Assembly: GCF_943193155.1 (NCBI RefSeq)
Contig: NZ_CALPDB010000005.1
Coordinates: forward strand, 124,001 to 188,000
Direction: 5' to 3'
Length of the DNA stretch: 64,000 bases
Origin: Veillonella intestinalis
GTDB lineage: Bacteria > Bacillota > Negativicutes > Veillonellales > Veillonellaceae
Shown here: positions 1 to 64,000 of the stretch, piece after piece
Layout of the letters: every line of letters starts with the position of its first letter
How positions within the stretch are numbered: the first letter of the stretch is position 1
Program-made: the position numbers and the translations under genes
Notes under the pieces: generated by a model
Told to the model about the DNA's origin: nothing
What the model saw: only the letters and a program-made list of their open reading frames with translations
The model's database searches: none

Positions 1-179
1 TTATTCCTGATGCACTCGGTAAAAATGGGGAAACTATGATTCGCATGAGCGATTTAGACATTGATTTAGATCTTGATTCCATTTTACAAAGCGATTTACC
101 TACCGACTTACCTGTTAATAATGAAAACTTAGCGTGCCGTGAGCCCAATGTTTCCATCGCTGAAAAGGAGGACAAATAA
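1..179 (+). CDS. pyruvate formate-lyase, C-terminal end of a catalytic part that lacks its glycyl-radical domain (partial)
   Basis: Reading frame open from the left edge (first full codon at 3) to TAA at 177-179. The visible start reads [12 protein letters not shown], which matches the PFL segment just before the glycyl-radical domain. Instead of continuing into that domain, the protein ends about 45 residues later in an acidic, low-complexity tail ([15 protein letters not shown] and on). The missing domain is encoded by the next ORF in another frame. The ribosome site for that ORF (AGGAGG, 166-171) lies inside this gene's last codons, so the two are probably translationally coupled. PFL makes acetyl-CoA and formate from pyruvate and CoA. 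The catalytic cysteines would lie outside the window, so an active enzyme is inferred. A related glycyl radical enzyme such as a 2-ketobutyrate formate-lyase is possible. Confidence 0.75.
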
Positions 180-180
180 T

Positions 181-420
181 ATGAGCAACCAACAACAAAT
201 TGACAATTTAGTAGAATTATTAGATGGTTATTCTGAAAAAGGTGGCCACCATCTTAACGTAAATGTATTTGACCGTGAAATGCTTCGCGATGCCCAACAA
301 CATCCTGAAAAATATCCACAACTTACAGTTCGTGTATCAGGCTACGCTGTACATTTCAACAAATTAACAAAACAGCAACAGGATGAAGTTATTTCCCGTA
401 CATTCCACGAACAAATGTAA
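181..420 (+). CDS. stand-alone glycyl-radical domain of pyruvate formate-lyase (GrcA/YfiD-like)
   Basis: 79-residue protein starting at ATG 181, one base after the stop of the PFL part and in a different frame, with AGGAGG at 166-171. An in-frame upstream start at 139 exists, but it lies inside the preceding gene and has no matching ribosome site. Residues about 23-79 are a clean PFL C-terminal domain: [15 protein letters not shown], then [17 protein letters not shown], where the glycine of RVSGYAV is the residue that carries the radical. E. coli GrcA is a spare part for oxygen-damaged PFL and exists beside an intact PFL. Here the partner gene appears to have no domain of its own, so this is more likely an obligate second subunit. 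Its activase gene follows. Confidence 0.85.
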
Positions 421-450
421 TAAATCCCCCTCCTCGCTGTAATATATAGC

Positions 451-483
451 ATAATAGGCTCCCCATTACGAGGAGCCTATTAT
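451..483 (+). terminator. hairpin between the glycyl-radical gene and pflA
   Basis: Perfect 12-bp inverted repeat, ATAATAGGCTCC at 451-462 and its complement at 472-483, around a 9-base loop, followed by CTTATTTTTAG. The T-tract is imperfect, so it may act as a partial terminator that lowers pflA expression relative to the enzyme, or as an mRNA-stabilising 3' end. Confidence 0.6.
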
Positions 484-505
484 CTTATTTTTAGAAAGGT
501 AAACT

Positions 506-1273
506 ATGATTGGACGAATTCACTCACTAGAAACTATGGGCACTGTTGACGGCCCTGGGGTACGTATGGTTCTATTTTTACAGGGCTGCCCTTTACGCTG
601 TGCGTATTGCCACAATCCTGATACTTGGGATGCGCAGCAAGGTACAAATATAACCATCAAAGAAGTATGGGCACAATTTGAACGAAATCAAAGTTTCTAT
701 AAAAATGGTGGCCTTACCGTAACTGGTGGCGAAGCCCTAATGCAATTACCTTTTGTTATTGAATTATTCAAATATTTTAGAGCCCGTGGCGTGCACACCT
801 GCCTTGATACAAGCGGCATCTATTTCGAAGAGAGCCAACGAGCAGCCTATGAAACTCTCATGTCCGTTACCAGTCTCGTTATTTTGGATATCAAAGAAAT
901 CGACGATACGAAACACAGAGAACTAACAGGCCAAAGCAATCAACAAATCTTACAATTTGCTCAGTTTATTGATGAACACCATGTACCAATTTGGATTCGC
1001 CATGTAGTAGTCCCTACAATTACAGATAATGCAGATCGTTGGTATCGTCTCGGTTTCTTTATTGGCCGTCTGAAAAACTTAGAAACTATAGACTGCCTCC
1101 CTTATCATGTAATGGGCCAAGCAAAATATAAAGAACTCGGCATTACCTATCGCTTAGACGGTATCCCACCTGCTAGCAAAGTATTAGCTAGTAAAGCCTC
1201 GGCTATTGTTTTAGAAGGTATCAAAGCCTATCGTAGACATTGGTGGAGTCCCTTACAATCTCCCTCTATCTAA
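506..1273 (+). CDS. pflA: pyruvate formate-lyase activating enzyme
   Basis: 255-residue radical-SAM protein. The cluster motif CPLRCAYC (C-x3-C-x2-C) lies near residues 29-36, and the SAM-binding TVTGGEAL segment follows at about 71-78. Length and motif spacing match PFL activase, which uses a [4Fe-4S] cluster and SAM to abstract a hydrogen from the glycine of the PFL radical domain. The start at 506 has GAAAGG a few bases upstream. It is the third gene in the run: PFL part, radical domain, activase. The hairpin at 451-483 separates it from the first two. In this locus its substrate would be the free-standing radical domain, perhaps already docked on the catalytic chain. Confidence 0.93.
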   Translation: MIGRIHSLETMGTVDGPGVRMVLFLQGCPLRCAYCHNPDTWDAQQGTNITIKEVWAQFERNQSFYKNGGLTVTGGEALMQLPFVIELFKYFRARGVHTCLDTSGIYFEESQRAAYETLMSVTSLVILDIKEIDDTKHRELTGQSNQQILQFAQFIDEHHVPIWIRHVVVPTITDNADRWYRLGFFIGRLKNLETIDCLPYHVMGQAKYKELGITYRLDGIPPASKVLASKASAIVLEGIKAYRRHWWSPLQSPSI

Positions 1274-1385
1274 ATAAATACTTATAGTAAATCAAAGAAG
1301 AAATACTTCTCCCCTCCATACTACGACTTTGGCCAAAAGAGGATTGAAAGAAAAACCAACATAAATGACTAATGCTTCTCAGCCC

Positions 1386-1850
1386 TTATAAGCCAAGATT
1401 TAGTAATAATTGCCCTACATGTTCTTTGGCTTTTACACCACGATAAATATGAGTAAGAATGCCTTTTTCATCAATGACAAAAGTAGAGCGTTCAATACCA
1501 ATTGATACTTTGCCATATAATTTTTTCTCTTTCATAACACCATAGGCATTACATAAAGTTTCTTCCGTATCAGCCAGTAAATCAAATTGCAAATCATATT
1601 TAGCTTTAAAATTAACATGACGTTTTACTGTATCTCGACTTACGCCAAGCACAACATAGCCTGCCTTTTTTAATGTTTCATAGGCCTCGTTAAATTGTTG
1701 TGCCTCTACAGAACAACCAGGTGTATTATCTTTAGGATAGAAGTACAAAATCACCTTTTGTCCCATTAATTCTTTTAAGCTAACAACTTCATTAGCATCA
1801 TTCACAATTGAAAATTCAGGTGCTTTATCACCGACTTTTAAGTCTGCCAT
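1386..1850 (-). CDS. bcp: thioredoxin-dependent thiol peroxidase (Bcp / peroxiredoxin Q)
   Basis: 154 residues from ATG 1850, preceded by AAGGAG with 8-base spacing; an in-frame GTG at 1859 has no room for a ribosome site. The active-site segment YFYPKDNTPGCSVEAQQF (about residues 37-54) carries the peroxidatic cysteine of TPGC. The position five residues later, where many Bcp proteins have the resolving cysteine, is glutamine, so this looks like the 1-Cys or alternative-resolving type; the only other cysteine visible is in TLCNAYG. It reduces H2O2 and organic hydroperoxides in the cytoplasm. It is a single gene between the pfl locus and the adhesin gene. Confidence 0.9.
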   Translation of the reverse strand: MADLKVGDKAPEFSIVNDANEVVSLKELMGQKVILYFYPKDNTPGCSVEAQQFNEAYETLKKAGYVVLGVSRDTVKRHVNFKAKYDLQFDLLADTEETLCNAYGVMKEKKLYGKVSIGIERSTFVIDEKGILTHIYRGVKAKEHVGQLLLNLGL

Positions 1851-1906
1851 ACATATCACTCCTTACATAGTTCATATCTTTTATTCCCAATTCAGTGCTT
1901 TTAACT

Positions 1907-1957
1907 ATAGCCTTAATGATTAATTGTTGTACATATTATCATGTATGAAAAGGCTAT
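1907..1957 (-). other. inverted repeat downstream of the adhesin gene
   Basis: ATAGCCTT (1907-1914) pairs with AAGGCTAT (1950-1957), and a second small palindrome TACAT/ATGTA lies inside. There is no convincing U-run in the adhesin direction, so a terminator role is only possible. The promoter of bcp should also lie here. Confidence 0.35.
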
Positions 1958-1995
1958 TTTGTTCAGCTAGACTGATTGAGAATAGCTACTATTTA

Positions 1996-4401
1996 TTATA
2001 CTACGGGAGTAATAGAACTACCATACACATCTCTAAAATCATTTTCTTGTTTATTCATTTTGCTATTAACTCTAACTCGCTCAATTTTATGCCGATCATT
2101 ATCTGCACCAGAAATGCGGTCAATTCTAACTCGATCCAAACTTAATTCACGTAGTTCATAATCAAATTCATTCACCAGCTGTTTCATTTCCACATCCATA
2201 TGAGCTCCATTTTCCATAGCTCGATAAATAATAGCAGCAAATTCATAGCGCGTCATAGTTTTTTCACCCTTAAAAGTTCCGTCAGGATATCCAACTAAAA
2301 GACCTTTCTCTGCTAAAGTTTTTACATATTCATAAGCCCAATGCTGTTCTGGTACATCTTCAAAAAATACACCTTTAGTATTATATTGCTGCCCAGTAAA
2401 ATTATTCAGTTGCTGTCGCAACGACTCAATCTGTTTATGTTGTGCTTTTACAATTGTTTTTAAGTCCTCTAAATCTTTAGCTATAGCTACTCGTGTATTA
2501 GTTACAGTACTCTTTTGGCCAAACTTCAAACTAATACTTGCATTAACCATATTTTCGCCATTTCCCATAGATCCAGCTATACTAAACATAGTATCTTCAT
2601 TTGGTCGATAAAAGCTCCCTATTGCTATAGCATCAGCATTATTATAATTGCCATATCCTGCTGAAAATGTCCACTTATCATCAGGATCAAAATCCAATGG
2701 ATGTAAGCCTGCTAATGCTGCCGCCCCAGCACCTACTTTATTAATTTTAGAATCTAAATGATTCACACGAGCATTAACATTATGTATTGCTTGTCGATTA
2801 TTTTCAATATTAACAGTATTCTGAGTAATACGATTACTATTATTCTCTATTTTTAAAGTATTTTCTTTAATTCCTTTACTGTTTTTATCTATTTGTACTA
2901 TATTTTCTTTAATCTGTGTGCTATTATTATCAATTTTCGTTATATTTTCTTTTACAGTTTCACTGACTATATTAATATCCTTACTATTCTTTTTAACATT
3001 ATTTTGTAATTCATCTGATACTTTTATAGTATAGTTATGATTTTCATCATCACTAACTACTACTGAATCATCACCAGCACTAACTGTAGTAATCGTATCA
3101 CTATCTACAATCGGCTTATTTTCTAACACAGTAATTCTATCTTCGTTAGACGTAATTTGTAATTGTAAATCCTCAACATCTTTTTTGCTTACATCAGCCG
3201 AAATAGTGTATGTAGTTGTATTGCCTTTCACTTCAGGTTTAATAGTTATATTATCTCCAGCTTTAACAATTGTATTCGTTACACTATTAGCGACAGCCTT
3301 TAATTGAGCTACATTAACAGCATCACTATTTTCTGTTCCGGCCGCCACATTTATAATTTGACGGCTTCCACTCTCATTACCAATAGAAATAGCAGCTAAG
3401 TCACCTTTCACCGTATTACGAATCTCATCTAAATCCGCAGACTTAGCAAACTCGAATCCATATACAGAGTTATTAACTACCGAAGCTTCACTAGCTACTG
3501 TAGCATTAAGTATAAAATTACGATTAGCCACCGAGTTAGAACCTAACGCTACAGCATTATCAACGACAATAGCCGTTGCTTTATTTCCAATAGCTACATT
3601 AGAAGATTTATCAGCACTTGCATTTGTACCTAATGCAATCGTGTTATAACCTAACGCATGAGCAGTATGCCCCATAGCAAGGGCATGATCATAAGCCTTT
3701 GTATCCCAGCCACCAATAGAAATACCGAATCCTTTTGCTTCAGCATCAAGTCCTAACGCAATAGCCGATTGGCCACTCACATTAGCTCTATAACCTATGC
3801 CAATACCGCTATTCGCAGAATTCAAATTCACACTATGTCCAATAACTACCGCAGCACCACTATTATTTATTATATTATTATTCCCAAATACAGCTAATGC
3901 CTCACTACTACCTAACTTGCCTTTTATACTATTACCATTCCCCATCATAACTGACTTAAATAGCTCTGTAGTATTACCAGTACCAACTAAAATGGCATTA
4001 CTTACACCTATGGAAGCTTTATTACTCACACCTACTGCCACTGAAGAATTCCCCTTTAATTCATTTTCTATACCTACAGCAGTATCATTAAACTTCGTAA
4101 TTTTATTTTTATAACCAATGGCCGTTGCTTGACTAATATCCTGTTCATTATCAAATTCCACACTATTTTCAGTCCCATATATCGTAGCATTATTTACTAT
4201 ATTGACATCATTATCACTATTAAGCCCCGCACTATTTACATTATTTTTATATCCTACAACAGTACTAGTCTGTGTATATGCACTAACCTTATTATTTTCA
4301 CCGCTTACATATGTAGTTTCTTGAACTGCATATGAATAAGGTATAGAATATCCCATAGTTAATACTGTTATTAATGTTCCTACTACTTTCTTATTTCTCA
4401 T
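1996..4401 (-). CDS. trimeric autotransporter adhesin (YadA-like) with SLH domain after the anchor
   Basis: 801 residues from ATG 4401 (GGAGGT upstream); an upstream in-frame ATG at 4452 lacks a ribosome site and would bury the signal peptide. In order: signal peptide about 1-25 ending YSYA; a head of YadA-type 14-residue repeats such as SAIALG, NTIALG and NAVALGSNSVA (about 85-300); a connector with VNVAQLKAV (about 362-370); a coiled-coil stalk of IDNN/IKEN repeats (about 480-545); a YadA membrane anchor (about 560-632) ending SISLKFG. Unlike classical members, about 150 further residues follow: a second coiled coil (about 640-667), an SLH domain (FEDVPEQHWAYEYVKTLAEK, then GYPDGTFKGEKTMTRYEFA; about 680-730) and a charged tail. 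The anchor should place the SLH domain in the periplasm, where SLH domains bind peptidoglycan. Likely role: surface adhesion or biofilm. Confidence 0.9.
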   Translation of the reverse strand: MRNKKVVGTLITVLTMGYSIPYSYAVQETTYVSGENNKVSAYTQTSTVVGYKNNVNSAGLNSDNDVNIVNNATIYGTENSVEFDNEQDISQATAIGYKNKITKFNDTAVGIENELKGNSSVAVGVSNKASIGVSNAILVGTGNTTELFKSVMMGNGNSIKGKLGSSEALAVFGNNNIINNSGAAVVIGHSVNLNSANSGIGIGYRANVSGQSAIALGLDAEAKGFGISIGGWDTKAYDHALAMGHTAHALGYNTIALGTNASADKSSNVAIGNKATAIVVDNAVALGSNSVANRNFILNATVASEASVVNNSVYGFEFAKSADLDEIRNTVKGDLAAISIGNESGSRQIINVAAGTENSDAVNVAQLKAVANSVTNTIVKAGDNITIKPEVKGNTTTYTISADVSKKDVEDLQLQITSNEDRITVLENKPIVDSDTITTVSAGDDSVVVSDDENHNYTIKVSDELQNNVKKNSKDINIVSETVKENITKIDNNSTQIKENIVQIDKNSKGIKENTLKIENNSNRITQNTVNIENNRQAIHNVNARVNHLDSKINKVGAGAAALAGLHPLDFDPDDKWTFSAGYGNYNNADAIAIGSFYRPNEDTMFSIAGSMGNGENMVNASISLKFGQKSTVTNTRVAIAKDLEDLKTIVKAQHKQIESLRQQLNNFTGQQYNTKGVFFEDVPEQHWAYEYVKTLAEKGLLVGYPDGTFKGEKTMTRYEFAAIIYRAMENGAHMDVEMKQLVNEFDYELRELSLDRVRIDRISGADNDRHKIERVRVNSKMNKQENDFRDVYGSSITPVV

Positions 4402-4536
4402 GCAAACCTCCAACCAACACACAAACAAAACTAATAATATAAATATTATCATATTTTAAAATATACAACAATTTTCAAATATAACTTATTTTATAAATTT
4501 CAAAATAATCACTAAACAAATACTAAACACAAAAAA

Positions 4537-4562
4537 AGAGCAATGTTTTTATTCATTGCTCT
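4537..4562 (-). terminator. intrinsic terminator of the eut operon
   Basis: AGAGCAATG (4537-4545) and CATTGCTCT (4554-4562) form a 9-bp stem with an 8-base loop. On the minus strand the stem is followed by a run of U (complement of 4531-4536), placing it 34 bases after the last operon gene. Confidence 0.85.
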
Positions 4563-4595
4563 TGTAAATTTACTTATGTATTAAATGTTAATTCT

Positions 4596-5069
4596 TTACT
4601 CTTCCACAATATCATAAAGCTTTTTAAATATTTCTGGGTCACAAGGATATTCTTCACCATTAACACCTCTAATAACCCAATCACCAGGATTAGTTCTTAC
4701 TACACCATTTAATGTCAATAAATATCTAGTCCCCTCTTCTCGAATTGCCGTTAGCTTATTAGGTTTATGACGAATAATCGTAGCTTTCTCACTATAACCC
4801 TTCTCATCATAATATAAAGCATGAGCTTCCGAAGCACAAAATTCCACTAGTATTTCTGAAATTATAATAGGATTTTGTTTTGATTTACACGTTTCAACTA
4901 TATATCTTGCAAACTGCGGGTCAAAATTCAATTCTAATGGAACTTCATTGGTAGAGGGTTCTTCTTTATACACCTTTATTTGTAATAAGGTACTATCTAT
5001 AACCAACCAACGATAGCCTAATTTATAAGCCCCAGCCAAAACACTAGCTAAATTTTCCTTTTCAGTCAT
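4596..5069 (-). CDS. uncharacterised protein, last gene of the eut operon
   Basis: 157 residues from ATG 5069, preceded by AAGGAG at 7-base spacing; the open frame extends upstream to 5102 but without a ribosome site. I do not recognise a named family. The C-terminal third (ending near PGDWVIRGVNGEEYPCDP) resembles the short PGDW/PGDYI-type domain seen in many phage and small bacterial proteins. There is no signal peptide or membrane segment. It is cotranscribed with eutQ (gap of about 50 bases) and followed by the operon terminator, so it is part of the eut transcript, but whether it belongs functionally to the microcompartment is unknown. Confidence 0.6.
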   Translation of the reverse strand: MTEKENLASVLAGAYKLGYRWLVIDSTLLQIKVYKEEPSTNEVPLELNFDPQFARYIVETCKSKQNPIIISEILVEFCASEAHALYYDEKGYSEKATIIRHKPNKLTAIREEGTRYLLTLNGVVRTNPGDWVIRGVNGEEYPCDPEIFKKLYDIVEE

Positions 5070-5121
5070 CAGTTTCTCCTTTATAAAATGAAAGGACGGC
5101 AAATGCCGTCCCTATCTTATA

Positions 5122-5568
5122 TTATACTTGCGATTGCCAATCTGCTGGATATGTAACATATACAAATCTAGCTTTTCCTTTTACAGAAAATTGAATCGGA
5201 CTCCCCTTAGGAATTAATACTATTTCACCAGGTCCCGCTGTAATTGTTTCACCATTAATAATAATACTTAACTCTCCGGAAATAATATAATCAATTTCAT
5301 CATAATTTAAAGTCCAATCAAATGTAGTGTCTTCCATAACCATAAGGCCACAACCTAATCTAGGACTTTCATCTAATGAAAATAAATCTTTAGTATATAC
5401 CTTATCATTAGGATTACCCGTATCAAGACGGTCTGCTTCGGTTACATCAATTTGAGGTAGTTTTACAACCCCAACACCACTATTTGATATGTGTTTAGTC
5501 GCCATTAGTTTTTCAGTTACTATTTGACGAACTAAACTTTCAATCATATCGCGTGTCATATTACCCAT
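5122..5568 (-). CDS. eutQ: ethanolamine utilisation protein EutQ (cupin)
   Basis: 148 residues from ATG 5568 with AAGGAG six bases upstream; longer in-frame starts lie inside eutH. Residues about 60-145 form the EutQ cupin: LGCGLMVMEDTTFDWTL, YDEIDYIISGELSIII, GPGEIVLIPKGSPIQF. The first 20 residues (TRDMIESLVRQIVTEKL) look like an amphipathic encapsulation helix. EutQ of Salmonella is reported to have acetate kinase activity, so this product could turn acetyl-phosphate from PduL into acetate and ATP. That role is family knowledge, not visible here. Confidence 0.88.
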   Translation of the reverse strand: MGNMTRDMIESLVRQIVTEKLMATKHISNSGVGVVKLPQIDVTEADRLDTGNPNDKVYTKDLFSLDESPRLGCGLMVMEDTTFDWTLNYDEIDYIISGELSIIINGETITAGPGEIVLIPKGSPIQFSVKGKARFVYVTYPADWQSQV

Positions 5569-5578
5569 TATATACTCC

Positions 5579-6670
5579 TTATTTTTTAGCTTTAGCCACA
5601 ATATGTTTAGACATAAACATCGCTACTAAAATTGCAGTTACACCTGCAACAAGCTTACCTACAATCATTGGGAATATCATCTCTTTGGCTACACCTGCAG
5701 TAAAACCTAAGTGATCACCTAATACAAATGAAGCAGATACAGCAAATGCAACATTTAATATTTTACCACGAGTATCCATATCTTTTAGCATTTGAAACAT
5801 TGGAATATTATTGGCTAAGGTCGCCACCATACCAGCAGCTGCAACTTCATTCATCCCTAAAGCAGCCCCCATTTTTAATAAAGGCTTATTAAATACTTTA
5901 GTAATAAAAGCAACTAAACAGAACGCACCTGCTAATGTTAATGCAATCCCACCAACAATCTCAATACCTTCTGTAACTGGAGCAATCCCTTCTATTACAG
6001 TAATACCAACTAATAATTGCAAAGCACCTAAAATAAGACCTAAAACAGCAACAATAACTACACCTTGACCAAATATAGTAAAACATTTAATCATTGTTTC
6101 TGGAATCATCCATAGCCCTAAAATTACAAGTAACGCAAAAATAACAATAGGAATTAAATTAACTAAAATCATGCTTAAATTCATGCCCGCTACAAGACCA
6201 CCTGCCAAACATCCCAAGGGAATTGTAACGATACCACATAAAACACCTGTAGCCAAGTACTGATGATCTTCTTTATCAATAATTCCTAAGGCTACCGGAA
6301 TAGTAAAGACAATAGTAGGTCCCATCATAGCGCCTAAAATTGTACCTGCAAACAGCCCCGCTTCTGGGGTTAAAGCCATCTGCTGAGCTAAAGCAAATCC
6401 ACCCATATCATTCGCCAATAATGTTGTTGCAAACATAGAAGGATCAGCGCCTAACATAGCATAAACAGGTACTACAATAGGGCTTAACACTTGAGCTAAA
6501 ATAGGTGCTATCGTAATAATACCAACCATTGACATTGCTAATGCACCCATAGCCATAATGCCTTCTTCAAACTTTTCACCTAAACCAAGCTTATTGCCAA
6601 TACATTTATCTAAGCCCCCTATAATCATAAAAAGGACCATGATATACATAATAATTTCATTAATACTCAT
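5579..6670 (-). CDS. eutH: ethanolamine transporter / permease EutH
   Basis: 363 residues, almost entirely hydrophobic, with roughly ten membrane segments. It starts SINEIIMYIMVLFMIIGGLD and contains the conserved stretches LLANDMGGFALAQQMA and GPTIVFTIPVALG, and near the end SASFVLGDHLGFTAGVA; all are EutH-like. It imports ethanolamine when the external concentration or pH is low. ATG 6670 has AGGAGA upstream. It overlaps the in-frame upstream extension of eutQ but not eutQ's chosen start. Neighbours are eutN and eutQ, the usual Firmicute order. Confidence 0.93.
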   Translation of the reverse strand: MSINEIIMYIMVLFMIIGGLDKCIGNKLGLGEKFEEGIMAMGALAMSMVGIITIAPILAQVLSPIVVPVYAMLGADPSMFATTLLANDMGGFALAQQMALTPEAGLFAGTILGAMMGPTIVFTIPVALGIIDKEDHQYLATGVLCGIVTIPLGCLAGGLVAGMNLSMILVNLIPIVIFALLVILGLWMIPETMIKCFTIFGQGVVIVAVLGLILGALQLLVGITVIEGIAPVTEGIEIVGGIALTLAGAFCLVAFITKVFNKPLLKMGAALGMNEVAAAGMVATLANNIPMFQMLKDMDTRGKILNVAFAVSASFVLGDHLGFTAGVAKEMIFPMIVGKLVAGVTAILVAMFMSKHIVAKAKK

Positions 6671-6681
6671 AGTTGTATCTC

Positions 6682-6951
6682 CTAACCATCTGTATCAATT
6701 GAGTCAATAACACCCACAATCATTGCATCAATTGGCGTATTCATATTCTCGGCTGATATTCTAGCTGCTTCACCTAATGCCACCAGTACAGTATCACCTA
6801 TACCAGCACCAGCATTATCAGCTGCTACAAATGAATCTTTTTCAGTTATGCCATCAGCCTCTAAAGCCCTAACAATCATGAATTTCCAACCATTTAATTT
6901 ATCATCTTTTCGAGTAGACCACAAGCTACCAATAACCTTAGCGACTAACAC
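6682..6951 (-). CDS. eutN: microcompartment pentameric vertex protein EutN
   Basis: 89 residues, start GTG 6951 with AAGGAG seven bases upstream. It has the EutN/CcmL fold signature MLVAKVIGSLWSTRKDD at the start, GAGIGDTVLVALGEAAR in the middle and DAMIVGVIDSID at the end. Proteins of this family form pentamers that cap the twelve vertices of the shell. It is the only vertex protein gene in the locus. Confidence 0.95.
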   Translation of the reverse strand: MLVAKVIGSLWSTRKDDKLNGWKFMIVRALEADGITEKDSFVAADNAGAGIGDTVLVALGEAARISAENMNTPIDAMIVGVIDSIDTDG

Positions 6952-6962
6952 AATATCACTCC

Positions 6963-7562
6963 TTATAGTTTTAAATCATGTTCTCGCATATAATCACGAG
7001 CTAATGGGGTTAATCTCGCACCAATTGGCATTTTTTCACCATTTTGTTGTAGCTGAACTAACTTAGCTACTGTAATAAATATTGACTTACTACTTTTTAT
7101 CGGCTGTGATATCTTAGAGTCTTTCTTCTTCAGTCTACTACAAACCTCTGTGCCAAATTGAATTCCATAACTTTCACAAGCATGTACAATTTCTCGCCAC
7201 TGTTGTTTTAAAGCATATGGAAGGCGCTCTATATGAGTCGGCATTACAGGCCTTTGTTTGACAACTACAGGCTTTCCTTCTAAAATACACTGTATAATTT
7301 GCTTACTTTTTTCTGAATGAGGCATAAGGTACGCCACCTCACTCAGCTCCTCTAAAGTTAATTCATCGATGACTAAATCAGAGCTATTAGAATTTGTTGA
7401 ATTACCCTTTGAAGTAGCCCCTATCATCATATGCATAGCCTCTGAGGACGGGTTCGATTTAAATACTTGATTTAAATTAGCATCTTTTTCACTGGCTACA
7501 TATTGATTCCAAATTTTATCAGTAATAGTTTGGATGATAGATTCTAACTCACTTGTTTTCAT
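6963..7562 (-). CDS. uncharacterised Firmicute eut-operon protein with TPLARD motif
   Basis: 199 residues, ATG 7562 with GGAGGG upstream. It matches what I recall of a family confined to Firmicute-type eut operons (TIGRFAM eut_hyp); no function is known to me. The N-terminal 20 residues (TSELESIIQTITDKIWNQY) have the look of an encapsulation helix. A 50-residue serine/asparagine-rich linker follows, then a segment LEELSEVAYLMPHSEKSKQI and a C-terminal GARLTPLARDYMREHDL. The last motif also occurs near the N-terminus of EutT proteins, including the shorter form two genes upstream, so it may be a small shared binding module. A cytosolic or lumenal cargo protein is the best guess. Confidence 0.75.
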   Translation of the reverse strand: MKTSELESIIQTITDKIWNQYVASEKDANLNQVFKSNPSSEAMHMMIGATSKGNSTNSNSSDLVIDELTLEELSEVAYLMPHSEKSKQIIQCILEGKPVVVKQRPVMPTHIERLPYALKQQWREIVHACESYGIQFGTEVCSRLKKKDSKISQPIKSSKSIFITVAKLVQLQQNGEKMPIGARLTPLARDYMREHDLKL

Positions 7563-7573
7563 AAACCACCCTC

Positions 7574-8209
7574 CTATTCGATAATCTCACCAAAATCGCC
7601 ATCATGTAATCCACACGCATTAGCTTCGTCAAAATCAATATGCATATATGTGTGATACTTTGGACTAACTCGAATTACCACATCATCAAAAATAAGAGGT
7701 CGTGCTGTATTAGTTCTAACTTTTACAATTTGTCCATTCCTAACACCTAATATTTTTGCATCATCTTCTGCTACATGCACGTGTCGTTTAGCTACAATAC
7801 AACCTTCAGTTAAAGAAATATGTCGTTCCTTATTTACGATAATAATACCTGCTGAACCTTTTAAATCACCGCTTTCCCTAACAGGTGCTTTAATTCCTAA
7901 TGTTCTTGCATCAGTTAATGAAACTTCTACTTGTGATTGTTCTCTAACAGGACCCAAAATAACGACATTAGTAAACATGCCCTTTGGTCCAACTAGATTA
8001 ACTCTTTCTTGACATACATATTGTCCTGGCTGGGAAAGATCTTTAACTTTAGTTAACTGATACCCTTCACCAAATAAACGATCTACGTCATTTTGACTTA
8101 AATGTATATGTCGACCTGAACCTTCAATAATGAATTTTTTATTATTCTCTATGCTCTTTTCTTCAAGTTGCTTTAATACTTTACTAACAATATCATCTAC
8201 TAAATTCAC
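7574..8209 (-). CDS. pduL: phosphate propanoyl/acetyltransferase, PduL type
   Basis: 211 residues, start GTG 8209 with AAGGAGG seven bases upstream. It has an N-terminal encapsulation-like helix (NLVDDIVSKVLKQLEEK) and then two PduL beta-barrel halves, with zinc-ligand histidines in SGRHIHLSQ and AKRHVHVAEDD and a third site in YHTYMHIDFDEANA. PduL converts acyl-CoA and phosphate to acyl-phosphate plus CoA, recycling CoA inside the shell. It replaces the EutD/Pta-type enzyme of enteric eut operons, which is normal for Firmicute loci. Product: acetyl-phosphate from EutE's acetyl-CoA. Confidence 0.93.
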   Translation of the reverse strand: MNLVDDIVSKVLKQLEEKSIENNKKFIIEGSGRHIHLSQNDVDRLFGEGYQLTKVKDLSQPGQYVCQERVNLVGPKGMFTNVVILGPVREQSQVEVSLTDARTLGIKAPVRESGDLKGSAGIIIVNKERHISLTEGCIVAKRHVHVAEDDAKILGVRNGQIVKVRTNTARPLIFDDVVIRVSPKYHTYMHIDFDEANACGLHDGDFGEIIE

Positions 8210-8221
8210 TTAATCACCTCC

Positions 8222-8797
8222 TTAACGCTCATTATTAATAACCGCTATAATTTCTTTTGACCATGCAGTAAATGATTCTGATACTTGCGGAAATAGCTTT
8301 ATCAATTCTTCTACATATTTCATTTGCCTTAATAATTCAGCTGTAGAATATTGCCAAGTCCGCCATGGGCATGATTTAAACTGAAAAGTTTGAGGCTTAA
8401 TAGGTAATGACGTTTTTATCACTACAGTATAGCGTGACTGTTTAAACTGTTCGAGTAAATCTTGTTGTAATTTCCAATAATGCCATAAACTTTCATCAAA
8501 AAAAATATCTGGTAATAAAGGAAAATAGAATAACTCACGTAATTTAGCAATTTCATTATCGAGATTCATTAAATCACCACTTCTTATATTAGAAGTACCT
8601 GCTTGAATTTCTTTCTTAAAACTTCTTGGTGATGTTTCGCCATTGTTTATTTGCTTCACTTCGATTTGAAACTCTCGTAAATACGATTGAGCAGATGGCG
8701 TAATTATACTAGGCTCCGTCAACGTTAGTTGTTCTCCTCTATGAAGTTTTTTATGCCGTAATAATTGGCGTATATTATTTTCAGTAATTACTTTCAT
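8222..8797 (-). CDS. EutT-like protein lacking the cysteine metal motif
   Basis: 191 residues, ATG 8797 with AAGAAAGG upstream. The first 50 residues (KVITENNIRQLLRHKKL, then IITPSAQSYLREFQIEV) align by eye with the N-terminus of cobalamin adenosyltransferase EutT, and the position in the operon is that of eutT. EutT is usually about 260 residues with a CCxxC-type metal site; here that section is missing, and I count only one cysteine (in FKSCPWRTW). The C-terminal 100 residues are helical and only loosely like the adenosyltransferase domain. It could be a degenerate or repurposed EutT. A PduO-type enzyme at 20027-20596 could supply adenosylcobalamin instead. Confidence 0.65.
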   Translation of the reverse strand: MKVITENNIRQLLRHKKLHRGEQLTLTEPSIITPSAQSYLREFQIEVKQINNGETSPRSFKKEIQAGTSNIRSGDLMNLDNEIAKLRELFYFPLLPDIFFDESLWHYWKLQQDLLEQFKQSRYTVVIKTSLPIKPQTFQFKSCPWRTWQYSTAELLRQMKYVEELIKLFPQVSESFTAWSKEIIAVINNER

Positions 8798-8815
8798 AGA
8801 AAACCCTTTCTTATA

Positions 8816-8844
8816 AATAGAGAGCGCCTTACGCGCTCTCTATT
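8816..8844 (-). other. intercistronic hairpin after eutM
   Basis: Perfect 12-bp stem AATAGAGAGCGC (8816-8827) / complement (8833-8844) with a 5-base loop, between eutM and the eutT-like gene. There is no U-run of terminator quality on either side. Such hairpins after major shell genes can protect the upstream mRNA or give partial termination, which would favour high eutM dosage. Confidence 0.65.
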
Positions 8845-8883
8845 ATTACTTACGCATTGCCCGTAATTTAATCAACGGTTAAA

Positions 8884-9168
8884 TTATTCACTTTTTCCTG
8901 GCAAAATAGCATCTACTTCAGCATGTGGACGAGGAATTACATGAACAGAAAGAAGTTCCCCTACTCGTTCTGCAGCAGCTGCACCAGCATCTGTAGCAGC
9001 TTTTACAGCCCCTACATCACCACGAACCATAACTGTTACTAAACCACCACCAACTTGCTCTTTACCAATTAAAGTAACATTAGCAGCTTTTACCATTGCG
9101 TCAGCTGCTTCAATTGCGCCAACTAAACCTTTTGTTTCAATCATTCCTAATGCATTTGTGCTAGACAT
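8884..9168 (-). CDS. eutM: microcompartment hexameric shell protein EutM
   Basis: 94 residues with a single BMC domain: [41 protein letters not shown], and a C-terminal [13 protein letters not shown]. This is the canonical major hexamer-forming shell protein. ATG 9168 has AGGAGG upstream. It is preceded by an 83-base AT-rich gap in which I see no hairpin, and followed by the 12-bp hairpin at 8816-8844. Confidence 0.96.
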
Positions 9169-9251
9169 AGTGATTACCTCCTAAAGTAACTAATAATATG
9201 TTTAAAATAAAATATTTGTAATATATAAATTTTATAATTACCAATTTCTAA

Positions 9252-10724
9252 TTAGCTTAACTTAGCCATAATTTGTTCAACAATAGCGCGAATAACTACT
9301 TCTTGCGATTCACACCCTAGAGTAGCTCCTACATGAATATCTGAAGATTCTGCTTTACGTAAATCATCTAATTCTCGCACACCATATGCCACTCGTCTTA
9401 AATTAAATAAATTTTGTGGTCCTACATTATCTGAAGTAGCACTGCCACCAACAGCCCCACAGCCTAACGTAAGCGAAGGTGTAATATTAGTAGTTGCTCC
9501 AATGCCCCCTAAAGCGCCAGGCGTATTAACAAGCAATCGAGATACCGGTTTGCGTAAACCAAATTCTTTTACAATATCGGCATTTTCAGTATGAATGATT
9601 AACGTATGACCAGCGCCTTCATTTTCTAATATCCGAATAGATAAGTCACAGGCCTCTTCCCAATTATCCACTGTATAAAAAGCAATAATTGGTGCTAGTT
9701 TTTCATGAGAATATGGATATTTAGGACCTACTCCCGTTTCTAGCGCAACCAATAAACGTCTATCAGCAGGAATATCTAAACCTACCAATTTAGCAATAAC
9801 TTGGGCCGACTTACCAACGATAGCAGGATTCATAGTGCCATTAGCACGAAGAATAAAAGCTCCTAATCTAGCAGCCTCTTCTGGATCTAAAATATATGCT
9901 CCCTGAGCAACGAGTTCTTTCATAACAGCTTCTTTATTGACTGTTTCAACAATAATTGACTGCTCTGAAGCACAAATTGTACCATTATCAAATGTTTTAG
10001 AATCCATGATACGTTTTACTGCTAACTTAACATCTGCACTACGCTCAATATAAGCTGGCCCATTACCAGGTCCTACACCTAAAGCTGGTGTGCCTGACGA
10101 ATAGGCTGCTTTTACCATTGCAGAGCCACCTGTCGCTAAAATTAAATCCGTATTATCGCTCTTCATTAATTCTGCTGTACCTTCCATAGTAGGCATTGTC
10201 ATAAAAGATACAGCATCTTCTGGAGCACCTGCAGCTTTAAGTGCTTTACGAATAACTGCTACAGTCTCACCAATACATTTGATAGCAGTAGGATGCGGCG
10301 AAAATACAATACTATTAGCCGCTTTTAACGCAATAAGCGATTTAAAAATAACTGTTGATGTTGGATTGGTAGACGGTACTAGCCCCGCAATAACACCTAC
10401 AGGAACCGCGACTTCCATTACTTTATTAGCACGATCGTCATTAACGACTCCTACAGTTTTCATATCTTTCATATACTCATATACTTGACGAGAAGCAAAC
10501 GCATTTTTTAATACTTTATCTTCCCATTTACCAAATCCAGTTTCTTCATGAGCTAGCTTAGCTAAGCGAACGCGCTCATTATAAGCGGCTTCGCATACTA
10601 CCTTAGTTATCTCATCAATCTGACTTTGACTAAGAGTAGCTAACTTTTTTTGTGCCTCTTTTGCTTTTGCTAAGAGAATCCGAACTTCTTGAACGGATTG
10701 TAAATCCTTATCAACTAAGTTCAA
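9252..10724 (-). CDS. eutE: acetaldehyde dehydrogenase (acylating) EutE
   Basis: 490 residues. It starts at TTG 10724, whose bases overlap the eutK-like stop codon (TTTGA) and which has GAGGTGG upstream, so translation is probably coupled. It is a CoA-acylating aldehyde dehydrogenase: SYSSGTPALGVGPGNGPAY, catalytic cysteine in DNGTICASEQS (near residue 250), and HTLIIHTENADIV. It converts acetaldehyde, CoA and NAD+ to acetyl-CoA and NADH inside the shell. The N-terminus enters the enzyme domain almost at once, without the usual encapsulation helix. The C-terminus instead carries an amphipathic helix (SQEVVIRAIVEQIMAKLS) that could serve that purpose. Confidence 0.94.
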   Translation of the reverse strand: MNLVDKDLQSVQEVRILLAKAKEAQKKLATLSQSQIDEITKVVCEAAYNERVRLAKLAHEETGFGKWEDKVLKNAFASRQVYEYMKDMKTVGVVNDDRANKVMEVAVPVGVIAGLVPSTNPTSTVIFKSLIALKAANSIVFSPHPTAIKCIGETVAVIRKALKAAGAPEDAVSFMTMPTMEGTAELMKSDNTDLILATGGSAMVKAAYSSGTPALGVGPGNGPAYIERSADVKLAVKRIMDSKTFDNGTICASEQSIIVETVNKEAVMKELVAQGAYILDPEEAARLGAFILRANGTMNPAIVGKSAQVIAKLVGLDIPADRRLLVALETGVGPKYPYSHEKLAPIIAFYTVDNWEEACDLSIRILENEGAGHTLIIHTENADIVKEFGLRKPVSRLLVNTPGALGGIGATTNITPSLTLGCGAVGGSATSDNVGPQNLFNLRRVAYGVRELDDLRKAESSDIHVGATLGCESQEVVIRAIVEQIMAKLS

Positions 10725-11308
10725 AATATTCCACCTCGTTTCACTTCTTCTATGATTACATCAATGAGGCTTTCTTTATTTGCAAACTTAATAGCAGTTC
10801 GTTTCATACCATGCACATTCATAGCATATGCTTTTTTACGTAAGTCAACGACTTTATATTTAGCTAGTTCTTCACGTAATCCGATTTCATCAATAGTTTC
10901 TGCTTTTACAACTGCCTCATCACTAACTAAATCCTTCACGCTAAAATTTGCATCTACTGTTTTATTTAAAACAGCTGAAACCTCATCATTTGACAGTTTT
11001 TTTGCTGTACTATTAGCATCAGCTTCAGCACTTTCCTGTAACTTACCACCCATTAATTTTGCCAATGCTTTATCAGCTCTTGGAATCACATGGCTTGTAC
11101 AATAGCAATTTAATTGCTTAGCTATAACAACAGCAGCCTCCACAGCGGCTTGTACTGCGGCCACATCGCCAACAAGTAAAATTGTACGTCGACCACCACC
11201 AACGCGTTCCTCACTATTTAACGCTACATTAGCTGCCTTTAAAGCTGCATCAGCTGCACTAACAGCACCTAAGAAACCTCGTACTTCTACCATTCCTAGT
11301 GCCTTCAT
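10721..11308 (-). CDS. EutK-like shell protein: BMC domain plus SAP/Rho-N-like tail
   Basis: 195 residues; ATG 11308 chosen over the preceding in-frame TTG because AAGGAGG lies five bases before it. Residues 1-88 are a BMC domain (ALGMVEVRGFLGAVSAAD, GGGRRTILLVGDVAAVQAA, SHVIPRADKALAKL), close to EutM. A variable, acidic linker of about 60 residues follows. The last 50 residues read LREELAKYKVVDLRKKAYAM, then KESLIDVIIEE, which resembles a SAP or Rho N-terminal helix-extended-loop-helix. E. coli EutK also has a BMC domain with a nucleic-acid-binding-type C-terminal domain, but a different fold. Whether this tail binds RNA, DNA or cargo is unknown. Confidence 0.82.
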   Translation of the reverse strand: MKALGMVEVRGFLGAVSAADAALKAANVALNSEERVGGGRRTILLVGDVAAVQAAVEAAVVIAKQLNCYCTSHVIPRADKALAKLMGGKLQESAEADANSTAKKLSNDEVSAVLNKTVDANFSVKDLVSDEAVVKAETIDEIGLREELAKYKVVDLRKKAYAMNVHGMKRTAIKFANKESLIDVIIEEVKRGGIF

Positions 11309-11318
11309 CAAAACCTCC

Positions 11319-11972
11319 TTAGTAGCTTAGTGGATTATCTGCTACATTCTGAATAGCTTGTGCAAAAGCTACACAGGCTGCTTTACAAGCAGATTGGCTA
11401 CCAGTTAATAAACCGCCACCAAAGTTAGTTTCTGATGGAGGCCCATAGAATACACAAAGTCTAACATCTGCCGCTTTCAAAGCTGCATCAAGCCCCACCA
11501 GAGCTTCACACGGAGGCGCAATTAAATATGCAATTGCTTCACCTTCTGCAATATCGGCGGATTTAGATAAGAACCTACCAGATCTTGAAACAACATGTGC
11601 AAAATACGGTATAGAGCCATCATCATTAGCACTAATAAAACTTGCTTCTTCATTAATTACATGAACTGCTGTATCTAAACCACTTGTTACTTCTGCTGGA
11701 CTTGGCCCTGCTAAAATTCCGATTACTTCGCCAGCTAATTTAGTGGATGCATTGCCTGCACCACCATAAAAGCTTTTTGCATAAACAACCTCAACTTCTG
11801 CCGTTTTAGTTGCCTCGTCTAATGCTACATAAGTAACATCATCACAATCAGCTGTAATAATCCCTAATGAGCGCTGACTCTTTGATAATCCTAGTTGTGA
11901 TGCTAAGCCTGCATCAACATTAGGAATTATCTGAACGCTTAATACATTAGCACCTAGGCGTTGATTCTTCAC
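11319..11972 (-). CDS. eutL: microcompartment shell protein EutL (tandem BMC domains)
   Basis: 217 residues, start GTG 11972 with GGAGGG upstream. It is the typical EutL pattern: GANVLSVQIIPNVDAGLA at the N-terminus, AKSFYGGAGNASTKLAGE in the first domain, EALVGLDAALKAADV and ETNFGGGLLTGSQSACKAA in the second. EutL forms trimers that look like hexamers and have a gated pore, thought to pass bulky molecules such as cofactors. It lies between eutC and the eutK-like gene. Confidence 0.95.
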   Translation of the reverse strand: MKNQRLGANVLSVQIIPNVDAGLASQLGLSKSQRSLGIITADCDDVTYVALDEATKTAEVEVVYAKSFYGGAGNASTKLAGEVIGILAGPSPAEVTSGLDTAVHVINEEASFISANDDGSIPYFAHVVSRSGRFLSKSADIAEGEAIAYLIAPPCEALVGLDAALKAADVRLCVFYGPPSETNFGGGLLTGSQSACKAACVAFAQAIQNVADNPLSY

Positions 11973-11989
11973 AAACGTCCCTCCTCACT

Positions 11990-12898
11990 TTATTTCAATT
12001 CAATACCTGATTTTTTCTTTTCAAGCATATTTTTAATAATATCTGCAATATATGCACCTGCTTCTACAGCTGGAGTACCACCTTTATGAATATTAGATAC
12101 TACAGTACGTCGAGATTCTGGCATCCCCACAGTTGGACGATAAGCAATATAAGCACTCATCGATTCAGCAGTTACAAGACCTGGACGCTCGCCAACGAAT
12201 AAACAGACTACGTCAGCATCACTAATTTCACCAATAGGATCCATAGCAGGTACACGGCAATATTTAACAAATAAAACCTTATCAAAGTCTAAATTATATT
12301 TCTTAAGCCCTTGTTTCAATGAAGGGATTACATCACGAATATTAGCCTCAATTGCAGCAGAACTTAAACCATCCCCTACTACAACAACTAACTTAGCCCC
12401 TTTAGTTACATTTTGTCTAATAATTTCTGTATTAGCTTCATCAAACATACGACCATAATCAGGACGCGTAATATATTCATCCTTATTTTTGCAAATTGTT
12501 CGAACTGGTATAAAACCCATTTCTTCTACTAATTCAGGATTTACATCAGAGAATACTGCATCTTGTGCCGCTGCATGGTCTGCACGGAAACGAAGAACTG
12601 ATTGCGTTTTATATCTTGTTCCACAACGCCCTACACCTAAACGAGCTGCCGTATAGCCCTTCATTTTCAAGTATCCTTCTTTATCCTTAGGCTCCTCAAC
12701 TAATAATTGTTTCTTTAAATCCACTTCAGAAATGTCTGGCAAAATACCCGTTGGATCAATCGTACTCCCAACTTGAACCTTACTATTAGCTTGTGTACTA
12801 CTTGAATTATTTATAGCCTGAGATTCATCTAAACCTTTAGCCTTCACTAATTCCCCTAAAATAGACTCTATCATTACTTTTAATTCAGTTTCATTCAT
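11990..12898 (-). CDS. eutC: ethanolamine ammonia-lyase small subunit
   Basis: 302 residues from ATG 12898 (GAGGTG upstream); an in-frame GTG nine bases earlier would sit on the ribosome site. The first 20 residues ([19 protein letters not shown]) are a plausible encapsulation helix, followed by a serine/asparagine-rich linker. The catalytic part holds [47 protein letters not shown] and [11 protein letters not shown], all typical of EutC, which contributes to the adenosylcobalamin site of the (EutBC)6 enzyme. It follows eutB by a short gap. Confidence 0.95.
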
Positions 12899-12912
12899 TC
12901 CTATCACCTCAC

Positions 12913-14277
12913 TTATTTTAAGAATGCCGAAGCATCGCCGGCGAGTGGAGTTAATTTACCATTTGACATAAAGCCCATTTTCTCAAGCCATAATTCAAAT
13001 TCTTTAATAGGACGTAAATTAAACATATCACGAATCGTTGCCGTTTCATGGAAGCCTGTAGTTTGATAATTTAACATAATATCATCACCATGAGGGATAC
13101 CCATAATATATGTACACCCAGCACTAGCTAATAAAATTGTTAAATTTTCCATGTCATTCTGATCTGCTTTCATATGGTTTGTATAACATACGTCACAACC
13201 CATAGATATACCGGTTAGTTTCCCCATAAAATGATCTTCCAGACCTGCACGAATTACTTGTTTAGAATCATATAAATATTCTGGTCCAATAAAACCAACT
13301 ACAGTATTCACAATATATGGATCGAATTTTTTAGCAAATCCATAGCAGCGAGCCTCCATAGTTACCTGATCTGCACCATGATGAGCATCTGAGGACAATT
13401 CAGAACCTTGCCCCGTTTCAAAGTACATTACATTAGGTCCTGCTACTTGACCTTGTTCTAAAGCAAGTGCTTTAGCCTCTTCAATCGTAGCACCACTTAA
13501 ACCAAATGCCGTATTTCCTTTTTCAGATCCTGCAATCGATTGAAATACAAGACCTGTAGGTGCGCCTTGACGAATAGCTTCCATCTGAGTTGTTACATGC
13601 GCTAATACACAAGTCTGTGTTGGAATTGCCCATTCGCTACGAAATTCTTCAAATTTATTTAAAATTCGTTTTACACTTTCAACAGAATCATCTACGGGAT
13701 TTAAACCAATAACTGCATCACCTATACCGTAAGATAAACCTTCCATAACAGATGCCATAATTCCATCAATATTATCAGTTGTATGATTTGGCTGTAAACG
13801 CGCAGAAAATGTACCTGGTCTACCAATTGTAGTATTTGCTGTTTTTTCAATGCGAATTTTTTTAGCGCCTACAATTAAGTCCATATTAGACATTAGCTTA
13901 CATACTGCTGCCACCATCTCAGATGTTAAGCCACGTGAAATAAATTTAATATCATTATCTGTAGTTGTATCTGACAAAATCCATTCACGAAGCTCTTCTA
14001 CTGTCCAATTTTTAATTGAATTAAAAATTCGAGTATTTACTTGATCTACAATAATACGTGTTACTTCATCCTCTTCATAAGGCACAACAGGATTATTATA
14101 TAAGTCATTCAATGTAAGTTGTGCTAATACAGTTTTTGCCGCTACACGTTCTTCTGCTGTAGTAGCAGCAACCCCAGCTAATCGGTCTCCCGATTTTTCT
14201 TCATTGGCTTTAGCTAATACTTCTTTCACAGAAGCAAACTCGTAAGTATTGCCAAAGAGTCGAGTTTTTAAAATCAT
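12913..14277 (-). CDS. eutB: ethanolamine ammonia-lyase large subunit
   Basis: 454 residues, the usual length. It has a TIM-barrel with the substrate and cofactor loops [14 protein letters not shown] (arginine that contacts the substrate), [37 protein letters not shown] and [16 protein letters not shown]. It cleaves ethanolamine to acetaldehyde and ammonia using adenosylcobalamin radical chemistry inside the microcompartment. ATG 14277 has AAAGGAG about ten bases upstream. It stands between its reactivase eutA and small subunit eutC. Confidence 0.97.
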
Positions 14278-14292
14278 GCGTTCATCACTCCT

Positions 14293-15726
14293 TTAATTAA
14301 ATACTAATGTCTTAATAATGACCGGCAACACGTTGCCACCAGCCACAGGCGTACCTATATCTATGTAGTCTCCGTTCTCTGCTCGAATAGAGTCAATACA
14401 TACAAAAGAACTTTTTTCTGGTAATAAAGCATATATACTATTACCTAAAGCTTTAGCCATATCTTCTGCAACAATAACAATTAATGGATATCCTTGCTCA
14501 CGTAATGTAGATAATCCTTCTGTAATCCCAGCTGCATATCGTTGAATATCAGCAAACGAAGGAGATTTTAATCCCACTAACGAAAGTGCTACATTAGTAT
14601 GTTGTCCATCAGTAACAAACCACTCTAATTTATTCTGGATTTGCTTAGCCATAGATACAGAATCTAAAGCTTCATCATCTTTAGCCAGTTTTAGTACTGG
14701 TATATTTTTAATCGGTAATATTTCCTCGGTATAACTAATAGTGGAACCACTAACCTCAGCAGTATGTGAGCCAGCACCAACTACTGTAGCTCGTATAGTT
14801 TCAACTGTATCTAATACTTTACAAGTATTAAAGAATTCTGACTCTCTAATTCTTTTGCCCAATAATAAACCTATGTCGCCAAATTGAAACCAGTCTGAAA
14901 CTTGATCACTCCGAATACAATCAGCTACACCACCCGAAAAAGTTACAGCCTCTATGGATCCTGATTTCTTAAGTCCATGGTGCGTAATTAATAAATCATA
15001 AAATGGGGTTCCATCACCTAAACCAATAGACTGTTCCAGTGCCTTTACAAGCTCATCAATAACAGGCATTATATCCTCAGGCGTAACTCGTTTATTTAGG
15101 CCCAATGGCAAACCCATTTTCTCGATAATCGTCATAATTTTAGGTGCAATATAGGTTACCATCTTACTAGTAGGATCAATCTTCATAAGTCGTCCACCTA
15201 TATCAAAACAACCTGTATCAATAACATCGCCGGCCTGAAAAACAGCTAAATTACTTGTTCCTCCACCAATATCAAAATTAACAATACTACCTCTATATTG
15301 CCGTGATAAGGATTCTGTACCTGCACCTTTCCCGGCAATAATACTTTCTAAATCAGGGCCTGCGGTAGCAACTACAAAATCACCTGCATATCCACTTAAT
15401 GCCTGTAATACTTTAGCTGAATTTGACTTACGTGCAGTTTCTCCAGTAATAATAACAGCACCCATTTGAATATCTTCTTTTGCAATTCCAGCACGTTTAT
15501 ATTCTTTTGCAACAAACTCTTTAATTTGCTCTTCGTCAATTTCAGTCTGTGCTAATAGAGGTGTAAACATAATTTCACTTCTGTAAATTACTTTTTTATC
15601 AGATATTTCTATTCTAGGCACAGTAAAAGCTGACGCAAAATTCTCCACCGTCAATTCAGATAAAATTAATTGTGTAGTCGAAGTGCCTAAATCTATACCT
15701 ACTGTTAACAATGTCTCTTTATTCAT
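14293..15726 (-). CDS. eutA: ethanolamine ammonia-lyase reactivating factor EutA
   Basis: 477 residues of the ASKHA ATPase fold: LTVGIDLGTSTTQLIL at the N-terminus (phosphate 1), VNFDIGGGTSNLAVF (phosphate 2) and AVTFSGGVADCI. EutA swaps damaged cobalamin out of the lyase at the cost of ATP. ATG 15726 has AAAGGAGG upstream. It is preceded by a terminator with an ANTAR-type hairpin (15748-15830), so this gene and all downstream ones are probably antiterminated by EutV. Confidence 0.95.
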   Translation of the reverse strand: MNKETLLTVGIDLGTSTTQLILSELTVENFASAFTVPRIEISDKKVIYRSEIMFTPLLAQTEIDEEQIKEFVAKEYKRAGIAKEDIQMGAVIITGETARKSNSAKVLQALSGYAGDFVVATAGPDLESIIAGKGAGTESLSRQYRGSIVNFDIGGGTSNLAVFQAGDVIDTGCFDIGGRLMKIDPTSKMVTYIAPKIMTIIEKMGLPLGLNKRVTPEDIMPVIDELVKALEQSIGLGDGTPFYDLLITHHGLKKSGSIEAVTFSGGVADCIRSDQVSDWFQFGDIGLLLGKRIRESEFFNTCKVLDTVETIRATVVGAGSHTAEVSGSTISYTEEILPIKNIPVLKLAKDDEALDSVSMAKQIQNKLEWFVTDGQHTNVALSLVGLKSPSFADIQRYAAGITEGLSTLREQGYPLIVIVAEDMAKALGNSIYALLPEKSSFVCIDSIRAENGDYIDIGTPVAGGNVLPVIIKTLVFN

Positions 15727-15747
15727 ACATCCTCCTTTCTGAAGGAT

Positions 15748-15803
15748 ACAAAAAGGCGCTTAAGCACAAGAAAAAACTTACTTTCTTTTGCTTAAGCGCC
15801 TTT
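15748..15803 (-). terminator. regulated terminator in the eutA leader
   Basis: GGCGCTTAAGCA (15755-15766) and its exact complement (15789-15800) make a 12-bp stem, extended by A:U pairs, with a 22-base loop and UUUUU on the minus strand. It lies between the eutW stop and eutA, inside the operon, so constitutive termination would silence eutABC and the shell genes. Confidence 0.85.
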
Positions 15804-15830
15804 GCTTTTTGCTATACAACTACATCGTTG
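15794..15830 (-). promoter_or_regulatory. candidate EutV (ANTAR) binding hairpins before eutA
   Basis: On the minus strand P1 is CAAC-GATGTA-GTTG (15830-15817) and P2 is AAGC-AAAGGC-GCTT (15807-15794), 9 bases apart. ANTAR targets are paired hairpins with six-base loops having A at position 1 and G at position 4; P2 fits both, P1 has G at both. P2 uses the first half of the terminator stem, so P2 and the terminator are mutually exclusive, as the model requires. P1 lies within the last codons of eutW. Confidence 0.65.
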
Positions 15831-17254
15831 CTTTTTTGAAAACGAAAATTTACTTTCGTTCCCGATTTATTAGACTCAATATTTAATTTACCTTTTAACT
15901 TATCTTTTACATACCCATTAATTATTAATAAACCTAGACTATCTGCTTTGACAGTCTTTACATCGAAACCACAACCATCATCTGAAACTTCAATTGATAT
16001 CATAGAATCTATAGCTTTACCTATAATTTGTACCTTACCAGATTGTTCTGGTAAATAAGCATGATCAAAGATATTTTGTAATAGTTCATTTACAATTAGT
16101 GAAACTGTTACTACTTGATCTGTAGTAATATAGACATTATCATCTACTTGCAAGAAGATTTCTATATCTCTAAAATTGCCAAACATATGATGAAAATTAT
16201 GAATAACCGTCGTCAATGTTTGTTGCAATGAAGTATAACTATCTACTTGTTGTGACAACAATTCATGAGTTGATGCAATAGTCATAATTCTAGAAATACT
16301 ATCATGTAAAACTTTTTTTGTTTCATCTAATTGAGCACGTCGCTCTTGAATTTTAAGAAGTGATACAATAGATTGCAAATTATTTTTTACACGATGATGA
16401 ATCTCTTTAATTGCTACTGACTTCAGCACAATTTCTTCTTCACGTTTTTTAAACTCTGTAGTGTCTTGAATGATAACTACCAATCGCTGATTTGTTTTAA
16501 TCCAACTATATTTTATAGTGAAATAATACTGTAAAAATCTAGTTTCAGCATCAAAAAACCAATTATTAGTAGCTCGCTCAGCTCGATACTTAATATAATC
16601 AAAAGTCAAATAATCTAATGTCAAATTATCATAAAACATACCAATAATTTCATCTCTATATCCTAATTGACGATATAATTGTTTTGCTCCTTCATTGGCC
16701 GTAACTAAATATCCATCACCATCAAAAATAAGCACATTTTCTGATAATCGGTCAACAAAAAAATTATCTGCCTCTTCTTCACCACGTATAATTGTACTCA
16801 ACTTAGGCTCTGCTGTATTACCTACTGTCGGTGCACTAGCATCGGTTTCTATAATCAAAACACCTAGCGTTTTTTCTTTAAGCTTAATGGGATAAATACT
16901 TTGTGTAATCAATTTGCCTTCTTGCGAAACTGCAATTAAACCAATAGAATTTACCCCTGTTTGCATAGACCTCAAAACACCTGGTTCATTTTCTAATAAA
17001 GCATCCAAACCTACTACCTTATTAGCATACATGGATTCTTTAATTAATGGCTGTCTATGATACACCACTAACGCAGATTTACTCACTTCATTATAAATGT
17101 CAATAAAAACATCCGCATCAGGGTACAATACTGAATCCGCTAAATTATAAATTACTTTGACAAGCTCTTGAACTTCTTCAGATGTTAAATTAGAATACTC
17201 GACACATAATTCACGTAATACAGCCTCTTCTAAACTTGCTATATCATGGCTCAT
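15812..17254 (-). CDS. eutW: sensor histidine kinase EutW
   Basis: About 480 residues. I place the start at ATG 17254, one base after the eutV stop; an alternative GTG at 17263 overlaps eutV by eight bases, and neither has a clear ribosome site, which suggests coupling. Soluble, no membrane segment. It has an N-terminal sensor region, a PAS-like domain (NVLIFDGDGYLVTANEGAK, about 175-270), then the dimerisation box IKEIHHRVKNNLQSIVSLL of the HisKA_2 class and an ATPase domain (LIVNELLQNIFDHAY, DDGCGFDV, SLGLLIINGYV). EutW autophosphorylates in response to ethanolamine and passes phosphate to EutV. Confidence 0.93.
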   Translation of the reverse strand: MSHDIASLEEAVLRELCVEYSNLTSEEVQELVKVIYNLADSVLYPDADVFIDIYNEVSKSALVVYHRQPLIKESMYANKVVGLDALLENEPGVLRSMQTGVNSIGLIAVSQEGKLITQSIYPIKLKEKTLGVLIIETDASAPTVGNTAEPKLSTIIRGEEEADNFFVDRLSENVLIFDGDGYLVTANEGAKQLYRQLGYRDEIIGMFYDNLTLDYLTFDYIKYRAERATNNWFFDAETRFLQYYFTIKYSWIKTNQRLVVIIQDTTEFKKREEEIVLKSVAIKEIHHRVKNNLQSIVSLLKIQERRAQLDETKKVLHDSISRIMTIASTHELLSQQVDSYTSLQQTLTTVIHNFHHMFGNFRDIEIFLQVDDNVYITTDQVVTVSLIVNELLQNIFDHAYLPEQSGKVQIIGKAIDSMISIEVSDDGCGFDVKTVKADSLGLLIINGYVKDKLKGKLNIESNKSGTKVNFRFQKSNDVVV

Positions 17255-17255
17255 A

Positions 17256-17828
17256 TTATTCACTATCCATTATAATTAACTCTGCAATTTCGCTCATTTT
17301 AGCCCGTCTATCCATACTTAAACGTCTTAATTTTTTATATGCTTCTTCTTCTGAAATATTAAATTCTTGACTCAAAATTCCCTTTGCCCGTTCAATGATT
17401 TTTCGTTCTTCCAGACGAGTCTTAAGATCTTCGATCTCCTGCTCAAGAGTTTCTGTATGTTGCCCTTTAGCAATGGCCATTTCAATTGTTGGAATTAAGG
17501 ATTTCTCATCAATTGGCTTAATTAAATAACCTGTAGCACCAATTTTTTTAGCTTTCTCTGTATTTTCAAAATCACCATAAGCTGTTAAAAATACAATACT
17601 TTTAGCCAATTTATCCTGAGCAATTTTTTTGGCTGCCTTTAACCCATCCAACACAGGCATCTGAATATCCATTAATACTAAATCTGGTCGTACCTTTCGG
17701 CATACTTCTACCGCTTCAAAGCCATCGGCTGCTTCGCCACTTACTTCGTAGCCCGCTTCCGTCAAGATATCTTTAATATCTAACCGAGTTATTGGCTCAT
17801 CATCGACAATAACTATAGTTCCTCGCAT
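17256..17828 (-). CDS. eutV: response regulator with ANTAR RNA-binding domain EutV
   Basis: 190 residues. The N-terminal receiver domain has the acidic pair VDDEP, phospho-acceptor aspartate in LVLMDIQMPVLDG (near residue 54), threonine in VFLTAYG and lysine in LIKPID. A coiled coil (about 120-135) leads to a C-terminal ANTAR domain (IIERAKGILSQEFNISEEEA, then AYKKLRRLSMDRR). Phosphorylated EutV dimers bind twin hairpins in nascent eut mRNAs and prevent terminator formation. Suitable sites are visible before eutG and eutA. ATG 17828 has AAAGGAG upstream. Confidence 0.96.
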   Translation of the reverse strand: MRGTIVIVDDEPITRLDIKDILTEAGYEVSGEAADGFEAVEVCRKVRPDLVLMDIQMPVLDGLKAAKKIAQDKLAKSIVFLTAYGDFENTEKAKKIGATGYLIKPIDEKSLIPTIEMAIAKGQHTETLEQEIEDLKTRLEERKIIERAKGILSQEFNISEEEAYKKLRRLSMDRRAKMSEIAELIIMDSE

Positions 17829-17844
17829 ATATCTCCTTTATTTA

Positions 17845-18192
17845 CTAAGTTCTTGTAATCTCACAACCTAGTGCAAATTTTAAAATTCCTTGTAACCCAT
17901 CAACAACTGCACTCAAAGCAGTTTCAACTGAACTTACATCTCCATAAATAACAACTGAACCAGAAAATCTATCTACAAAACCAATCTTAACATCACCACT
18001 TTTTGTAGCAATATCAACAGCGATAATTGCTGCCTCAGCAGGTGTAATAGTTAAAATTCCTAATGCATTATACACATCACTTGGCAATCCTAGCTTACTA
18101 TAAATCTCTTTTGCTGGATTGGCAATAATATGCGCCAACGTTATCTGTTTCCCAGGAACATATTCCTGAATCATGCGCTGTTTTTCTTCCAT
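17845..18192 (-). CDS. eutS: microcompartment shell protein EutS
   Basis: 115 residues from ATG 18192 (AAAAGGAG five bases upstream; an in-frame GTG precedes it but overlaps the ribosome site). A circularly permuted BMC domain: [53 protein letters not shown]. EutS hexamers are bent and are thought to help curve the shell. It lies directly after eutG. Confidence 0.95.
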
Positions 18193-18217
18193 AGCCACTC
18201 CTTTTCATACCTACTAG

Positions 18218-19333
18218 TTATATGATTGCTTCTAGTAAAGCTTTAATATCACTTAAAGTAGGTACTCTCGGGTTAGCAGCCGTACAAGCATCAGCTAATG
18301 CAGCCTGAGCAATATCATCACTAGCAGCTAATACATCATTTGATTTAAACCCACATTCACTCAACGAAATAGGTACTTTTACGGTCTGCTGTAACTGCTT
18401 TATTTTTCTTACTAGTGCGGCAACTCCCATTCGCGGATTAGCCGAAGACGTCGCTCCAATAATATTTGCCAATCGAGTGTAACGTTTAGCCGCTTCACTC
18501 GTTGTTTGACTGCCATTAAAAGCCACAATATGAGGCAATAAAATCGCATTAATTCGGCCATGAGGAATATGAAAACGTCCACCAATTGCATGAGCCATAC
18601 CATGATTCAAACCTAAATTAGTTAAATTAAATGCCATCCCAGCCATGCAAGAAGCTACATGCATTTGTTCTCTAGCCTCTACATTATCTCCATGCGTATA
18701 AGCTTCTGGCAAATATTTGAAAACAAGTTGAACTGCATATTCTACTAGAGCTTTAGCCATAACATTTTCATTAGAAGATACATAGGACTCAATCAAATGA
18801 ACTAATACATCCATACCTGTATCAGCCGTGATAGCTGGAGGTACACTCAAAACTAACCGTGTATCTAAAATTGCAATATTGGGTTGAATTTCATCAGTTA
18901 CTATAGGGTGTTTTATGCCAGATTCAGCTACTGTAATAACTGAGAAATTAGTAACTTCTGAGCCAGTTCCACTTGTTGTAGGTACTGCTACAAACTCAAT
19001 ATTACGTGTATTATCAACTTGCTTACTAAAGTATAACATAGCTTTTGCAGCGTCTATAGCCGAACCGCCGCCAACAGCAATAATAACATCTGGTTTGCTC
19101 TCTAAAACACGATTCACGCCAGCTGCTACTACTTCAGTAGGTGGATCTGGTACAATGTCACTAAAAATTGTAACTTCAGTATGTTTTAAGTTTTCAATAA
19201 CTTGGTTAATCATGCCTGACTGAACCATAAAAGGGTCTGTCACAACAAAACTTTTTTTCACGGGGAGATCACGAAGTCCTTGCAACACATCTGCCCCGAC
19301 CCATAAGGTCGTAGGAAATTTTATTTTCTGCAT
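18218..19333 (-). CDS. eutG: iron-containing alcohol dehydrogenase EutG
   Basis: 371 residues from ATG 19333 with AGGAG seven bases upstream; the open frame before it crosses the leader terminator and is not coding. Nucleotide-binding GGGSAIDAAKA (about 85-95) and VPTTSGTGSEVTNFSV, and the metal-ligand segment LNHGMAHAIGGRFHIPHG are typical of group III (iron) alcohol dehydrogenases. It reduces acetaldehyde to ethanol, recycling NADH made by EutE. First gene of the operon, behind a leader with promoter, ANTAR hairpins and terminator. Confidence 0.92.
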   Translation of the reverse strand: MQKIKFPTTLWVGADVLQGLRDLPVKKSFVVTDPFMVQSGMINQVIENLKHTEVTIFSDIVPDPPTEVVAAGVNRVLESKPDVIIAVGGGSAIDAAKAMLYFSKQVDNTRNIEFVAVPTTSGTGSEVTNFSVITVAESGIKHPIVTDEIQPNIAILDTRLVLSVPPAITADTGMDVLVHLIESYVSSNENVMAKALVEYAVQLVFKYLPEAYTHGDNVEAREQMHVASCMAGMAFNLTNLGLNHGMAHAIGGRFHIPHGRINAILLPHIVAFNGSQTTSEAAKRYTRLANIIGATSSANPRMGVAALVRKIKQLQQTVKVPISLSECGFKSNDVLAASDDIAQAALADACTAANPRVPTLSDIKALLEAII

Positions 19334-19356
19334 ACATGTTCTCCTGTTTAACAAAC

Positions 19357-19401
19357 AAAAAAAGAAGCCTTCACGGAACACACCTCTTCCGTTTAAGCTT
19401 C
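19357..19401 (-). terminator. regulated terminator in the eutG leader
   Basis: Arms 19387-19401 and 19364-19378 form a 15-position stem with a short internal loop (GAAGC and GGAA ends paired), followed on the minus strand by seven U (complement of 19357-19363). It ends about 20 bases before the eutG ribosome site and overlaps the second ANTAR hairpin. Confidence 0.85.
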
Positions 19402-19428
19402 ATTGCAAACCATGTACGCCGTTGTACA
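19391..19428 (-). promoter_or_regulatory. EutV (ANTAR) binding twin hairpins before eutG
   Basis: Minus strand: P1 is TGTAC-AACGGC-GTACA (19428-19413), then a two-base linker, then P2 GTTTGC-AATGAA-GC..AAAC (19410-19391, with a two-base bulge). Both six-base loops have A at position 1 and G at position 4, the ANTAR target rule. P2 shares bases with the 5' arm of the terminator at 19357-19401, so EutV binding would block termination and switch on eutG and what follows. Confidence 0.8.
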
Positions 19429-19449
19429 CGAATAACCTTATAACCATAA

Positions 19450-19476
19450 TTTATACTTTACCAAACAAAAAGTCAA
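19450..19476 (-). promoter_or_regulatory. candidate promoter of the eutG leader
   Basis: Minus strand TTGACT (19476-19471) and TATAAA (19455-19450), with a short spacer of 15. Transcription would begin shortly before the first ANTAR hairpin, giving a compact leader. The spacing is suboptimal, so this is moderate evidence only. Confidence 0.45.
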
Positions 19477-19627
19477 TGAATTTCATCATTTTTACTTATG
19501 CCTAATACGTATACATATCCTTTTTTTCGCATATTTCTTACGCATAATGCAGATGATTTATAAAACTACTAAAACATTTAACTACTATAACCCTATTAAA
19601 TAAAGGCTTTTATTTATAATATAACAA

Positions 19628-19653
19628 AAGAGCATGAATCACATCATGCTCTT
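19628..19653 (-). terminator. terminator ending the riboswitch / ANTAR RNA
   Basis: Minus strand AAGAGCATGA (19653-19644) pairs with TCATGCTCTT (19637-19628) across a six-base loop and is followed by UUGUUAU. It separates the riboswitch RNA from the eutG promoter and leader, so the riboswitch transcript is probably a discrete small RNA. Confidence 0.8.
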
Positions 19654-19718
19654 CATTTTAATAAGGACAATACCTCACTCCATTGTGTCTAATGTTTTCA
19701 CCACTGAAAGCCTCGCAT

Positions 19719-19748
19719 CATCCTTCACTGATTGCACTACCTTGTGCA
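19719..19748 (-). promoter_or_regulatory. ANTAR-type hairpin downstream of the cobalamin riboswitch
   Basis: Minus strand P1 is TGCAC-AAGGTA-GTGCA (19748-19733): a perfect five-pair stem with the loop rule A1/G4. Immediately after it, ATC-AGTGAA-GGAT is a weaker P2 candidate whose loop also obeys A1/G4. A decoy site for EutV attached to a B12 sensor is the arrangement known from EutX of Enterococcus and Rli55 of Listeria. Confidence 0.6.
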
Positions 19749-19853
19749 AAACTAGACTAATACTGCCATTCAGTTCCTCGCATCAGACAATGAATTAGTA
19801 GCCCTTAAGGCCACAAAAACAACATCCTGTCTTACCTCGAAACAGCATGTGCG

Positions 19854-19943
19854 ATGAAAATCACGAAAGACCTGACTTAGGCAAAGCCTTCACAGTGGCG
19901 GGACCGTGTTAGATTTTCACTAACTTCCATCGATGATTTCCAT
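19854..19943 (-). promoter_or_regulatory. cobalamin riboswitch aptamer (compact form)
   Basis: Minus strand core GTGAAAATCTAACACGG, then TCCCGCCACTGTGA (the B12 box region GCCACTG) and AAGTCAGG are hallmark cobalamin-riboswitch sequences. A closing stem ATGGAAATCA (19943-19934) with TGATTTTCAT (19863-19854) pairs fully with one G-U. The aptamer is only about 90 bases, shorter than the common class-I form, so it looks like a compact class-II type. Confidence 0.88.
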
Positions 19944-19964
19944 TTCTCTATTAATCTTATAGTA

Positions 19965-19993
19965 ATAGTAGCACATATAATTTGCCAAGGCAA
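19965..19993 (-). promoter_or_regulatory. promoter of the riboswitch RNA
   Basis: Minus strand TTGCCT (19993-19988), 17-base spacer, TACTAT (19970-19965) preceded by TG, an extended -10. It lies just after the adenosyltransferase gene and would start the RNA about 15 bases before the aptamer. Confidence 0.6.
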
Positions 19994-20026
19994 GCGCCTG
20001 TCACATTAAACACCGCTAATGTATTT

Positions 20027-20596
20027 CTACTTTCCATTATGAAATACTTCAGCACTACGACTATAATATATGTCTTCACGACCTTGTTTTGCATTGATAT
20101 AACGAGCCAATGCATAAAAATAGTCAGAAAGTCGATTAACAAACATTACCAACTCTGACGACACTCTTGCGGTAGTTTGCAAACGAACTATCCTACGCTC
20201 TGCACGGCGAGCAATAGTACGAGCTACATGCATCATACTCGCTTCTGATGTGCCTCCTGGCAATATAAAACGATTGATTTCCGGAGCCGCTTCTGTATAC
20301 ACATCAATCCGTTCTTCTAGCCAACTTACTGCCCCATCTGGTAATGTAAGCGAACGATCTAAAGATTCTGGTGTGGCTAAATCAGTTCCTACATCAAACA
20401 AAAAGTGTTGTAAATATTGCAACTCGCTTCTTTCAGCAACAAAGTCTTCACTAAATTGAGAGATTGCATACCCTACCCATGAATTTAATTCATCTATTGT
20501 GCCATAACTTTCAACTCGATCTGAATCTTTTGCCACAGCTACGCCCCCCACTAAGCGAGTCATACCTTTATCTCCAGTTTTTGTGTAAATACGCAT
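20027..20596 (-). CDS. ATP:cob(I)alamin adenosyltransferase, PduO type
   Basis: 189 residues, ATG 20596 with AAAGGAGC upstream. PduO-family signatures in order: MRIYTKTGDKGMTRL (ATP loop), ESYGTIDELNSWVG, FLFDVGTDLATP, ILPGGTSEASMMHVARTIA and RRAERRIVRL. It makes adenosylcobalamin, the cofactor of ethanolamine ammonia-lyase, from cob(I)alamin and ATP. It has a strong promoter of its own and lies just upstream of the B12 riboswitch, the place taken by eutT in Enterococcus. It probably replaces the EutT function that the operon's eutT-like gene seems to have lost. Confidence 0.93.
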   Translation of the reverse strand: MRIYTKTGDKGMTRLVGGVAVAKDSDRVESYGTIDELNSWVGYAISQFSEDFVAERSELQYLQHFLFDVGTDLATPESLDRSLTLPDGAVSWLEERIDVYTEAAPEINRFILPGGTSEASMMHVARTIARRAERRIVRLQTTARVSSELVMFVNRLSDYFYALARYINAKQGREDIYYSRSAEVFHNGK

Positions 20597-20711
20597 AAAA
20601 AGCTCCTTTCTTTATATACATCTAGGTATATTTAATAAACAAAATACCCTAATATAAATTAATCATATATTAGCTTCAATGCTGTTACTTACACCCCATT
20701 GTGTTACTTTG

Positions 20712-20740
20712 ATAATACAAATAAGTAATCATTTTGTCAA
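20712..20740 (-). promoter_or_regulatory. promoter of the adenosyltransferase gene
   Basis: Minus strand TTGACA (20740-20735), 17-base spacer, TATTAT (20717-20712): near consensus. It gives a leader of about 105 bases, in which I see no obvious riboswitch. Confidence 0.75.
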
Positions 20741-20885
20741 TTTCTTAATTTATATATTTCACTTATCTATTTACTTTTATCTATTTACTTTTTTATTAAA
20801 TTGCGGTATCTTGAAATTACACACCAAATTAGACTCCTGTTTAACATTCCTTTTACAACTTAACTATTCATAAAAGGAGTGTCTT

Positions 20886-21320
20886 ATGAAAAAGATTATG
20901 TTTATTGGTCCTATTGGCGTTGGTAAAACAACACTCACTCAACGTATTCAAGGGGCTGACATTACTTATGCCAAAACACAAACTGTACAGTTTCATGACA
21001 ATATTATTGATACCCCTGGTGAATTTGTACAACATAGGCTCATGTATAACGCTCTATTAGTAACCTCTGCTGAGGCTGACATTTTAGGCTTCCTTATCTC
21101 AGCCAAAGAAAAAGAGCAAATGTTTCCACCTGGGTTTGCTAGTCTTTTTAATAAACCAGCTATAGGAATTATTACCAAAATGGATCTAGCCGATGAAACA
21201 GATGATATTAACTATATTGAAGAACAACTGCTAATGACAGGAGCTTCTCCAATTTTCAAAGTAGGCGCTCACGATGAAACTGGTATAAAATCACTATTAA
21301 ACTATTTAAATTCTTTATAA
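20886..21320 (+). CDS. eutP: EutP/PduV family small GTPase
   Basis: 144 residues, ATG 20886 with AAAAGGAG upstream. P-loop FIGPIGVGKTTLTQR (residues 6-20), switch region with DTPGEFVQHR, and the guanine-specificity motif ITKMDLAD. This family accompanies eut and pdu operons; PduV associates with the outside of the microcompartment and EutP has been described as an acetate kinase in some work, so its task is unsettled. It is transcribed divergently from the adenosyltransferase. I see no ANTAR hairpin or terminator before it, unlike the eutP leader of Enterococcus. Confidence 0.88.
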   Translation: MKKIMFIGPIGVGKTTLTQRIQGADITYAKTQTVQFHDNIIDTPGEFVQHRLMYNALLVTSAEADILGFLISAKEKEQMFPPGFASLFNKPAIGIITKMDLADETDDINYIEEQLLMTGASPIFKVGAHDETGIKSLLNYLNSL

Positions 21321-21324
21321 TAAT

Positions 21325-21357
21325 AAAACGAGTGATAACAAAGTTATCACTCGTTTT
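21325..21357 (+). terminator. bidirectional terminator between eutP and gltS
   Basis: 15-bp perfect stem (21325-21339 with 21343-21357) and AAA loop; runs of T follow on the plus strand and A-runs at the stem base serve the minus strand. It serves eutP and the convergent transporter gene. Confidence 0.9.
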
Positions 21358-21377
21358 TTCATTGCACTACAACTACC

Positions 21378-22652
21378 TCAATGGGCAAAGTAATTAATAA
21401 ACCACACAATACAAGGCAAGGCAAATAGGTCAATCAAGAAAGCCCCGCACAAAGGAACAATGAGGAATGCCTTGGTCGATGGGCCATATTTTTCAGTAAC
21501 AGCCTTCATATTCGCCATCGCATTTGGTGTCGCCCCAAGGCCATGCCCTGCCATCCCCGCACACATAATTACGGCATCGTAAGAACGACCAAGCATAGGG
21601 AATACTACATATAAACAATACAAAATCATGAAAAGTACTTGAGCACCTAAAACTACAAGCATTGGAATTGCTAAATCTACTAACTCCCAAAGTTTTAAGG
21701 TCATCAACGCCATAGACAAGAAGACACCTAAGCACACATCACCAATTAAATTAATTGTTGGCGTATGAAGTTTCACAATTTTTAATTGATCATTAAGGTT
21801 TCGCAAAATTACGGCAAAGAACATAGCCCCTACATAACTTGGTAAAGCAATCCCTAGAGATCCTTTTAACCAAGATGCAACCCATAGGCCTACACTCATA
21901 CAGATGGCAATTACACCACTATGAAGCAAGAAAGAATGCGCCGATACTTCATTTGTTACATATTCGCTTTCTTCTGCAGTAGACGTCTCAGCTTTAGCTG
22001 AAGTACTACCCTCAGTAGCAGTGCCCTCTACAGCTACGTCTTCTAATTCCGTAGAGTGCAAATTATATTTATTTAGTAAATGCTTCGCCATTGGCCCACC
22101 AATTAAGCCCCCTGAAACAAGACCAAAGGTAGCTGCCGCCATAGCAACGGCCGTTGCACCATAAACACCCATCGCTTCCACTTCAGGACCAAAGGCACCT
22201 GCCGCACCATGACCACCTTCCATAGATACAGCGCCCATAAGTACTCCTAGTAGAGGATCGATACCTAATACTTGGGCCAAAGAAGTACCAATTAAATTTT
22301 GCATTAAAGATAACAACGCACAGAAGAACCAATATACAAGTAGTAATTTACCACCTTGTTTTACTAAGCGTAAACTAGCTATCAAACCAATAGTGGTAAA
22401 GAACGCCAAACTAAAAGGCACTTGTAATAAGGTATCCATTTTTACAAGTAAAAGTCCGGACTGTTGTAATACTAGCATAAGGATAGAAAATAATAAGCCC
22501 CCTGCTACTGGTGCAGGAATACAAAAACGACCTAAAATACTAATGCGATTTACTAGTACACGGCCAAACAATAATAGCAAAATAGCCAATGCTAGCGTAG
22601 CAATCATGTCTAGCTTAATGACTGGCACACCTTGCTCCCATAAAAATGACAT
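21378..22652 (-). CDS. sodium/glutamate symporter family protein (GltS), copy 1
   Basis: 424 residues with about 11 membrane segments in two halves. GltS signatures: PAPVAGGLLFSILM, SMEGGHGAAGAFGPEVEAMG (the glycine-rich substrate motif in the first half) and MCAGMAGHGLGATPNAMANM in the second. A polar alanine/glutamate-rich loop of about 50 residues (about 203-245) divides the halves. The family imports glutamate with sodium. It is a tandem paralogue of the gene at 22871; the membrane parts are highly alike by eye while the central loop differs. Exact substrate is uncertain. Confidence 0.87.
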   Translation of the reverse strand: MSFLWEQGVPVIKLDMIATLALAILLLLFGRVLVNRISILGRFCIPAPVAGGLLFSILMLVLQQSGLLLVKMDTLLQVPFSLAFFTTIGLIASLRLVKQGGKLLLVYWFFCALLSLMQNLIGTSLAQVLGIDPLLGVLMGAVSMEGGHGAAGAFGPEVEAMGVYGATAVAMAAATFGLVSGGLIGGPMAKHLLNKYNLHSTELEDVAVEGTATEGSTSAKAETSTAEESEYVTNEVSAHSFLLHSGVIAICMSVGLWVASWLKGSLGIALPSYVGAMFFAVILRNLNDQLKIVKLHTPTINLIGDVCLGVFLSMALMTLKLWELVDLAIPMLVVLGAQVLFMILYCLYVVFPMLGRSYDAVIMCAGMAGHGLGATPNAMANMKAVTEKYGPSTKAFLIVPLCGAFLIDLFALPCIVWFINYFAH

Positions 22653-22870
22653 ACCTTTGCCCTCCTTTGTGTAACTACCCTAACATATATCACGCGGATA
22701 TAATGTTTTAAATTTACTATTTACTAGCAAATTTAATTTTAATACGTCTAATATATTCTATCTTCATCTAAAATTCGTCTATTTTTAATTATAAGAGTCA
22801 AATTTTCCAATTTACTTTCAAACATACTCTTCAAATGAGCCTATGCTTTTATAGAAGAATTTTTATAAAG

Positions 22871-24184
22871 TTAATGGGCAAAATAATTAATGAACCATAC
22901 GATACAAGGCACAGCAAATAAATCAACTAAGAATGCCCCGCACAATGGCACGATAAGGAAGGCCTTGGTAGATGGGCCAAACTGTTCCGTAACAGCTTTC
23001 ATATTTGCCATCGCATTCGGTGTCGCCCCTAAACCATGACCAGCCATACCAGCACACATAATTACCGCATCATAGGACTTTCCTAATAATGGGAAAGCAA
23101 TAAATAAATTATAGATAATCATAAACACAACTTGAGAGCCTAAAATTAAGAGCATTGGTAACGCTAAATCAGCTAATTCCCAAAGTTTTAAGGTCATCAA
23201 CGCCATGGACAAGAAAATACCTAAGCATACATCACCAATAAGGCCAATTGTTGGTGTATGCAATTTAACAATTTTAAACTGGTCGTTTACATTACGTAAA
23301 AGTACAGCAAAGAACATGCCTCCTACATAACTAGGTACAGCAATACCAAAGGCTGTTTTTATCCAAGATGCCAATTCCAAGCCTACCACCATACATAAGG
23401 CCACTAACGCACCATGAATAATAAACACATGCGCTGCCACTTCATAGGAAACTTCTTCCCCTTCTGCCATTTGTTCTTTTGCTTCTACTGTAGTAGCTTC
23501 TTCAATAGTCGTGGCATCACCAGGCTGCGTCTTTCGATCTAAAACCGGTTTGCCTTCAGCCGCTTTTTCTTCTTCAACTTCAGTAGAATGTAAGTTATAT
23601 TTTTGAATCAAAAAACGCGCAATTGGTCCCCCAATTAAGCCCCCTGAAACGAGGCCAAAAGTTGCCGCCGCCATAGCGACTGCGGTAGCACCATATACGC
23701 CCATAGCTTCTACTTCAGGCCCAAAAGCAGCCGCATTGCCATGGCCCCCTTCCATAGAAACAGCTCCCATTAGTACCCCAAGGAGTGGATCAAGACCTAA
23801 TACTTCTGACCAAGTTACGCCAATCACATTTTGCATAAACGATAAAAAAGCACATAACGCCCAATAAAATAAAAGTAACTTGCCACCTTTTTTTACTAAT
23901 CGCAAACTAGCAATTAACCCAATTGTAGCAAAGAAAGCCAACATAAAGGGCGTTTGTAATAACGTATCCATTTTAATTAATAAAATACCTGTTTGCTGTA
24001 AAATTAACATTAAGATGGAAAATAATACCCCCCCAGCTACAGGTGCAGGAATACAAAAACGACTTAGCAACGTAATACGATTAACTAAATAACGCCCTAA
24101 TAATAGTAGCAACATAGCTAATGCCAACGTAGCCAACATATCGAGCTGAATCACTGGAACACCTTGTTCCCATACAAAAGACAT
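22871..24184 (-). CDS. sodium/glutamate symporter family protein (GltS), copy 2
   Basis: 437 residues from ATG 24184 with GGAGG seven bases upstream. Same architecture as copy 1, with SMEGGHGNAAAFGPEVEAMG in place of GHGAAGAFG and the identical GMAGHGLGATPNAMANM motif. The central cytoplasmic loop (about 200-265) is longer and rich in Glu, Ala and Thr. Both copies end in the same IVWFINYFAH. The 218 bases between the two genes show no terminator that I recognise, so they may be cotranscribed with this copy first. Confidence 0.87.
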   Translation of the reverse strand: MSFVWEQGVPVIQLDMLATLALAMLLLLLGRYLVNRITLLSRFCIPAPVAGGVLFSILMLILQQTGILLIKMDTLLQTPFMLAFFATIGLIASLRLVKKGGKLLLFYWALCAFLSFMQNVIGVTWSEVLGLDPLLGVLMGAVSMEGGHGNAAAFGPEVEAMGVYGATAVAMAAATFGLVSGGLIGGPIARFLIQKYNLHSTEVEEEKAAEGKPVLDRKTQPGDATTIEEATTVEAKEQMAEGEEVSYEVAAHVFIIHGALVALCMVVGLELASWIKTAFGIAVPSYVGGMFFAVLLRNVNDQFKIVKLHTPTIGLIGDVCLGIFLSMALMTLKLWELADLALPMLLILGSQVVFMIIYNLFIAFPLLGKSYDAVIMCAGMAGHGLGATPNAMANMKAVTEQFGPSTKAFLIVPLCGAFLVDLFAVPCIVWFINYFAH

Positions 24185-24453
24185 AGTAAGGCCTCCTAAC
24201 AAAACTACAACACATTAATCATACCTGACAAACATACTATACATTACTTCTATACATAATATTATTTCTCCTGCTTGATAATTAAATTTTTTAAAAATAT
24301 AGAATATAGAATGTTTTAGCTAAATGTTACTTTCATGAAAACTGTACAAAATAATATATAATGCGTTATAATCATATTAAAGTAACAGAAACTTCTGTTA
24401 CTTATTTATATTTTCTCTCTATATGAGATTTTACATGGCAAGGAGGTTTTCAT

Positions 24454-24609
24454 ATGAAATTCTTATCGTCCACCGTAACTACTGGCATTTCTTTTGGATC
24501 TGCCTTAGCTATGGTTATCAGCTATGCCAACTGGCATTCTATCCCTTGGGCTATTATCCACGGGATTTTTGGCTGGCTTTACGTTATCTACTATGCACTT
24601 TTCAAATAG
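24454..24609 (+). CDS. small conserved membrane protein, 51 residues
   Basis: ATG 24454 to TAG 24609, preceded by AAGGAGG at 24440-24446. The product starts MKFLSSTVTTGISFGSALAM and continues through WHSIPWAIIHGIFGWLYVIY, ending ALFK. That gives two hydrophobic stretches with a tryptophan-rich turn. I recall similar short proteins in Firmicutes with no known function. It is a single gene, with a strong terminator 25 bases on, in the gap between the divergent gltS copy and the convergent permease. Confidence 0.75.
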   Translation: MKFLSSTVTTGISFGSALAMVISYANWHSIPWAIIHGIFGWLYVIYYALFK

Positions 24610-24633
24610 GCTACTCACGTATCTACATAACAC

Positions 24634-24673
24634 AAAAAGACTATCCTTGCCCTAGGTCAAGGATAGTCTTTTT
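24634..24673 (+). terminator. strong bidirectional terminator
   Basis: 16-bp stem AAAAAGACTATCCTTG (24634-24649) with its complement (24658-24673), 8-base loop, T-runs on both strands. It ends the small membrane protein gene and may end the permease gene from the other side. Confidence 0.9.
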
Positions 24674-24741
24674 ATATTAACCCATATATTATTTATAAAT
24701 TGTAGCATTCCAAACAAGCTATTATCAGTCTGCCCTATAAT

Positions 24742-26025
24742 TTACATTTCATTACGACGGATTTTATCATAATTAAATAAAATATTCAGTACCACTGCTG
24801 TTAAAGCACCTACTACGATACCACTTTCTAATAAAATCCGAATCGCCGATGGAAATTGAGCGAATAAATTAGGTGTCACAGTTACACCAAGCCCTAACGT
24901 AATAGAACAAGCAGCAATAAGCATCGTATTTGAATCATTAAAATCAGCTTTTCCTAACATGCGAATCCCTGCAGAACACACCATGCCAAACATGGCAACC
25001 ATGGCGCCCCCTAATACTGGGGTAGGAATAATCGTAGCTAACGCTGCAAATTTAGGCACTAAGCCTAAAATCACCAATAAAATACCACATACTACAATGA
25101 CTATACTATTTCGTACCTTAGATAGTTCTACTAAACCTACATTTTGTGAAAAGGTAGTATAAGGGAAGGAGTTAAAAATACCACCAATAATAGATGCTAA
25201 CCCCTCTGCCCGATATCCATGGGCTAAATCCTTAGGCGTCAATTTCCGCTCACAAATTTCACCAAGTGCTAAAAATACCCCGGTAGACTCTACCATACTT
25301 ACCATCGCTACAATTGTCATGGTAAGAATCGCACTAGCGTGAAACGTTGGCAAGCCAAAGTAAAACGGTTGTGGAATATGAGCCCATGAAGCTTCCATAA
25401 CAGGAGTTAAATCAACAAGGCCTAAGCATAAAGCTAATAAAGTACCAAATACTAACCCTAGTAGCACAGAAATAGCTTGAATATAGCCTTTAAATACACG
25501 ATTTAAAATCAAAATAAAAGCTAGTACCAGAAAGCCTAAGGTTAGATTTAAAACGCTTCCAAAATCAGGGCTCCCCTGACCACCAGCCAAATTATTCATA
25601 GCTACTGGCACTAAAGTTACCCCAATAACGGTTACGATGGAGCCCGTTACTACTGGCGGGAAAAATCTAACTAATTTACCAAACCAATGGGAAATAAGAA
25701 ATACAATAAGTCCAGAGGTAATAATAGCACCATAGATTGCACCCATGCCTAATTCCTTACCAATGGCAATCATAGGAAACACAGCGGTAAAGGTACAACC
25801 TAGTACAACCGGTAAACCAATACCAAAAAATCGGTTGCGCCAAACTTGCAATAATGTTGCAATCCCAGAGGTCAGTAAATCAGCCCCAATCAAATACGCA
25901 ATCTGCATAGTGTCAAGGCCTAAACTACTACCTACAATAATAGGCACTATAACCGCCCCTGCATACATAGCTAATACATGTTGCAAACCTAAGAAAAAAG
26001 TTTGACTTTTTTGTAATTCCATCAT
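24742..26025 (-). CDS. NCS2 family xanthine/uracil permease
   Basis: 427 residues, about 14 membrane segments. NCS2 marks: GLQHVLAMYAGAVIVPII at the N-terminus, GIGLPVVLGCTFTAVFPMI, the family glutamate in SMVESTGVFLALGEI, and NSFPYTTFSQNVGLVELS, which is most like bacterial xanthine permeases (PbuX/PucJK). The first ATG (26025) overlaps the stop of the CGGC gene as ATGA; the second ATG three bases on has the better spacing from GGAGG. It is translationally coupled to the CGGC protein. Veillonella is known to use purines, so purine import is plausible. Confidence 0.88.
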   Translation of the reverse strand: MMELQKSQTFFLGLQHVLAMYAGAVIVPIIVGSSLGLDTMQIAYLIGADLLTSGIATLLQVWRNRFFGIGLPVVLGCTFTAVFPMIAIGKELGMGAIYGAIITSGLIVFLISHWFGKLVRFFPPVVTGSIVTVIGVTLVPVAMNNLAGGQGSPDFGSVLNLTLGFLVLAFILILNRVFKGYIQAISVLLGLVFGTLLALCLGLVDLTPVMEASWAHIPQPFYFGLPTFHASAILTMTIVAMVSMVESTGVFLALGEICERKLTPKDLAHGYRAEGLASIIGGIFNSFPYTTFSQNVGLVELSKVRNSIVIVVCGILLVILGLVPKFAALATIIPTPVLGGAMVAMFGMVCSAGIRMLGKADFNDSNTMLIAACSITLGLGVTVTPNLFAQFPSAIRILLESGIVVGALTAVVLNILFNYDKIRRNEM

Positions 26026-26390
26026 TCAGCCTCCTTAGGTGTACGTGCTTTTAATTCAAGAGCCATTTTACCAGTTCCTTTACCATCAGGACTCCCATGA
26101 GTATAGCCCACTACATCAAAATATTCTGCACATGCCTCTGCAATTGCTTCGTAATCTTCATTCTTACTTTTAGTACAAGTAGAAATATGAACTACATCTA
26201 CCCCTTTTTTCCGTAAGGTAGCTATCTTCTTAGCTAAATCACCACCTGAATGAGTAAAACCAACTAACTCAATTTCCTCATTTTCATAACGAGCAAACGA
26301 ATCTCGTTTTCCCATAAAAGCACCTAAACAACCACCACAGGAGCAGCGTTGCATGGTATCTTCATTAACTAAAATTGCTATTTTTTTCAT
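26022..26390 (-). CDS. CGGC-domain protein
   Basis: 122 residues. It carries the motif RCSCGGCLGAF near residues 15-25 and a second cysteine in HISTCTKSKN, with the closing GYTHGSPDGKGTGK. CGGC-domain proteins are small, probably metal-binding cytoplasmic proteins of unknown function. It is the first gene of a two-gene operon with the NCS2 permease and overlaps it by four bases. The pairing hints at a role in metal-dependent purine use, which is inference only. Confidence 0.8.
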   Translation of the reverse strand: MKKIAILVNEDTMQRCSCGGCLGAFMGKRDSFARYENEEIELVGFTHSGGDLAKKIATLRKKGVDVVHISTCTKSKNEDYEAIAEACAEYFDVVGYTHGSPDGKGTGKMALELKARTPKEAE

Positions 26391-26515
26391 TCTATCTCCT
26401 TAACTTAATTAGACGAGTACTTACTTTATAGCTTACCACAAATATAAAATAATTTAGCACTTATAAACTATATTCCATAATTCATATTTTTCATTAATAA
26501 ATTGCTTTTAAATCA

Positions 26516-26544
26516 TTGATATTATTCAAGAAGAAGCGTACAAT
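26516..26544 (+). promoter_or_regulatory. promoter of the alcohol dehydrogenase gene
   Basis: TTGATA (26516-26521), 17-base spacer, TACAAT (26539-26544), about 40 bases before the start codon. Confidence 0.65.
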
Positions 26545-26590
26545 GAAACTATAATATCGTTCGGATTATAATTATATAAGGAGGTTTACT

Positions 26591-27745
26591 ATGGCTTACA
26601 CAACATTTCGCATTCCTAACACAATTATTCACGGCAATGACGCCCTCTGTCATCTAGCTAAACTTGAAGGTAAGCGCGCTACTATCGTAACTGGTGGCAA
26701 CTCTATGCGCCGTTTCGGTTTCTTAGATGAAACTAAAGCCCAACTTGAAAAGGCAGGCATGGAAGTGCAAATCATTGACGGCGTAGAACCAGATCCCTCC
26801 ATCAAAACCTGTATTGAAGGGGGCGCTAAAATGGCTGAATTTCAGCCAGACTGGATTGTGGCATTAGGTGGCGGCTCCCCTATGGATGCAGCCAAAATTA
26901 TGTGGGTATACTATGAGTATCCAGGGTATGACTTTATGGAACTTGTAAAATTTAATTTCCCTAAATTGCGCACCAAAGCAAAGCTAATTTGTATTCCTTC
27001 CACTAGCGGCACCGCTTCTGAAATCACTGCTTTTAGTGTAATCACTGATACAGAAAATAATATTAAATATCCACTCGTATCACCAGATATGGTCCCTGAT
27101 ATTGCCCTCTTAGATAATCGTATCCCCGCTAAAATGCCACCACTTATTACGGCTCAAACTGGTATGGATGTTATGACTCATGCCGTTGAAGCCTATGTAT
27201 CAAAAGCAGCCGATGACTACACTGACCCATTAGCACTTCATGCGATTCAACTTATTTTTGAATACTTAGAAACAGCTTACAAAGAGCCAGATAATATGGT
27301 CGCTCGTGAAAAAATCCACAACGCTTCCACTATGGCAGGTATGGCCTTTACGAACGCTTCGTTAGGCATTGTACACAGTATGGCACATAAAATTGGTGGT
27401 GAATTCCATCTTACTCACGGCGAAGCGAATGCCATCTTATTGCCATATATTATTCAATACAATAAAAAAGCTACCTCCAAATATGCTAAATTAGAAGGTA
27501 TTTTAGGTATTGATAGCCTAGAAGATGCTATATGGAATCTAAACCAACGGCTTGGTCTAACACGAACTATTAAAGAAGGACAAAATACAGTAATTAGCGA
27601 AGCAGACTTTAATGCAGTGCTTGACCGTATGAGCCCACGGGCTGTCGAAGATGCTTGCACATTAACTAACCCACGTAAACCTACTGTAGAAGATATTAAA
27701 AAGATTTACGAAGCAGCCTATTATGGCAAACCTATCGACTTTTAA
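26591..27745 (+). CDS. iron-containing alcohol dehydrogenase
   Basis: 384 residues, ATG 26591 with AAGGAGG upstream. Nucleotide-binding ALGGGSPMDAAK (about 95-106), SSTSGTAS-type loop (CIPSTSGTASEITAFSVI), and metal-ligand histidines in LGIVHSMAHKIGGEFHLTHG. This is a group III alcohol dehydrogenase, closest in look to the C-terminal domain of AdhE and to butanol dehydrogenases. It is separate from, and not very similar to, the eutG product. It has its own promoter and terminator. Substrate is unknown; ethanol formation is a reasonable guess. Confidence 0.88.
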   Translation: MAYTTFRIPNTIIHGNDALCHLAKLEGKRATIVTGGNSMRRFGFLDETKAQLEKAGMEVQIIDGVEPDPSIKTCIEGGAKMAEFQPDWIVALGGGSPMDAAKIMWVYYEYPGYDFMELVKFNFPKLRTKAKLICIPSTSGTASEITAFSVITDTENNIKYPLVSPDMVPDIALLDNRIPAKMPPLITAQTGMDVMTHAVEAYVSKAADDYTDPLALHAIQLIFEYLETAYKEPDNMVAREKIHNASTMAGMAFTNASLGIVHSMAHKIGGEFHLTHGEANAILLPYIIQYNKKATSKYAKLEGILGIDSLEDAIWNLNQRLGLTRTIKEGQNTVISEADFNAVLDRMSPRAVEDACTLTNPRKPTVEDIKKIYEAAYYGKPIDF

Positions 27746-27808
27746 TAGGTAATACAACAGAGTCTTAACTCATATAAACAAAATGTCTACTCACTTAAAA
27801 AAAATGAT

Positions 27809-27844
27809 AAACGCGGTTTGAGCCCCTCGGTTCAAACCGCGTTT
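27809..27844 (+). terminator. bidirectional terminator after the alcohol dehydrogenase gene
   Basis: 13-bp stem AAACGCGGTTTGA (27809-27821) with its complement (27832-27844), 10-base loop, T-run on the plus strand. It lies between two convergent genes. Confidence 0.9.
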
Positions 27845-27938
27845 TTAATCACTACTTACATATCACTATAGCAAAGTATAAGGAATGGGTAATCCATTAT
27901 AAAATTTTACTCGCACTATAGCTTTGTGCACATCAATA

Positions 27939-28835
27939 TTACTGACCTACTTTTTGTACAATATAATCCATAAATGTCTTCATTGTATCCCATTTAGAAT
28001 TATTATTACGATATACGAAGCAAACCTGTAAATTTAATGGCTTAGCTAGTGCATAAAAACCTTCCGTAATGCCTAACGTATCCAATAAGTGACGAGAAAT
28101 TAACGCCCCCGCATCATTGCGTTGACAATAATCAATCATAGCATATGGATTAGACAAACGAACTAATTGAGGCAAGGATTGACGACCTTCTTCAGAGAAG
28201 TAAGATTTCAATCGATGACTCATAAAATATTTAGGCGGGTACATTACCATTGGATAATCTAATAATTCTTCACAAGTTAATTGCTTGTCTCCTAGAAATT
28301 CACGTCTTGGTGCATAATAAACAACCGAGTCTTCACGAATAGCAATACTTTCATAGCTACTCATATCCTTGTTATTTGGTAAGTAACAAGTTCCAATATC
28401 GATACGGTTTTCACGAAGATCTAGCAACATTTCCTCTTCTTCCATGTCATAAATGGAAATAGAGAAATTTGGATTAGCTTGTTGAAAATATGATACATGA
28501 GCATTCATCCGTACGTCGCCAATGCTACGCAAAATTCCGACATTTAACATAGGTCGTTCCAATTTATTCGCTAAACGGATGCTATGAATAGCTCGTTCTA
28601 GCGTTTCAATGATATGCTCCGCCTCTGGTAAGAACTTTTCACCTTCTGCTGTTAGTCGGCTACCACGAGTGGATCGGGCGATTAACTTAACCCCCACTAA
28701 GCGTTCCAATTTTTTCATCTGCGCACTAAAAGCAGATTGTGTAATGTTAGCAGCTTGAGCCGCTAACGTAAAATTGCCCATTTTGCTATACGTGATAAAA
28801 CTTTGCAACTCTTGCAGAGTAGGTAGTTCATCCAT
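27939..28835 (-). CDS. LysR-family transcriptional regulator
   Basis: 298 residues from ATG 28835 with AAGGAG nine bases upstream; an in-frame ATG at 28844 is too close to the same site. N-terminal winged helix-turn-helix (LQSFITYSKMGNFTLAAQAA, then NITQSAFSAQMKKLERLVG), then a LysR substrate domain from about residue 85. It is convergent with the alcohol dehydrogenase gene, so it is not an obvious divergent regulator; its target is unknown. Confidence 0.92.
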   Translation of the reverse strand: MDELPTLQELQSFITYSKMGNFTLAAQAANITQSAFSAQMKKLERLVGVKLIARSTRGSRLTAEGEKFLPEAEHIIETLERAIHSIRLANKLERPMLNVGILRSIGDVRMNAHVSYFQQANPNFSISIYDMEEEEMLLDLRENRIDIGTCYLPNNKDMSSYESIAIREDSVVYYAPRREFLGDKQLTCEELLDYPMVMYPPKYFMSHRLKSYFSEEGRQSLPQLVRLSNPYAMIDYCQRNDAGALISRHLLDTLGITEGFYALAKPLNLQVCFVYRNNNSKWDTMKTFMDYIVQKVGQ

Positions 28836-28859
28836 TCGTATCATCTCCTTTTTACGCAA

Positions 28860-29416
28860 TACATAATCATACGTTCATAATTAATACTAAAAAATACCCC
28901 CATTAATAATTGAAGGTATCTCTTTTTTCTTTACCTTAGTATACCATGTATTCATTAATTTAGAAAAGAGATAGATACAAAAATTTTACATTTTTATCAC
29001 TTTAATGAATTAAAAGAGGCTTACTACAACTGAATTTATCAACTGTCTATTGTTAAATAACATTTATACTATACTAAAGCAATGAGATTATTTTCCCCTT
29101 TTTAATGTATATAATTAAAACAAACATAACTGTTAAATTTTCTTATAATTTTCTATTTCAAAAACCTGTCAGAAACTCATATATTTTTCACAATATGCAA
29201 AATATTGGCATATAAATTCAACAAAACTCTATTTTCTTCTATAAAGAGCTTTTAAAAAGCCCTTTGCACTATTTGTGTAAATACCTACTATAGAAGAATT
29301 GCAAAAAAGCTAGGAAATAATTGACACTGAACTTGTATTTGTGCTATTATTATCGAGTACCTTTCTGAGTACACTAATTTTATATTTTTTATTTTTAATC
29401 ATGAGGTGATAATCAC
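28860..29416 (+). other. long AT-rich intergenic region upstream of rpsD
   Basis: 557 bases between the LysR gene and rpsD, both of which start away from it. It holds the rpsD promoter at 29321-29350 and, presumably, the LysR promoter. The remainder is AT-rich with short imperfect palindromes (for example around 29245-29268). I see no RNA gene or conserved ORF. Confidence 0.6.
29321..29350 (+). promoter_or_regulatory. promoter of rpsD
   Basis: Consensus TTGACA (29321-29326) and TATTAT (29345-29350) with an 18-base spacer. The transcript would have a leader of about 60 bases in which GAGTAC is repeated (29354-29359 and 29366-29371). Confidence 0.75.
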
Positions 29417-30004
29417 ATGGCAACGAGAAGAGAAGCACGCTTTAAGTTATGTCGTCGCTTCGGTGTGAACGTTTTCGGTCACTCCAAAGCTTTAAAGCGC
29501 GTAAAAAAAGACCAACGTCAGAAAAAAATGTCTGAATATGGCACACAATTATTAGAAAAACAAAAAGTTAAAGCATACTACAACTTGCTAGAACGCCAGT
29601 TCGTACGCTATTATGATAAAGCGAAAAAAATGCAAGGTGTTACCGGCGAAAACATGTTAATCTTGTTAGAATGCCGTCTTGACAATCTTGTATATCGCAT
29701 CGGTTTTGGTAACTCCATCCGTCAATCCCGTCAGATGGTTAACCATGGCCACGTTCTTGTTAACGGTCGTCGCGTAGACATTCCTTCCTACCAGTGCAAA
29801 CCTGGTGATGTAATCGAACTTCGCGAAGCATCCCGTGACAACGAAATGTTCAAATCTAACTTCCAGGAACTTCGTTCTTTCGAACTTCCTTACATTACTA
29901 AAGAATTAGAAGCTTTCAAAGGTACTTTAACTCGCCTTCCTGAACGTGCTGAACTTCCAATCGAAGTTAACGAAACGCTCATCGTCGAATTGTACTCCAA
30001 ATAA
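29417..30004 (+). CDS. rpsD: 30S ribosomal protein S4
   Basis: 195 residues, ATG 29417 with GAGGTGAT upstream. It starts [20 protein letters not shown] and has the S4 domain near residues 88-150 ([37 protein letters not shown]). The N-terminal zinc cysteines of some S4 proteins are absent apart from one in LCRRFG. S4 nucleates 16S rRNA folding and in many bacteria controls its own operon. Here it is monocistronic on the plus strand, away from rpsM-rpsK-rpoA. Confidence 0.97.
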
Positions 30005-30018
30005 TAGCTTGCTATTTC

Positions 30019-30040
30019 AAGCCTCCCTTTTGGGAGGCTT
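30019..30040 (+). terminator. terminator of rpsD
   Basis: AAGCCTCCC-TTTT-GGGAGGCTT (30019-30040) followed by a T-run, 14 bases after the stop. Confidence 0.95.
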
Positions 30041-30109
30041 TTTTATTATAATGCGATGTAAACCAATTAGAATCATTTAAAATAATTATTTTAAATACTC
30101 ATTTACAAT

Positions 30110-30183
30110 AATCAGCAAGAACAATCAGTAAATCTAATCAGCAAAAGCAATCTGTAAAACTAATCAGCTAAAATACTAAGTAG
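30110..30183. repeat. 26-bp imperfect tandem repeat
   Basis: Units at 30110-30135 and 30136-30161 share AATCAGCAA and a following CAATC-GTAAA, differing at a few bases; a third, degenerate unit starts at 30162 with AATCAGCTAAAA. Non-coding, between rpsD and the convergent DUF362 gene. Confidence 0.75.
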
Positions 30184-30200
30184 AAAATCTACAAAAAAGC

Positions 30201-30241
30201 AACGGCTAGAAGTAAACTAATTAAGTCTACTCCTAGCCGTT
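30201..30241. terminator. probable terminator of the DUF362 gene (bidirectional hairpin)
   Basis: AACGGCTAG (30201-30209) with CTAGCCGTT (30233-30241), 23-base partly paired loop; T5 follows on the plus strand and GCTTTTTTG on the minus strand. Confidence 0.6.
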
Positions 30242-30357
30242 TTTAGATTCTTTTTTATTTACTAAAATCAAATATTTCTACTCATTACAATTTGGTCTTG
30301 CTATTTGCTGAAATTGTTTATTTTTTGTACTCCCTATTTACTGCCATATATTTCAGT

Positions 30358-31461
30358 TTATTTTACTTCCACAATGGAGTAGCTTCGTGTACCTAAGCCT
30401 AATTGCTCAGCTCGTACTAAAGCAGCTTCCCAATCAGTTTCAGGCGCAATAGTATGGAAATGATCCCAACTTTTTTCTTCCTTTTCATCGAGCATACTAC
30501 CTGGCATAGGTGGCTGCGCATTTACTTTATCCACACAAGCTTGATCTAAAGCCACTAAATCATAAGAGGCCATAATCCCTACGTCAGGTACGATTGGCAT
30601 ATCATTCTCACCATGGCAATCACAGTATGGTGATACATCCATAACAAAACTAATGTGGAATCGTGGACGATTGCGCACAATAGCCGCTGTATATTCAGCC
30701 ATTTTTTCACTTAATACAGTATTGGCTTCATCCCACATTGGTGAAATCGCATCTACTGGACATACACCAACACAACGACCACAGCCCACACATTTTTCTT
30801 CAGTAATAAAAGACTTACCATCCGTAACATGAACCGCATCATGCGCACAATATTGTTCACATTTATGACAACCTACACAAATTTCTTGCTGTACAAATGG
30901 TTTGCCCGCACTATGCTGTTCCATTTTACCAGCTCGGGAGCCACCACCCATACCAATGTTTTTAATTACGCCACCAAAGCCAGCTGCTTCATGGCCCTTA
31001 AAATGAGTAAGCGAAATAATAATATCCGCATCCATTAACGCACGCCCAATTTTAGCTTCTTTTACATGCTTTCCATCTGGCACTGGCACCAATACTTCAT
31101 CTAACCCCTTAAGCCCATCTGCAATGACTACATGAGCCCCTGTATTATATGGATTAAAACCATTTTGATACGCCGACTCTAAATGGTCAAGGGCATTTTT
31201 ACGACCGCCTACATATAAAGTATTACAGTCTGTTAAGAATGGCTTGCCACCCCATTCTTTAATTAACTGAACGATTCGTGCTACATATTGAGGGCGAATA
31301 AAGGCTAAATTCCCTGGTTCTCCAAAATGTAATTTAATAGCCACATATTTATTGTTAAAATCAATTTTATCCATCCCTGCACGACGCACTAAGCGCTCTA
31401 ATTTATCTAATAAACTTTCCCCTACTCGAGTCCGTAAGGACGTAAAAAATACCTCTGACAT
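30358..31461 (-). CDS. DUF362 protein with two [4Fe-4S] ferredoxin sites
   Basis: 367 residues. The DUF362 domain occupies about 30-185 (YVAIKLHFGEPGNLAF, ADIIISLTHFKGHEAAGFGG). Two cluster motifs follow: CVGCHKCEQYCAHDAVHV and CVGCGRCVGVCPVDAIS (about 195-245). A C-terminal part has CDCHGEND and closes the DUF362 fold. It is probably a cytoplasmic electron-transfer or ferredoxin-like protein; no partner is evident nearby. Single gene; the start codon lies about a dozen bases after AAAGGAGA. Confidence 0.85.
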   Translation of the reverse strand: MSEVFFTSLRTRVGESLLDKLERLVRRAGMDKIDFNNKYVAIKLHFGEPGNLAFIRPQYVARIVQLIKEWGGKPFLTDCNTLYVGGRKNALDHLESAYQNGFNPYNTGAHVVIADGLKGLDEVLVPVPDGKHVKEAKIGRALMDADIIISLTHFKGHEAAGFGGVIKNIGMGGGSRAGKMEQHSAGKPFVQQEICVGCHKCEQYCAHDAVHVTDGKSFITEEKCVGCGRCVGVCPVDAISPMWDEANTVLSEKMAEYTAAIVRNRPRFHISFVMDVSPYCDCHGENDMPIVPDVGIMASYDLVALDQACVDKVNAQPPMPGSMLDEKEEKSWDHFHTIAPETDWEAALVRAEQLGLGTRSYSIVEVK

Positions 31462-31582
31462 ACCTATGCCATCTCCTTTACTTTTTACAAAGAAATTATA
31501 GCCTCCTCAGGCTCAATTAACTCTATTTATATTATATCAAATATAGCCGTAATTGAGAAAGAATTGATATATACCTTTTTAT

Positions 31583-31657
31583 CAATTTAGCCCATATTCC
31601 TTTTATTTAATTTAGTCCATATTTCTTTTTATTCAATTTAGTCCATACTACTCTATT
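31583..31657. repeat. 25-26-bp imperfect tandem repeat, three units
   Basis: Units at 31583-31607, 31608-31633 and 31634-31657 share AATTTAGTCCATA (the first has CCC for TCC) followed by a T-rich stretch. Period close to that of the 30110-30183 repeat, but the sequence differs. Confidence 0.7.
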
Positions 31658-31729
31658 AAAAAAATAGGCTCCTTTGGATGTCCAGTGATTATATAAACAT
31701 TATATAAATTAGAACCCATAAGAGCCTAT
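31657..31729 (-). terminator. long-loop terminator downstream of queF
   Basis: ATAGGCTC on the minus strand (31729-31722) pairs with GAGCCTAT (31671-31664), followed by a U-run (complement of 31657-31663). The 50-base loop contains further short pairings (GGGTTC, TATATAAT palindrome). Confidence 0.6.
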
Positions 31730-31796
31730 CTTATCTAAATCTTTAATTTTTTAAATTACACAACACCATAAAACGCAACCACTTATCAATACCATA

Positions 31797-32294
31797 CTAG
31801 CGATATGCTACACGTTCTGGCTGCATATCATGGAAATGTAAACGTTCTTTGGCTACCTGTTCCCATTCTGTCCCTGGTTTGCCATAATTAGCATAAGGAT
31901 CAATAGCTAAACCACCACGAGGCGTAAATTTCCCCCACACTTCAATATATTTAGGGCTCATTAAGGCAATTAAGTCCTTCATAATAATATTTACACAATC
32001 TTCGTGAAAATCGCCATGATTGCGGAAACTAAACAAATAAAGCTTTAAGGACTTACTTTCTACTAAACGCTCATCAGGCACATAGGAAATATAAATTGTC
32101 GCAAAATCAGGCTGCCCAGTCATAGGACAAAGACTGGTAAATTCTGGACAATTAAATTTAACAAAGTAATCATTATTAGGATGTTTATTAGGAAATGCTT
32201 CTAGCACATCTGGCGCATAGTCAGTTGGATAGGTTGTACTTTGCCCTAATCCATGTACACCTTGCAATTCTTCACTTGTTCTACCGCTTGCCAT
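31797..32294 (-). CDS. queF: NADPH-dependent preQ0 reductase QueF
   Basis: 165 residues, ATG 32294 with GGAGG nine bases upstream. Short QueF type: active-site cysteine in [15 protein letters not shown] (about residues 52-66), the NADPH motif [16 protein letters not shown], and the catalytic FHEDCVN. It reduces 7-cyano-7-deazaguanine to preQ1 on the way to queuosine. It overlaps queT by 14 bases and shares its riboswitch-controlled transcript. Confidence 0.96.
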
Positions 32295-32832
32295 ATGATG
32301 GCACCTCCCTTTGTAAATCTATGTCATCCTCCACCACAACTGGTGTTGTACCCATAATTAAATGGCTAAAACGTTCTAAGCCATTTACAATAAAAAAGCT
32401 CACTACTGCAGAAATCCCTTGCCCCACTAATAAAGAGGATACTAATACTACATAAGGCACGCCTAAAATAGGAGATAGCCATAAAGGAACTACTAAACTT
32501 GGTACCAATGTAATAAATGGAATAACAATCCAATTACCAAGTCCCATCCGCTTCCCTAATACAATACCACTCGTAGTAACTAGACCTACTATACAGCCCC
32601 CAATGGCATCAATCGGACCTAAGCCCCCCATGATTAAATTACTAATCAAATTGCCAAAGCCAAAGGCCAAAATAGAAAATGGAAATAAAGCGGCCAAACC
32701 ATATAGCGCCGTAGCAATACGCACCTGATATTGACCGAACGCAAAGCCTTGCGTGACCATCATAATCACAATATACAAGGCTAAACATAGACCTGAAATA
32801 GTCAGCTTTTTTGTTGTACTTAAAGTATTCAT
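32281..32832 (-). CDS. queT: queuosine precursor transporter QueT
   Basis: 183 residues from ATG 32832 with AAGGAG nine bases upstream; the longer open frame covers the riboswitch. About six membrane segments, QueT/YpdP-like ECF substrate-binding fold: [48 protein letters not shown]. It imports preQ0 or preQ1, probably through the shared ECF energising module, which is encoded at 37110-39611. A preQ1-I riboswitch covers its ribosome site. Confidence 0.92.
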
Positions 32833-32841
32833 TTTTAAAAT

Positions 32842-32885
32842 CTCCTTAGTTTTATTTAAAGACAGGATGGTTACGAACTGTCTCA
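32842..32885 (-). promoter_or_regulatory. preQ1-I riboswitch controlling queT-queF
   Basis: Minus strand: stem GACAG / CTGTC enclosing TTCGTAACCAT, then an A-rich tail ending AAATAAAACTAAGGAG. This fits the preQ1-I pseudoknot: short hairpin with a C-rich loop whose bases pair with the A-rich tail. The tail runs into the queT ribosome site AAGGAG (32847-32842), so ligand binding would block translation. Confidence 0.8.
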
Positions 32886-32896
32886 CTACATACATG

Positions 32897-32928
32897 CTAA
32901 CAGGCGATACCTACGCATCGCCTGTTAG
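32897..32928 (-). other. strong 12-bp hairpin upstream of the preQ1 riboswitch
   Basis: CTAACAGGCGAT (32897-32908) with its perfect complement (32917-32928), 8-base loop. No U-run follows, so it is not a standard terminator. It is part of the queT leader; role unknown. Confidence 0.6.
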
Positions 32929-33047
32929 TGGTGTAACATCTACGACTTATTATATCATAAACTGTTACCGTATGTAATTGATTTTATATAGAAAAAGTTA
33001 AATTTACAAAAACTTGCTCACCTTTTCTATCACCAAATTCAATCTAA

Positions 33048-33926
33048 TTATTTAAATTCATCGCATAAGCCTTGGAACATAGTTGCATCTGGTTTTACTA
33101 CATCATGTACCAATGCACGAGCATGAGGTCCACCATTAGCATCAGCTAATGCTTTTTCGAAGCATGGTTTAGTTGTATCTTGATAAATTAAACCAGTCAA
33201 TAACCCTTGATAGTCACCTAATGTTTTTAAAGCTTCTGCACGATTAGAAGGATCATAGCCTTCGATTTTTGTTAATGAAGTTAAGTTATCTTTAAAATAA
33301 TCGTAACCATTACGTTTATTATATGTTACGCATGGGCTAAATACGTTAATGAAAGAGAACCCTTCATGTTGCATACCTTGTTTGATTAGTTCTACTAATT
33401 CAGCACGGTTTGTCATGTAGCCTTGTGCTACAAATGTAGCGCCCGCAGCAATTGCAGTTTCGCAAATTGGCAATGGAGACTCAAAGGAACCATGTGGTGA
33501 TGTTTTTGTTACAAAACCAATGTCAGAACGAGGGGATGTTTGCCCTTTTGTTAAGCCATATACATGGTTGTCCATAACAACATAGGTAATATTTACATTA
33601 CGTTTAAATGCATGGATAGTGTGTCCCATACCGATAGCGAAAGCATCACCGTCACCACCGCAAACAACAACATCTAAATCTTGGTTAGCTAATTTTACAC
33701 CTTGTGCATATGGTAACGCACGACCATGTGTAGTATGGGCACCGTAAGCATAGAAATAGCCACCAATACGGCTAGAACAACCAATACCAGAGATAACAGC
33801 TAATTTTTCAGGAGAAATATCTAACTGAGTCACAGCATCAGTAATGGCCGCTTGTACCCCATAGTGACCACAACCAGGGCACCAGTTAGGGCGAATATCA
33901 TTTCTAAAATCAGTCACTTGAGCCAT
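33048..33926 (-). CDS. korB: 2-oxoacid:ferredoxin oxidoreductase, beta subunit
   Basis: 292 residues from ATG 33926 with AAGGAGG upstream; starts further upstream lie inside korA. N-terminal cysteine motif NWCPGCGHYG, ISGIGCSSRIGGYF, and the thiamine diphosphate motif CGGDGDAFAIGMGH (about 85-98) with VMDNHVYGLTKGQTSP. This is the KorB/OorB type for 2-oxoglutarate, though other 2-oxoacids are possible. It begins right after the korA stop and forms the TPP-binding half of the enzyme. Confidence 0.9.
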   Translation of the reverse strand: MAQVTDFRNDIRPNWCPGCGHYGVQAAITDAVTQLDISPEKLAVISGIGCSSRIGGYFYAYGAHTTHGRALPYAQGVKLANQDLDVVVCGGDGDAFAIGMGHTIHAFKRNVNITYVVMDNHVYGLTKGQTSPRSDIGFVTKTSPHGSFESPLPICETAIAAGATFVAQGYMTNRAELVELIKQGMQHEGFSFINVFSPCVTYNKRNGYDYFKDNLTSLTKIEGYDPSNRAEALKTLGDYQGLLTGLIYQDTTKPCFEKALADANGGPHARALVHDVVKPDATMFQGLCDEFK

Positions 33927-33927
33927 A

Positions 33928-35688
33928 TTATAAAACCTCCTTAATTGCTTTTTTAACATAGGTTGCTGTGAATGGATTACCATCATATTTTAAGCAACTA
34001 TGGAGCTTACATTTATTAGGCATGTTAATACGGAATAAGTCAGCTAATTGTGCTGTTGCATTTTGTTCACAAATAACAACTTTTTTAGCTTTTTCATAGA
34101 AAAGCATAAGTTGTTCTTTAGGGAATGGTTTAATCAATCGAAGTTGTAAGTGGTTAACTTTAACACCTTCCGCTTCCAATTCAGCAGCAGCCTCTTCAAT
34201 AGCACCACGGCTAGAAGCAATACCAATTACCAATACATCACACTCATCATGTTTAGCATTGTTAAGGAATGGTTCATATACATCAGCTACTGTACTCAAC
34301 TTGCGAAGACGTTTGTCAGTTTGACTAACGTGCATAGTTGGTGCTTCTGCTGGTTTACCTTCTTCATTATGTTCAAGGCCAGTGGATAAGAATAAACCAT
34401 TTTTCATACCAGGAATAGTACGAGGTGAAATACCATCTTCAGTTAATTCAAAACGTTTGAAGTAATGAGGACGTTCTAATTCTGGTAAATCTTCTTCTTT
34501 CATCATTTTGCCGCGTTCAATTGGCACACGGTTCAAATCAAAGGAAGGAACAGATTGTTTATTCAAACCTTGTTGTAAGTCAGGCATGAAGATAACTGGA
34601 CATTGATAAATTTCAGCCAAGTTGAAGGCTTTTTGAATTTCATAGAAACATTCTTCAATACTAGTTGGCGAAATAACGATATTCGCATAGTCACCATGTG
34701 CATTATGACAAGCTGCATTAATATCGGACGTTTCAACTTTAGTTGCCATACCAGTGGATGGGCCAGAACGTTGTACGTCGATAACTAACATTGGTAATTC
34801 AGCCATGGATGCCATGGACAAGGATTCAGCCATAAGACTTAACCCAGGGCCAGACGTACAAGTAAAGCCACGCACACCAGCGTATACACCACCCATCGCA
34901 GTCATGCAGGCAGCAATTTCGTCTTCTGTTTGAACAACAGTCGCCCCAATTTTGTCCATTTTCTTAATCATGTATTCCATAACTTCAGAAGCTGGCGTGA
35001 TTGGGTAGGATGCCATAAAACGAGAACCAGCAGCAATAGCACCTAACGCTAACGCTTCATTACCTAATAAGAACATCTGATCTTTAGGTTCTGGTACTGG
35101 TAATGTATCTACGTCGCCTTCACCGCGTTTTTCAACGATTAGAGTATAACCGTCTTCAAAAGCGCTTAAGTTTTTATCAATTACGTCTTGTGATTTTTTA
35201 GCAAAACGTTCTGAAATAGCTTTCTTAAATGGAGCTTTATCAAATCCTAAGAGAGCTACAGACATACCTAATGCTACAATATTACGCATTAGCAAAGAGC
35301 CTTGTTTCATAGCTGTTTCAGTAATAGGTACAGCTAAGCAAGTAACTGGTGCCCCTTCAAATTTAGAGAAGTCAGGGTTTACTTTGCTATCGCAAATAAT
35401 GTAACCACCATTACGAACTTCATTACCGTGCATATCAACGGTTTCTTGGTCTAATGCTACCAAGAAGTCAACGGATTCGCCAACAGTCATAATCTGTTCT
35501 AACGCAATGCGCAATGCAAAGGTTGTATGCCCGCCTTTAATACGAGATGCAAAGAGACGTTGGCTGTATAAAGAGTACCCCTCTTTAGCTAAGATTGTGG
35601 CCATAATTTCGCCGCAGCTTTCGATACCTTCGCCCTGCTGGCCACCCATTTTCCAGATAAAATCTTTACGTTTTTGCAAAAGATTCAC
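33928..35688 (-). CDS. korA: 2-oxoacid:ferredoxin oxidoreductase, fused gamma-alpha subunit
   Basis: 586 residues. The N-terminal gamma domain (about 10-190) starts WKMGGQQGEGIESCGEIMA; the alpha domain (about 205-586) has GNEALALGAIAAGSRFMASY, PITPASEVMEYM and GVRGFTCTSGPGLSLM. It oxidises a 2-oxoacid, most likely 2-oxoglutarate to succinyl-CoA, and reduces ferredoxin, or the reverse. ATG 35688 has AAGGAGG upstream. It is followed at once by korB, a two-gene operon. Confidence 0.9.
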   Translation of the reverse strand: MNLLQKRKDFIWKMGGQQGEGIESCGEIMATILAKEGYSLYSQRLFASRIKGGHTTFALRIALEQIMTVGESVDFLVALDQETVDMHGNEVRNGGYIICDSKVNPDFSKFEGAPVTCLAVPITETAMKQGSLLMRNIVALGMSVALLGFDKAPFKKAISERFAKKSQDVIDKNLSAFEDGYTLIVEKRGEGDVDTLPVPEPKDQMFLLGNEALALGAIAAGSRFMASYPITPASEVMEYMIKKMDKIGATVVQTEDEIAACMTAMGGVYAGVRGFTCTSGPGLSLMAESLSMASMAELPMLVIDVQRSGPSTGMATKVETSDINAACHNAHGDYANIVISPTSIEECFYEIQKAFNLAEIYQCPVIFMPDLQQGLNKQSVPSFDLNRVPIERGKMMKEEDLPELERPHYFKRFELTEDGISPRTIPGMKNGLFLSTGLEHNEEGKPAEAPTMHVSQTDKRLRKLSTVADVYEPFLNNAKHDECDVLVIGIASSRGAIEEAAAELEAEGVKVNHLQLRLIKPFPKEQLMLFYEKAKKVVICEQNATAQLADLFRINMPNKCKLHSCLKYDGNPFTATYVKKAIKEVL

Positions 35689-36310
35689 CCTCCTTAGGAT
35701 TAAACATTACATGGTATAGTGGATCTGTAAAATCTTTCAACTACTTATCATTTTAACATTTTTATACAAAATCAGCAAACAACTTCTCACAATCTAAGGT
35801 TTCCATTATGACTAGCCTGCAAGGCTAATTATAGCTTATAAATTACATACATTCTATAGTGTATAAAATATATCATCAGGATATCAAACGGAATATTAAT
35901 TCTTCATTTATTAATTTTTATACTCTATAATGAATTTTTTAGATATACATTTCACTATGAAATGTATTGCTCACTAAGAAGTAAAAAAGGCGTATCTGTA
36001 GTCATAGTATGCCATCCATACCACTCAAATAGATACGCCGTTTAGAATCATCTAAACTACAATACGTCCATATAAATTTTATATTTTATTAATTTTAAAT
36101 GCAAAGATTCAACTAACAAAACTAGAATTTAAATCATTATATTAGTAATTTGATTTAAGCCATTCAGTAATGAAATATCTCAATCTAAGAAAATATCATA
36201 CTAAATTAAGGAATTATAACCATGCCTATGAGCAAATGATATATCCCTACTCTTTTGTACCCTTTTACTATACTAAAGCAATTTAAACTAATCTGCCTAA
36301 TTCAATTAGT
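35689..36310. other. long intergenic region between korA and truA
   Basis: 622 AT-rich bases. Near the korA end a weak promoter can be drawn on the minus strand (TTGAAA, 16 bases, TATACC, within 35710-35745). A hairpin at 35989-36039 probably ends the truA transcript. The rest (36045-36310) shows nothing that I recognise. Confidence 0.55.
35989..36039 (-). terminator. probable terminator of the rplQ/ecf/truA side
   Basis: GGCGTATCT (35989-35997) with AGATACGCC (36031-36039) and a 33-base loop holding a second small hairpin (GTATG/CATAC). On the minus strand it is followed by UUUUUU. It lies 270 bases after the truA stop, so the link is tentative. Confidence 0.6.
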
Positions 36311-37099
36311 TTAGCGCCCTAGTGATTTCAATACTTCAGTCCTCCTAATTTCATCAAAAAATATCTCTTCCAAACATAAGCCTTGAGCTGGTGCTGTTTT
36401 TCCGATACAGCGCCGATCGCGCTGCGCTAATAAATCGGGAATTGCCTCTGGTTGAATTCGCCCAAGCCCTACATCTACTATAAGACCTGCAATATTACGA
36501 ACCATATGATACAAAAAACCATCGCCAATTACGTGTAACCGTAGTGTATCCCCTGCAAACAAAGGAACAACAGCATATATAGTTTTAACTGGATTGGCCG
36601 GTGTTGAGTTAGCCCCTTGCAAGGTTGTAAAATCATGCGTACCTTCTAAATAGCGAGCAGCCAACAAGATAGCCTCATGATTCAAAGGCTTTTTCACATG
36701 CCAATGATAGCGCATATTCAAGGGATCGGCTACAATATCATTATAAATAGTATATACATATTCCTTCCCTACAATATTCCAACGGGGTTTCCAATCTAAA
36801 GGAATTTCTTCGGCTCGTCGTATGACAATATACGGTGGTAAATGAGCAATTAGGGCACGAGTTAAATTTTCTACGGGAATTCGTCCTGATGTAAAAAAAG
36901 TAACGACCTGAAAACAAGCATGTACCCCTGCATCAGTGCGAGAAGCACCATAAATAGAAATAGGCTCATTACACACACGACTTAACGCCTTTTCTAAACA
37001 ATCTTGCACCGTAATCCCATTCTGTTGACTTTGATAGCCATTTAATTCCGTGCCATCATAGGCAACAATTAAGCGTATATTACGTTGTACTATTTCCAA
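36311..37099 (-). CDS. truA: tRNA pseudouridine(38-40) synthase TruA
   Basis: 262 residues. Catalytic aspartate in GASRTDAGVHA (about residues 55-65), YDGTELNGYQSQQNG at the start, HDFTTLQGAN and the C-terminal FLYHMVRNIAGLIVDVG. It modifies the tRNA anticodon stem. It is the last gene of the ecf group, 10 bases after ecfT, as in many Firmicutes. Confidence 0.96.
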   Translation of the reverse strand: MEIVQRNIRLIVAYDGTELNGYQSQQNGITVQDCLEKALSRVCNEPISIYGASRTDAGVHACFQVVTFFTSGRIPVENLTRALIAHLPPYIVIRRAEEIPLDWKPRWNIVGKEYVYTIYNDIVADPLNMRYHWHVKKPLNHEAILLAARYLEGTHDFTTLQGANSTPANPVKTIYAVVPLFAGDTLRLHVIGDGFLYHMVRNIAGLIVDVGLGRIQPEAIPDLLAQRDRRCIGKTAPAQGLCLEEIFFDEIRRTEVLKSLGR

Positions 37100-37109
37100 T
37101 GCAAGCTCC

Positions 37110-37919
37110 TTAAATTGTAATCGGGAAAAACCGCAATACTAAAAGTACACCTGTCACTACAAGTATACCCGCAACACCAATGTAATCATACGAAGTAATG
37201 GTCAATTCACGCATACGAGTACGATTCTGCCCCCCACGATAACAACGGGCTTCCATAGCAACGGCTAATTCATCAGCTCGGCGAAAGGCACTAATGAATA
37301 AAGGAACTAATAACGGTACCATATTCTTAGCCCGCTTAATAATACTCCCAGTCGTAAAATCAGCGCCCCTTGAAGCTTGTGCTTTCATAATGCGGTCCGT
37401 TTCTTCTAATAAAGTAGGGATAAAACGTAGCGCAATTGTCATCATCATAGCTAATTCATGGGCCGGTACCCCAATACGCCGAAAAGGATTTAATAAATGC
37501 TCAATTCCATCGGTCAAACGAATCGGAGAGGTAGTATATGTGAGCAAGGAAGAAAAGATAATTAAAAATACTAACCGCGCGGCCATAAAGCTCCCCATGC
37601 GCAAACCTTCTTCAGTAATTCGTAAAAAGCCCATCTCCCAAAGAACGGTCCCTGGTGTAGTAAAGATATGAATTGTCATAGTAAATACTATAATAATCCA
37701 CAACGGCTTAATAGAGTTCCATACAAGGCGCATAGGCAATCGAGATAAGGCCACTGTAAAGACCGTAAATAAGCCCACAACTACATAGGCTAGGGTAGTT
37801 TCTGCTAAAAATATAGCTACGATAAAAATCATAGTAGCAATAATCTTAGCCCGTGGGTCCATACGGTGTAAAAAAGAATCGCCTGGGAAGTATTGGCCAA
37901 TTGTAATATTACTTAGCAT
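37110..37919 (-). CDS. ecfT: energy-coupling factor transporter, membrane subunit EcfT
   Basis: 269 residues with five or so membrane segments. Starts IGQYFPGDSFLHRMDPRAKI, the usual EcfT opening, and carries the two coupling motifs with Ala-Arg-Gly type charge patterns: IMKAQASRGADF and VAMEARCYRGGQNRTRMR. It links the two ATPases with interchangeable substrate-binding proteins such as the queT product. It overlaps ecfA2 by 11 bases. Confidence 0.95.
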   Translation of the reverse strand: MLSNITIGQYFPGDSFLHRMDPRAKIIATMIFIVAIFLAETTLAYVVVGLFTVFTVALSRLPMRLVWNSIKPLWIIIVFTMTIHIFTTPGTVLWEMGFLRITEEGLRMGSFMAARLVFLIIFSSLLTYTTSPIRLTDGIEHLLNPFRRIGVPAHELAMMMTIALRFIPTLLEETDRIMKAQASRGADFTTGSIIKRAKNMVPLLVPLFISAFRRADELAVAMEARCYRGGQNRTRMRELTITSYDYIGVAGILVVTGVLLVLRFFPITI

Positions 37920-38778
37920 GGTGTACCTCCTTTAACGTTCTTTCAATCGCGCTCACTGCATCATCCACAGAAATAACTTGCTGTGATACAGGTAAGCCAC
38001 GACCTCGCAAATATTCAACTAACTTTGAAACAGGCGGCACATCCACACCAGCCTCTTGCAATTCTTGGCGTTTGTTCATAAAAATATCTAGCGGTTTACC
38101 ATCTAATTGAATTTGTCCATTATCAATCACAATTAAGCGATTAGCCATGCGCGAAATATCTTCCATATTGTGTGATACAAGGACGACTGTAATGCCTTTT
38201 TTCTCATGAAGTTCCATAATTTTCTGGAAAATCTCTTCACGACCAAAAGGGTCTAGCCCTGCTGACGGCTCATCCAATATTAAATAATCAGGATTTAAAG
38301 CCACTACTCCAGCAATGGCGACACGCCGCATTTGCCCACCAGATAATTGGAAGGGCGAACGTTCTGCATAGGTTTCATAGTCTAAGCCTACAAAATCCAT
38401 AGCTTCGCGCACTCGCTTAGCCACTTCATCATCACTAAGACCTAAGTTTTTAGGCCCAAAAGCAATATCTTGCGCAATAGTTTCTTCAAATAGCTGATGC
38501 TCTGGATACTGAAACACCATGCCCACTTTGTGACGCATTAGCTTAGCTTCTTCAGTCTTAAGAGCTGCATCAACACCATTAATAGTAACAACTCCTGTTG
38601 TAGGGTGCAGTAAACCATTTAAATGTTGTACTAAAGTTGATTTACCAGAGCCAGTATGGCCAATAATACCAACAAAGTCGCCTTCTTTTATTGTTAAATT
38701 AATTCCTTTTAATGCCTCTTTACGATATGGCGTATTTTCACCATATACATAAGAAACAGAGTCTAATACTATTGGCAT
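37909..38778 (-). CDS. ecfA2: energy-coupling factor transporter ATPase EcfA2
   Basis: 289 residues, ABC ATPase: Walker [22 protein letters not shown] (near 36-56), Q-loop [14 protein letters not shown], signature [13 protein letters not shown], Walker [14 protein letters not shown]. It is the EcfA2 type by place and by the [12 protein letters not shown] motif. It drives vitamin and precursor uptake. It overlaps both neighbours, by 10 bases with ecfA1 and 11 with ecfT. Confidence 0.95.
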
Positions 38779-39611
38779 AATTGGTCCCCCAACTCTTCCT
38801 CCGTAATAATATCAGCCGGTAAATTCATCCCATTTTTTCGCAATTTAGCAGCTACTTCAGCAGCCACAGGTACATCTAAACCTAAGTCTTTTAACATTGG
38901 TACTTGTGAAAAAATTTCTTTTGGCGTGCCTTCATGTAGTAATTTACCATTTTTCATTACCACTACACGATCAGATGTAACCGCTTCCTCCATAAAATGA
39001 GTAATATAAACAATGGTAATGCCTTCTTCTTTATTTAAACGATGAACAGTCTCTAATACTTCTTTACGTCCTACTGGGTCCAACATAGCCGTCGGTTCAT
39101 CTAATACAATACAGTCAGGCTTCATAGCTAATACACCAGCAATAGCGATTCGCTGCTTTTGACCACCCGAAAGTAAACCTGGTGAATGTAAGGCATATTC
39201 TGTCATATTCACACTTTTTAATGCTTCATTGACACGGCTACGAATTTCTTCGGGTGCTATGCCAAGATTTTCTGGACCAAAGGCCACATCTTCCTCTACA
39301 ACAGCAGCCACGATTTGATTGTCTGGATTCTGAAATACCATGCCTACATGCTGACGAATATCCCACAAATGGTCAACATCACTGGTATCCATACCTAGTA
39401 CTGTAACAGTCCCTTTTGTAGGTGTTAATAATACATTAAAATGCTTTGCTAAGGTACTTTTGCCACTCCCATTCGTGCCAATAATACTAACAAATTCACC
39501 CTTACGAATCGTAAGGCTTACATCATCTAAGGCATATACTACATTGCCAGACTCATCTTCATAGGTATGACTCATATGATTAGTCTGTATCATAATGTCT
39601 TGTGTACTCAT
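38769..39611 (-). CDS. ecfA1: energy-coupling factor transporter ATPase EcfA1
   Basis: 280 residues. Walker [20 protein letters not shown]-loop [20 protein letters not shown] (the EcfA1-type NPDNQ), signature [13 protein letters not shown], Walker [14 protein letters not shown]. It pairs with EcfA2 and EcfT. ATG 39611 has GAGGAT upstream. First of the four genes ending in truA, with its own promoter at 39652-39681. Confidence 0.95.
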
Positions 39612-39651
39612 TATTTATCCTCAACTTAATGTATACATAATTACTATATTG

Positions 39652-39681
39652 ATAATATAAAAATAGCGGTCATTCGTCAAC
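39652..39681 (-). promoter_or_regulatory. promoter of ecfA1 with overlapping inverted repeat
   Basis: Minus strand TTGACG (39681-39676) and TATTAT (39657-39652), 18-base spacer. CAACCTAC and GTAGGTTG (39680-39704 on the map) form an 8-bp inverted repeat that ends at the -35 box. Confidence 0.65.
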
Positions 39682-39787
39682 CTACGATTTACAAGTAGGT
39701 TGTTAATCTATCCTTTTATTTTACAATTTATTAGCCTTTATTTTTATAGTATCAATGCCACTATATTTCAGTATAACATGAAAAAAG

Positions 39788-39816
39788 CGGTGTTGCTAAC
39801 ATCTGTTGCAACACCG
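39788..39816 (-). terminator. terminator of the ribosomal block after rplQ
   Basis: CGGTGTTGC (39788-39796) with GCAACACCG (39808-39816), 11-base loop; on the minus strand followed by GCUUUUUUC. It lies 13 bases after the rplQ stop. Confidence 0.9.
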
Positions 39817-39828
39817 ACTTCCTAATTA

Positions 39829-40164
39829 CTAAACGAGCTCAATAATTGCTAATGGAGCTGCATCGCCTTTACGAAGGCCAGTTTTAATCACACGAGTGTA
39901 ACCGCCTTGACGATCAGCATATTTTGGAGCAATTTCGTCAAATAATTTCTTAACTACATCTTCATCCATAAGATATGCAAGTACCTGACGACGAGCGTGA
40001 AGATCACCGCGTTTTGCAAGAGTGATCATCTGGTCAGCTAAACCACGAAGTTCTTTAGCTTTAGCTTCAGTCGTTTCAATACGATCATACTGGAAGAAAG
40101 ATGTTAACATACCGCGGAATAATGCTTTACGAGCAGAGCTGTCACGGCCTAATTTTCTATACAT
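39829..40164 (-). CDS. rplQ: 50S ribosomal protein L17
   Basis: 111 residues, starting [19 protein letters not shown], with [20 protein letters not shown] and [13 protein letters not shown]. Normal length for the short bacterial L17. It closes the alpha-operon section behind rpoA and is followed by a terminator. Confidence 0.97.
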
Positions 40165-40176
40165 TAGTCATCCTCC

Positions 40177-41181
40177 TTATTCGCCTTTTTTCTTCAAGTA
40201 AAATGGTCCCAATGGATGATTTTGAAGTTTTTCTTCAATTTCATCAATGGATTTTTTACCTAAATTACGTACCTTACCTAAATCATCCATGCTCTTATCC
40301 AAGAGGTCCGCAATTGTATTAATGCTTGCGCGTTTTAAACAATTATATGCACGAACAGATAATTCTAAATCGTCGATAAGGATTTTGGATGGACCATCAT
40401 CAGGTTCGTCACCAGCTGGTAACGCATCTGCAGCAGGGCCATCAGTATCATCTACTCCAGGAACAATAAATTCCTCAGCAGAATGTGCTAATTTAGTGAA
40501 GTTCTTTAAGTAACCAATCATAATGTTGGCAGAACGTGCTACAGCTTCAGCGGCCGTAATAGAACCATTGGTAACTACTTCAAGAGTAAGTTTATCAAAG
40601 TCCATTTCGTTGCCTACGCGCACATCACTTACTTCATATTTTGCTCGAAGAATAGGAGAGAAAATAGAGTCGATAGGAATTCGACCAATTACATCATCAT
40701 CCTTTTTATTCTTCGTGGATGGCACATAACCTTTACCACGTTCAATGCGCACATCCATTACTAGATGAGCTACCTCATCCATCGTAGCAATTACGAGGTC
40801 AGGATTTAAAATTTCTACCTCAGGTGGGAAATTTCGTCCAAATTCACCAGCAGTTAACACACCTTCTTTTTGAATATCAATATGAAGATCCAAAGGAAGC
40901 TGTGCTTCGCTATCTAAGCGAAGGCATAACTGTTTGAGGTTAAGAATTATATCCGTTACGTCCTCACGAATACCAGGAATGGTAGAAAATTCATGAAGCA
41001 CTCCATCAATCTTAATGGAAGTAATGGCCGCTCCATCTAAAGACGAAAGCAGAATTCGACGTAAGCTATTGCCGAGCGTAATCCCGTAGCCACGATCTAA
41101 TGGTTCACAGACGAATTTACCATAACGACCGTCATCGCGTACTTCAACTTTCTCGATTTTTAATTTCTTTTCTTCGCTCAT
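40177..41181 (-). CDS. rpoA: RNA polymerase alpha subunit
   Basis: 334 residues from ATG 41181 with GGAGG nine bases upstream. The N-terminal assembly domain has GYGITLGNSLRRILLSSLDGAA; the C-terminal domain (about 265-330) has ELSVRAYNCLKRASINTIADL and the helix-hairpin-helix segment KVRNLGKKSIDEIEEKL used for UP-element and activator contacts. It follows rpsK across a hairpin, with no rpsD in between. Confidence 0.97.
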   Translation of the reverse strand: MSEEKKLKIEKVEVRDDGRYGKFVCEPLDRGYGITLGNSLRRILLSSLDGAAITSIKIDGVLHEFSTIPGIREDVTDIILNLKQLCLRLDSEAQLPLDLHIDIQKEGVLTAGEFGRNFPPEVEILNPDLVIATMDEVAHLVMDVRIERGKGYVPSTKNKKDDDVIGRIPIDSIFSPILRAKYEVSDVRVGNEMDFDKLTLEVVTNGSITAAEAVARSANIMIGYLKNFTKLAHSAEEFIVPGVDDTDGPAADALPAGDEPDDGPSKILIDDLELSVRAYNCLKRASINTIADLLDKSMDDLGKVRNLGKKSIDEIEEKLQNHPLGPFYLKKKGE

Positions 41182-41228
41182 CAGGACAATCCTCCTATTA
41201 AACACGCCTTTCATCTATAGTATATCAT

Positions 41229-41251
41229 AGCGACCGCTCCAAGCGATCGCT
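41229..41251 (-). other. hairpin between rpsK and rpoA
   Basis: AGCGACCGCT (41229-41238) with AGCGATCGCT (41242-41251): a 10-bp stem with one G-U on the RNA and a three-base loop. No U-run. It lies where rpsD would sit in most genomes. Confidence 0.65.
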
Positions 41252-41262
41252 TAAACTATAAA

Positions 41263-41652
41263 TTATACACGACGACGTTTTGGAGGACGGCAACCATTGT
41301 GAGGAATTGGAGTAACGTCTTTAATGCTGTTAACTTCAAGACCTGCAGCTTGCAATGCACGGATTGCAGCTTCACGACCAGAGCCTGGACCTTTTACGAA
41401 TACTTCAACCTGACGTAAGCCATGTTCCATAGCAGCTTTAGCAGCTTGTTCAGCAGCCATTTGAGCCGCAAATGGAGTGCTCTTACGGGAGCCACGGAAT
41501 CCAAGACCACCAGCGGAGGCCCAGGAAAGGGCATTACCGTTTGTATCAGTAATTGTTACGATAGTGTTATTAAATGTGGAACGGATATGAGCCGCACCAG
41601 ATTCAACGTGTTTCTTTTCTTTTCTTTTGCTTCTTACTACCTTTTTAGCCAC
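41263..41652 (-). CDS. rpsK: 30S ribosomal protein S11
   Basis: 129 residues; [41 protein letters not shown] and the C-terminal [12 protein letters not shown] are typical S11. It follows rpsM by 17 bases. Confidence 0.97.
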
Positions 41653-41669
41653 GCTTTATCCCTCCTTTA

Positions 41670-42038
41670 TTATTTCTTCTTCCCAGCAATTGCTTTTCTA
41701 GGACCCTTACGAGTACGAGCATTTGTCTTAGTGCGTTGACCGCGTAAAGGCAATCCCGCACGATGACGTTTCCCGCGATAGGAGTTGATTTCAATTAAGC
41801 GCTTAATGTTAAGTGCTTCTTCACGACGAAGGTCACCTTCAACCTTGTACTCTTCATCAAGAAGAGCACGGATTTTCGCAACTTCATCTTCAGTAAGGTC
41901 ACGAACGCGAGTATCTGGATTGATACCTGTTTTTTCCAAAATTTCTTTGGACAAAGTAAGTCCGATACCATAAATATAAGTCAAACCAATTTCCACACGT
42001 TTGTCACGTGGTAAATCTACACCGGCTATACGTGCCAT
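41670..42038 (-). CDS. rpsM: 30S ribosomal protein S13
   Basis: 122 residues; starts [21 protein letters not shown] and ends in the basic tail [27 protein letters not shown] lies nine bases before ATG 42038. Standard position between rpmJ and rpsK. Confidence 0.97.
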
Positions 42039-42060
42039 CTATTCATCCACCTCCTATCAA

Positions 42061-42174
42061 TTATCCTTGTTTTTGTTTATGTTTCGGGTTTTCGCAAATT
42101 ACCATTACACGGCCTTTACGTTTAATGATTTTGCATTTTTCGCATATCTTTTTAACTGATGGTCTAACCTTCAT
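42061..42174 (-). CDS. rpmJ: 50S ribosomal protein L36
   Basis: 37 residues, from ATG 42174 with GGAGG upstream. It starts [19 protein letters not shown] and has the zinc-ribbon ligands of CEKC and ICENPKHK (C-x2-C, C-x4-H). This is the zinc-binding form of L36. It lies between infA and rpsM. Confidence 0.95.
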
Positions 42175-42203
42175 AAGTACCTCCTTTGTGTCGCTGCCGC
42201 TTA

Positions 42204-42422
42204 CTATTTAAAACGGTAGGTAATACGACCACGATTTAAGTCATATGGTGTCAGTTCCATAGTAACTTTATCACCGGGAAGGATACGAATAAAATTCATA
42301 CGCATTTTGCCTGACACATGAGCAAGTACCACATGACCATTTTCAAGTTCTACCTGAAACATGGCATTTGGTAAAGCTTCAACGACCGTACCTTCCACTT
42401 CAATAACGTCTTCTTTTGACAT
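42204..42422 (-). CDS. infA: translation initiation factor IF-1
   Basis: 72 residues of the S1-like OB fold: [39 protein letters not shown] and [17 protein letters not shown]. Full length and standard place after map. Confidence 0.97.
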
Positions 42423-42443
42423 ATCATTTCCTCCGGCTACTGG

Positions 42444-43214
42444 TTATTTTATCAACCTGGGTTCATCACGCATGGTCAAAATTTCAGGGCCGTTTTCAGT
42501 AACAACCACTGTATGTTCAAAGTGAGCCGCTGGTTTGCCATCACGGGTGACAGCTGTCCAGTCATCACCGAGAACTTGCACTTCGTAAGTACCCATAGTA
42601 ATCATTGGCTCAATACAAAGCACCATACCCGGCTTTAAAAGAGGGCCATGCCCAGCCGGACCGTAATTTGGAATTTGTGGATCTTCATGCATTTCACGAC
42701 CAAGACCATGACCAACAAAGTCACGTACCACTCCAAATCCGAATTTTTCACAATACGTCTGAACAGCATGAGAGATATCTCCCACTCTGTTCCCGACAAC
42801 AGCTTGTTCAATACCTTTAAACAAGCTTTCTTCTGTCACTTTGAGAAGTTTCATAACCTGAGGTTTGACCTTCCCAATAGGAATGGTTACACAGGAATCC
42901 CCATGATACCCATTTACTGAAGACACAAGGTCAATGCTAATAATATCACCATTCTTCAGTTTGCGATGAGCATTGGGAATACCATGTACCACTTCATCAT
43001 TGATAGAAGCGCAAATTGTTGCAGGATACCCATAGTAACCTTTGCAGCTTGGTTCACCACCATGGCTGCGAATATATTCTTCGGCAAATTGATCTAATTC
43101 CAAGGTGCTAACACCTGGTTTAGCTACTGCAATAAGCTGTTGCAATGTTTCAGCGGTAAGCTTACATGCCTGACGGATATACTCAATTTCATGTTCCGAT
43201 TTCAAAATAATCAT
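42444..43214 (-). CDS. map: methionine aminopeptidase, type I
   Basis: 256 residues. Metal ligands visible: the aspartates of IISIDLVSSVNGYHGDS, the histidine of GHGLGREMHEDP, and the glutamates of CIEPMITMG and HFEHTVVV. It removes the initiator methionine. It follows adk by three bases, the common order secY-adk-map-infA. Confidence 0.96.
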   Translation of the reverse strand: MIILKSEHEIEYIRQACKLTAETLQQLIAVAKPGVSTLELDQFAEEYIRSHGGEPSCKGYYGYPATICASINDEVVHGIPNAHRKLKNGDIISIDLVSSVNGYHGDSCVTIPIGKVKPQVMKLLKVTEESLFKGIEQAVVGNRVGDISHAVQTYCEKFGFGVVRDFVGHGLGREMHEDPQIPNYGPAGHGPLLKPGMVLCIEPMITMGTYEVQVLGDDWTAVTRDGKPAAHFEHTVVVTENGPEILTMRDEPRLIK

Positions 43215-43217
43215 TGA

Positions 43218-43781
43218 TTATTTCTCCAACGCGTTAATGATATCTGTAAATACTGTATCCACATCCTGTAATCCGTTGATTTCTACATATAAACCACTGT
43301 TACGATAGTAATCAATCAAAGGCTTTGTAGATTCGTCGTATACAGCAAGACGTTTCTGTACTGTTTCCGGTTTATCATCGTCACGATTTTCAAGACGTGC
43401 TCGTTCGCTGATGCGTCGAACTAATTCATCATTTGGAACATTGAGGTTCACAACTGCATCAAGAACAATTCCCATTTCTTTTAATATAGCATCTAATGAT
43501 ACTGCTTGGGCGGTTGTACGAGGGAAACCATCAAGAATGAAGCCATTTTTGCAATCATCTTTAGCAAGGCGTTCACGTACAATTCCCACCGTAACACTAT
43601 CCGGTACGAGCTGACCAGCATCCATGTATTTCTTAGCCTCAAGACCAAGAGGGGTACATTCCTTAACCGCAGCGCGGAACATATCACCGGTTGAAATCTG
43701 AGGAATACCATATTTATCAATTAAACGAGTTGCCTGAGTGCCTTTACCTGCACCGGGAGGTCCCATTAACAAAATATACAT
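43218..43781 (-). CDS. adk: adenylate kinase
   Basis: 187 residues from ATG 43781 (GGAGG nine bases upstream; longer starts run into secY). P-loop LLMGPPGAGKGTQA, NMP-binding STGDMFRAAVKE and FILDGFPRTTAQA. The LID segment is short (ERARLENRDDDKPETVQ) and has no zinc cysteines, so this is the short-LID form rather than the about 215-residue zinc-LID form common in Gram-positive Firmicutes. Confidence 0.96.
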   Translation of the reverse strand: MYILLMGPPGAGKGTQATRLIDKYGIPQISTGDMFRAAVKECTPLGLEAKKYMDAGQLVPDSVTVGIVRERLAKDDCKNGFILDGFPRTTAQAVSLDAILKEMGIVLDAVVNLNVPNDELVRRISERARLENRDDDKPETVQKRLAVYDESTKPLIDYYRNSGLYVEINGLQDVDTVFTDIINALEK

Positions 43782-43794
43782 AGCAATTTTCCTC

Positions 43795-45057
43795 CTATTT
43801 AACAAAGCCCTTGTAGTGACGTGTTAATACTAATGATTCAACTTGCTGCATTGTATCCAATGCTACGCCAACTACGATAAGTAGAGCTGTACCACCAAAA
43901 TACACACCTTCAATGCCTGTAATACCACCAATAAAGTTTGGTAAAATAGCAACTAATGCTAAGAACATAGCACCAGCGAAGGTAATGCGTGTCATTACGC
44001 GATCTACATAATCAGCAGTAGGTTTACCTGGGCGAATGCCTGGGATAAATCCACCGTATTTTTTCATATTATCTGCCATATCCGTAATGTTAATTGAGAT
44101 TGCTGTATAGAAGTAAGTAAATATGAAAATCAATACAGCGTATAAAATAGTCTGCAATGGAGTTCCCCATGTAAAGTAGTTAGCTAGTGTTCTCACCCAG
44201 TCAACCTGCACAAACTGAGCTAACGTCACAGGAAACATCAAAACGGATGACGCAAAGATAATTGGAATAACACCTGCCTGGTTGACCTTAAGAGGAAGGA
44301 AGGTTGAATGGCCACCGTACATTTTACGACCGACTACGCGTTTAGCATATTGAATCGGAATACGACGTTGACCTTGAGTTACCGCAATTACAAAGACAAT
44401 CATTGCAATGGCGATAATAGCAAATAATATAGCTTGGAAAATATTAATTGTTCCTACTTGTAGGTATTCGTAAATTGTGCTAAACCCTTCTGGGAAACGC
44501 GCTACGATACCAGCAAAGATGATAAGAGAAATACCATTACCAATGCCATATGCTGTAATTTGCTCACCAATCCACATGAGAAGACATGTCCCAGCGGTTA
44601 AGATGATAGCAATTACAATTACCGATAAGAAACTGTTGTCAATTAATGCACTATTGGCACGTAACGCATAGGCCATACCGAAAGCTTGGACAAAACCAAG
44701 AACAACCGTACCATATCGCGTTACTTTGGCAATTTTCTTACGTCCATCTTCACCATCTTTACTCCATTGTTCAAAGGTCGGAATCACCGCTGTTAACAGC
44801 TGCATAATAATCGACGCATTGATGTATGGGGTAATACTCATGGCAAAAATGGAAAATTTACTTAAGGCACCACCGGCAAACAAGTCGAGTAAACCGAACA
44901 AGCCACCAGAGGTAAATAAGCTTTCAATAACAGAGGCATCTACGCCAGGAACTGGGATGTGAACGCCTGCCCTGAACACGATAAACATGAGTAACGTATA
45001 CGCCACTTTGTTACGGAGCTCTGTTATTTTAAAGATGTTCGAGAGGCCTTCTAGCAC
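43795..45057 (-). CDS. secY: preprotein translocase subunit SecY
   Basis: 420 residues, ten membrane segments. Starts LEGLSNIFKITELRNKVAYT; contains GGALSKFSIFAMSITPYINA, IGNGISLIIFAGI and the C-terminal loop KYGGFIPGIRPGKPTADYV that contacts SecA and ribosomes. It begins one base from the rplO stop. Confidence 0.97.
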   Translation of the reverse strand: MLEGLSNIFKITELRNKVAYTLLMFIVFRAGVHIPVPGVDASVIESLFTSGGLFGLLDLFAGGALSKFSIFAMSITPYINASIIMQLLTAVIPTFEQWSKDGEDGRKKIAKVTRYGTVVLGFVQAFGMAYALRANSALIDNSFLSVIVIAIILTAGTCLLMWIGEQITAYGIGNGISLIIFAGIVARFPEGFSTIYEYLQVGTINIFQAILFAIIAIAMIVFVIAVTQGQRRIPIQYAKRVVGRKMYGGHSTFLPLKVNQAGVIPIIFASSVLMFPVTLAQFVQVDWVRTLANYFTWGTPLQTILYAVLIFIFTYFYTAISINITDMADNMKKYGGFIPGIRPGKPTADYVDRVMTRITFAGAMFLALVAILPNFIGGITGIEGVYFGGTALLIVVGVALDTMQQVESLVLTRHYKGFVK

Positions 45058-45058
45058 C

Positions 45059-45499
45059 CTAGATCACCTCTACTTTTCCGCCTGCTGCTACAATCTTTTC
45101 TTCGGCAGTTTTAGTAAAACCGTTAGCAATAACTGTTAATTTCTTTTCTAACGTACCATTACCTAGGATACGGATACCGTCACGAACGTTTTTCAAAATG
45201 CCTACTTCGATAAGAGCTACTGGATCAACGGTAGCACCGTCTTCGAAACGGTTAAGTTGGGAAATGTTAACTTCCGCGTATTCTTTAGCGAACACATTAT
45301 TGAAACCACGTTTTGGTAAACGGCGATAAAGAGGCATCTGGCCACCTTCGAAGCCAGAGCGTACGCCACCACCACTACGGGAGTTTTGACCTTTCTGACC
45401 ACGGCCAGAGGTTTTACCAAGACCGGAACCAAGACCACGACCACGACGAGTGCGAGTCTTTTTAGAACCTGCTGCTGGAGCTAATTCATGAAGTTTCAT
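45059..45499 (-). CDS. rplO: 50S ribosomal protein L15
   Basis: 146 residues; starts [20 protein letters not shown] with the glycine/arginine-rich [19 protein letters not shown] and [15 protein letters not shown]. Normal length. Confidence 0.97.
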
Positions 45500-45521
45500 T
45501 CAGTGCACCTCCTTATCTATA

Positions 45522-45701
45522 TTATACTTCTTCTACAGTAACTAAATGTCTAACTTTGTGAAGCATACCCTGAATCTGAGGTGTAACTTCTTTAACTACC
45601 TGAGAGTTAGTTTTCTTTAAGCCAAGAGCTTTTACAGTTGCGCGCTGATCTTCAGGGCGACCGATTAAGCTTCTGGTCAATGTAATTTTTACCTGTGCCA
45701 T
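45522..45701 (-). CDS. rpmD: 50S ribosomal protein L30
   Basis: 59 residues from ATG 45701 (GGGGG ten bases upstream). [18 protein letters not shown] and [18 protein letters not shown] are typical L30. Between rpsE and rplO. Confidence 0.96.
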
Positions 45702-45719
45702 TACAGTCAATCCCCCTTA

Positions 45720-46220
45720 TTAGCCGTAAATCTCAGCTACAGTTTTACCACGAAGAGCTGCTACGTCTTCGGCACGTTTTAACTGTGCTAAGCCTTCAAT
45801 TGTTGCGCGAACCATGTTGTTAGGGTTAGAAGAACCAATGGATTTCGTAAGGATGTTACGAACACCAACTAATTCTAAAACGGCACGCACTGGGCCACCT
45901 GCGATAACCCCAGTACCTTCTGCAGCTGGTTTCAAGAATACGCGGCCTGCACCGAACGTACCTGTAACACTGTGAGGAATAGTACCATTTTTAATAACAA
46001 CATGAATAAGATTTTTCTTAGCATCATCAATGCCTTTGCGAATTGCTTCTGGCACTTCTGCCGCTTTACCTAAGCCAACGCCTACGTGACCGTTGCCATC
46101 ACCAACAACAACTAAAGCGCTGAAGGAAAAACGACGACCGCCTTTTACTACTTTGGCTACGCGGTTGATGAATACTACTCTTTCTTTAAGATCAAGACTG
46201 GTGTAGTCAATTCTCGCCAT
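45720..46220 (-). CDS. rpsE: 30S ribosomal protein S5
   Basis: 166 residues; [20 protein letters not shown], the [20 protein letters not shown] loop and [20 protein letters not shown]. The N-terminal loop region is where spectinomycin-resistance changes arise in other bacteria; nothing unusual is seen. Confidence 0.97.
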
Positions 46221-46238
46221 GTCTAAAGTTCCTCCTTC

Positions 46239-46601
46239 TTAGAATTTCAAGCCTGCTTCACGAGCGCCTTCTGCAAGGGCTGCGACACGACCATGATAAA
46301 TGTAACCACCGCGATCGAATACTACTGTTTCGATACCTTTTTCGATAGCACGTTTAGCAACTAATTCGCCAACAGCTTTAGCTGCGGTTACGTTGCCACC
46401 ATAGTTCAAGTTTAATTCTTTATCTAATGAGCTAGCTGCTACTAAAGTTGTACCAGCTACGTCATCAATAACCTGAGCGTAAATGTTGCTAAGGCTACGG
46501 AATACGTTCAAACGTGGAGTTTGCGCCGTACCAGAAATGTGACGACGAATACGAAGATGACGTTTTGCTCGAGCAATATTTCTTGTGGATTTACGAGCCA
46601 A
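46239..46601 (-). CDS. rplR: 50S ribosomal protein L18
   Basis: 120 residues. I choose TTG 46601 because AAAGGAG is eight bases upstream and the product then begins [18 protein letters not shown], as L18 should; an in-frame GTG at 46610 touches the ribosome site. Contains [18 protein letters not shown] and [19 protein letters not shown]. Confidence 0.94.
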
Positions 46602-46632
46602 GATGTTCACTCCTTTCTAAATTCTACTGATA

Positions 46633-47178
46633 TTATTTGCCTTTAGCGCCAGCTTTACCAGCTTTACGACGAACTACTTCGCCTTCGTAACGGATACCTT
46701 TACCTTTGTAAGGTTCTGGTTCTCTCCATTTACGGATATTAGCAGCTACAGCACCAACCACTTCTTTGTCCGCACCACTAACGATAATTTTGTTAGGAGC
46801 TGGAACATCGATGGTAATACCAGCAGGAGCTTCCATTTCTACTGGATGAGAGAAGCCAAGAGTAAGAACTAATTTGTTACCTTGTTTTGCCGCTCTGTAA
46901 CCAACACCGTTGATTTCCAATGTTTTTGCAAAGCCATCATGAACGCCTGTTACCAAGTTAGCAACAAGAGCGCGAGTGAGGCCATGTAAAGAACGATGCG
47001 CTTTATCTTCGCTCGGACGAGCTACTGTGATTGTGTTACCTTCCACAGTAATAATCATATCCGGATGCAATTCACGAGATAATTCACCTTTTGGACCTTT
47101 AACAGTCATTACATGATTTTCGTAATTTACTGTAACGCCAGCAGGAATCTCGATAGGCATTCTACCGATACGTGACAT
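46633..47178 (-). CDS. rplF: 50S ribosomal protein L6
   Basis: 181 residues; [39 protein letters not shown] and the C-terminal [20 protein letters not shown]. Normal length and order. Confidence 0.97.
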
Positions 47179-47201
47179 TATTTCTACCTCCTATTGCCTG
47201 A

Positions 47202-47600
47202 TTACCATACGTATGCAAGTACTTCGCCACCAAGGCCTTCTTTACGAGCTTGTTTATCACTCATTACACCTTTAGATGTAGAAATAACTGCAATACCTAA
47301 ACCACCTAGTACGCGAGGGAGTTCTTCCTTCTTCGCATAAACACGTAAACCTGGTTTGGAAATACGTTTAATTCCAGTAATTACTTTTTCATTATTGGAA
47401 CCATATTTTAATGTTACTTTTAAAACTGTATGTTTGCCGCTTTCAACGGTTTCAACGCTCTTTACAAATCCTTCTTCTTTAAGGATTTCTAGAACGGCAG
47501 CCTTCATGCGAGAAACAGGAATTTCAACTGTTTCGTGAAGAGCAGCATTTGCATTACGGATGCGCGTAAGCATATCCGCAATCGGATCGGTCATTACCAT
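47202..47600 (-). CDS. rpsH: 30S ribosomal protein S8
   Basis: 132 residues; [20 protein letters not shown] at the start and [20 protein letters not shown] near the end. The first ATG (47600) is kept since family members also start MVMTDP; GGAGG lies ten bases upstream. Confidence 0.97.
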
Positions 47601-47628
47601 ATTCTAAAAACCTCCTCCCGTAATCCAA

Positions 47629-47898
47629 TTACCAACTGGCTTTTTTAACGCCAGGAATCTGTCCTTTGTATGCAAGTTCACGGAACGCAATACGGCTAAT
47701 ACCGAATTTACGCATGTAGCCATGAGGGCGACCGGTTAAGTTGCAACGATTATGTAAACGAGTTGGGGAAGCATTTGCTGGCAATTGAGCCAATGCTTCG
47801 TAGTCGCCAGCAGCTTTTAAAGCTTCACGCTTAGCAGCATATTTAGCAACAATCTTTGCACGTTTCTTTTCGCGTTCAATCATAGATTTTTTAGCCAT
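47629..47898 (-). CDS. rpsN: 30S ribosomal protein S14, zinc-independent long form
   Basis: 89 residues; [20 protein letters not shown], then [20 protein letters not shown] and [17 protein letters not shown]. The 61-residue zinc form common in Firmicutes has two CxxC motifs; this one has a single cysteine, so it is the zinc-free form. Confidence 0.96.
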
Positions 47899-47915
47899 CT
47901 ATAAGTTCCTCCTAA

Positions 47916-48455
47916 TTATTTTTCAAACGGCATGCCACAAAGAGCCAATAACTCACGAGCTTCTTCATCAGTTTTTGCGCTAGTAACTACGATGATATCC
48001 ATACCAGTTACGCGTTCTACCTGATCATATTCGATTTCAGGGAAGATGAGCTGTTCTTTAAGACCCAATGCATAGTTACCACGGCCATCAAAAGCCTTAG
48101 CACTTACGCCGCGGAAGTCACGTACACGTGGCAACGCTACGTTGATCAATTTATCCAAGAACTCATACATGCGTTCGCCGCGAAGAGTTACTTTAGTACC
48201 TAAAGACATACCTTCACGAACTTTAAAGTTAGCAATGGATTTTTTAGCTTTAGTGATAACTGGTTTCTGACCAGCGATGATAGTGAGGTCGTTAACAGCA
48301 GCTTCTAATGCTTTAGCATTGCCTACTGCATCGCCTACACCAATATTGATAACGACTTTTTCCAATTTAGGAATTTCCATTACGTTTTTGTACTGGAATT
48401 TTTCCTGTAAAGCCTGACGAATTTCACTAGTATATTTTTCGTTTAAACGAGACAT
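47916..48455 (-). CDS. rplE: 50S ribosomal protein L5
   Basis: 179 residues; [35 protein letters not shown] and [21 protein letters not shown]. It binds 5S rRNA with L18. Standard. Confidence 0.97.
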
Positions 48456-48479
48456 TAGTTAAAAGCCCTCCTTTCCCTA

Positions 48480-48806
48480 TTATTTATCAAGTACGGCACC
48501 ACTTTTAACAGTAGCACGTACAAATTTACCATTTTGTTCTACTTTCTTAATACGAGTAGGCTGTTTAGTTTCAGGGTCAATTACCATTACGTTGGAAACA
48601 TGGATAGGAGCTTCCTTAGTGATGATGCCGCCCTGAGGATTAGCCTGGCTTGGTTTCGTATGGCGTTTAACAAGGTTAATGCCTTTTACGAACACGCGCG
48701 ATTTTTTAGGCTCAGTTGCAATAACTTCACCCTGTTTGCCTTTATCTCGACCGGAGATAACAACAACAGTATCGCCTTTTTTTACTAGAAGTTTAGTTTG
48801 GGACAT
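48480..48806 (-). CDS. rplX: 50S ribosomal protein L24
   Basis: 108 residues; the KOW segment [20 protein letters not shown] and [18 protein letters not shown]. Assembly initiator of the large subunit. Standard. Confidence 0.97.
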
Positions 48807-48823
48807 CGTCGCGTTCCTCCTTC

Positions 48824-49192
48824 TTATAAAACTTCTGGAGCAAGAGAGATAATCTTCATGAAGTCTTTTTCACGAAGCTCACGAGCTACAGGTCCAAAAA
48901 TACGAGTGCCACGAGGGCTCTTGTCATCTTTAATTACTACTGCTGCATTTTCGTCGAAACAAATATAAGAACCGTCCTGACGACGGATACCTTTCTTAGA
49001 ACGAACAATTACGGCTTTAACTACGTCGCCTTTCTTGACAACGCCACCGGGTGATGCATCTTTTACAGAAGCAACGATTACGTCACCGATATTGCCGAAT
49101 TTGCGATAAGAACCGCCCAAAACTTGAATACACATAATACGTTTTGCGCCAGTGTTATCGGCAACATTCAAAATTGTTTGTTGCTGGATCAT
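48824..49192 (-). CDS. rplN: 50S ribosomal protein L14
   Basis: 122 residues; [40 protein letters not shown] and [16 protein letters not shown]. Standard. Confidence 0.97.
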
Positions 49193-49216
49193 CGTGTTTC
49201 CTCCTTACATCACGTA

Positions 49217-49477
49217 TTATTTTACTTTCTCAATAATTTCAACCAATCTCCAATGTTTATCTTTGGAAAGTGGACGAGTTTCTACAATTTTAACTGTATC
49301 GCCAATTTGGCACTCATTGTTTTCATCATGAGCTTTGAAGCGTTTGCTTGTTACCATTGGCTTATTATATAATGCGTGCGGCACTTTACGTTCAACAGAC
49401 ACAACGATGGTTTTGTCCATTTTGTTACTTACAACTTTGCCTACACGTACTTTACGTACATTTCTTTCTTCTGCCAC
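49217..49477 (-). CDS. rpsQ: 30S ribosomal protein S17
   Basis: 86 residues with GTG 49477 as start (GGAGG nine bases upstream); the open frame runs to 49507 but without a ribosome site. Product begins [20 protein letters not shown] and contains [18 protein letters not shown] and [19 protein letters not shown]. Confidence 0.94.
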
Positions 49478-49516
49478 GACCGTTAGCCTCCTTTTCAATC
49501 CAAACAAAATTTGTTA

Positions 49517-49717
49517 TTATGCGTTTTCTTTAAGAGCAGCTTCACGCTGAATTGTTTTAATACGCGCAATAGTTTTCTTAACTTCACGAATACGCATTGG
49601 ATTTTCTAATTGACCAGTTGCGAGCTGAAAACGGAGGTTAAACAACTCTTCTTTAAGGCCGGAAACTTTTTGTTCCATTTCGGCAGCGCTCATGTTACGG
49701 ATGTCATTAACCTTCAT
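49517..49717 (-). CDS. rpmC: 50S ribosomal protein L29
   Basis: 66 residues; [18 protein letters not shown] and [19 protein letters not shown]. It overlaps the rplP end by 11 bases. Confidence 0.97.
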
Positions 49718-50144
49718 TTACGTCACCACCCAATTCTTTACCCTTAACAACGAACTTAGTTTTGATTGGAAGTTTATGACCTGCCAATCGCATAGCTTCA
49801 CGAGCTACTTCTTCAGATACGCCGTTCATTTCGAACATTACGCGACCTGGTTTTACTACAGCTACCCAATATTCTGGGGAACCTTTACCGGAACCCATAC
49901 GAGTACCAGCTGGTTTAGCAGTGATTGGTTTGTCTGGGAAAATTTTAATCCAAACTTTACCACCACGTTTGATATAACGAGTCATAGCAATACGAGCAGC
50001 TTCGATCTGACGGTTTGTGATCCAAGATGGCTCTAATGCTACTAAACCGAATTCACCGTGAGCAACTTTGTTACCACGCATTGCGCGACCTTTCATACGA
50101 CCGCGGAATTGTTTACGATGTTTTACGCGCTTTGGAATAAGCAT
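49707..50144 (-). CDS. rplP: 50S ribosomal protein L16
   Basis: 145 residues; [24 protein letters not shown]-type core ([16 protein letters not shown]) and [19 protein letters not shown]. Its ATG touches the rpsC stop. Confidence 0.97.
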
Positions 50145-50812
50145 TAGTTGTCACCTTCTTCCTTTTTAGCAGGTGCTTGTTTTGCCTCCGGCAATACTTC
50201 ACCTTTGTAGATCCATACTTTGATGCCGATACAACCATATGTTGTATGAGCTTCAGCAGTACCATAGTCGATGTTTGCACGAAGTGTATGCAATGGAATA
50301 CTACCTTCACGGTAAGATTCGCTACGAGCGATTTCAGCGCCGCCTAAACGACCACTAACCATGATTTTAATACCTTTTGCACCTAAGCGCATTGTGCGAC
50401 CTACGGCTTGTTTCATAGCACGGCGGAAACCAATACGGCGTTCCAACTGGCTAGCAATATTTTCAGCAACTAATACGGAATCCATATCAGCTTGTTTAAT
50501 TTCAGCAATGTTTACATCGATTTGTTTATCTGTGAAACGTTTTAACGCTTTACGGATATCTTCGATACCAGCACCACCACGACCGATTACCATACCTGGT
50601 TTTGCAGTGTGGATAGTTAATTTAATACGTTTATTAATACGCTCAATTTCAATGCGGGAAATACCAGCAATGAAAAGGGTTTTCTTCAAGAAGTTACGAA
50701 TTAAAACGTCTTCGTGAAGATTTGCAGCGTAATCTTTATCAGCATACCATTTTGCGTCCCAATCTTTTACGATACCAACACGCAAACCATGGGGATTAAC
50801 TTTCTGACCCAC
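50144..50812 (-). CDS. rpsC: 30S ribosomal protein S3
   Basis: 222 residues; [21 protein letters not shown]-domain loop [16 protein letters not shown] and [20 protein letters not shown]. Ends in a short charged tail ([12 protein letters not shown]). Confidence 0.97.
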
Positions 50813-50829
50813 TATATTCCCTCCTTCTA

Positions 50830-51165
50830 TTAAGCTCTTTCAGAAACTACTACAGTTACGTGGCTAGAACGTTTCAAAATTTTGAAAGCCTGTCCACGGG
50901 AACGAGGATGAATGCGTTTCATTGTTGGACCCTGATCAACAAAGATACCGGATACATAAAGATTGTCAACATTCATATCAAAATTGTGTTCTGCGTTAGC
51001 GATTGCGGAACGCAATACTTTTTCTACTACATCAGCGCCAACTTTCGGAGTGAACTTCAAGATGGCAAATGCTTCGCCGATATTCTTGCCACGCACTAAG
51101 TCAGCAACAATACGGATTTTACGAGGCGCGATGCGCACGTGTTTAGCGATTGCTTTTGCTTCCAT
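50830..51165 (-). CDS. rplV: 50S ribosomal protein L22
   Basis: 111 residues; [19 protein letters not shown] and [20 protein letters not shown], the loop lining the exit tunnel. Standard. Confidence 0.97.
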
Positions 51166-51183
51166 TATCTAATTCCTCCTATA

Positions 51184-51465
51184 TTATTTCTTACCAGTTG
51201 TTTTTTCGTTCTTAATGTGACCTTTGAAGGTACGTGTTGGAGCGAATTCGCCAAGTTTGTGACCTACCATATCCTCTGTAATGAATACAGGTACATGTTT
51301 GCGACCATCATGCACAGCAATTGTATGGCCTACAAAGTTAGGAATAATAGTAGAGGCACGAGACCAGGTTTTTACAACTTTCTTATCATTTGTTTCGTTT
51401 AAGGCATCAATTTTCTTCACAAGCGAAGCTGCGACGAAAGGGCCTTTTTTTATAGATCTGGACAC
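51184..51465 (-). CDS. rpsS: 30S ribosomal protein S19
   Basis: 93 residues; [20 protein letters not shown] and [20 protein letters not shown]. Standard. Confidence 0.97.
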
Positions 51466-51488
51466 TGTCTTATCTCCTTCCTGTTATC

Positions 51489-52319
51489 CTATTTTGTACG
51501 ACGTTTAACAATTAAGCTGCTAGAAGCTTTTTTCTTGTCGCGAGTTTTAACACCATGTGCAGGTTTACCCCAAGGTGTAACTGGATGTTTACGACCAACT
51601 GGAGATTTACCTTCACCACCACCGTGTGGATGGTCACAAGGGTTCATTACAACACCACGGTTGCCTGGACGAACGCCCATCCAACGATGGCGACCAGCTT
51701 TACCGATTGTGATGTTTTCATGATCGATGTTACCAACAACACCTACAGTTGCACGGCAGTTGATATGCACACGACGAAGCTCACCGGATGGTAAACGAAG
51801 TAATGCATAGGAACCTTCTTTAGCCATAAGCTGTGCGGATGTACCAGCAGAGCGAACAATCTGACCACCTTTACCAATTTTCATTTCAATATTGTGTACT
51901 TGAGTACCCAATGGAATGTTAAGTAATGGTAAGCAGTTGCCTGGCTTAATGTCGGATTCAGGACCGCTATATACAGTGTCGCCCACTTTCAAGCCATGTG
52001 GAGCAAGAATGTAGCGTTTTTCACCATCTGCATAGTTAAGTAACGCAATACGAGCACTACGGTTAGGATCGTATTCAATAGAAGCTACTTTTGCAGGAAT
52101 ATTATCTTTAGTACGTTTGAAGTCAATAATACGGTACTGACGCTTGTGACCGCCACCTTGGTGACGTACAGTCATTTTACCGGTGTTATTACGACCGCCT
52201 GTCTGAGAAACCTTAGCGAGCAAAGATTTTTCTGGTTTGCTTGCAGTGATTTCAGTGAAGGCAGATACTGTCATAAACCGACGACCAGCGGAGTACGGTT
52301 TGAATGATTTAATTGCCAT
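51489..52319 (-). CDS. rplB: 50S ribosomal protein L2
   Basis: 276 residues; [40 protein letters not shown] and the peptidyl-transferase-near loop [19 protein letters not shown] with its conserved histidine. Standard. Confidence 0.98.
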
Positions 52320-52344
52320 TATGGGGCCTCCTTACTAGACTATC

Positions 52345-52629
52345 TTAAACACCTTCAAAGAATTCAATGGATTCGCCAGCCTTTAAAGTTACGATAGCTT
52401 TTTTGTAATCGCTACGTTTACCTTGTGTACGGCCCATGCGTTTTACTTTACCAAGAACTCGAATGGTAGCAACTTTTTCTACCTGAACATTGAAGATTTT
52501 TTCTACAGCTTGACGAATCTGCACTTTGTTAGCAGTCAAAGGCACACGGAATGTGTATTTACCTTCTTCCATAAGCAATGTAGTTTTTTCAGTAATAATC
52601 GGACGAATAAGAACATCGCGTAATTCCAT
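52345..52629 (-). CDS. rplW: 50S ribosomal protein L23
   Basis: 94 residues; DVLIRPIITEKTTLLMEEGK and KVKRMGRTQGKRSDYKKAI. It forms part of the exit-tunnel docking site. Starts at the rplD stop. Confidence 0.97.
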   Translation of the reverse strand: MELRDVLIRPIITEKTTLLMEEGKYTFRVPLTANKVQIRQAVEKIFNVQVEKVATIRVLGKVKRMGRTQGKRSDYKKAIVTLKAGESIEFFEGV

Positions 52630-53252
52630 TATGCGAGCACCTCCTCAATCTTTGCTACGGCACCTTCGGTAATGAAGAGCTTATCGTAGTGGAGAAGATC
52701 GAAAATGTTCATGCCTTCACATGCCAAAGCTTTAACGCCTTGAATGTTACGAGCAGAACGTTCTACATTAATATCACCTTCGGTGATAAATAATACTTTA
52801 GCATCACCTACGTTGAAGTTATTAAGAATGTTTAATACTTCTTTAGTTTTAGGAGCTGCTAAGGTTAATTCGTCCAATACGATTAATTCGTTGTTGTTTA
52901 CTTTATCGCTAAGCGCAGATTTAACTGCAAGACGTCTAGCTTTACGAGGCATTGCCTTGTAGTAGCTACGAGGTTGTGGACCAAATACGGTACCACCACC
53001 AACCCATAATGGGCTACGAGTGGAGCCTACGCGAGCACGGCCAGTACCTTTTTGTTTCCAAGGTTTACGACCACCGCCACGAACAAGACCTCTCGTTTTT
53101 GTTGCGTGAGTGCCAAGACGTTCGTTAGATAACTGACGAACTACGGCTTGATGCATAACAGCTTCGTTAACTTCCACTGCAAATACTGCATCATTTAACT
53201 GTATTTCACCGACTTTAGCGCCGGACATATTGTATTTTGTTACTGTTGGCAT
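52629..53252 (-). CDS. rplD: 50S ribosomal protein L4
   Basis: 207 residues from ATG 53252 (AAGGAGG seven bases upstream). Contains THATKTRGLVRGGGRKPWKQ, GTGRARVGSTRSPLWVGGG and the tail of classical L4. In E. coli L4 also represses the S10 operon; a leader hairpin before rpsJ is visible here. Confidence 0.97.
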   Translation of the reverse strand: MPTVTKYNMSGAKVGEIQLNDAVFAVEVNEAVMHQAVVRQLSNERLGTHATKTRGLVRGGGRKPWKQKGTGRARVGSTRSPLWVGGGTVFGPQPRSYYKAMPRKARRLAVKSALSDKVNNNELIVLDELTLAAPKTKEVLNILNNFNVGDAKVLFITEGDINVERSARNIQGVKALACEGMNIFDLLHYDKLFITEGAVAKIEEVLA

Positions 53253-53275
53253 TAGAGATCCTCCTTTCGACAATG

Positions 53276-53917
53276 TTATTTAACAGGTTTCACCGTGTTG
53301 CGAACCATTACTAGGCTGCCTTTAGCGCCTGGGATGCCACCTTTAACTAAAAGTAAGTTACGGTCTGCATCAACTTTAACCACAGATAAGCGCTGTACGG
53401 TAACTCTGCCGCCACCCATTTGTCCAGGGAGTTTCTTGCCTTTGTATACCTTACCGCCACCACCGGAGATCATAGGACCGATGGAACCAGGTTCACGATG
53501 AGATTTGGAACCGTGAGTTACAGGACCACGATGGAAATTGTGGCGCTTAATAGTGCCCGCAAAACCCTTACCTTTACCTGTACCTACAACATCAACCAAC
53601 TCACCTTCTGCGAAGATATCAGCTGCCAGAGTTTGGCCCACTGTGTAATCAGTTGCTTCAGCAAGGCGAAGTTCGCGAAGATATTTAACTGGTGCTACAC
53701 CGGCTTTTTCGAACTGGCCTTTTACAGGTTTAGTTAAATGTTTTTCTTTAATGGAGCCATAACCTAGCTGTACTGCATTGTAACCGTCAGATTCAACAGT
53801 TTTAACACGCACTACTACGCTTGGGGTTGCTTCCACTACAGTGACAGGAACTAACTTACCTTCAGCAGTGAAGATTTGAGTCATTCCTAACTTTTTACCC
53901 AAAATAGCTTTAGACAT
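53276..53917 (-). CDS. rplC: 50S ribosomal protein L3
   Basis: 213 residues; MSKAILGKKLGMTQIFTAEG, GKGKGFAGTIKRHNFHRGPV and GSIGPMISGGGGKVYKGKKL. Standard length. Confidence 0.98.
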   Translation of the reverse strand: MSKAILGKKLGMTQIFTAEGKLVPVTVVEATPSVVVRVKTVESDGYNAVQLGYGSIKEKHLTKPVKGQFEKAGVAPVKYLRELRLAEATDYTVGQTLAADIFAEGELVDVVGTGKGKGFAGTIKRHNFHRGPVTHGSKSHREPGSIGPMISGGGGKVYKGKKLPGQMGGGRVTVQRLSVVKVDADRNLLLVKGGIPGAKGSLVMVRNTVKPVK

Positions 53918-53932
53918 AATCGCACCTCCTTA

Positions 53933-54244
53933 TTATAATTTTATTTCAATAGATACACCAGCTGGTAATTCTAAACGAGTGATAGCATCTACTGTTTTCG
54001 CATTTGATTCAAGAATATCGATTAAACGTTTATGTGTACGCATTTCGAATTGTTCACGAGAGTCTTTATTAACATGTGGTGAACGTAAAATTGTAAAAAT
54101 GTTTTTTTCTGTTGGCAATGGAATTGGACCAGATACTAACGCACCATTACGTTTTGCTGTGTCAACAATTTTTGCCGCGCTCTGATCAAGAGCTTTGTGA
54201 TCGTATGATTTTAAACGAATACGAATTTTTTGCTGTTTTGCCAT
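53933..54244 (-). CDS. rpsJ: 30S ribosomal protein S10
   Basis: 103 residues; [40 protein letters not shown] and [15 protein letters not shown]. First structural gene of the S10 section. GGAGG lies eight bases before ATG 54244. A 25-codon leader ORF overlaps its start. Confidence 0.97.
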
Positions 54245-54288
54245 GAATACTTCCTCCTGTCGTCCATTTCATGAATGAACTGCTCCAT
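54211..54288 (-). CDS. possible 25-residue leader peptide overlapping rpsJ
   Basis: ATG 54288 with a strong GGAGGAG site nine bases upstream; the product starts [20 protein letters not shown] and ends at TAA 54211, inside rpsJ in another frame. The ribosome site lies in a small hairpin (CCTC-TGCG-GAGG, about 54295-54306). It may be a translated leader controlling the S10 section, or just a chance ORF beside a real regulatory hairpin. No homologue is known to me. Confidence 0.35.
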
Positions 54289-54344
54289 AGAAATTCTCCT
54301 CCGCAGAGGCAACCTTCTATATCATAGTTTAAAAACACAACACA

Positions 54345-54368
54345 AGAGCGGCACTCACATGCCGCTCT
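54345..54368 (-). terminator. terminator after tuf
   Basis: AGAGCGGCA (54345-54353) with TGCCGCTCT (54360-54368), six-base loop, followed on the minus strand by UGUGUUGUGUUUUU. It separates the str section from the S10 section, so rpsJ probably also has a promoter in 54289-54344 (a weak TATAGA/TATGAT box is visible). Confidence 0.75.
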
Positions 54369-54412
54369 GCGCTGCACAAAGTATAGGTTTGACCTACTAC
54401 TTTAAAGACTTA

Positions 54413-55603
54413 TTAGCCTTCAACAATTTCAGTAACAACACCAGCACCTACTGTGTGGCCACCTTCGCGGATAGCGAAACGAAGACCAGCTTCAATAGCG
54501 ATTGGTGTAATTAATTCGATGCTCATAGTGATGTTATCACCAGGCATACACATTTCAGTACCTTCTGGAAGTTCAATAACGCCCGTTACGTCTGTTGTAC
54601 GGAAGTAGAACTGTGGACGGTAGTTGGAGAAGAATGGAGTATGACGGCCACCTTCTTCTTTAGTTAATACGTAAACTTCACCTTTAAATTTAGTGTGTGG
54701 GTGAATGGAACCTGGTTTAGCTAATACTTGACCACGTTCGATGTCTTTGCGGTCAACACCACGAAGAAGTGCACCAACGTTGTCACCAGCTACTGCGGAA
54801 TCCAAAGTTTTACGGAACATTTCAAGACCAGTTACTACATAGCTTTCAGCTTTTTCTTTAAGACCAACGATTTCAACAGTGTCGCCTACTTTAACTTCGC
54901 CACGTTCAACACGGCCAGTTGCTACAGTACCACGACCAGTGATTGTGAAAACGTCTTCCACTGGCATCAAGAAAGTTTTGTCAGTGTCGCGTTCTGGAGT
55001 TGGGATGTAAGAATCAACAGCGTCCATTAATTCTTTAATTTTTGCAACGTATTTAGCGTCCCCTTCTAAAGCTTTCAAAGCGGAACCTACAACGATTGGC
55101 ACATCGTCGCCAGGGAATTCGTAAGTGGAAAGAAGTTCACGAACTTCCATTTCTACTAATTCGATTAATTCTTCGTCGTCAACCATATCAGCTTTGTTCA
55201 AGAATACAACGATAGCTGGTACACCTACCTGACGAGCAAGAAGGATGTGTTCACGAGTCTGAGCCATAGGGCCGTCAGTAGCAGCGATAACTAAGATAGC
55301 GCCGTCCATCTGAGCAGCACCAGTGATCATGTTTTTAACATAGTCAGCATGGCCTGGGCAGTCAACGTGTGCATAGTGACGAGTTTCAGTTTCATATTCA
55401 ACGTGGGAAGTGTTGATTGTAATACCACGTTCACGTTCTTCTGGAGCTTTGTCGATCATGCTGTAATCTTGGAAATCTGCTTTCCCTTCTTCAGCTAATA
55501 CTTTAGTGATTGCTGCAGTAAGAGTAGTTTTACCATGGTCAACGTGACCAATTGTACCGATGTTAACATGCGGTTTAGTACGTTCAAATTTTGCTTTTGC
55601 CAT
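54413..55603 (-). CDS. tuf: elongation factor Tu
   Basis: 396 residues. GTPase motifs [26 protein letters not shown] and [10 protein letters not shown]; domain 2 starts near [18 protein letters not shown], and the C-terminus [11 protein letters not shown] is complete. It delivers aminoacyl-tRNA to the ribosome. It follows fusA; only one copy is in the window. Confidence 0.98.
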
Positions 55604-55660
55604 TTTGAATTGTCCTCCCGGATAATTAAAATTTAACTTATTGAGTTAACCCTCAAGGGA

Positions 55661-57736
55661 TTAGCCATTTTTCTTTGCTTGAATTTCTTCAGCAATTTTC
55701 TTAGGTACTTCTTCGTAATGGTCTACTGTCATAGAGTAGTTACCACGACCTTGTGTTTTGGAACGAAGGTCAGTTGCATAACCAAACATTTCGCTCAATG
55801 GAACGAATGCTTTAATATGCTGGCTACCGTTACGAGCTTCCATACCTTCCATACGACCACGACGAGAGTTCAAGTCGCCGATTACGTCGCCCATGTATTC
55901 CTCTGGAACGTCTACTTCTACAGCCATGTATGGTTCAAGAAGTACTGGATCTGCTTTACGAGCACCTTCTTTGAAGCCCATAGAGCCAGCGATTTTAAAC
56001 GCCATTTCAGAGGAGTCAACATCATGGTAAGAGCCGTCAAATACGACTACTTTGATGTCAACCATTGGATATCCAGCAATAACACCAGATTCCATAGCTT
56101 CTTTTACACCGTTTTCAACTGGTCCGATGTATTCACGAGGAATAGCACCACCAACGATTTTATTCTCGAATTCGAAGCCAGCACCTGGTTCTTGAGGAAT
56201 TAATTCCAACCAGCAATCGCCATATTGACCACGACCACCGGACTGACGTACGAATTTACCTTGAGATTTAACGGATTTACGGATTGTTTCACGGTAAGCA
56301 ACCTGAGGTTTACCAACATTACATTCAACTTTGAACTCACGGTTCATACGGTCAACGATAATGTCTAAGTGAAGTTCACCCATACCGGAAATGATTGTCT
56401 GGCCAGTTTCTTCATCCGTACGAACTTTGAAAGTTGGATCTTCTTCAGCCAAACGAGCTAAAGCAATACCCATTTTTTCTTGGTCAGCTTTTGTTTTTGG
56501 TTCAACTGCAACGGAGATAACTGGTTCAGGGAATTCCATAGATTCAAGAATTACCGGAGCTTTATCATCGCAAAGAGTATCACCAGTAGTTGTATCTTTC
56601 AAACCAACAGCAGCTGCGATATCACCAGAGTATACGCGTTCAATTTCTTGACGGCTGTTAGCATGCATCTGAAGGATACGACCAATACGTTCTTTCTTAC
56701 CTTTTGTGGAGTTAAATACGTAAGAACCAGATTCTAAAGAACCGGAGTATACGCGGAAGAACGCTAATTTACCAACATAAGGGTCAGCCATAATTTTGAA
56801 GGCCAATGCGGAGAATGGTTCTTCATCAGATGCTGGGCGAGTTTCCTCTGCACCAGTGTCTGGGTTAACACCTTTAATTGCTGGAATATCTAGTGGAGAT
56901 GGCATGTAGTCTACAACTGCATCTAGCAACATCTGCACACCTTTATTTTTGTAAGAAGAACCGCAAAGCACTGGGAACAATTTGTTATCACAAACTGCTT
57001 TACGAAGACCAGCTTTTAATTCTTCAATGCTGATTTCTTCGCCTTCCAAGTATTTCATCATGATTTCGTCATCAGTTTCAGCAATTGCATCAACTAACAT
57101 TTCACGACGTTCTTTAGCAATTTCTTCATAGTCAGCAGGAATATCAGTGATTTCGAATTCTTTACCATCATCGCTGATGTAAATTTCCGCTTTCATAGTC
57201 ATTAAATCGATAATGCCTTTGAAAGTATCTTCAGCACCAATTGGAACCTGAAGAGCCACACTGTTTGCACCTAAACGGTCCTTCATCATGTTTACTACAT
57301 TGAAGAAGTCAGCGCCTACTGTATCCATCTTATTTACATAAGCGATACGAGGTACGCCATAAGTAGAAGCTTGACGCCATACAGTTTCAGATTGTGGTTC
57401 AACGCCACCTTTAGCACTGAATACTGCAACAGAACCATCAAGTACACGCAACGAACGTTCAACTTCTACAGTAAAGTCAACGTGACCAGGAGTATCAATG
57501 ATATTAACGCGGTGATCTTTCCAGTGGCAAGTAGTTGCAGCAGACGTGATTGTAATACCACGTTCCTGTTCCTGTGCCATCCAGTCCATTGTCGCAGCGC
57601 CTTCATGAACTTCCCCAATCTTGTGAACTCGGCCTGTATAGTAAAGAATACGTTCCGTTGTGGTTGTTTTACCAGCATCGATGTGAGCCATGATACCGAT
57701 ATTACGAGTCTTCTCTAAAGAAAATTCTCTTGCCAC
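55661..57736 (-). CDS. fusA: elongation factor G
   Basis: 691 residues with GTG 57736 as start (GAGGAG nine bases upstream), giving [20 protein letters not shown] as in other EF-G; an in-frame TTG lies nine bases earlier. GTPase motifs [32 protein letters not shown] and NKMDTVGAD; domain [11 protein letters not shown]. Standard length. Confidence 0.97.
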
Positions 57737-57759
57737 GAATGTCAACTCCTCTTAACTAA

Positions 57760-58269
<510 letters not shown>

Positions 58270-58272
58270 CTA

Positions 58273-58647
58273 TTATTTTTTAGCTTTTTTAGCGCCGTAT
58301 TTGGAACGACTCTGCATACGGTTCTGTACGCCAGCTGTATCCAATGCACCGCGAACAATGTGATAACGCACACCTGGTAAGTCTTTAACACGACCACCTC
58401 GAATAAGTACTACACTGTGTTCCTGTAAATTGTGACCAATGCCTGGGATGTAAGCAGTTACTTCAATAGCGTTTGTTAAACGAACACGGGCAACTTTACG
58501 AAGCGCGGAGTTCGGTTTCTTTGGAGTAGCTGTGTACACACGAGTACATACACCACGTTTCTGCGGACAGTTTTTCAACGCAGGAGCCGTAGATTTAGTA
58601 GTCACGGTTTCGCGACCTTTACGTACTAGCTGATTAATAGTTGGCAT
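58273..58647 (-). CDS. rpsL: 30S ribosomal protein S12
   Basis: 124 residues from ATG 58647 (GGAGG seven bases upstream); starts [15 protein letters not shown]. The two decoding loops [17 protein letters not shown] and [16 protein letters not shown] carry the usual lysines, so no streptomycin-resistance change is visible. Confidence 0.98.
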
Positions 58648-58724
58648 TAGGGCACCTCCTTTCCAAACAATTAGATTTATAATTGATCTGCTGCAACAAA
58701 TTGTTACTACAGATATTACCAAGT

Positions 58725-58970
58725 TTAACGAAGCACACCGACAGCAGCGGCCTTCACTTTTATTTTACCAGCCTTACCAAGTTCCTCCATGGAGTGCTCC
58801 TGATTTACTGGCACTGCATATTTTTCACAAAGTTCAAGGATTGGTAACACCACACGGTCATCGCTGTTATTAGCAACAAACACCATCTGAACTTCGCCGC
58901 GCATAATCGCTTTCGACGTTTGCTTAGCTCCGATTGTCTTTTTCGCCGATGTCAAAACTTCGATTTCCAT
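58725..58970 (-). CDS. L7Ae-family ribosomal protein (YbxF/RplGB-like)
   Basis: 81 residues from ATG 58970 (GAGGAG seven bases upstream); earlier in-frame starts lie in the leader hairpin. L7Ae core: [40 protein letters not shown] and [16 protein letters not shown]. In Bacillus the equivalent (YbxF) binds K-turn RNA and precedes rpsL, as here. It is the first gene of the str section. Confidence 0.9.
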
Positions 58971-59028
58971 ACCTTTACTCCTCATGATTTTCTCGCACTC
59001 GGGCACACTGTCCCCTGAGCACTATATC

Positions 59029-59058
59029 AGTTTAGCATTACACCCCCGCCTCTGTCAA
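59029..59058 (-). promoter_or_regulatory. promoter of the str/S10/spc block
   Basis: Minus strand TTGACA (59058-59053), 18-base spacer, TAAACT (59034-59029). The leader that follows can fold as CTC-A-GGG ... CCC-GAG (about 59018-58997) before the L7Ae-family gene. Confidence 0.65.
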
Positions 59059-59248
59059 CATGTTTTATAGCGAATTTGCCGCATATTATCTAGCTTTTAT
59101 ATGTACACTCATCCGTGTGTTTCAAAATATTCTTATGTTGTATATTTTTATTAATTTTATGCAATATTCAGTCATTTTTCCTATATTTTATACATTCTTA
59201 TACAATGATTGCAAAATATGCATGATTAACTTTCTCAAGAAATATAAA

Positions 59249-59280
59249 AGAGTGTCTCTCACAAAACTGAGAGACACTCT
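59249..59280 (-). terminator. terminator of rpoBC
   Basis: AGAGTGTCTCTCA (59249-59261) with its perfect complement (59268-59280), six-base loop, followed on the minus strand by UUUUAUAUUU. It lies 100 bases after the rpoC stop. Confidence 0.85.
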
Positions 59281-59379
59281 TTCTAAACATAACACTGAAA
59301 CGCTTTAGCAATTCTGCCTGCGTCACGTTTTTATTCTTATATACACACCTTACACTGTATTAATAAGTTAACATCAAAC

Positions 59380-62300
59380 TTATTCTTCCACAGTTGTAGT
59401 TGCTTCAACAGGTACTACGTCTTCCACTTGAGGTTCTTTTTTAATAACTTTAATTTTACGGTAACGACTCATACCAGTACCAGCAGGAATCAATTTACCA
59501 ATAATAACGTTTTCTTTAAGACCTAACAATGGATCAATTTTACCTTTAATAGCAGCATCAGTAAGTACGCGAGTTGTTTCCTGGAAGGATGCAGCTGACA
59601 AGAAGCTATCAGTAGCTAACGCAGCCTTAGTAATACCGAGAAGAATTCGTTTACCTGTAGCTGGTTGTTTGCCATTTAAAACTAAACGACGGTTTTCTTC
59701 TTCGAAGGTATTAACATCAATAGGATCCCCTGGTAACAAGTCAGCATCGCCTACTTCTTCTACTTTTACTTTATGAAGCATTTGACGCACAATAACCTCA
59801 ATATGTTTATCGTTAATTTCTACACCTTGAGATTTATATACTTTTTGTACTTCATATACAAGGTAGCGCTGTGTAGCTTCAGTTCCCATAACACGCATAA
59901 TATCGTGAGGGTTGATAGAACCTTCCGTTAAACGGGCGCCTAATTTTACAAAATCGCCATCACGCACAATAATACGAGCGCCATATGGAATCAAGTAATC
60001 AAATTCTACCCCATCTTTATCAGTAACAAAGATAGTATTAGTACCTTTTTTATTATCATTAGGCACTACACGAACTGTACCTTCTACTTCGCTAATAATA
60101 GCATGACGTTTAGGACGACGTGCTTCAAATAATTCTTCAACACGTGGCAAACCTTGCGTAATATCGTCACCAGCGACACCACCCGTATGGAATGTACGCA
60201 TTGTTAACTGTGTACCTGGTTCACCGATAGACTGTGCTGCAATAATACCAACAGCTTCCCCTACCTGTACTTGGTTACCAGTACCTAAGTCACGGCCATA
60301 ACATTTCATACATACGCCATATGGAGAATGACAAGTCAATACAGAGCGAATCTTAACTGTTTCATAGTGTTTTACTACTTCATCAGCCAATTCTTCTGTA
60401 ATTTCCCCATTAAGAGGCACAATAACTTCGCCAGTTTCTTTATTAACTAATTCTTCCGCTGCCGTACGACCAATAATACGATCCTTCAATGGTTCAATAA
60501 TACCTTGACCTTCTACGATAGCTTCTACTTCGATACCATGAATATCATTGTTACGTACTTGCACTTCTTTTACATCACTATCAAGGATTGCTTCAATACC
60601 TTCTTCAGTAAGCGCACTGTGTGCAGGGAATACTTCACGACCTTCGCTATCTACAACAGCATTAACGGTATCTTTACCAAGCATATTTTGTACCATTGTT
60701 TCACGCAAGGTTTGACGAATGCCTTCATCCGTTTCACCAAGGCTAATTTTCTGTACAAGATTTGTGTGGTTAATATCGCTATCGCTACCTAAATGAGCGC
60801 CACGAAGATCAATGCCAGTAATTTTATGTTCTGCTAATACATCTAAGTCAGCTTGAGTCAATACAGTTTCAGCAGTTAACACAACTTCACCAGTCGCTGC
60901 ATCCACTACATCCTTATCAAGGACGCGGCCAATTAATTTATCTTTCAATAAGGCAAGAGCCTGACGAGTCGAGCTTGCTAAACGTGCACGTTCACGCACT
61001 AAATCAATGCCCACTACATCACAGTCTTCCTCACGAACAATAACGTCTTGGGATACGTCAACAAGACGACGTGTTAAATACCCAGAGTCAGCTGTACGAA
61101 GAGCCGTATCGGCCAAACCTTTACGAGCACCATGGCTAGAAGTAAAGTAATCCAATACAGTAAGACCTTCTTTAAAGTTTGCCTTAATCGGTAAGTCAAT
61201 GATTCGACCTGATGGGTCAGCCATTAAACCACGCATACCAGCTAACTGACGAATCTGCTGTTTATTACCACGGGCACCAGAAATCGCCATCATATAAACA
61301 GGGTTAAAGCCTTCTTGGTCTCGCATCATAGTATCCATCATGGCATCAGTTACATCTTCGGTAGCCTGTGTCCAAAGCTGGATAGTTTTACGATAACGTT
61401 CATCTTCAGACATATAACCACGACGATAGTTGCGTGATACTTTTTCTACATCTTCATCCGCTTTTTGTAAAATTTCAGCCTTTTCAGTTGGCACTTTAAT
61501 GTCTGCAATAGCAATTGTCATACCAGCACGACGAGCGTAAGAGTAACCTAAGGATTTAACGCGGTCAAGAAGTTCTGCCGTTTTTTCATTACCAAATAAT
61601 TGGAAACATTGGTCAACTAATTTACCTACCATCTTCTTGTCCATTACGCGACCTAAGGTGTAATGACCATCTTCTTGCAATTCATATTGACGAAGCTCAG
61701 GATAGAGCGCATTGTTAAAGATCAAACGGCCTGCTGTCGTTTCAACACGGCCATAGCCTTCTTGGCGGATATAAAGAATATCCTGCAAACCAATAATACC
61801 CGCATCATACGCTAACATAACTTCATCATAGTTAGCAAAGTATTTAGCTTTTTCTTTGGTATGTTGACGAACTACAGTTAAGTAGTAAGTCCCCAAAATC
61901 ATATCCTGTGATGGAACCGCTACTGGCTTGCCATCTTTAGTAGACAAGATATTATGGGAAGATAACATGAGTGTACGAGCTTCAGACTGAGCTTCTACAG
62001 ATAATGGCAAATGACACGCCATCTGGTCACCGTCAAAGTCAGCATTGAAAGCTGTACATACTAATGGATGCAACTTAATAGCGCGACCTTCCCAAAGGAT
62101 TGGTTCAAACGCTTGAATCCCCAAACGGTGAAGTGTTGGCGCACGGTTCAAGAGCACTGGATGTTCTTTAATAACTTCTTCCAACGCTTCCCAAACGCCA
62201 GGACCAATACGTTCTACTTGACGTTTAGCTGCTTTAATATTGCTTGCTTGTTGACGTTCTACCAAACGTTTCATAACGAAAGGTTTGAACAATTCAAGCG

Positions 62301-63591
62301 CCATTTCTTTAGGCAAACCGCATTGGTGCATTTTAAGTTCTGGACCAACTACGATTACAGAACGGCCAGAGTAGTCAACACGTTTACCTAACAAGTTCTG
62401 ACGGAAACGACCTTGTTTACCTTTAAGCATATCGGATAAAGATTTCAAAGGACGATTACCAGGACCAGTTACCGGACGACCACGACGACCATTGTCGATA
62501 AGAGCATCAACCGCTTCTTGTAACATACGTTTTTCATTGCGCACGATAATATCAGGCGCTCCTAAATCTAATAAACGTTTTAAACGATTATTACGGTTGA
62601 TTACACGGCGATATAAATCATTCAAGTCAGATGTAGCAAAACGGCCACCATCAAGTTGAACCATAGGGCGTAATTCAGGTGGAATTACTGGCACTACATC
62701 CATAATCATCCATTCTGGTTTATTCCCAGATTGGCGGAATGCTTCAACAACTTCCAAACGACGCACGGCACGAACCTTACGTTGACCTGTGGAAGTTTCT
62801 AATTCACTGCGAAGTTCTACATTAAGACTTTCTAAGTCCAATTCACTTAGTAACGCTTTAATCGCTTCAGCACCCATATCAACGCATACAAATTCTACGT
62901 CTTCTAGAGCACCTAATTCATAACGTTCTTCACGAGTTAATTCTTCATATTCCTTTTCTTCTTCTGGAATTTCTGTATTAGCTTCTAATGCTTCGTTAGC
63001 TGCTAACTTACGTTTTGCTTCCGCAATAATAGCCAAACGTTCACGACGTTGTCCTACTGTTTCAATTTCAACTTGTTTACCATTGATTTTATAATCAGCT
63101 TCATTAAATTGAGCTTCATATTCACGGAACTCAGTTTCGGAAAGCAATTGACGTTTCATAAGAGGCGTGCTACCTGGATCTACAACGATATAGGCAGCAA
63201 AATAAAGTACGCGCTCTAAAGAACGTGGCGATACATCAAGGATGAGACCCATACGAGATGGGATCCCCTTGAAGTACCAAATATGAGACACTGGTGTAGC
63301 CAGTACGATATGGCCCATGCGTTCACGACGAACTTTAGAACGAGTCACTTCTACACCACATTTATCGCAGACTACGCCTTTATGGCGAATGCGTTTATAT
63401 TTACCACAATGACATTCCCAGTCCTTGGTTGGTCCAAAAATACGCTCGCAAAACAAGCCATCACGTTCTGGCTTAAGCGTACGATAGTTAATAGTTTCTG
63501 GCTTCTTAACTTCTCCATAAGACCATTCTAAAATCTGGTCTGGCGAAGCTAAGCCAATTCGCATAGAGTCGAATTCATTAACGTCTAGCAC
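59380..63591 (-). CDS. rpoC: RNA polymerase beta-prime subunit
   Basis: 1403 residues with GTG 63591 as start (GAAGGGAG eight bases upstream), giving [20 protein letters not shown]; the open frame extends ten codons further without a ribosome site. Zinc site [19 protein letters not shown] (about 60-80), catalytic magnesium loop [10 protein letters not shown] (near 455), trigger-loop region and second zinc site with [13 protein letters not shown]. It has the Firmicute layout without a large insertion. It starts 33 bases after the rpoB stop. Confidence 0.97.
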
Positions 63592-63624
63592 AAGTATCGC
63601 TCCCTTCTTTTGGATACTCAAATA

Positions 63625-64000
63625 TTAGTCTTCGTCTGTGTCGGACTCATCACCATAAGCAGCCATAGCGCTTAATACATCATCATCTTCTCCACTAGTT
63701 ACTGGTTCGGATTCTTCAGTTGCTGGCAATTCCCCTTCCGTAGAGGTTGTATCTGAGCCTTCCATTACTTCTTTGATTTCATCTTCATTTGTATCTACAT
63801 CATCATCGTCATCGAGTTCTTTAATTACTACTTCTTCTTGATCTTCATTCAAGATTTTCACATCAAGACCGATACTTTGAAGTTCTTTAAGCAATACTTT
63901 AAACGATTCTGGTACGCCTGGTTCAGGAATGTTTTCACCTTTAACGATTTTTTCGTATGCTTTAACACGACCAACAACATCGTCAGACTTAACGGTTAAT
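63625..64000 (-). CDS. rpoB: RNA polymerase beta subunit, C-terminal end (partial)
   Basis: The frame is open to the right edge; about 125 residues are visible. [40 protein letters not shown] and [14 protein letters not shown] are the conserved end of RpoB. After that come about 70 further residues rich in Asp, Glu, Ser and Thr ([19 protein letters not shown] and on to DESDTDED). The acidic tail is a lineage extension and not part of the core fold. It is the gene upstream of rpoC in the same operon. Confidence 0.95.

Follow-up and report, generated by a model that had tools for sequence, protein, structure and literature searches.

Introduction

The closest described relatives of the RNA reported here are EutX of Enterococcus faecalis, for which a mechanism has been published (PMC5821096, PMC8934654), and Rli55 of Listeria monocytogenes, in which an AdoCbl aptamer is followed by hexaloops upstream of an alcohol dehydrogenase gene and eutVW. 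The short form of E. faecalis EutX stops at the end of the aptamer, the final aptamer hairpin being the terminator (PMC5821096). EutX has an 'additional single hexaloop' (PMC8934654), and the linkers of E. faecalis leaders are 5-12 nt long (PMC3369931). No report of EutX in Veillonella was found in the open-licence literature.

An initial annotation of the DNA analysed here (a stretch of 64 kb, hereafter the window) had proposed an EutX-like sRNA in which a B12 riboswitch is joined to an ANTAR decoy. The proposal was upheld. The RNA (19957-19622, on the minus strand, as are all features of the window located below) consists of an AdoCbl aptamer, three ANNGNN hexaloop hairpins and an intrinsic terminator. 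It is homologous to EutX over its whole length, with the same order of parts and a three-hexaloop geometry that shows covariation, it is found by a covariance model of EutX, and it is accompanied by an EutV that shares 73% identity with that of E. faecalis (6WSH/6WW6). By sequence, it is thus an EutX/Rli55 homologue of ordinary design, a further instance of an established device in a distant genus, one outside Bacilli. We consider it highly probable that it is an EutX/Rli55-type sRNA with two alternative ends that acts as a B12-gated decoy of EutV.

Aptamer and 5' end of the RNA

The cmscan search placed a match to RF01482 (AdoCbl riboswitch) at 19955-19817, with a score of 103.1 bits (E 1.4e-18) against a gathering threshold of 50 bits and with the whole model covered (1-149/149). 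This was the sole Rfam RNA in the window. The B12 aptamer of the initial annotation was thereby confirmed, but its description as a compact form of about 90 bases was discarded on the strength of the full-length match: since the match takes in the 3' kissing-loop hairpin, the aptamer is 139 nt long and is, as judged from its sequence, of the ordinary type for RF01482.

Upstream of the aptamer, the hexamers TTGCCT-17-TACTAT (19965-19993), which were read from the sequence and fit the consensus weakly, form a plausible promoter of the sRNA. Hexamers with the same 17-nt spacing were also read in another genome of the genus, G005 (TTGCAG-17-TATTAT), and in Enterococcus mundtii (TTGATT-17-TAAAGT), about as far from the aptamer as in the window, which is weak evidence for this assignment.

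Early and 3' terminators

The last aptamer hairpin (P13, the kissing-loop hairpin; CAUGCUGUUUCGAGGUAAGACAGGAUG) is followed directly on its 3' side by the U-tract UUGUUUUUGU (19822-19813). The predicted folding energy of P13 was -9.7 kcal/mol, as compared to -10.2 kcal/mol for the nearly identical P13 of E. faecalis, and the U-tract of the window RNA is the better of the two. From P13 through the U-tract, the sequence is identical in G005; the similarity is lost right after the U-tract, and the DNA-similarity match of G005 to the window RNA stops exactly there. The stem, which is short and interrupted, carries a loop of 7 nt; an anti-terminator was not identified. While the initial annotation had found no intermediate terminator, P13 together with UUGUUUUUGU (19812-19852) is most likely this element, at the end of the aptamer as in E. 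faecalis, and we infer from the fold and the comparison that termination here would be B12-dependent through stabilisation of the hairpin. In Listeria, by contrast, P13 of Rli55 is followed by a separate canonical terminator, and the hexaloops are more distant from the aptamer.

Between the aptamer and the 3' end, the initial annotation had noted a 10-base repeat, TGATGCGAGG, and had given it a possible switching role. Both copies exist (19785-19776 and 19720-19711); however, some 10-mer repeat was present in 6.8% of shuffles and TGATGCGAGG was not found in the nearest relative, G005, so that the repeat was rejected as a switching element.

The 3' end of the sRNA is formed by an intrinsic terminator (19622-19654) with an 11-bp stem and a T-rich tail (-15.7 kcal/mol), which has a counterpart in G005; the terminator of the initial annotation was seen at 19654-19627. 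That the window RNA ends in a strong 3' terminator of its own is a difference from E. faecalis EutX. It also bears on whether the aptamer, which precedes eutG in the same orientation, could be an ordinary cis-acting cobalamin riboswitch controlling the downstream eutG operon by read-through, the outcome that the initial annotation had named as contrary to its proposal. The terminator is followed, after ca. 150 nt, by a separate eutG promoter and ANTAR attenuator that are conserved in three species, and a congener without the aptamer (G002) yet keeps this promoter and attenuator. Furthermore, a cis riboswitch would give no reason for the presence of three conserved EutV hexaloops in the RNA. 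Read-through control of eutG thus appears very improbable.

Three-hexaloop module

The scan for hexaloops required a purine (A or G) at position 1, G at position 4 and a C-G closing pair. The module of the window RNA contains an upstream single hexaloop, L0 (UUGCAC-AAGGUA-GUGCAA; 19732-19749), in which A1 and G4 are present, followed by the ANTAR hairpins P1 (UUUC-AGUGGU-GAAA; 19696-19709) and P2 (CAC-AAUGGA-GUG; 19676-19687). P1 and P2 are separated by a linker of 8 nt, which is inside the 5-12 nt range of the E. faecalis leaders. Measured from the aptamer sequence CGCCACTGT, the three hexaloops lie at 157, 195 and 216 nt in the window, 155, 194 and 215 nt in G005, 153, 189 and 213 nt in the E. 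faecalis-type RNA, and 155, 189 and 213 nt in E. mundtii. The arrangement of an extra upstream hexaloop and a dual hexaloop is therefore shared with E. faecalis EutX, although in the window the distance from L0 to P1 is 2 nt longer and that from P1 to P2 is 3 nt shorter. Because these offsets are shared, the hairpin reported by the initial annotation corresponds to L0 and the dual motif to P1-P2; that is, the hairpin exists (19749-19732) but is the extra upstream one, and the canonical dual motif (19709-19676) had been missed. Equivalents of L0 occur at the same offset in G005, the E. faecalis-type RNA, E. mundtii and other Enterococcaceae, with compensatory changes, and an L0-type hexaloop with six Watson-Crick pairs arose in 0.5% of cases when the region was shuffled.

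Two other pairings of L0 were rejected. A scan of stems of at least 4 bp had paired it with P1 as a dual motif (22-nt linker), whereas the Enterococcus alignment gives P1-P2, and a possible upstream partner with a pentaloop (ACUG-AAUGG-CAGU) is absent from G005.

In a nine-sequence alignment, the 16 pairs of the module were formed in 93% of cells, and five of them were changed on both sides; no slid version came near. The covariation score exceeded those of all 500 shuffles and of the slid controls, and G4 and the closing pairs were invariant in all three loops. A covariance model of the module was built from eight Enterococcaceae EutX sequences only. With this model, the window RNA was the sole match in its 2.03-Mb genome (27.3 bits, E 0.0035), and the G005 RNA was likewise the sole match in its own (29.3 bits, E 0.0015). 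From the end of P1-P2 to a separate terminator stem there are ca. 20 nt, and the dual hexaloop overlaps no gene-controlling terminator.

Competing outer stem

In the minimum free energy fold, an outer stem is formed by a 5' arm at 19781-19794 and a 3' arm at 19679-19694; the latter overlaps P2, and the two are mutually exclusive. The first seven pairs, the outermost of the stem, recur in G005, where there is one compensatory change. In free RNA, the dual motif may be masked by this stem, for which the single compensatory event is slender evidence. The fold predicted for the free RNA has both P2 and P1 engaged in other stems, and a fold in which all three hairpins were forced was ca. 13 kcal/mol weaker for the window RNA, as compared to 6 kcal/mol for that of E. 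faecalis. The P2-overlapping outer stem and the shorter stems of P1 and P2 (4 and 3 bp) distinguish the window RNA from E. faecalis EutX.

Since P1 and P2 are engaged in other stems, the affinity of the decoy could be lower or could depend mostly on L0. A stronger version, in which the decoy is gated twice, the post-aptamer segment hiding the dual motif and L0 being the main EutV-catching site, is a tentative idea that we regard as rather unlikely; if true, a doubly gated decoy would be a natural case for the proposed action of EutX by single hexaloops.

The short P1 and P2 stems, the engagement of P2 in a competing stem and the absence of the RNA from the congener G002 would also be expected of a degenerate EutX relic that arrived with a horizontally acquired eut locus and has lost its decoy function. 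However, the aptamer is intact and conserved, the terminator is intact, and, in both species, all three loops retain A1/G4 and the C-G closing pair against a background of changes at other bases. Loss of function is thus improbable.

The eut locus, EutV and attenuator targets

The RNA lies between the genes for a PduO-type cobalamin adenosyltransferase (20027-20596; TIGR00636), 65% identical to the E. faecalis-type homologue, and an eutG-like iron alcohol dehydrogenase (18218-19333; Pfam, NCBIfam), 55-57% identical to the Enterococcus homologues in the same place. The order adenosyltransferase gene/RNA/eutG/eutS/eutV/eutW/eutA/eutB/eutC is that of E. mundtii and of the E. faecalis-type locus, in accordance with the first part of this order as given in the initial annotation. 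That annotation had, however, taken the PduO-type gene as a difference from Enterococcus, while the E. faecalis-type locus has a PduO-type adenosyltransferase too. A difference from E. faecalis is that eutP of the window is on the opposite strand.

The presumed target of the decoy is encoded by eutV (17256-17828), a response regulator gene with an ANTAR domain (Pfam PF00072 and PF03861), which is accompanied by the sensor histidine kinase gene eutW (15812-17263; Pfam). Among the residues taken from PMC8934654 for comparison, D54, K143, R168, M172 and R175 are kept in the window EutV, and K147R, N173D and R177K are conservative changes; most of the RNA-contact residues are retained. Between groEL and tsaD lies a further ANTAR response regulator, paired with a histidine kinase of its own (G000:C1:356381-356923; L046 3355-5491), and all searched genomes of the family contain a relative.

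A strict scan for dual hexaloops in the 64-kb window yielded three minus-strand sites, one each in the adenosyltransferase leader (20700), the sRNA (19705) and the eutA leader (15826); each is intergenic or lies at a gene border. When the 20-kb eut part was shuffled, the mean number of sites was 0.017. The eutA leader motif (GCAAC-GATGTA-GTTGT and AAGC-AAAGGC-GCTT; 15794-15831) overlaps a strong terminator. In the adenosyltransferase leader (ACAC-AATGGG-GTGT and AGC-ATTGAA-GCT; 20672-20704), which seems to be an ANTAR attenuator, the terminator-like hairpin is AT-rich and weak. The eutG promoter (TTGACT-17-TAAATT) and ANTAR attenuator leader were located at 19363-19476 by fold and promoter scan; the leader contains UGUAC-AACGGC-GUACA, a weaker P2 (GC-AAUGAA-GC) and a terminator with T7 that is overlapped by the dual hexaloop. 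An ANTAR attenuator before eutG is also found in E. faecalis, and the promoter and attenuator of the window are conserved in G000, G005 and G002. From these sequence features, the leaders of the adenosyltransferase gene, eutG and eutA are the putative EutV-controlled attenuators of the genome.

Distribution and origin

In the genus (seven genomes, counting that of the window), DNA similarity revealed a homologous RNA in one other genome (G005), and an eut-type EutV was found in three (G000, G005 and G002). The family's other genomes encode a distinct ANTAR paralogue only. Over the whole genome of G002, there was neither an RF01482 match above the cut-off nor a match to the covariance model, and only a short gap separates the adenosyltransferase gene from the eutG promoter; G002 has probably lost EutX. 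This congener (L045 7745-7505) keeps eutVW, the PduO-type adenosyltransferase gene and the ANTAR leaders of eutG and eutA.

Searches for EutV returned E. mundtii (L047), Clostridium mobile (L048) and L. monocytogenes. RF01482 matches occurred in 16 of 105 genomes in the family to which E. mundtii belongs and in 15 of 118 in the genus of G319, which is probably Streptococcus. The EutV of one Enterococcaceae genome (G558) was identical at 189 of 190 residues to the solved E. faecalis EutV (6WSH/6WW6), and its RNA (L179) was therefore used as E. faecalis EutX; the E. faecalis-type identity of locus L192 rests on this same correspondence to 6WSH. Another Enterococcaceae match (L163) was set aside as probably an ordinary riboswitch, being without hexaloops and preceding another gene. 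The EutX-like RNAs of the Streptococcus-like genomes resemble the window RNA in having an RF01482 aptamer with downstream hexaloops, near an EutV gene in G319, but their hexaloops are ca. 50 nt apart and the G319 RNA is opposite in orientation to eutV. That the conserved hexaloops of these RNAs (L140, L164-L177) lie so far apart hints that decoys need not use the tight dual spacing of attenuators.

In the EutV tree, the three congeners formed one clade with the Enterococcus group, and in a concatenated tree of five Eut proteins, they were placed next to that group, apart from Listeria and Clostridium. The eut locus (window 4596-20596), with an EutB 85-89% identical, was sister to the Enterococcus eut loci in the latter tree. 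The sequences suggest that the eut locus moved horizontally between the two lineages, in either direction. Nothing was found in viral contigs.

Proposed mechanism and significance

By analogy with the published EutX mechanism, transcription would start upstream of the AdoCbl aptamer and could end at either of two positions. With AdoCbl bound, the P13 kissing-loop hairpin would be stabilised and, with the U-tract, would stop transcription at ca. 19813, yielding a short RNA without EutV sites. When AdoCbl is absent, the polymerase would continue to the terminator at 19654-19627, and L0 and the dual hexaloop P1-P2 of the long RNA would bind phosphorylated EutV, which would thus be kept off the ANTAR attenuators before the adenosyltransferase gene, eutG and eutA. 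With such a decoy, the ethanolamine genes would be on only in the presence of both ethanolamine (via EutW/EutV) and B12.

A three-hexaloop, B12-gated protein decoy would thus be conserved part by part far from Enterococcus, having apparently moved with the eut locus. The comparative and covariation data support the extra hexaloop of E. faecalis EutX and bear on the capture of EutV by single hexaloops, and the congener that has eutVW and the attenuators without the RNA may serve as a natural knock-out for the model.
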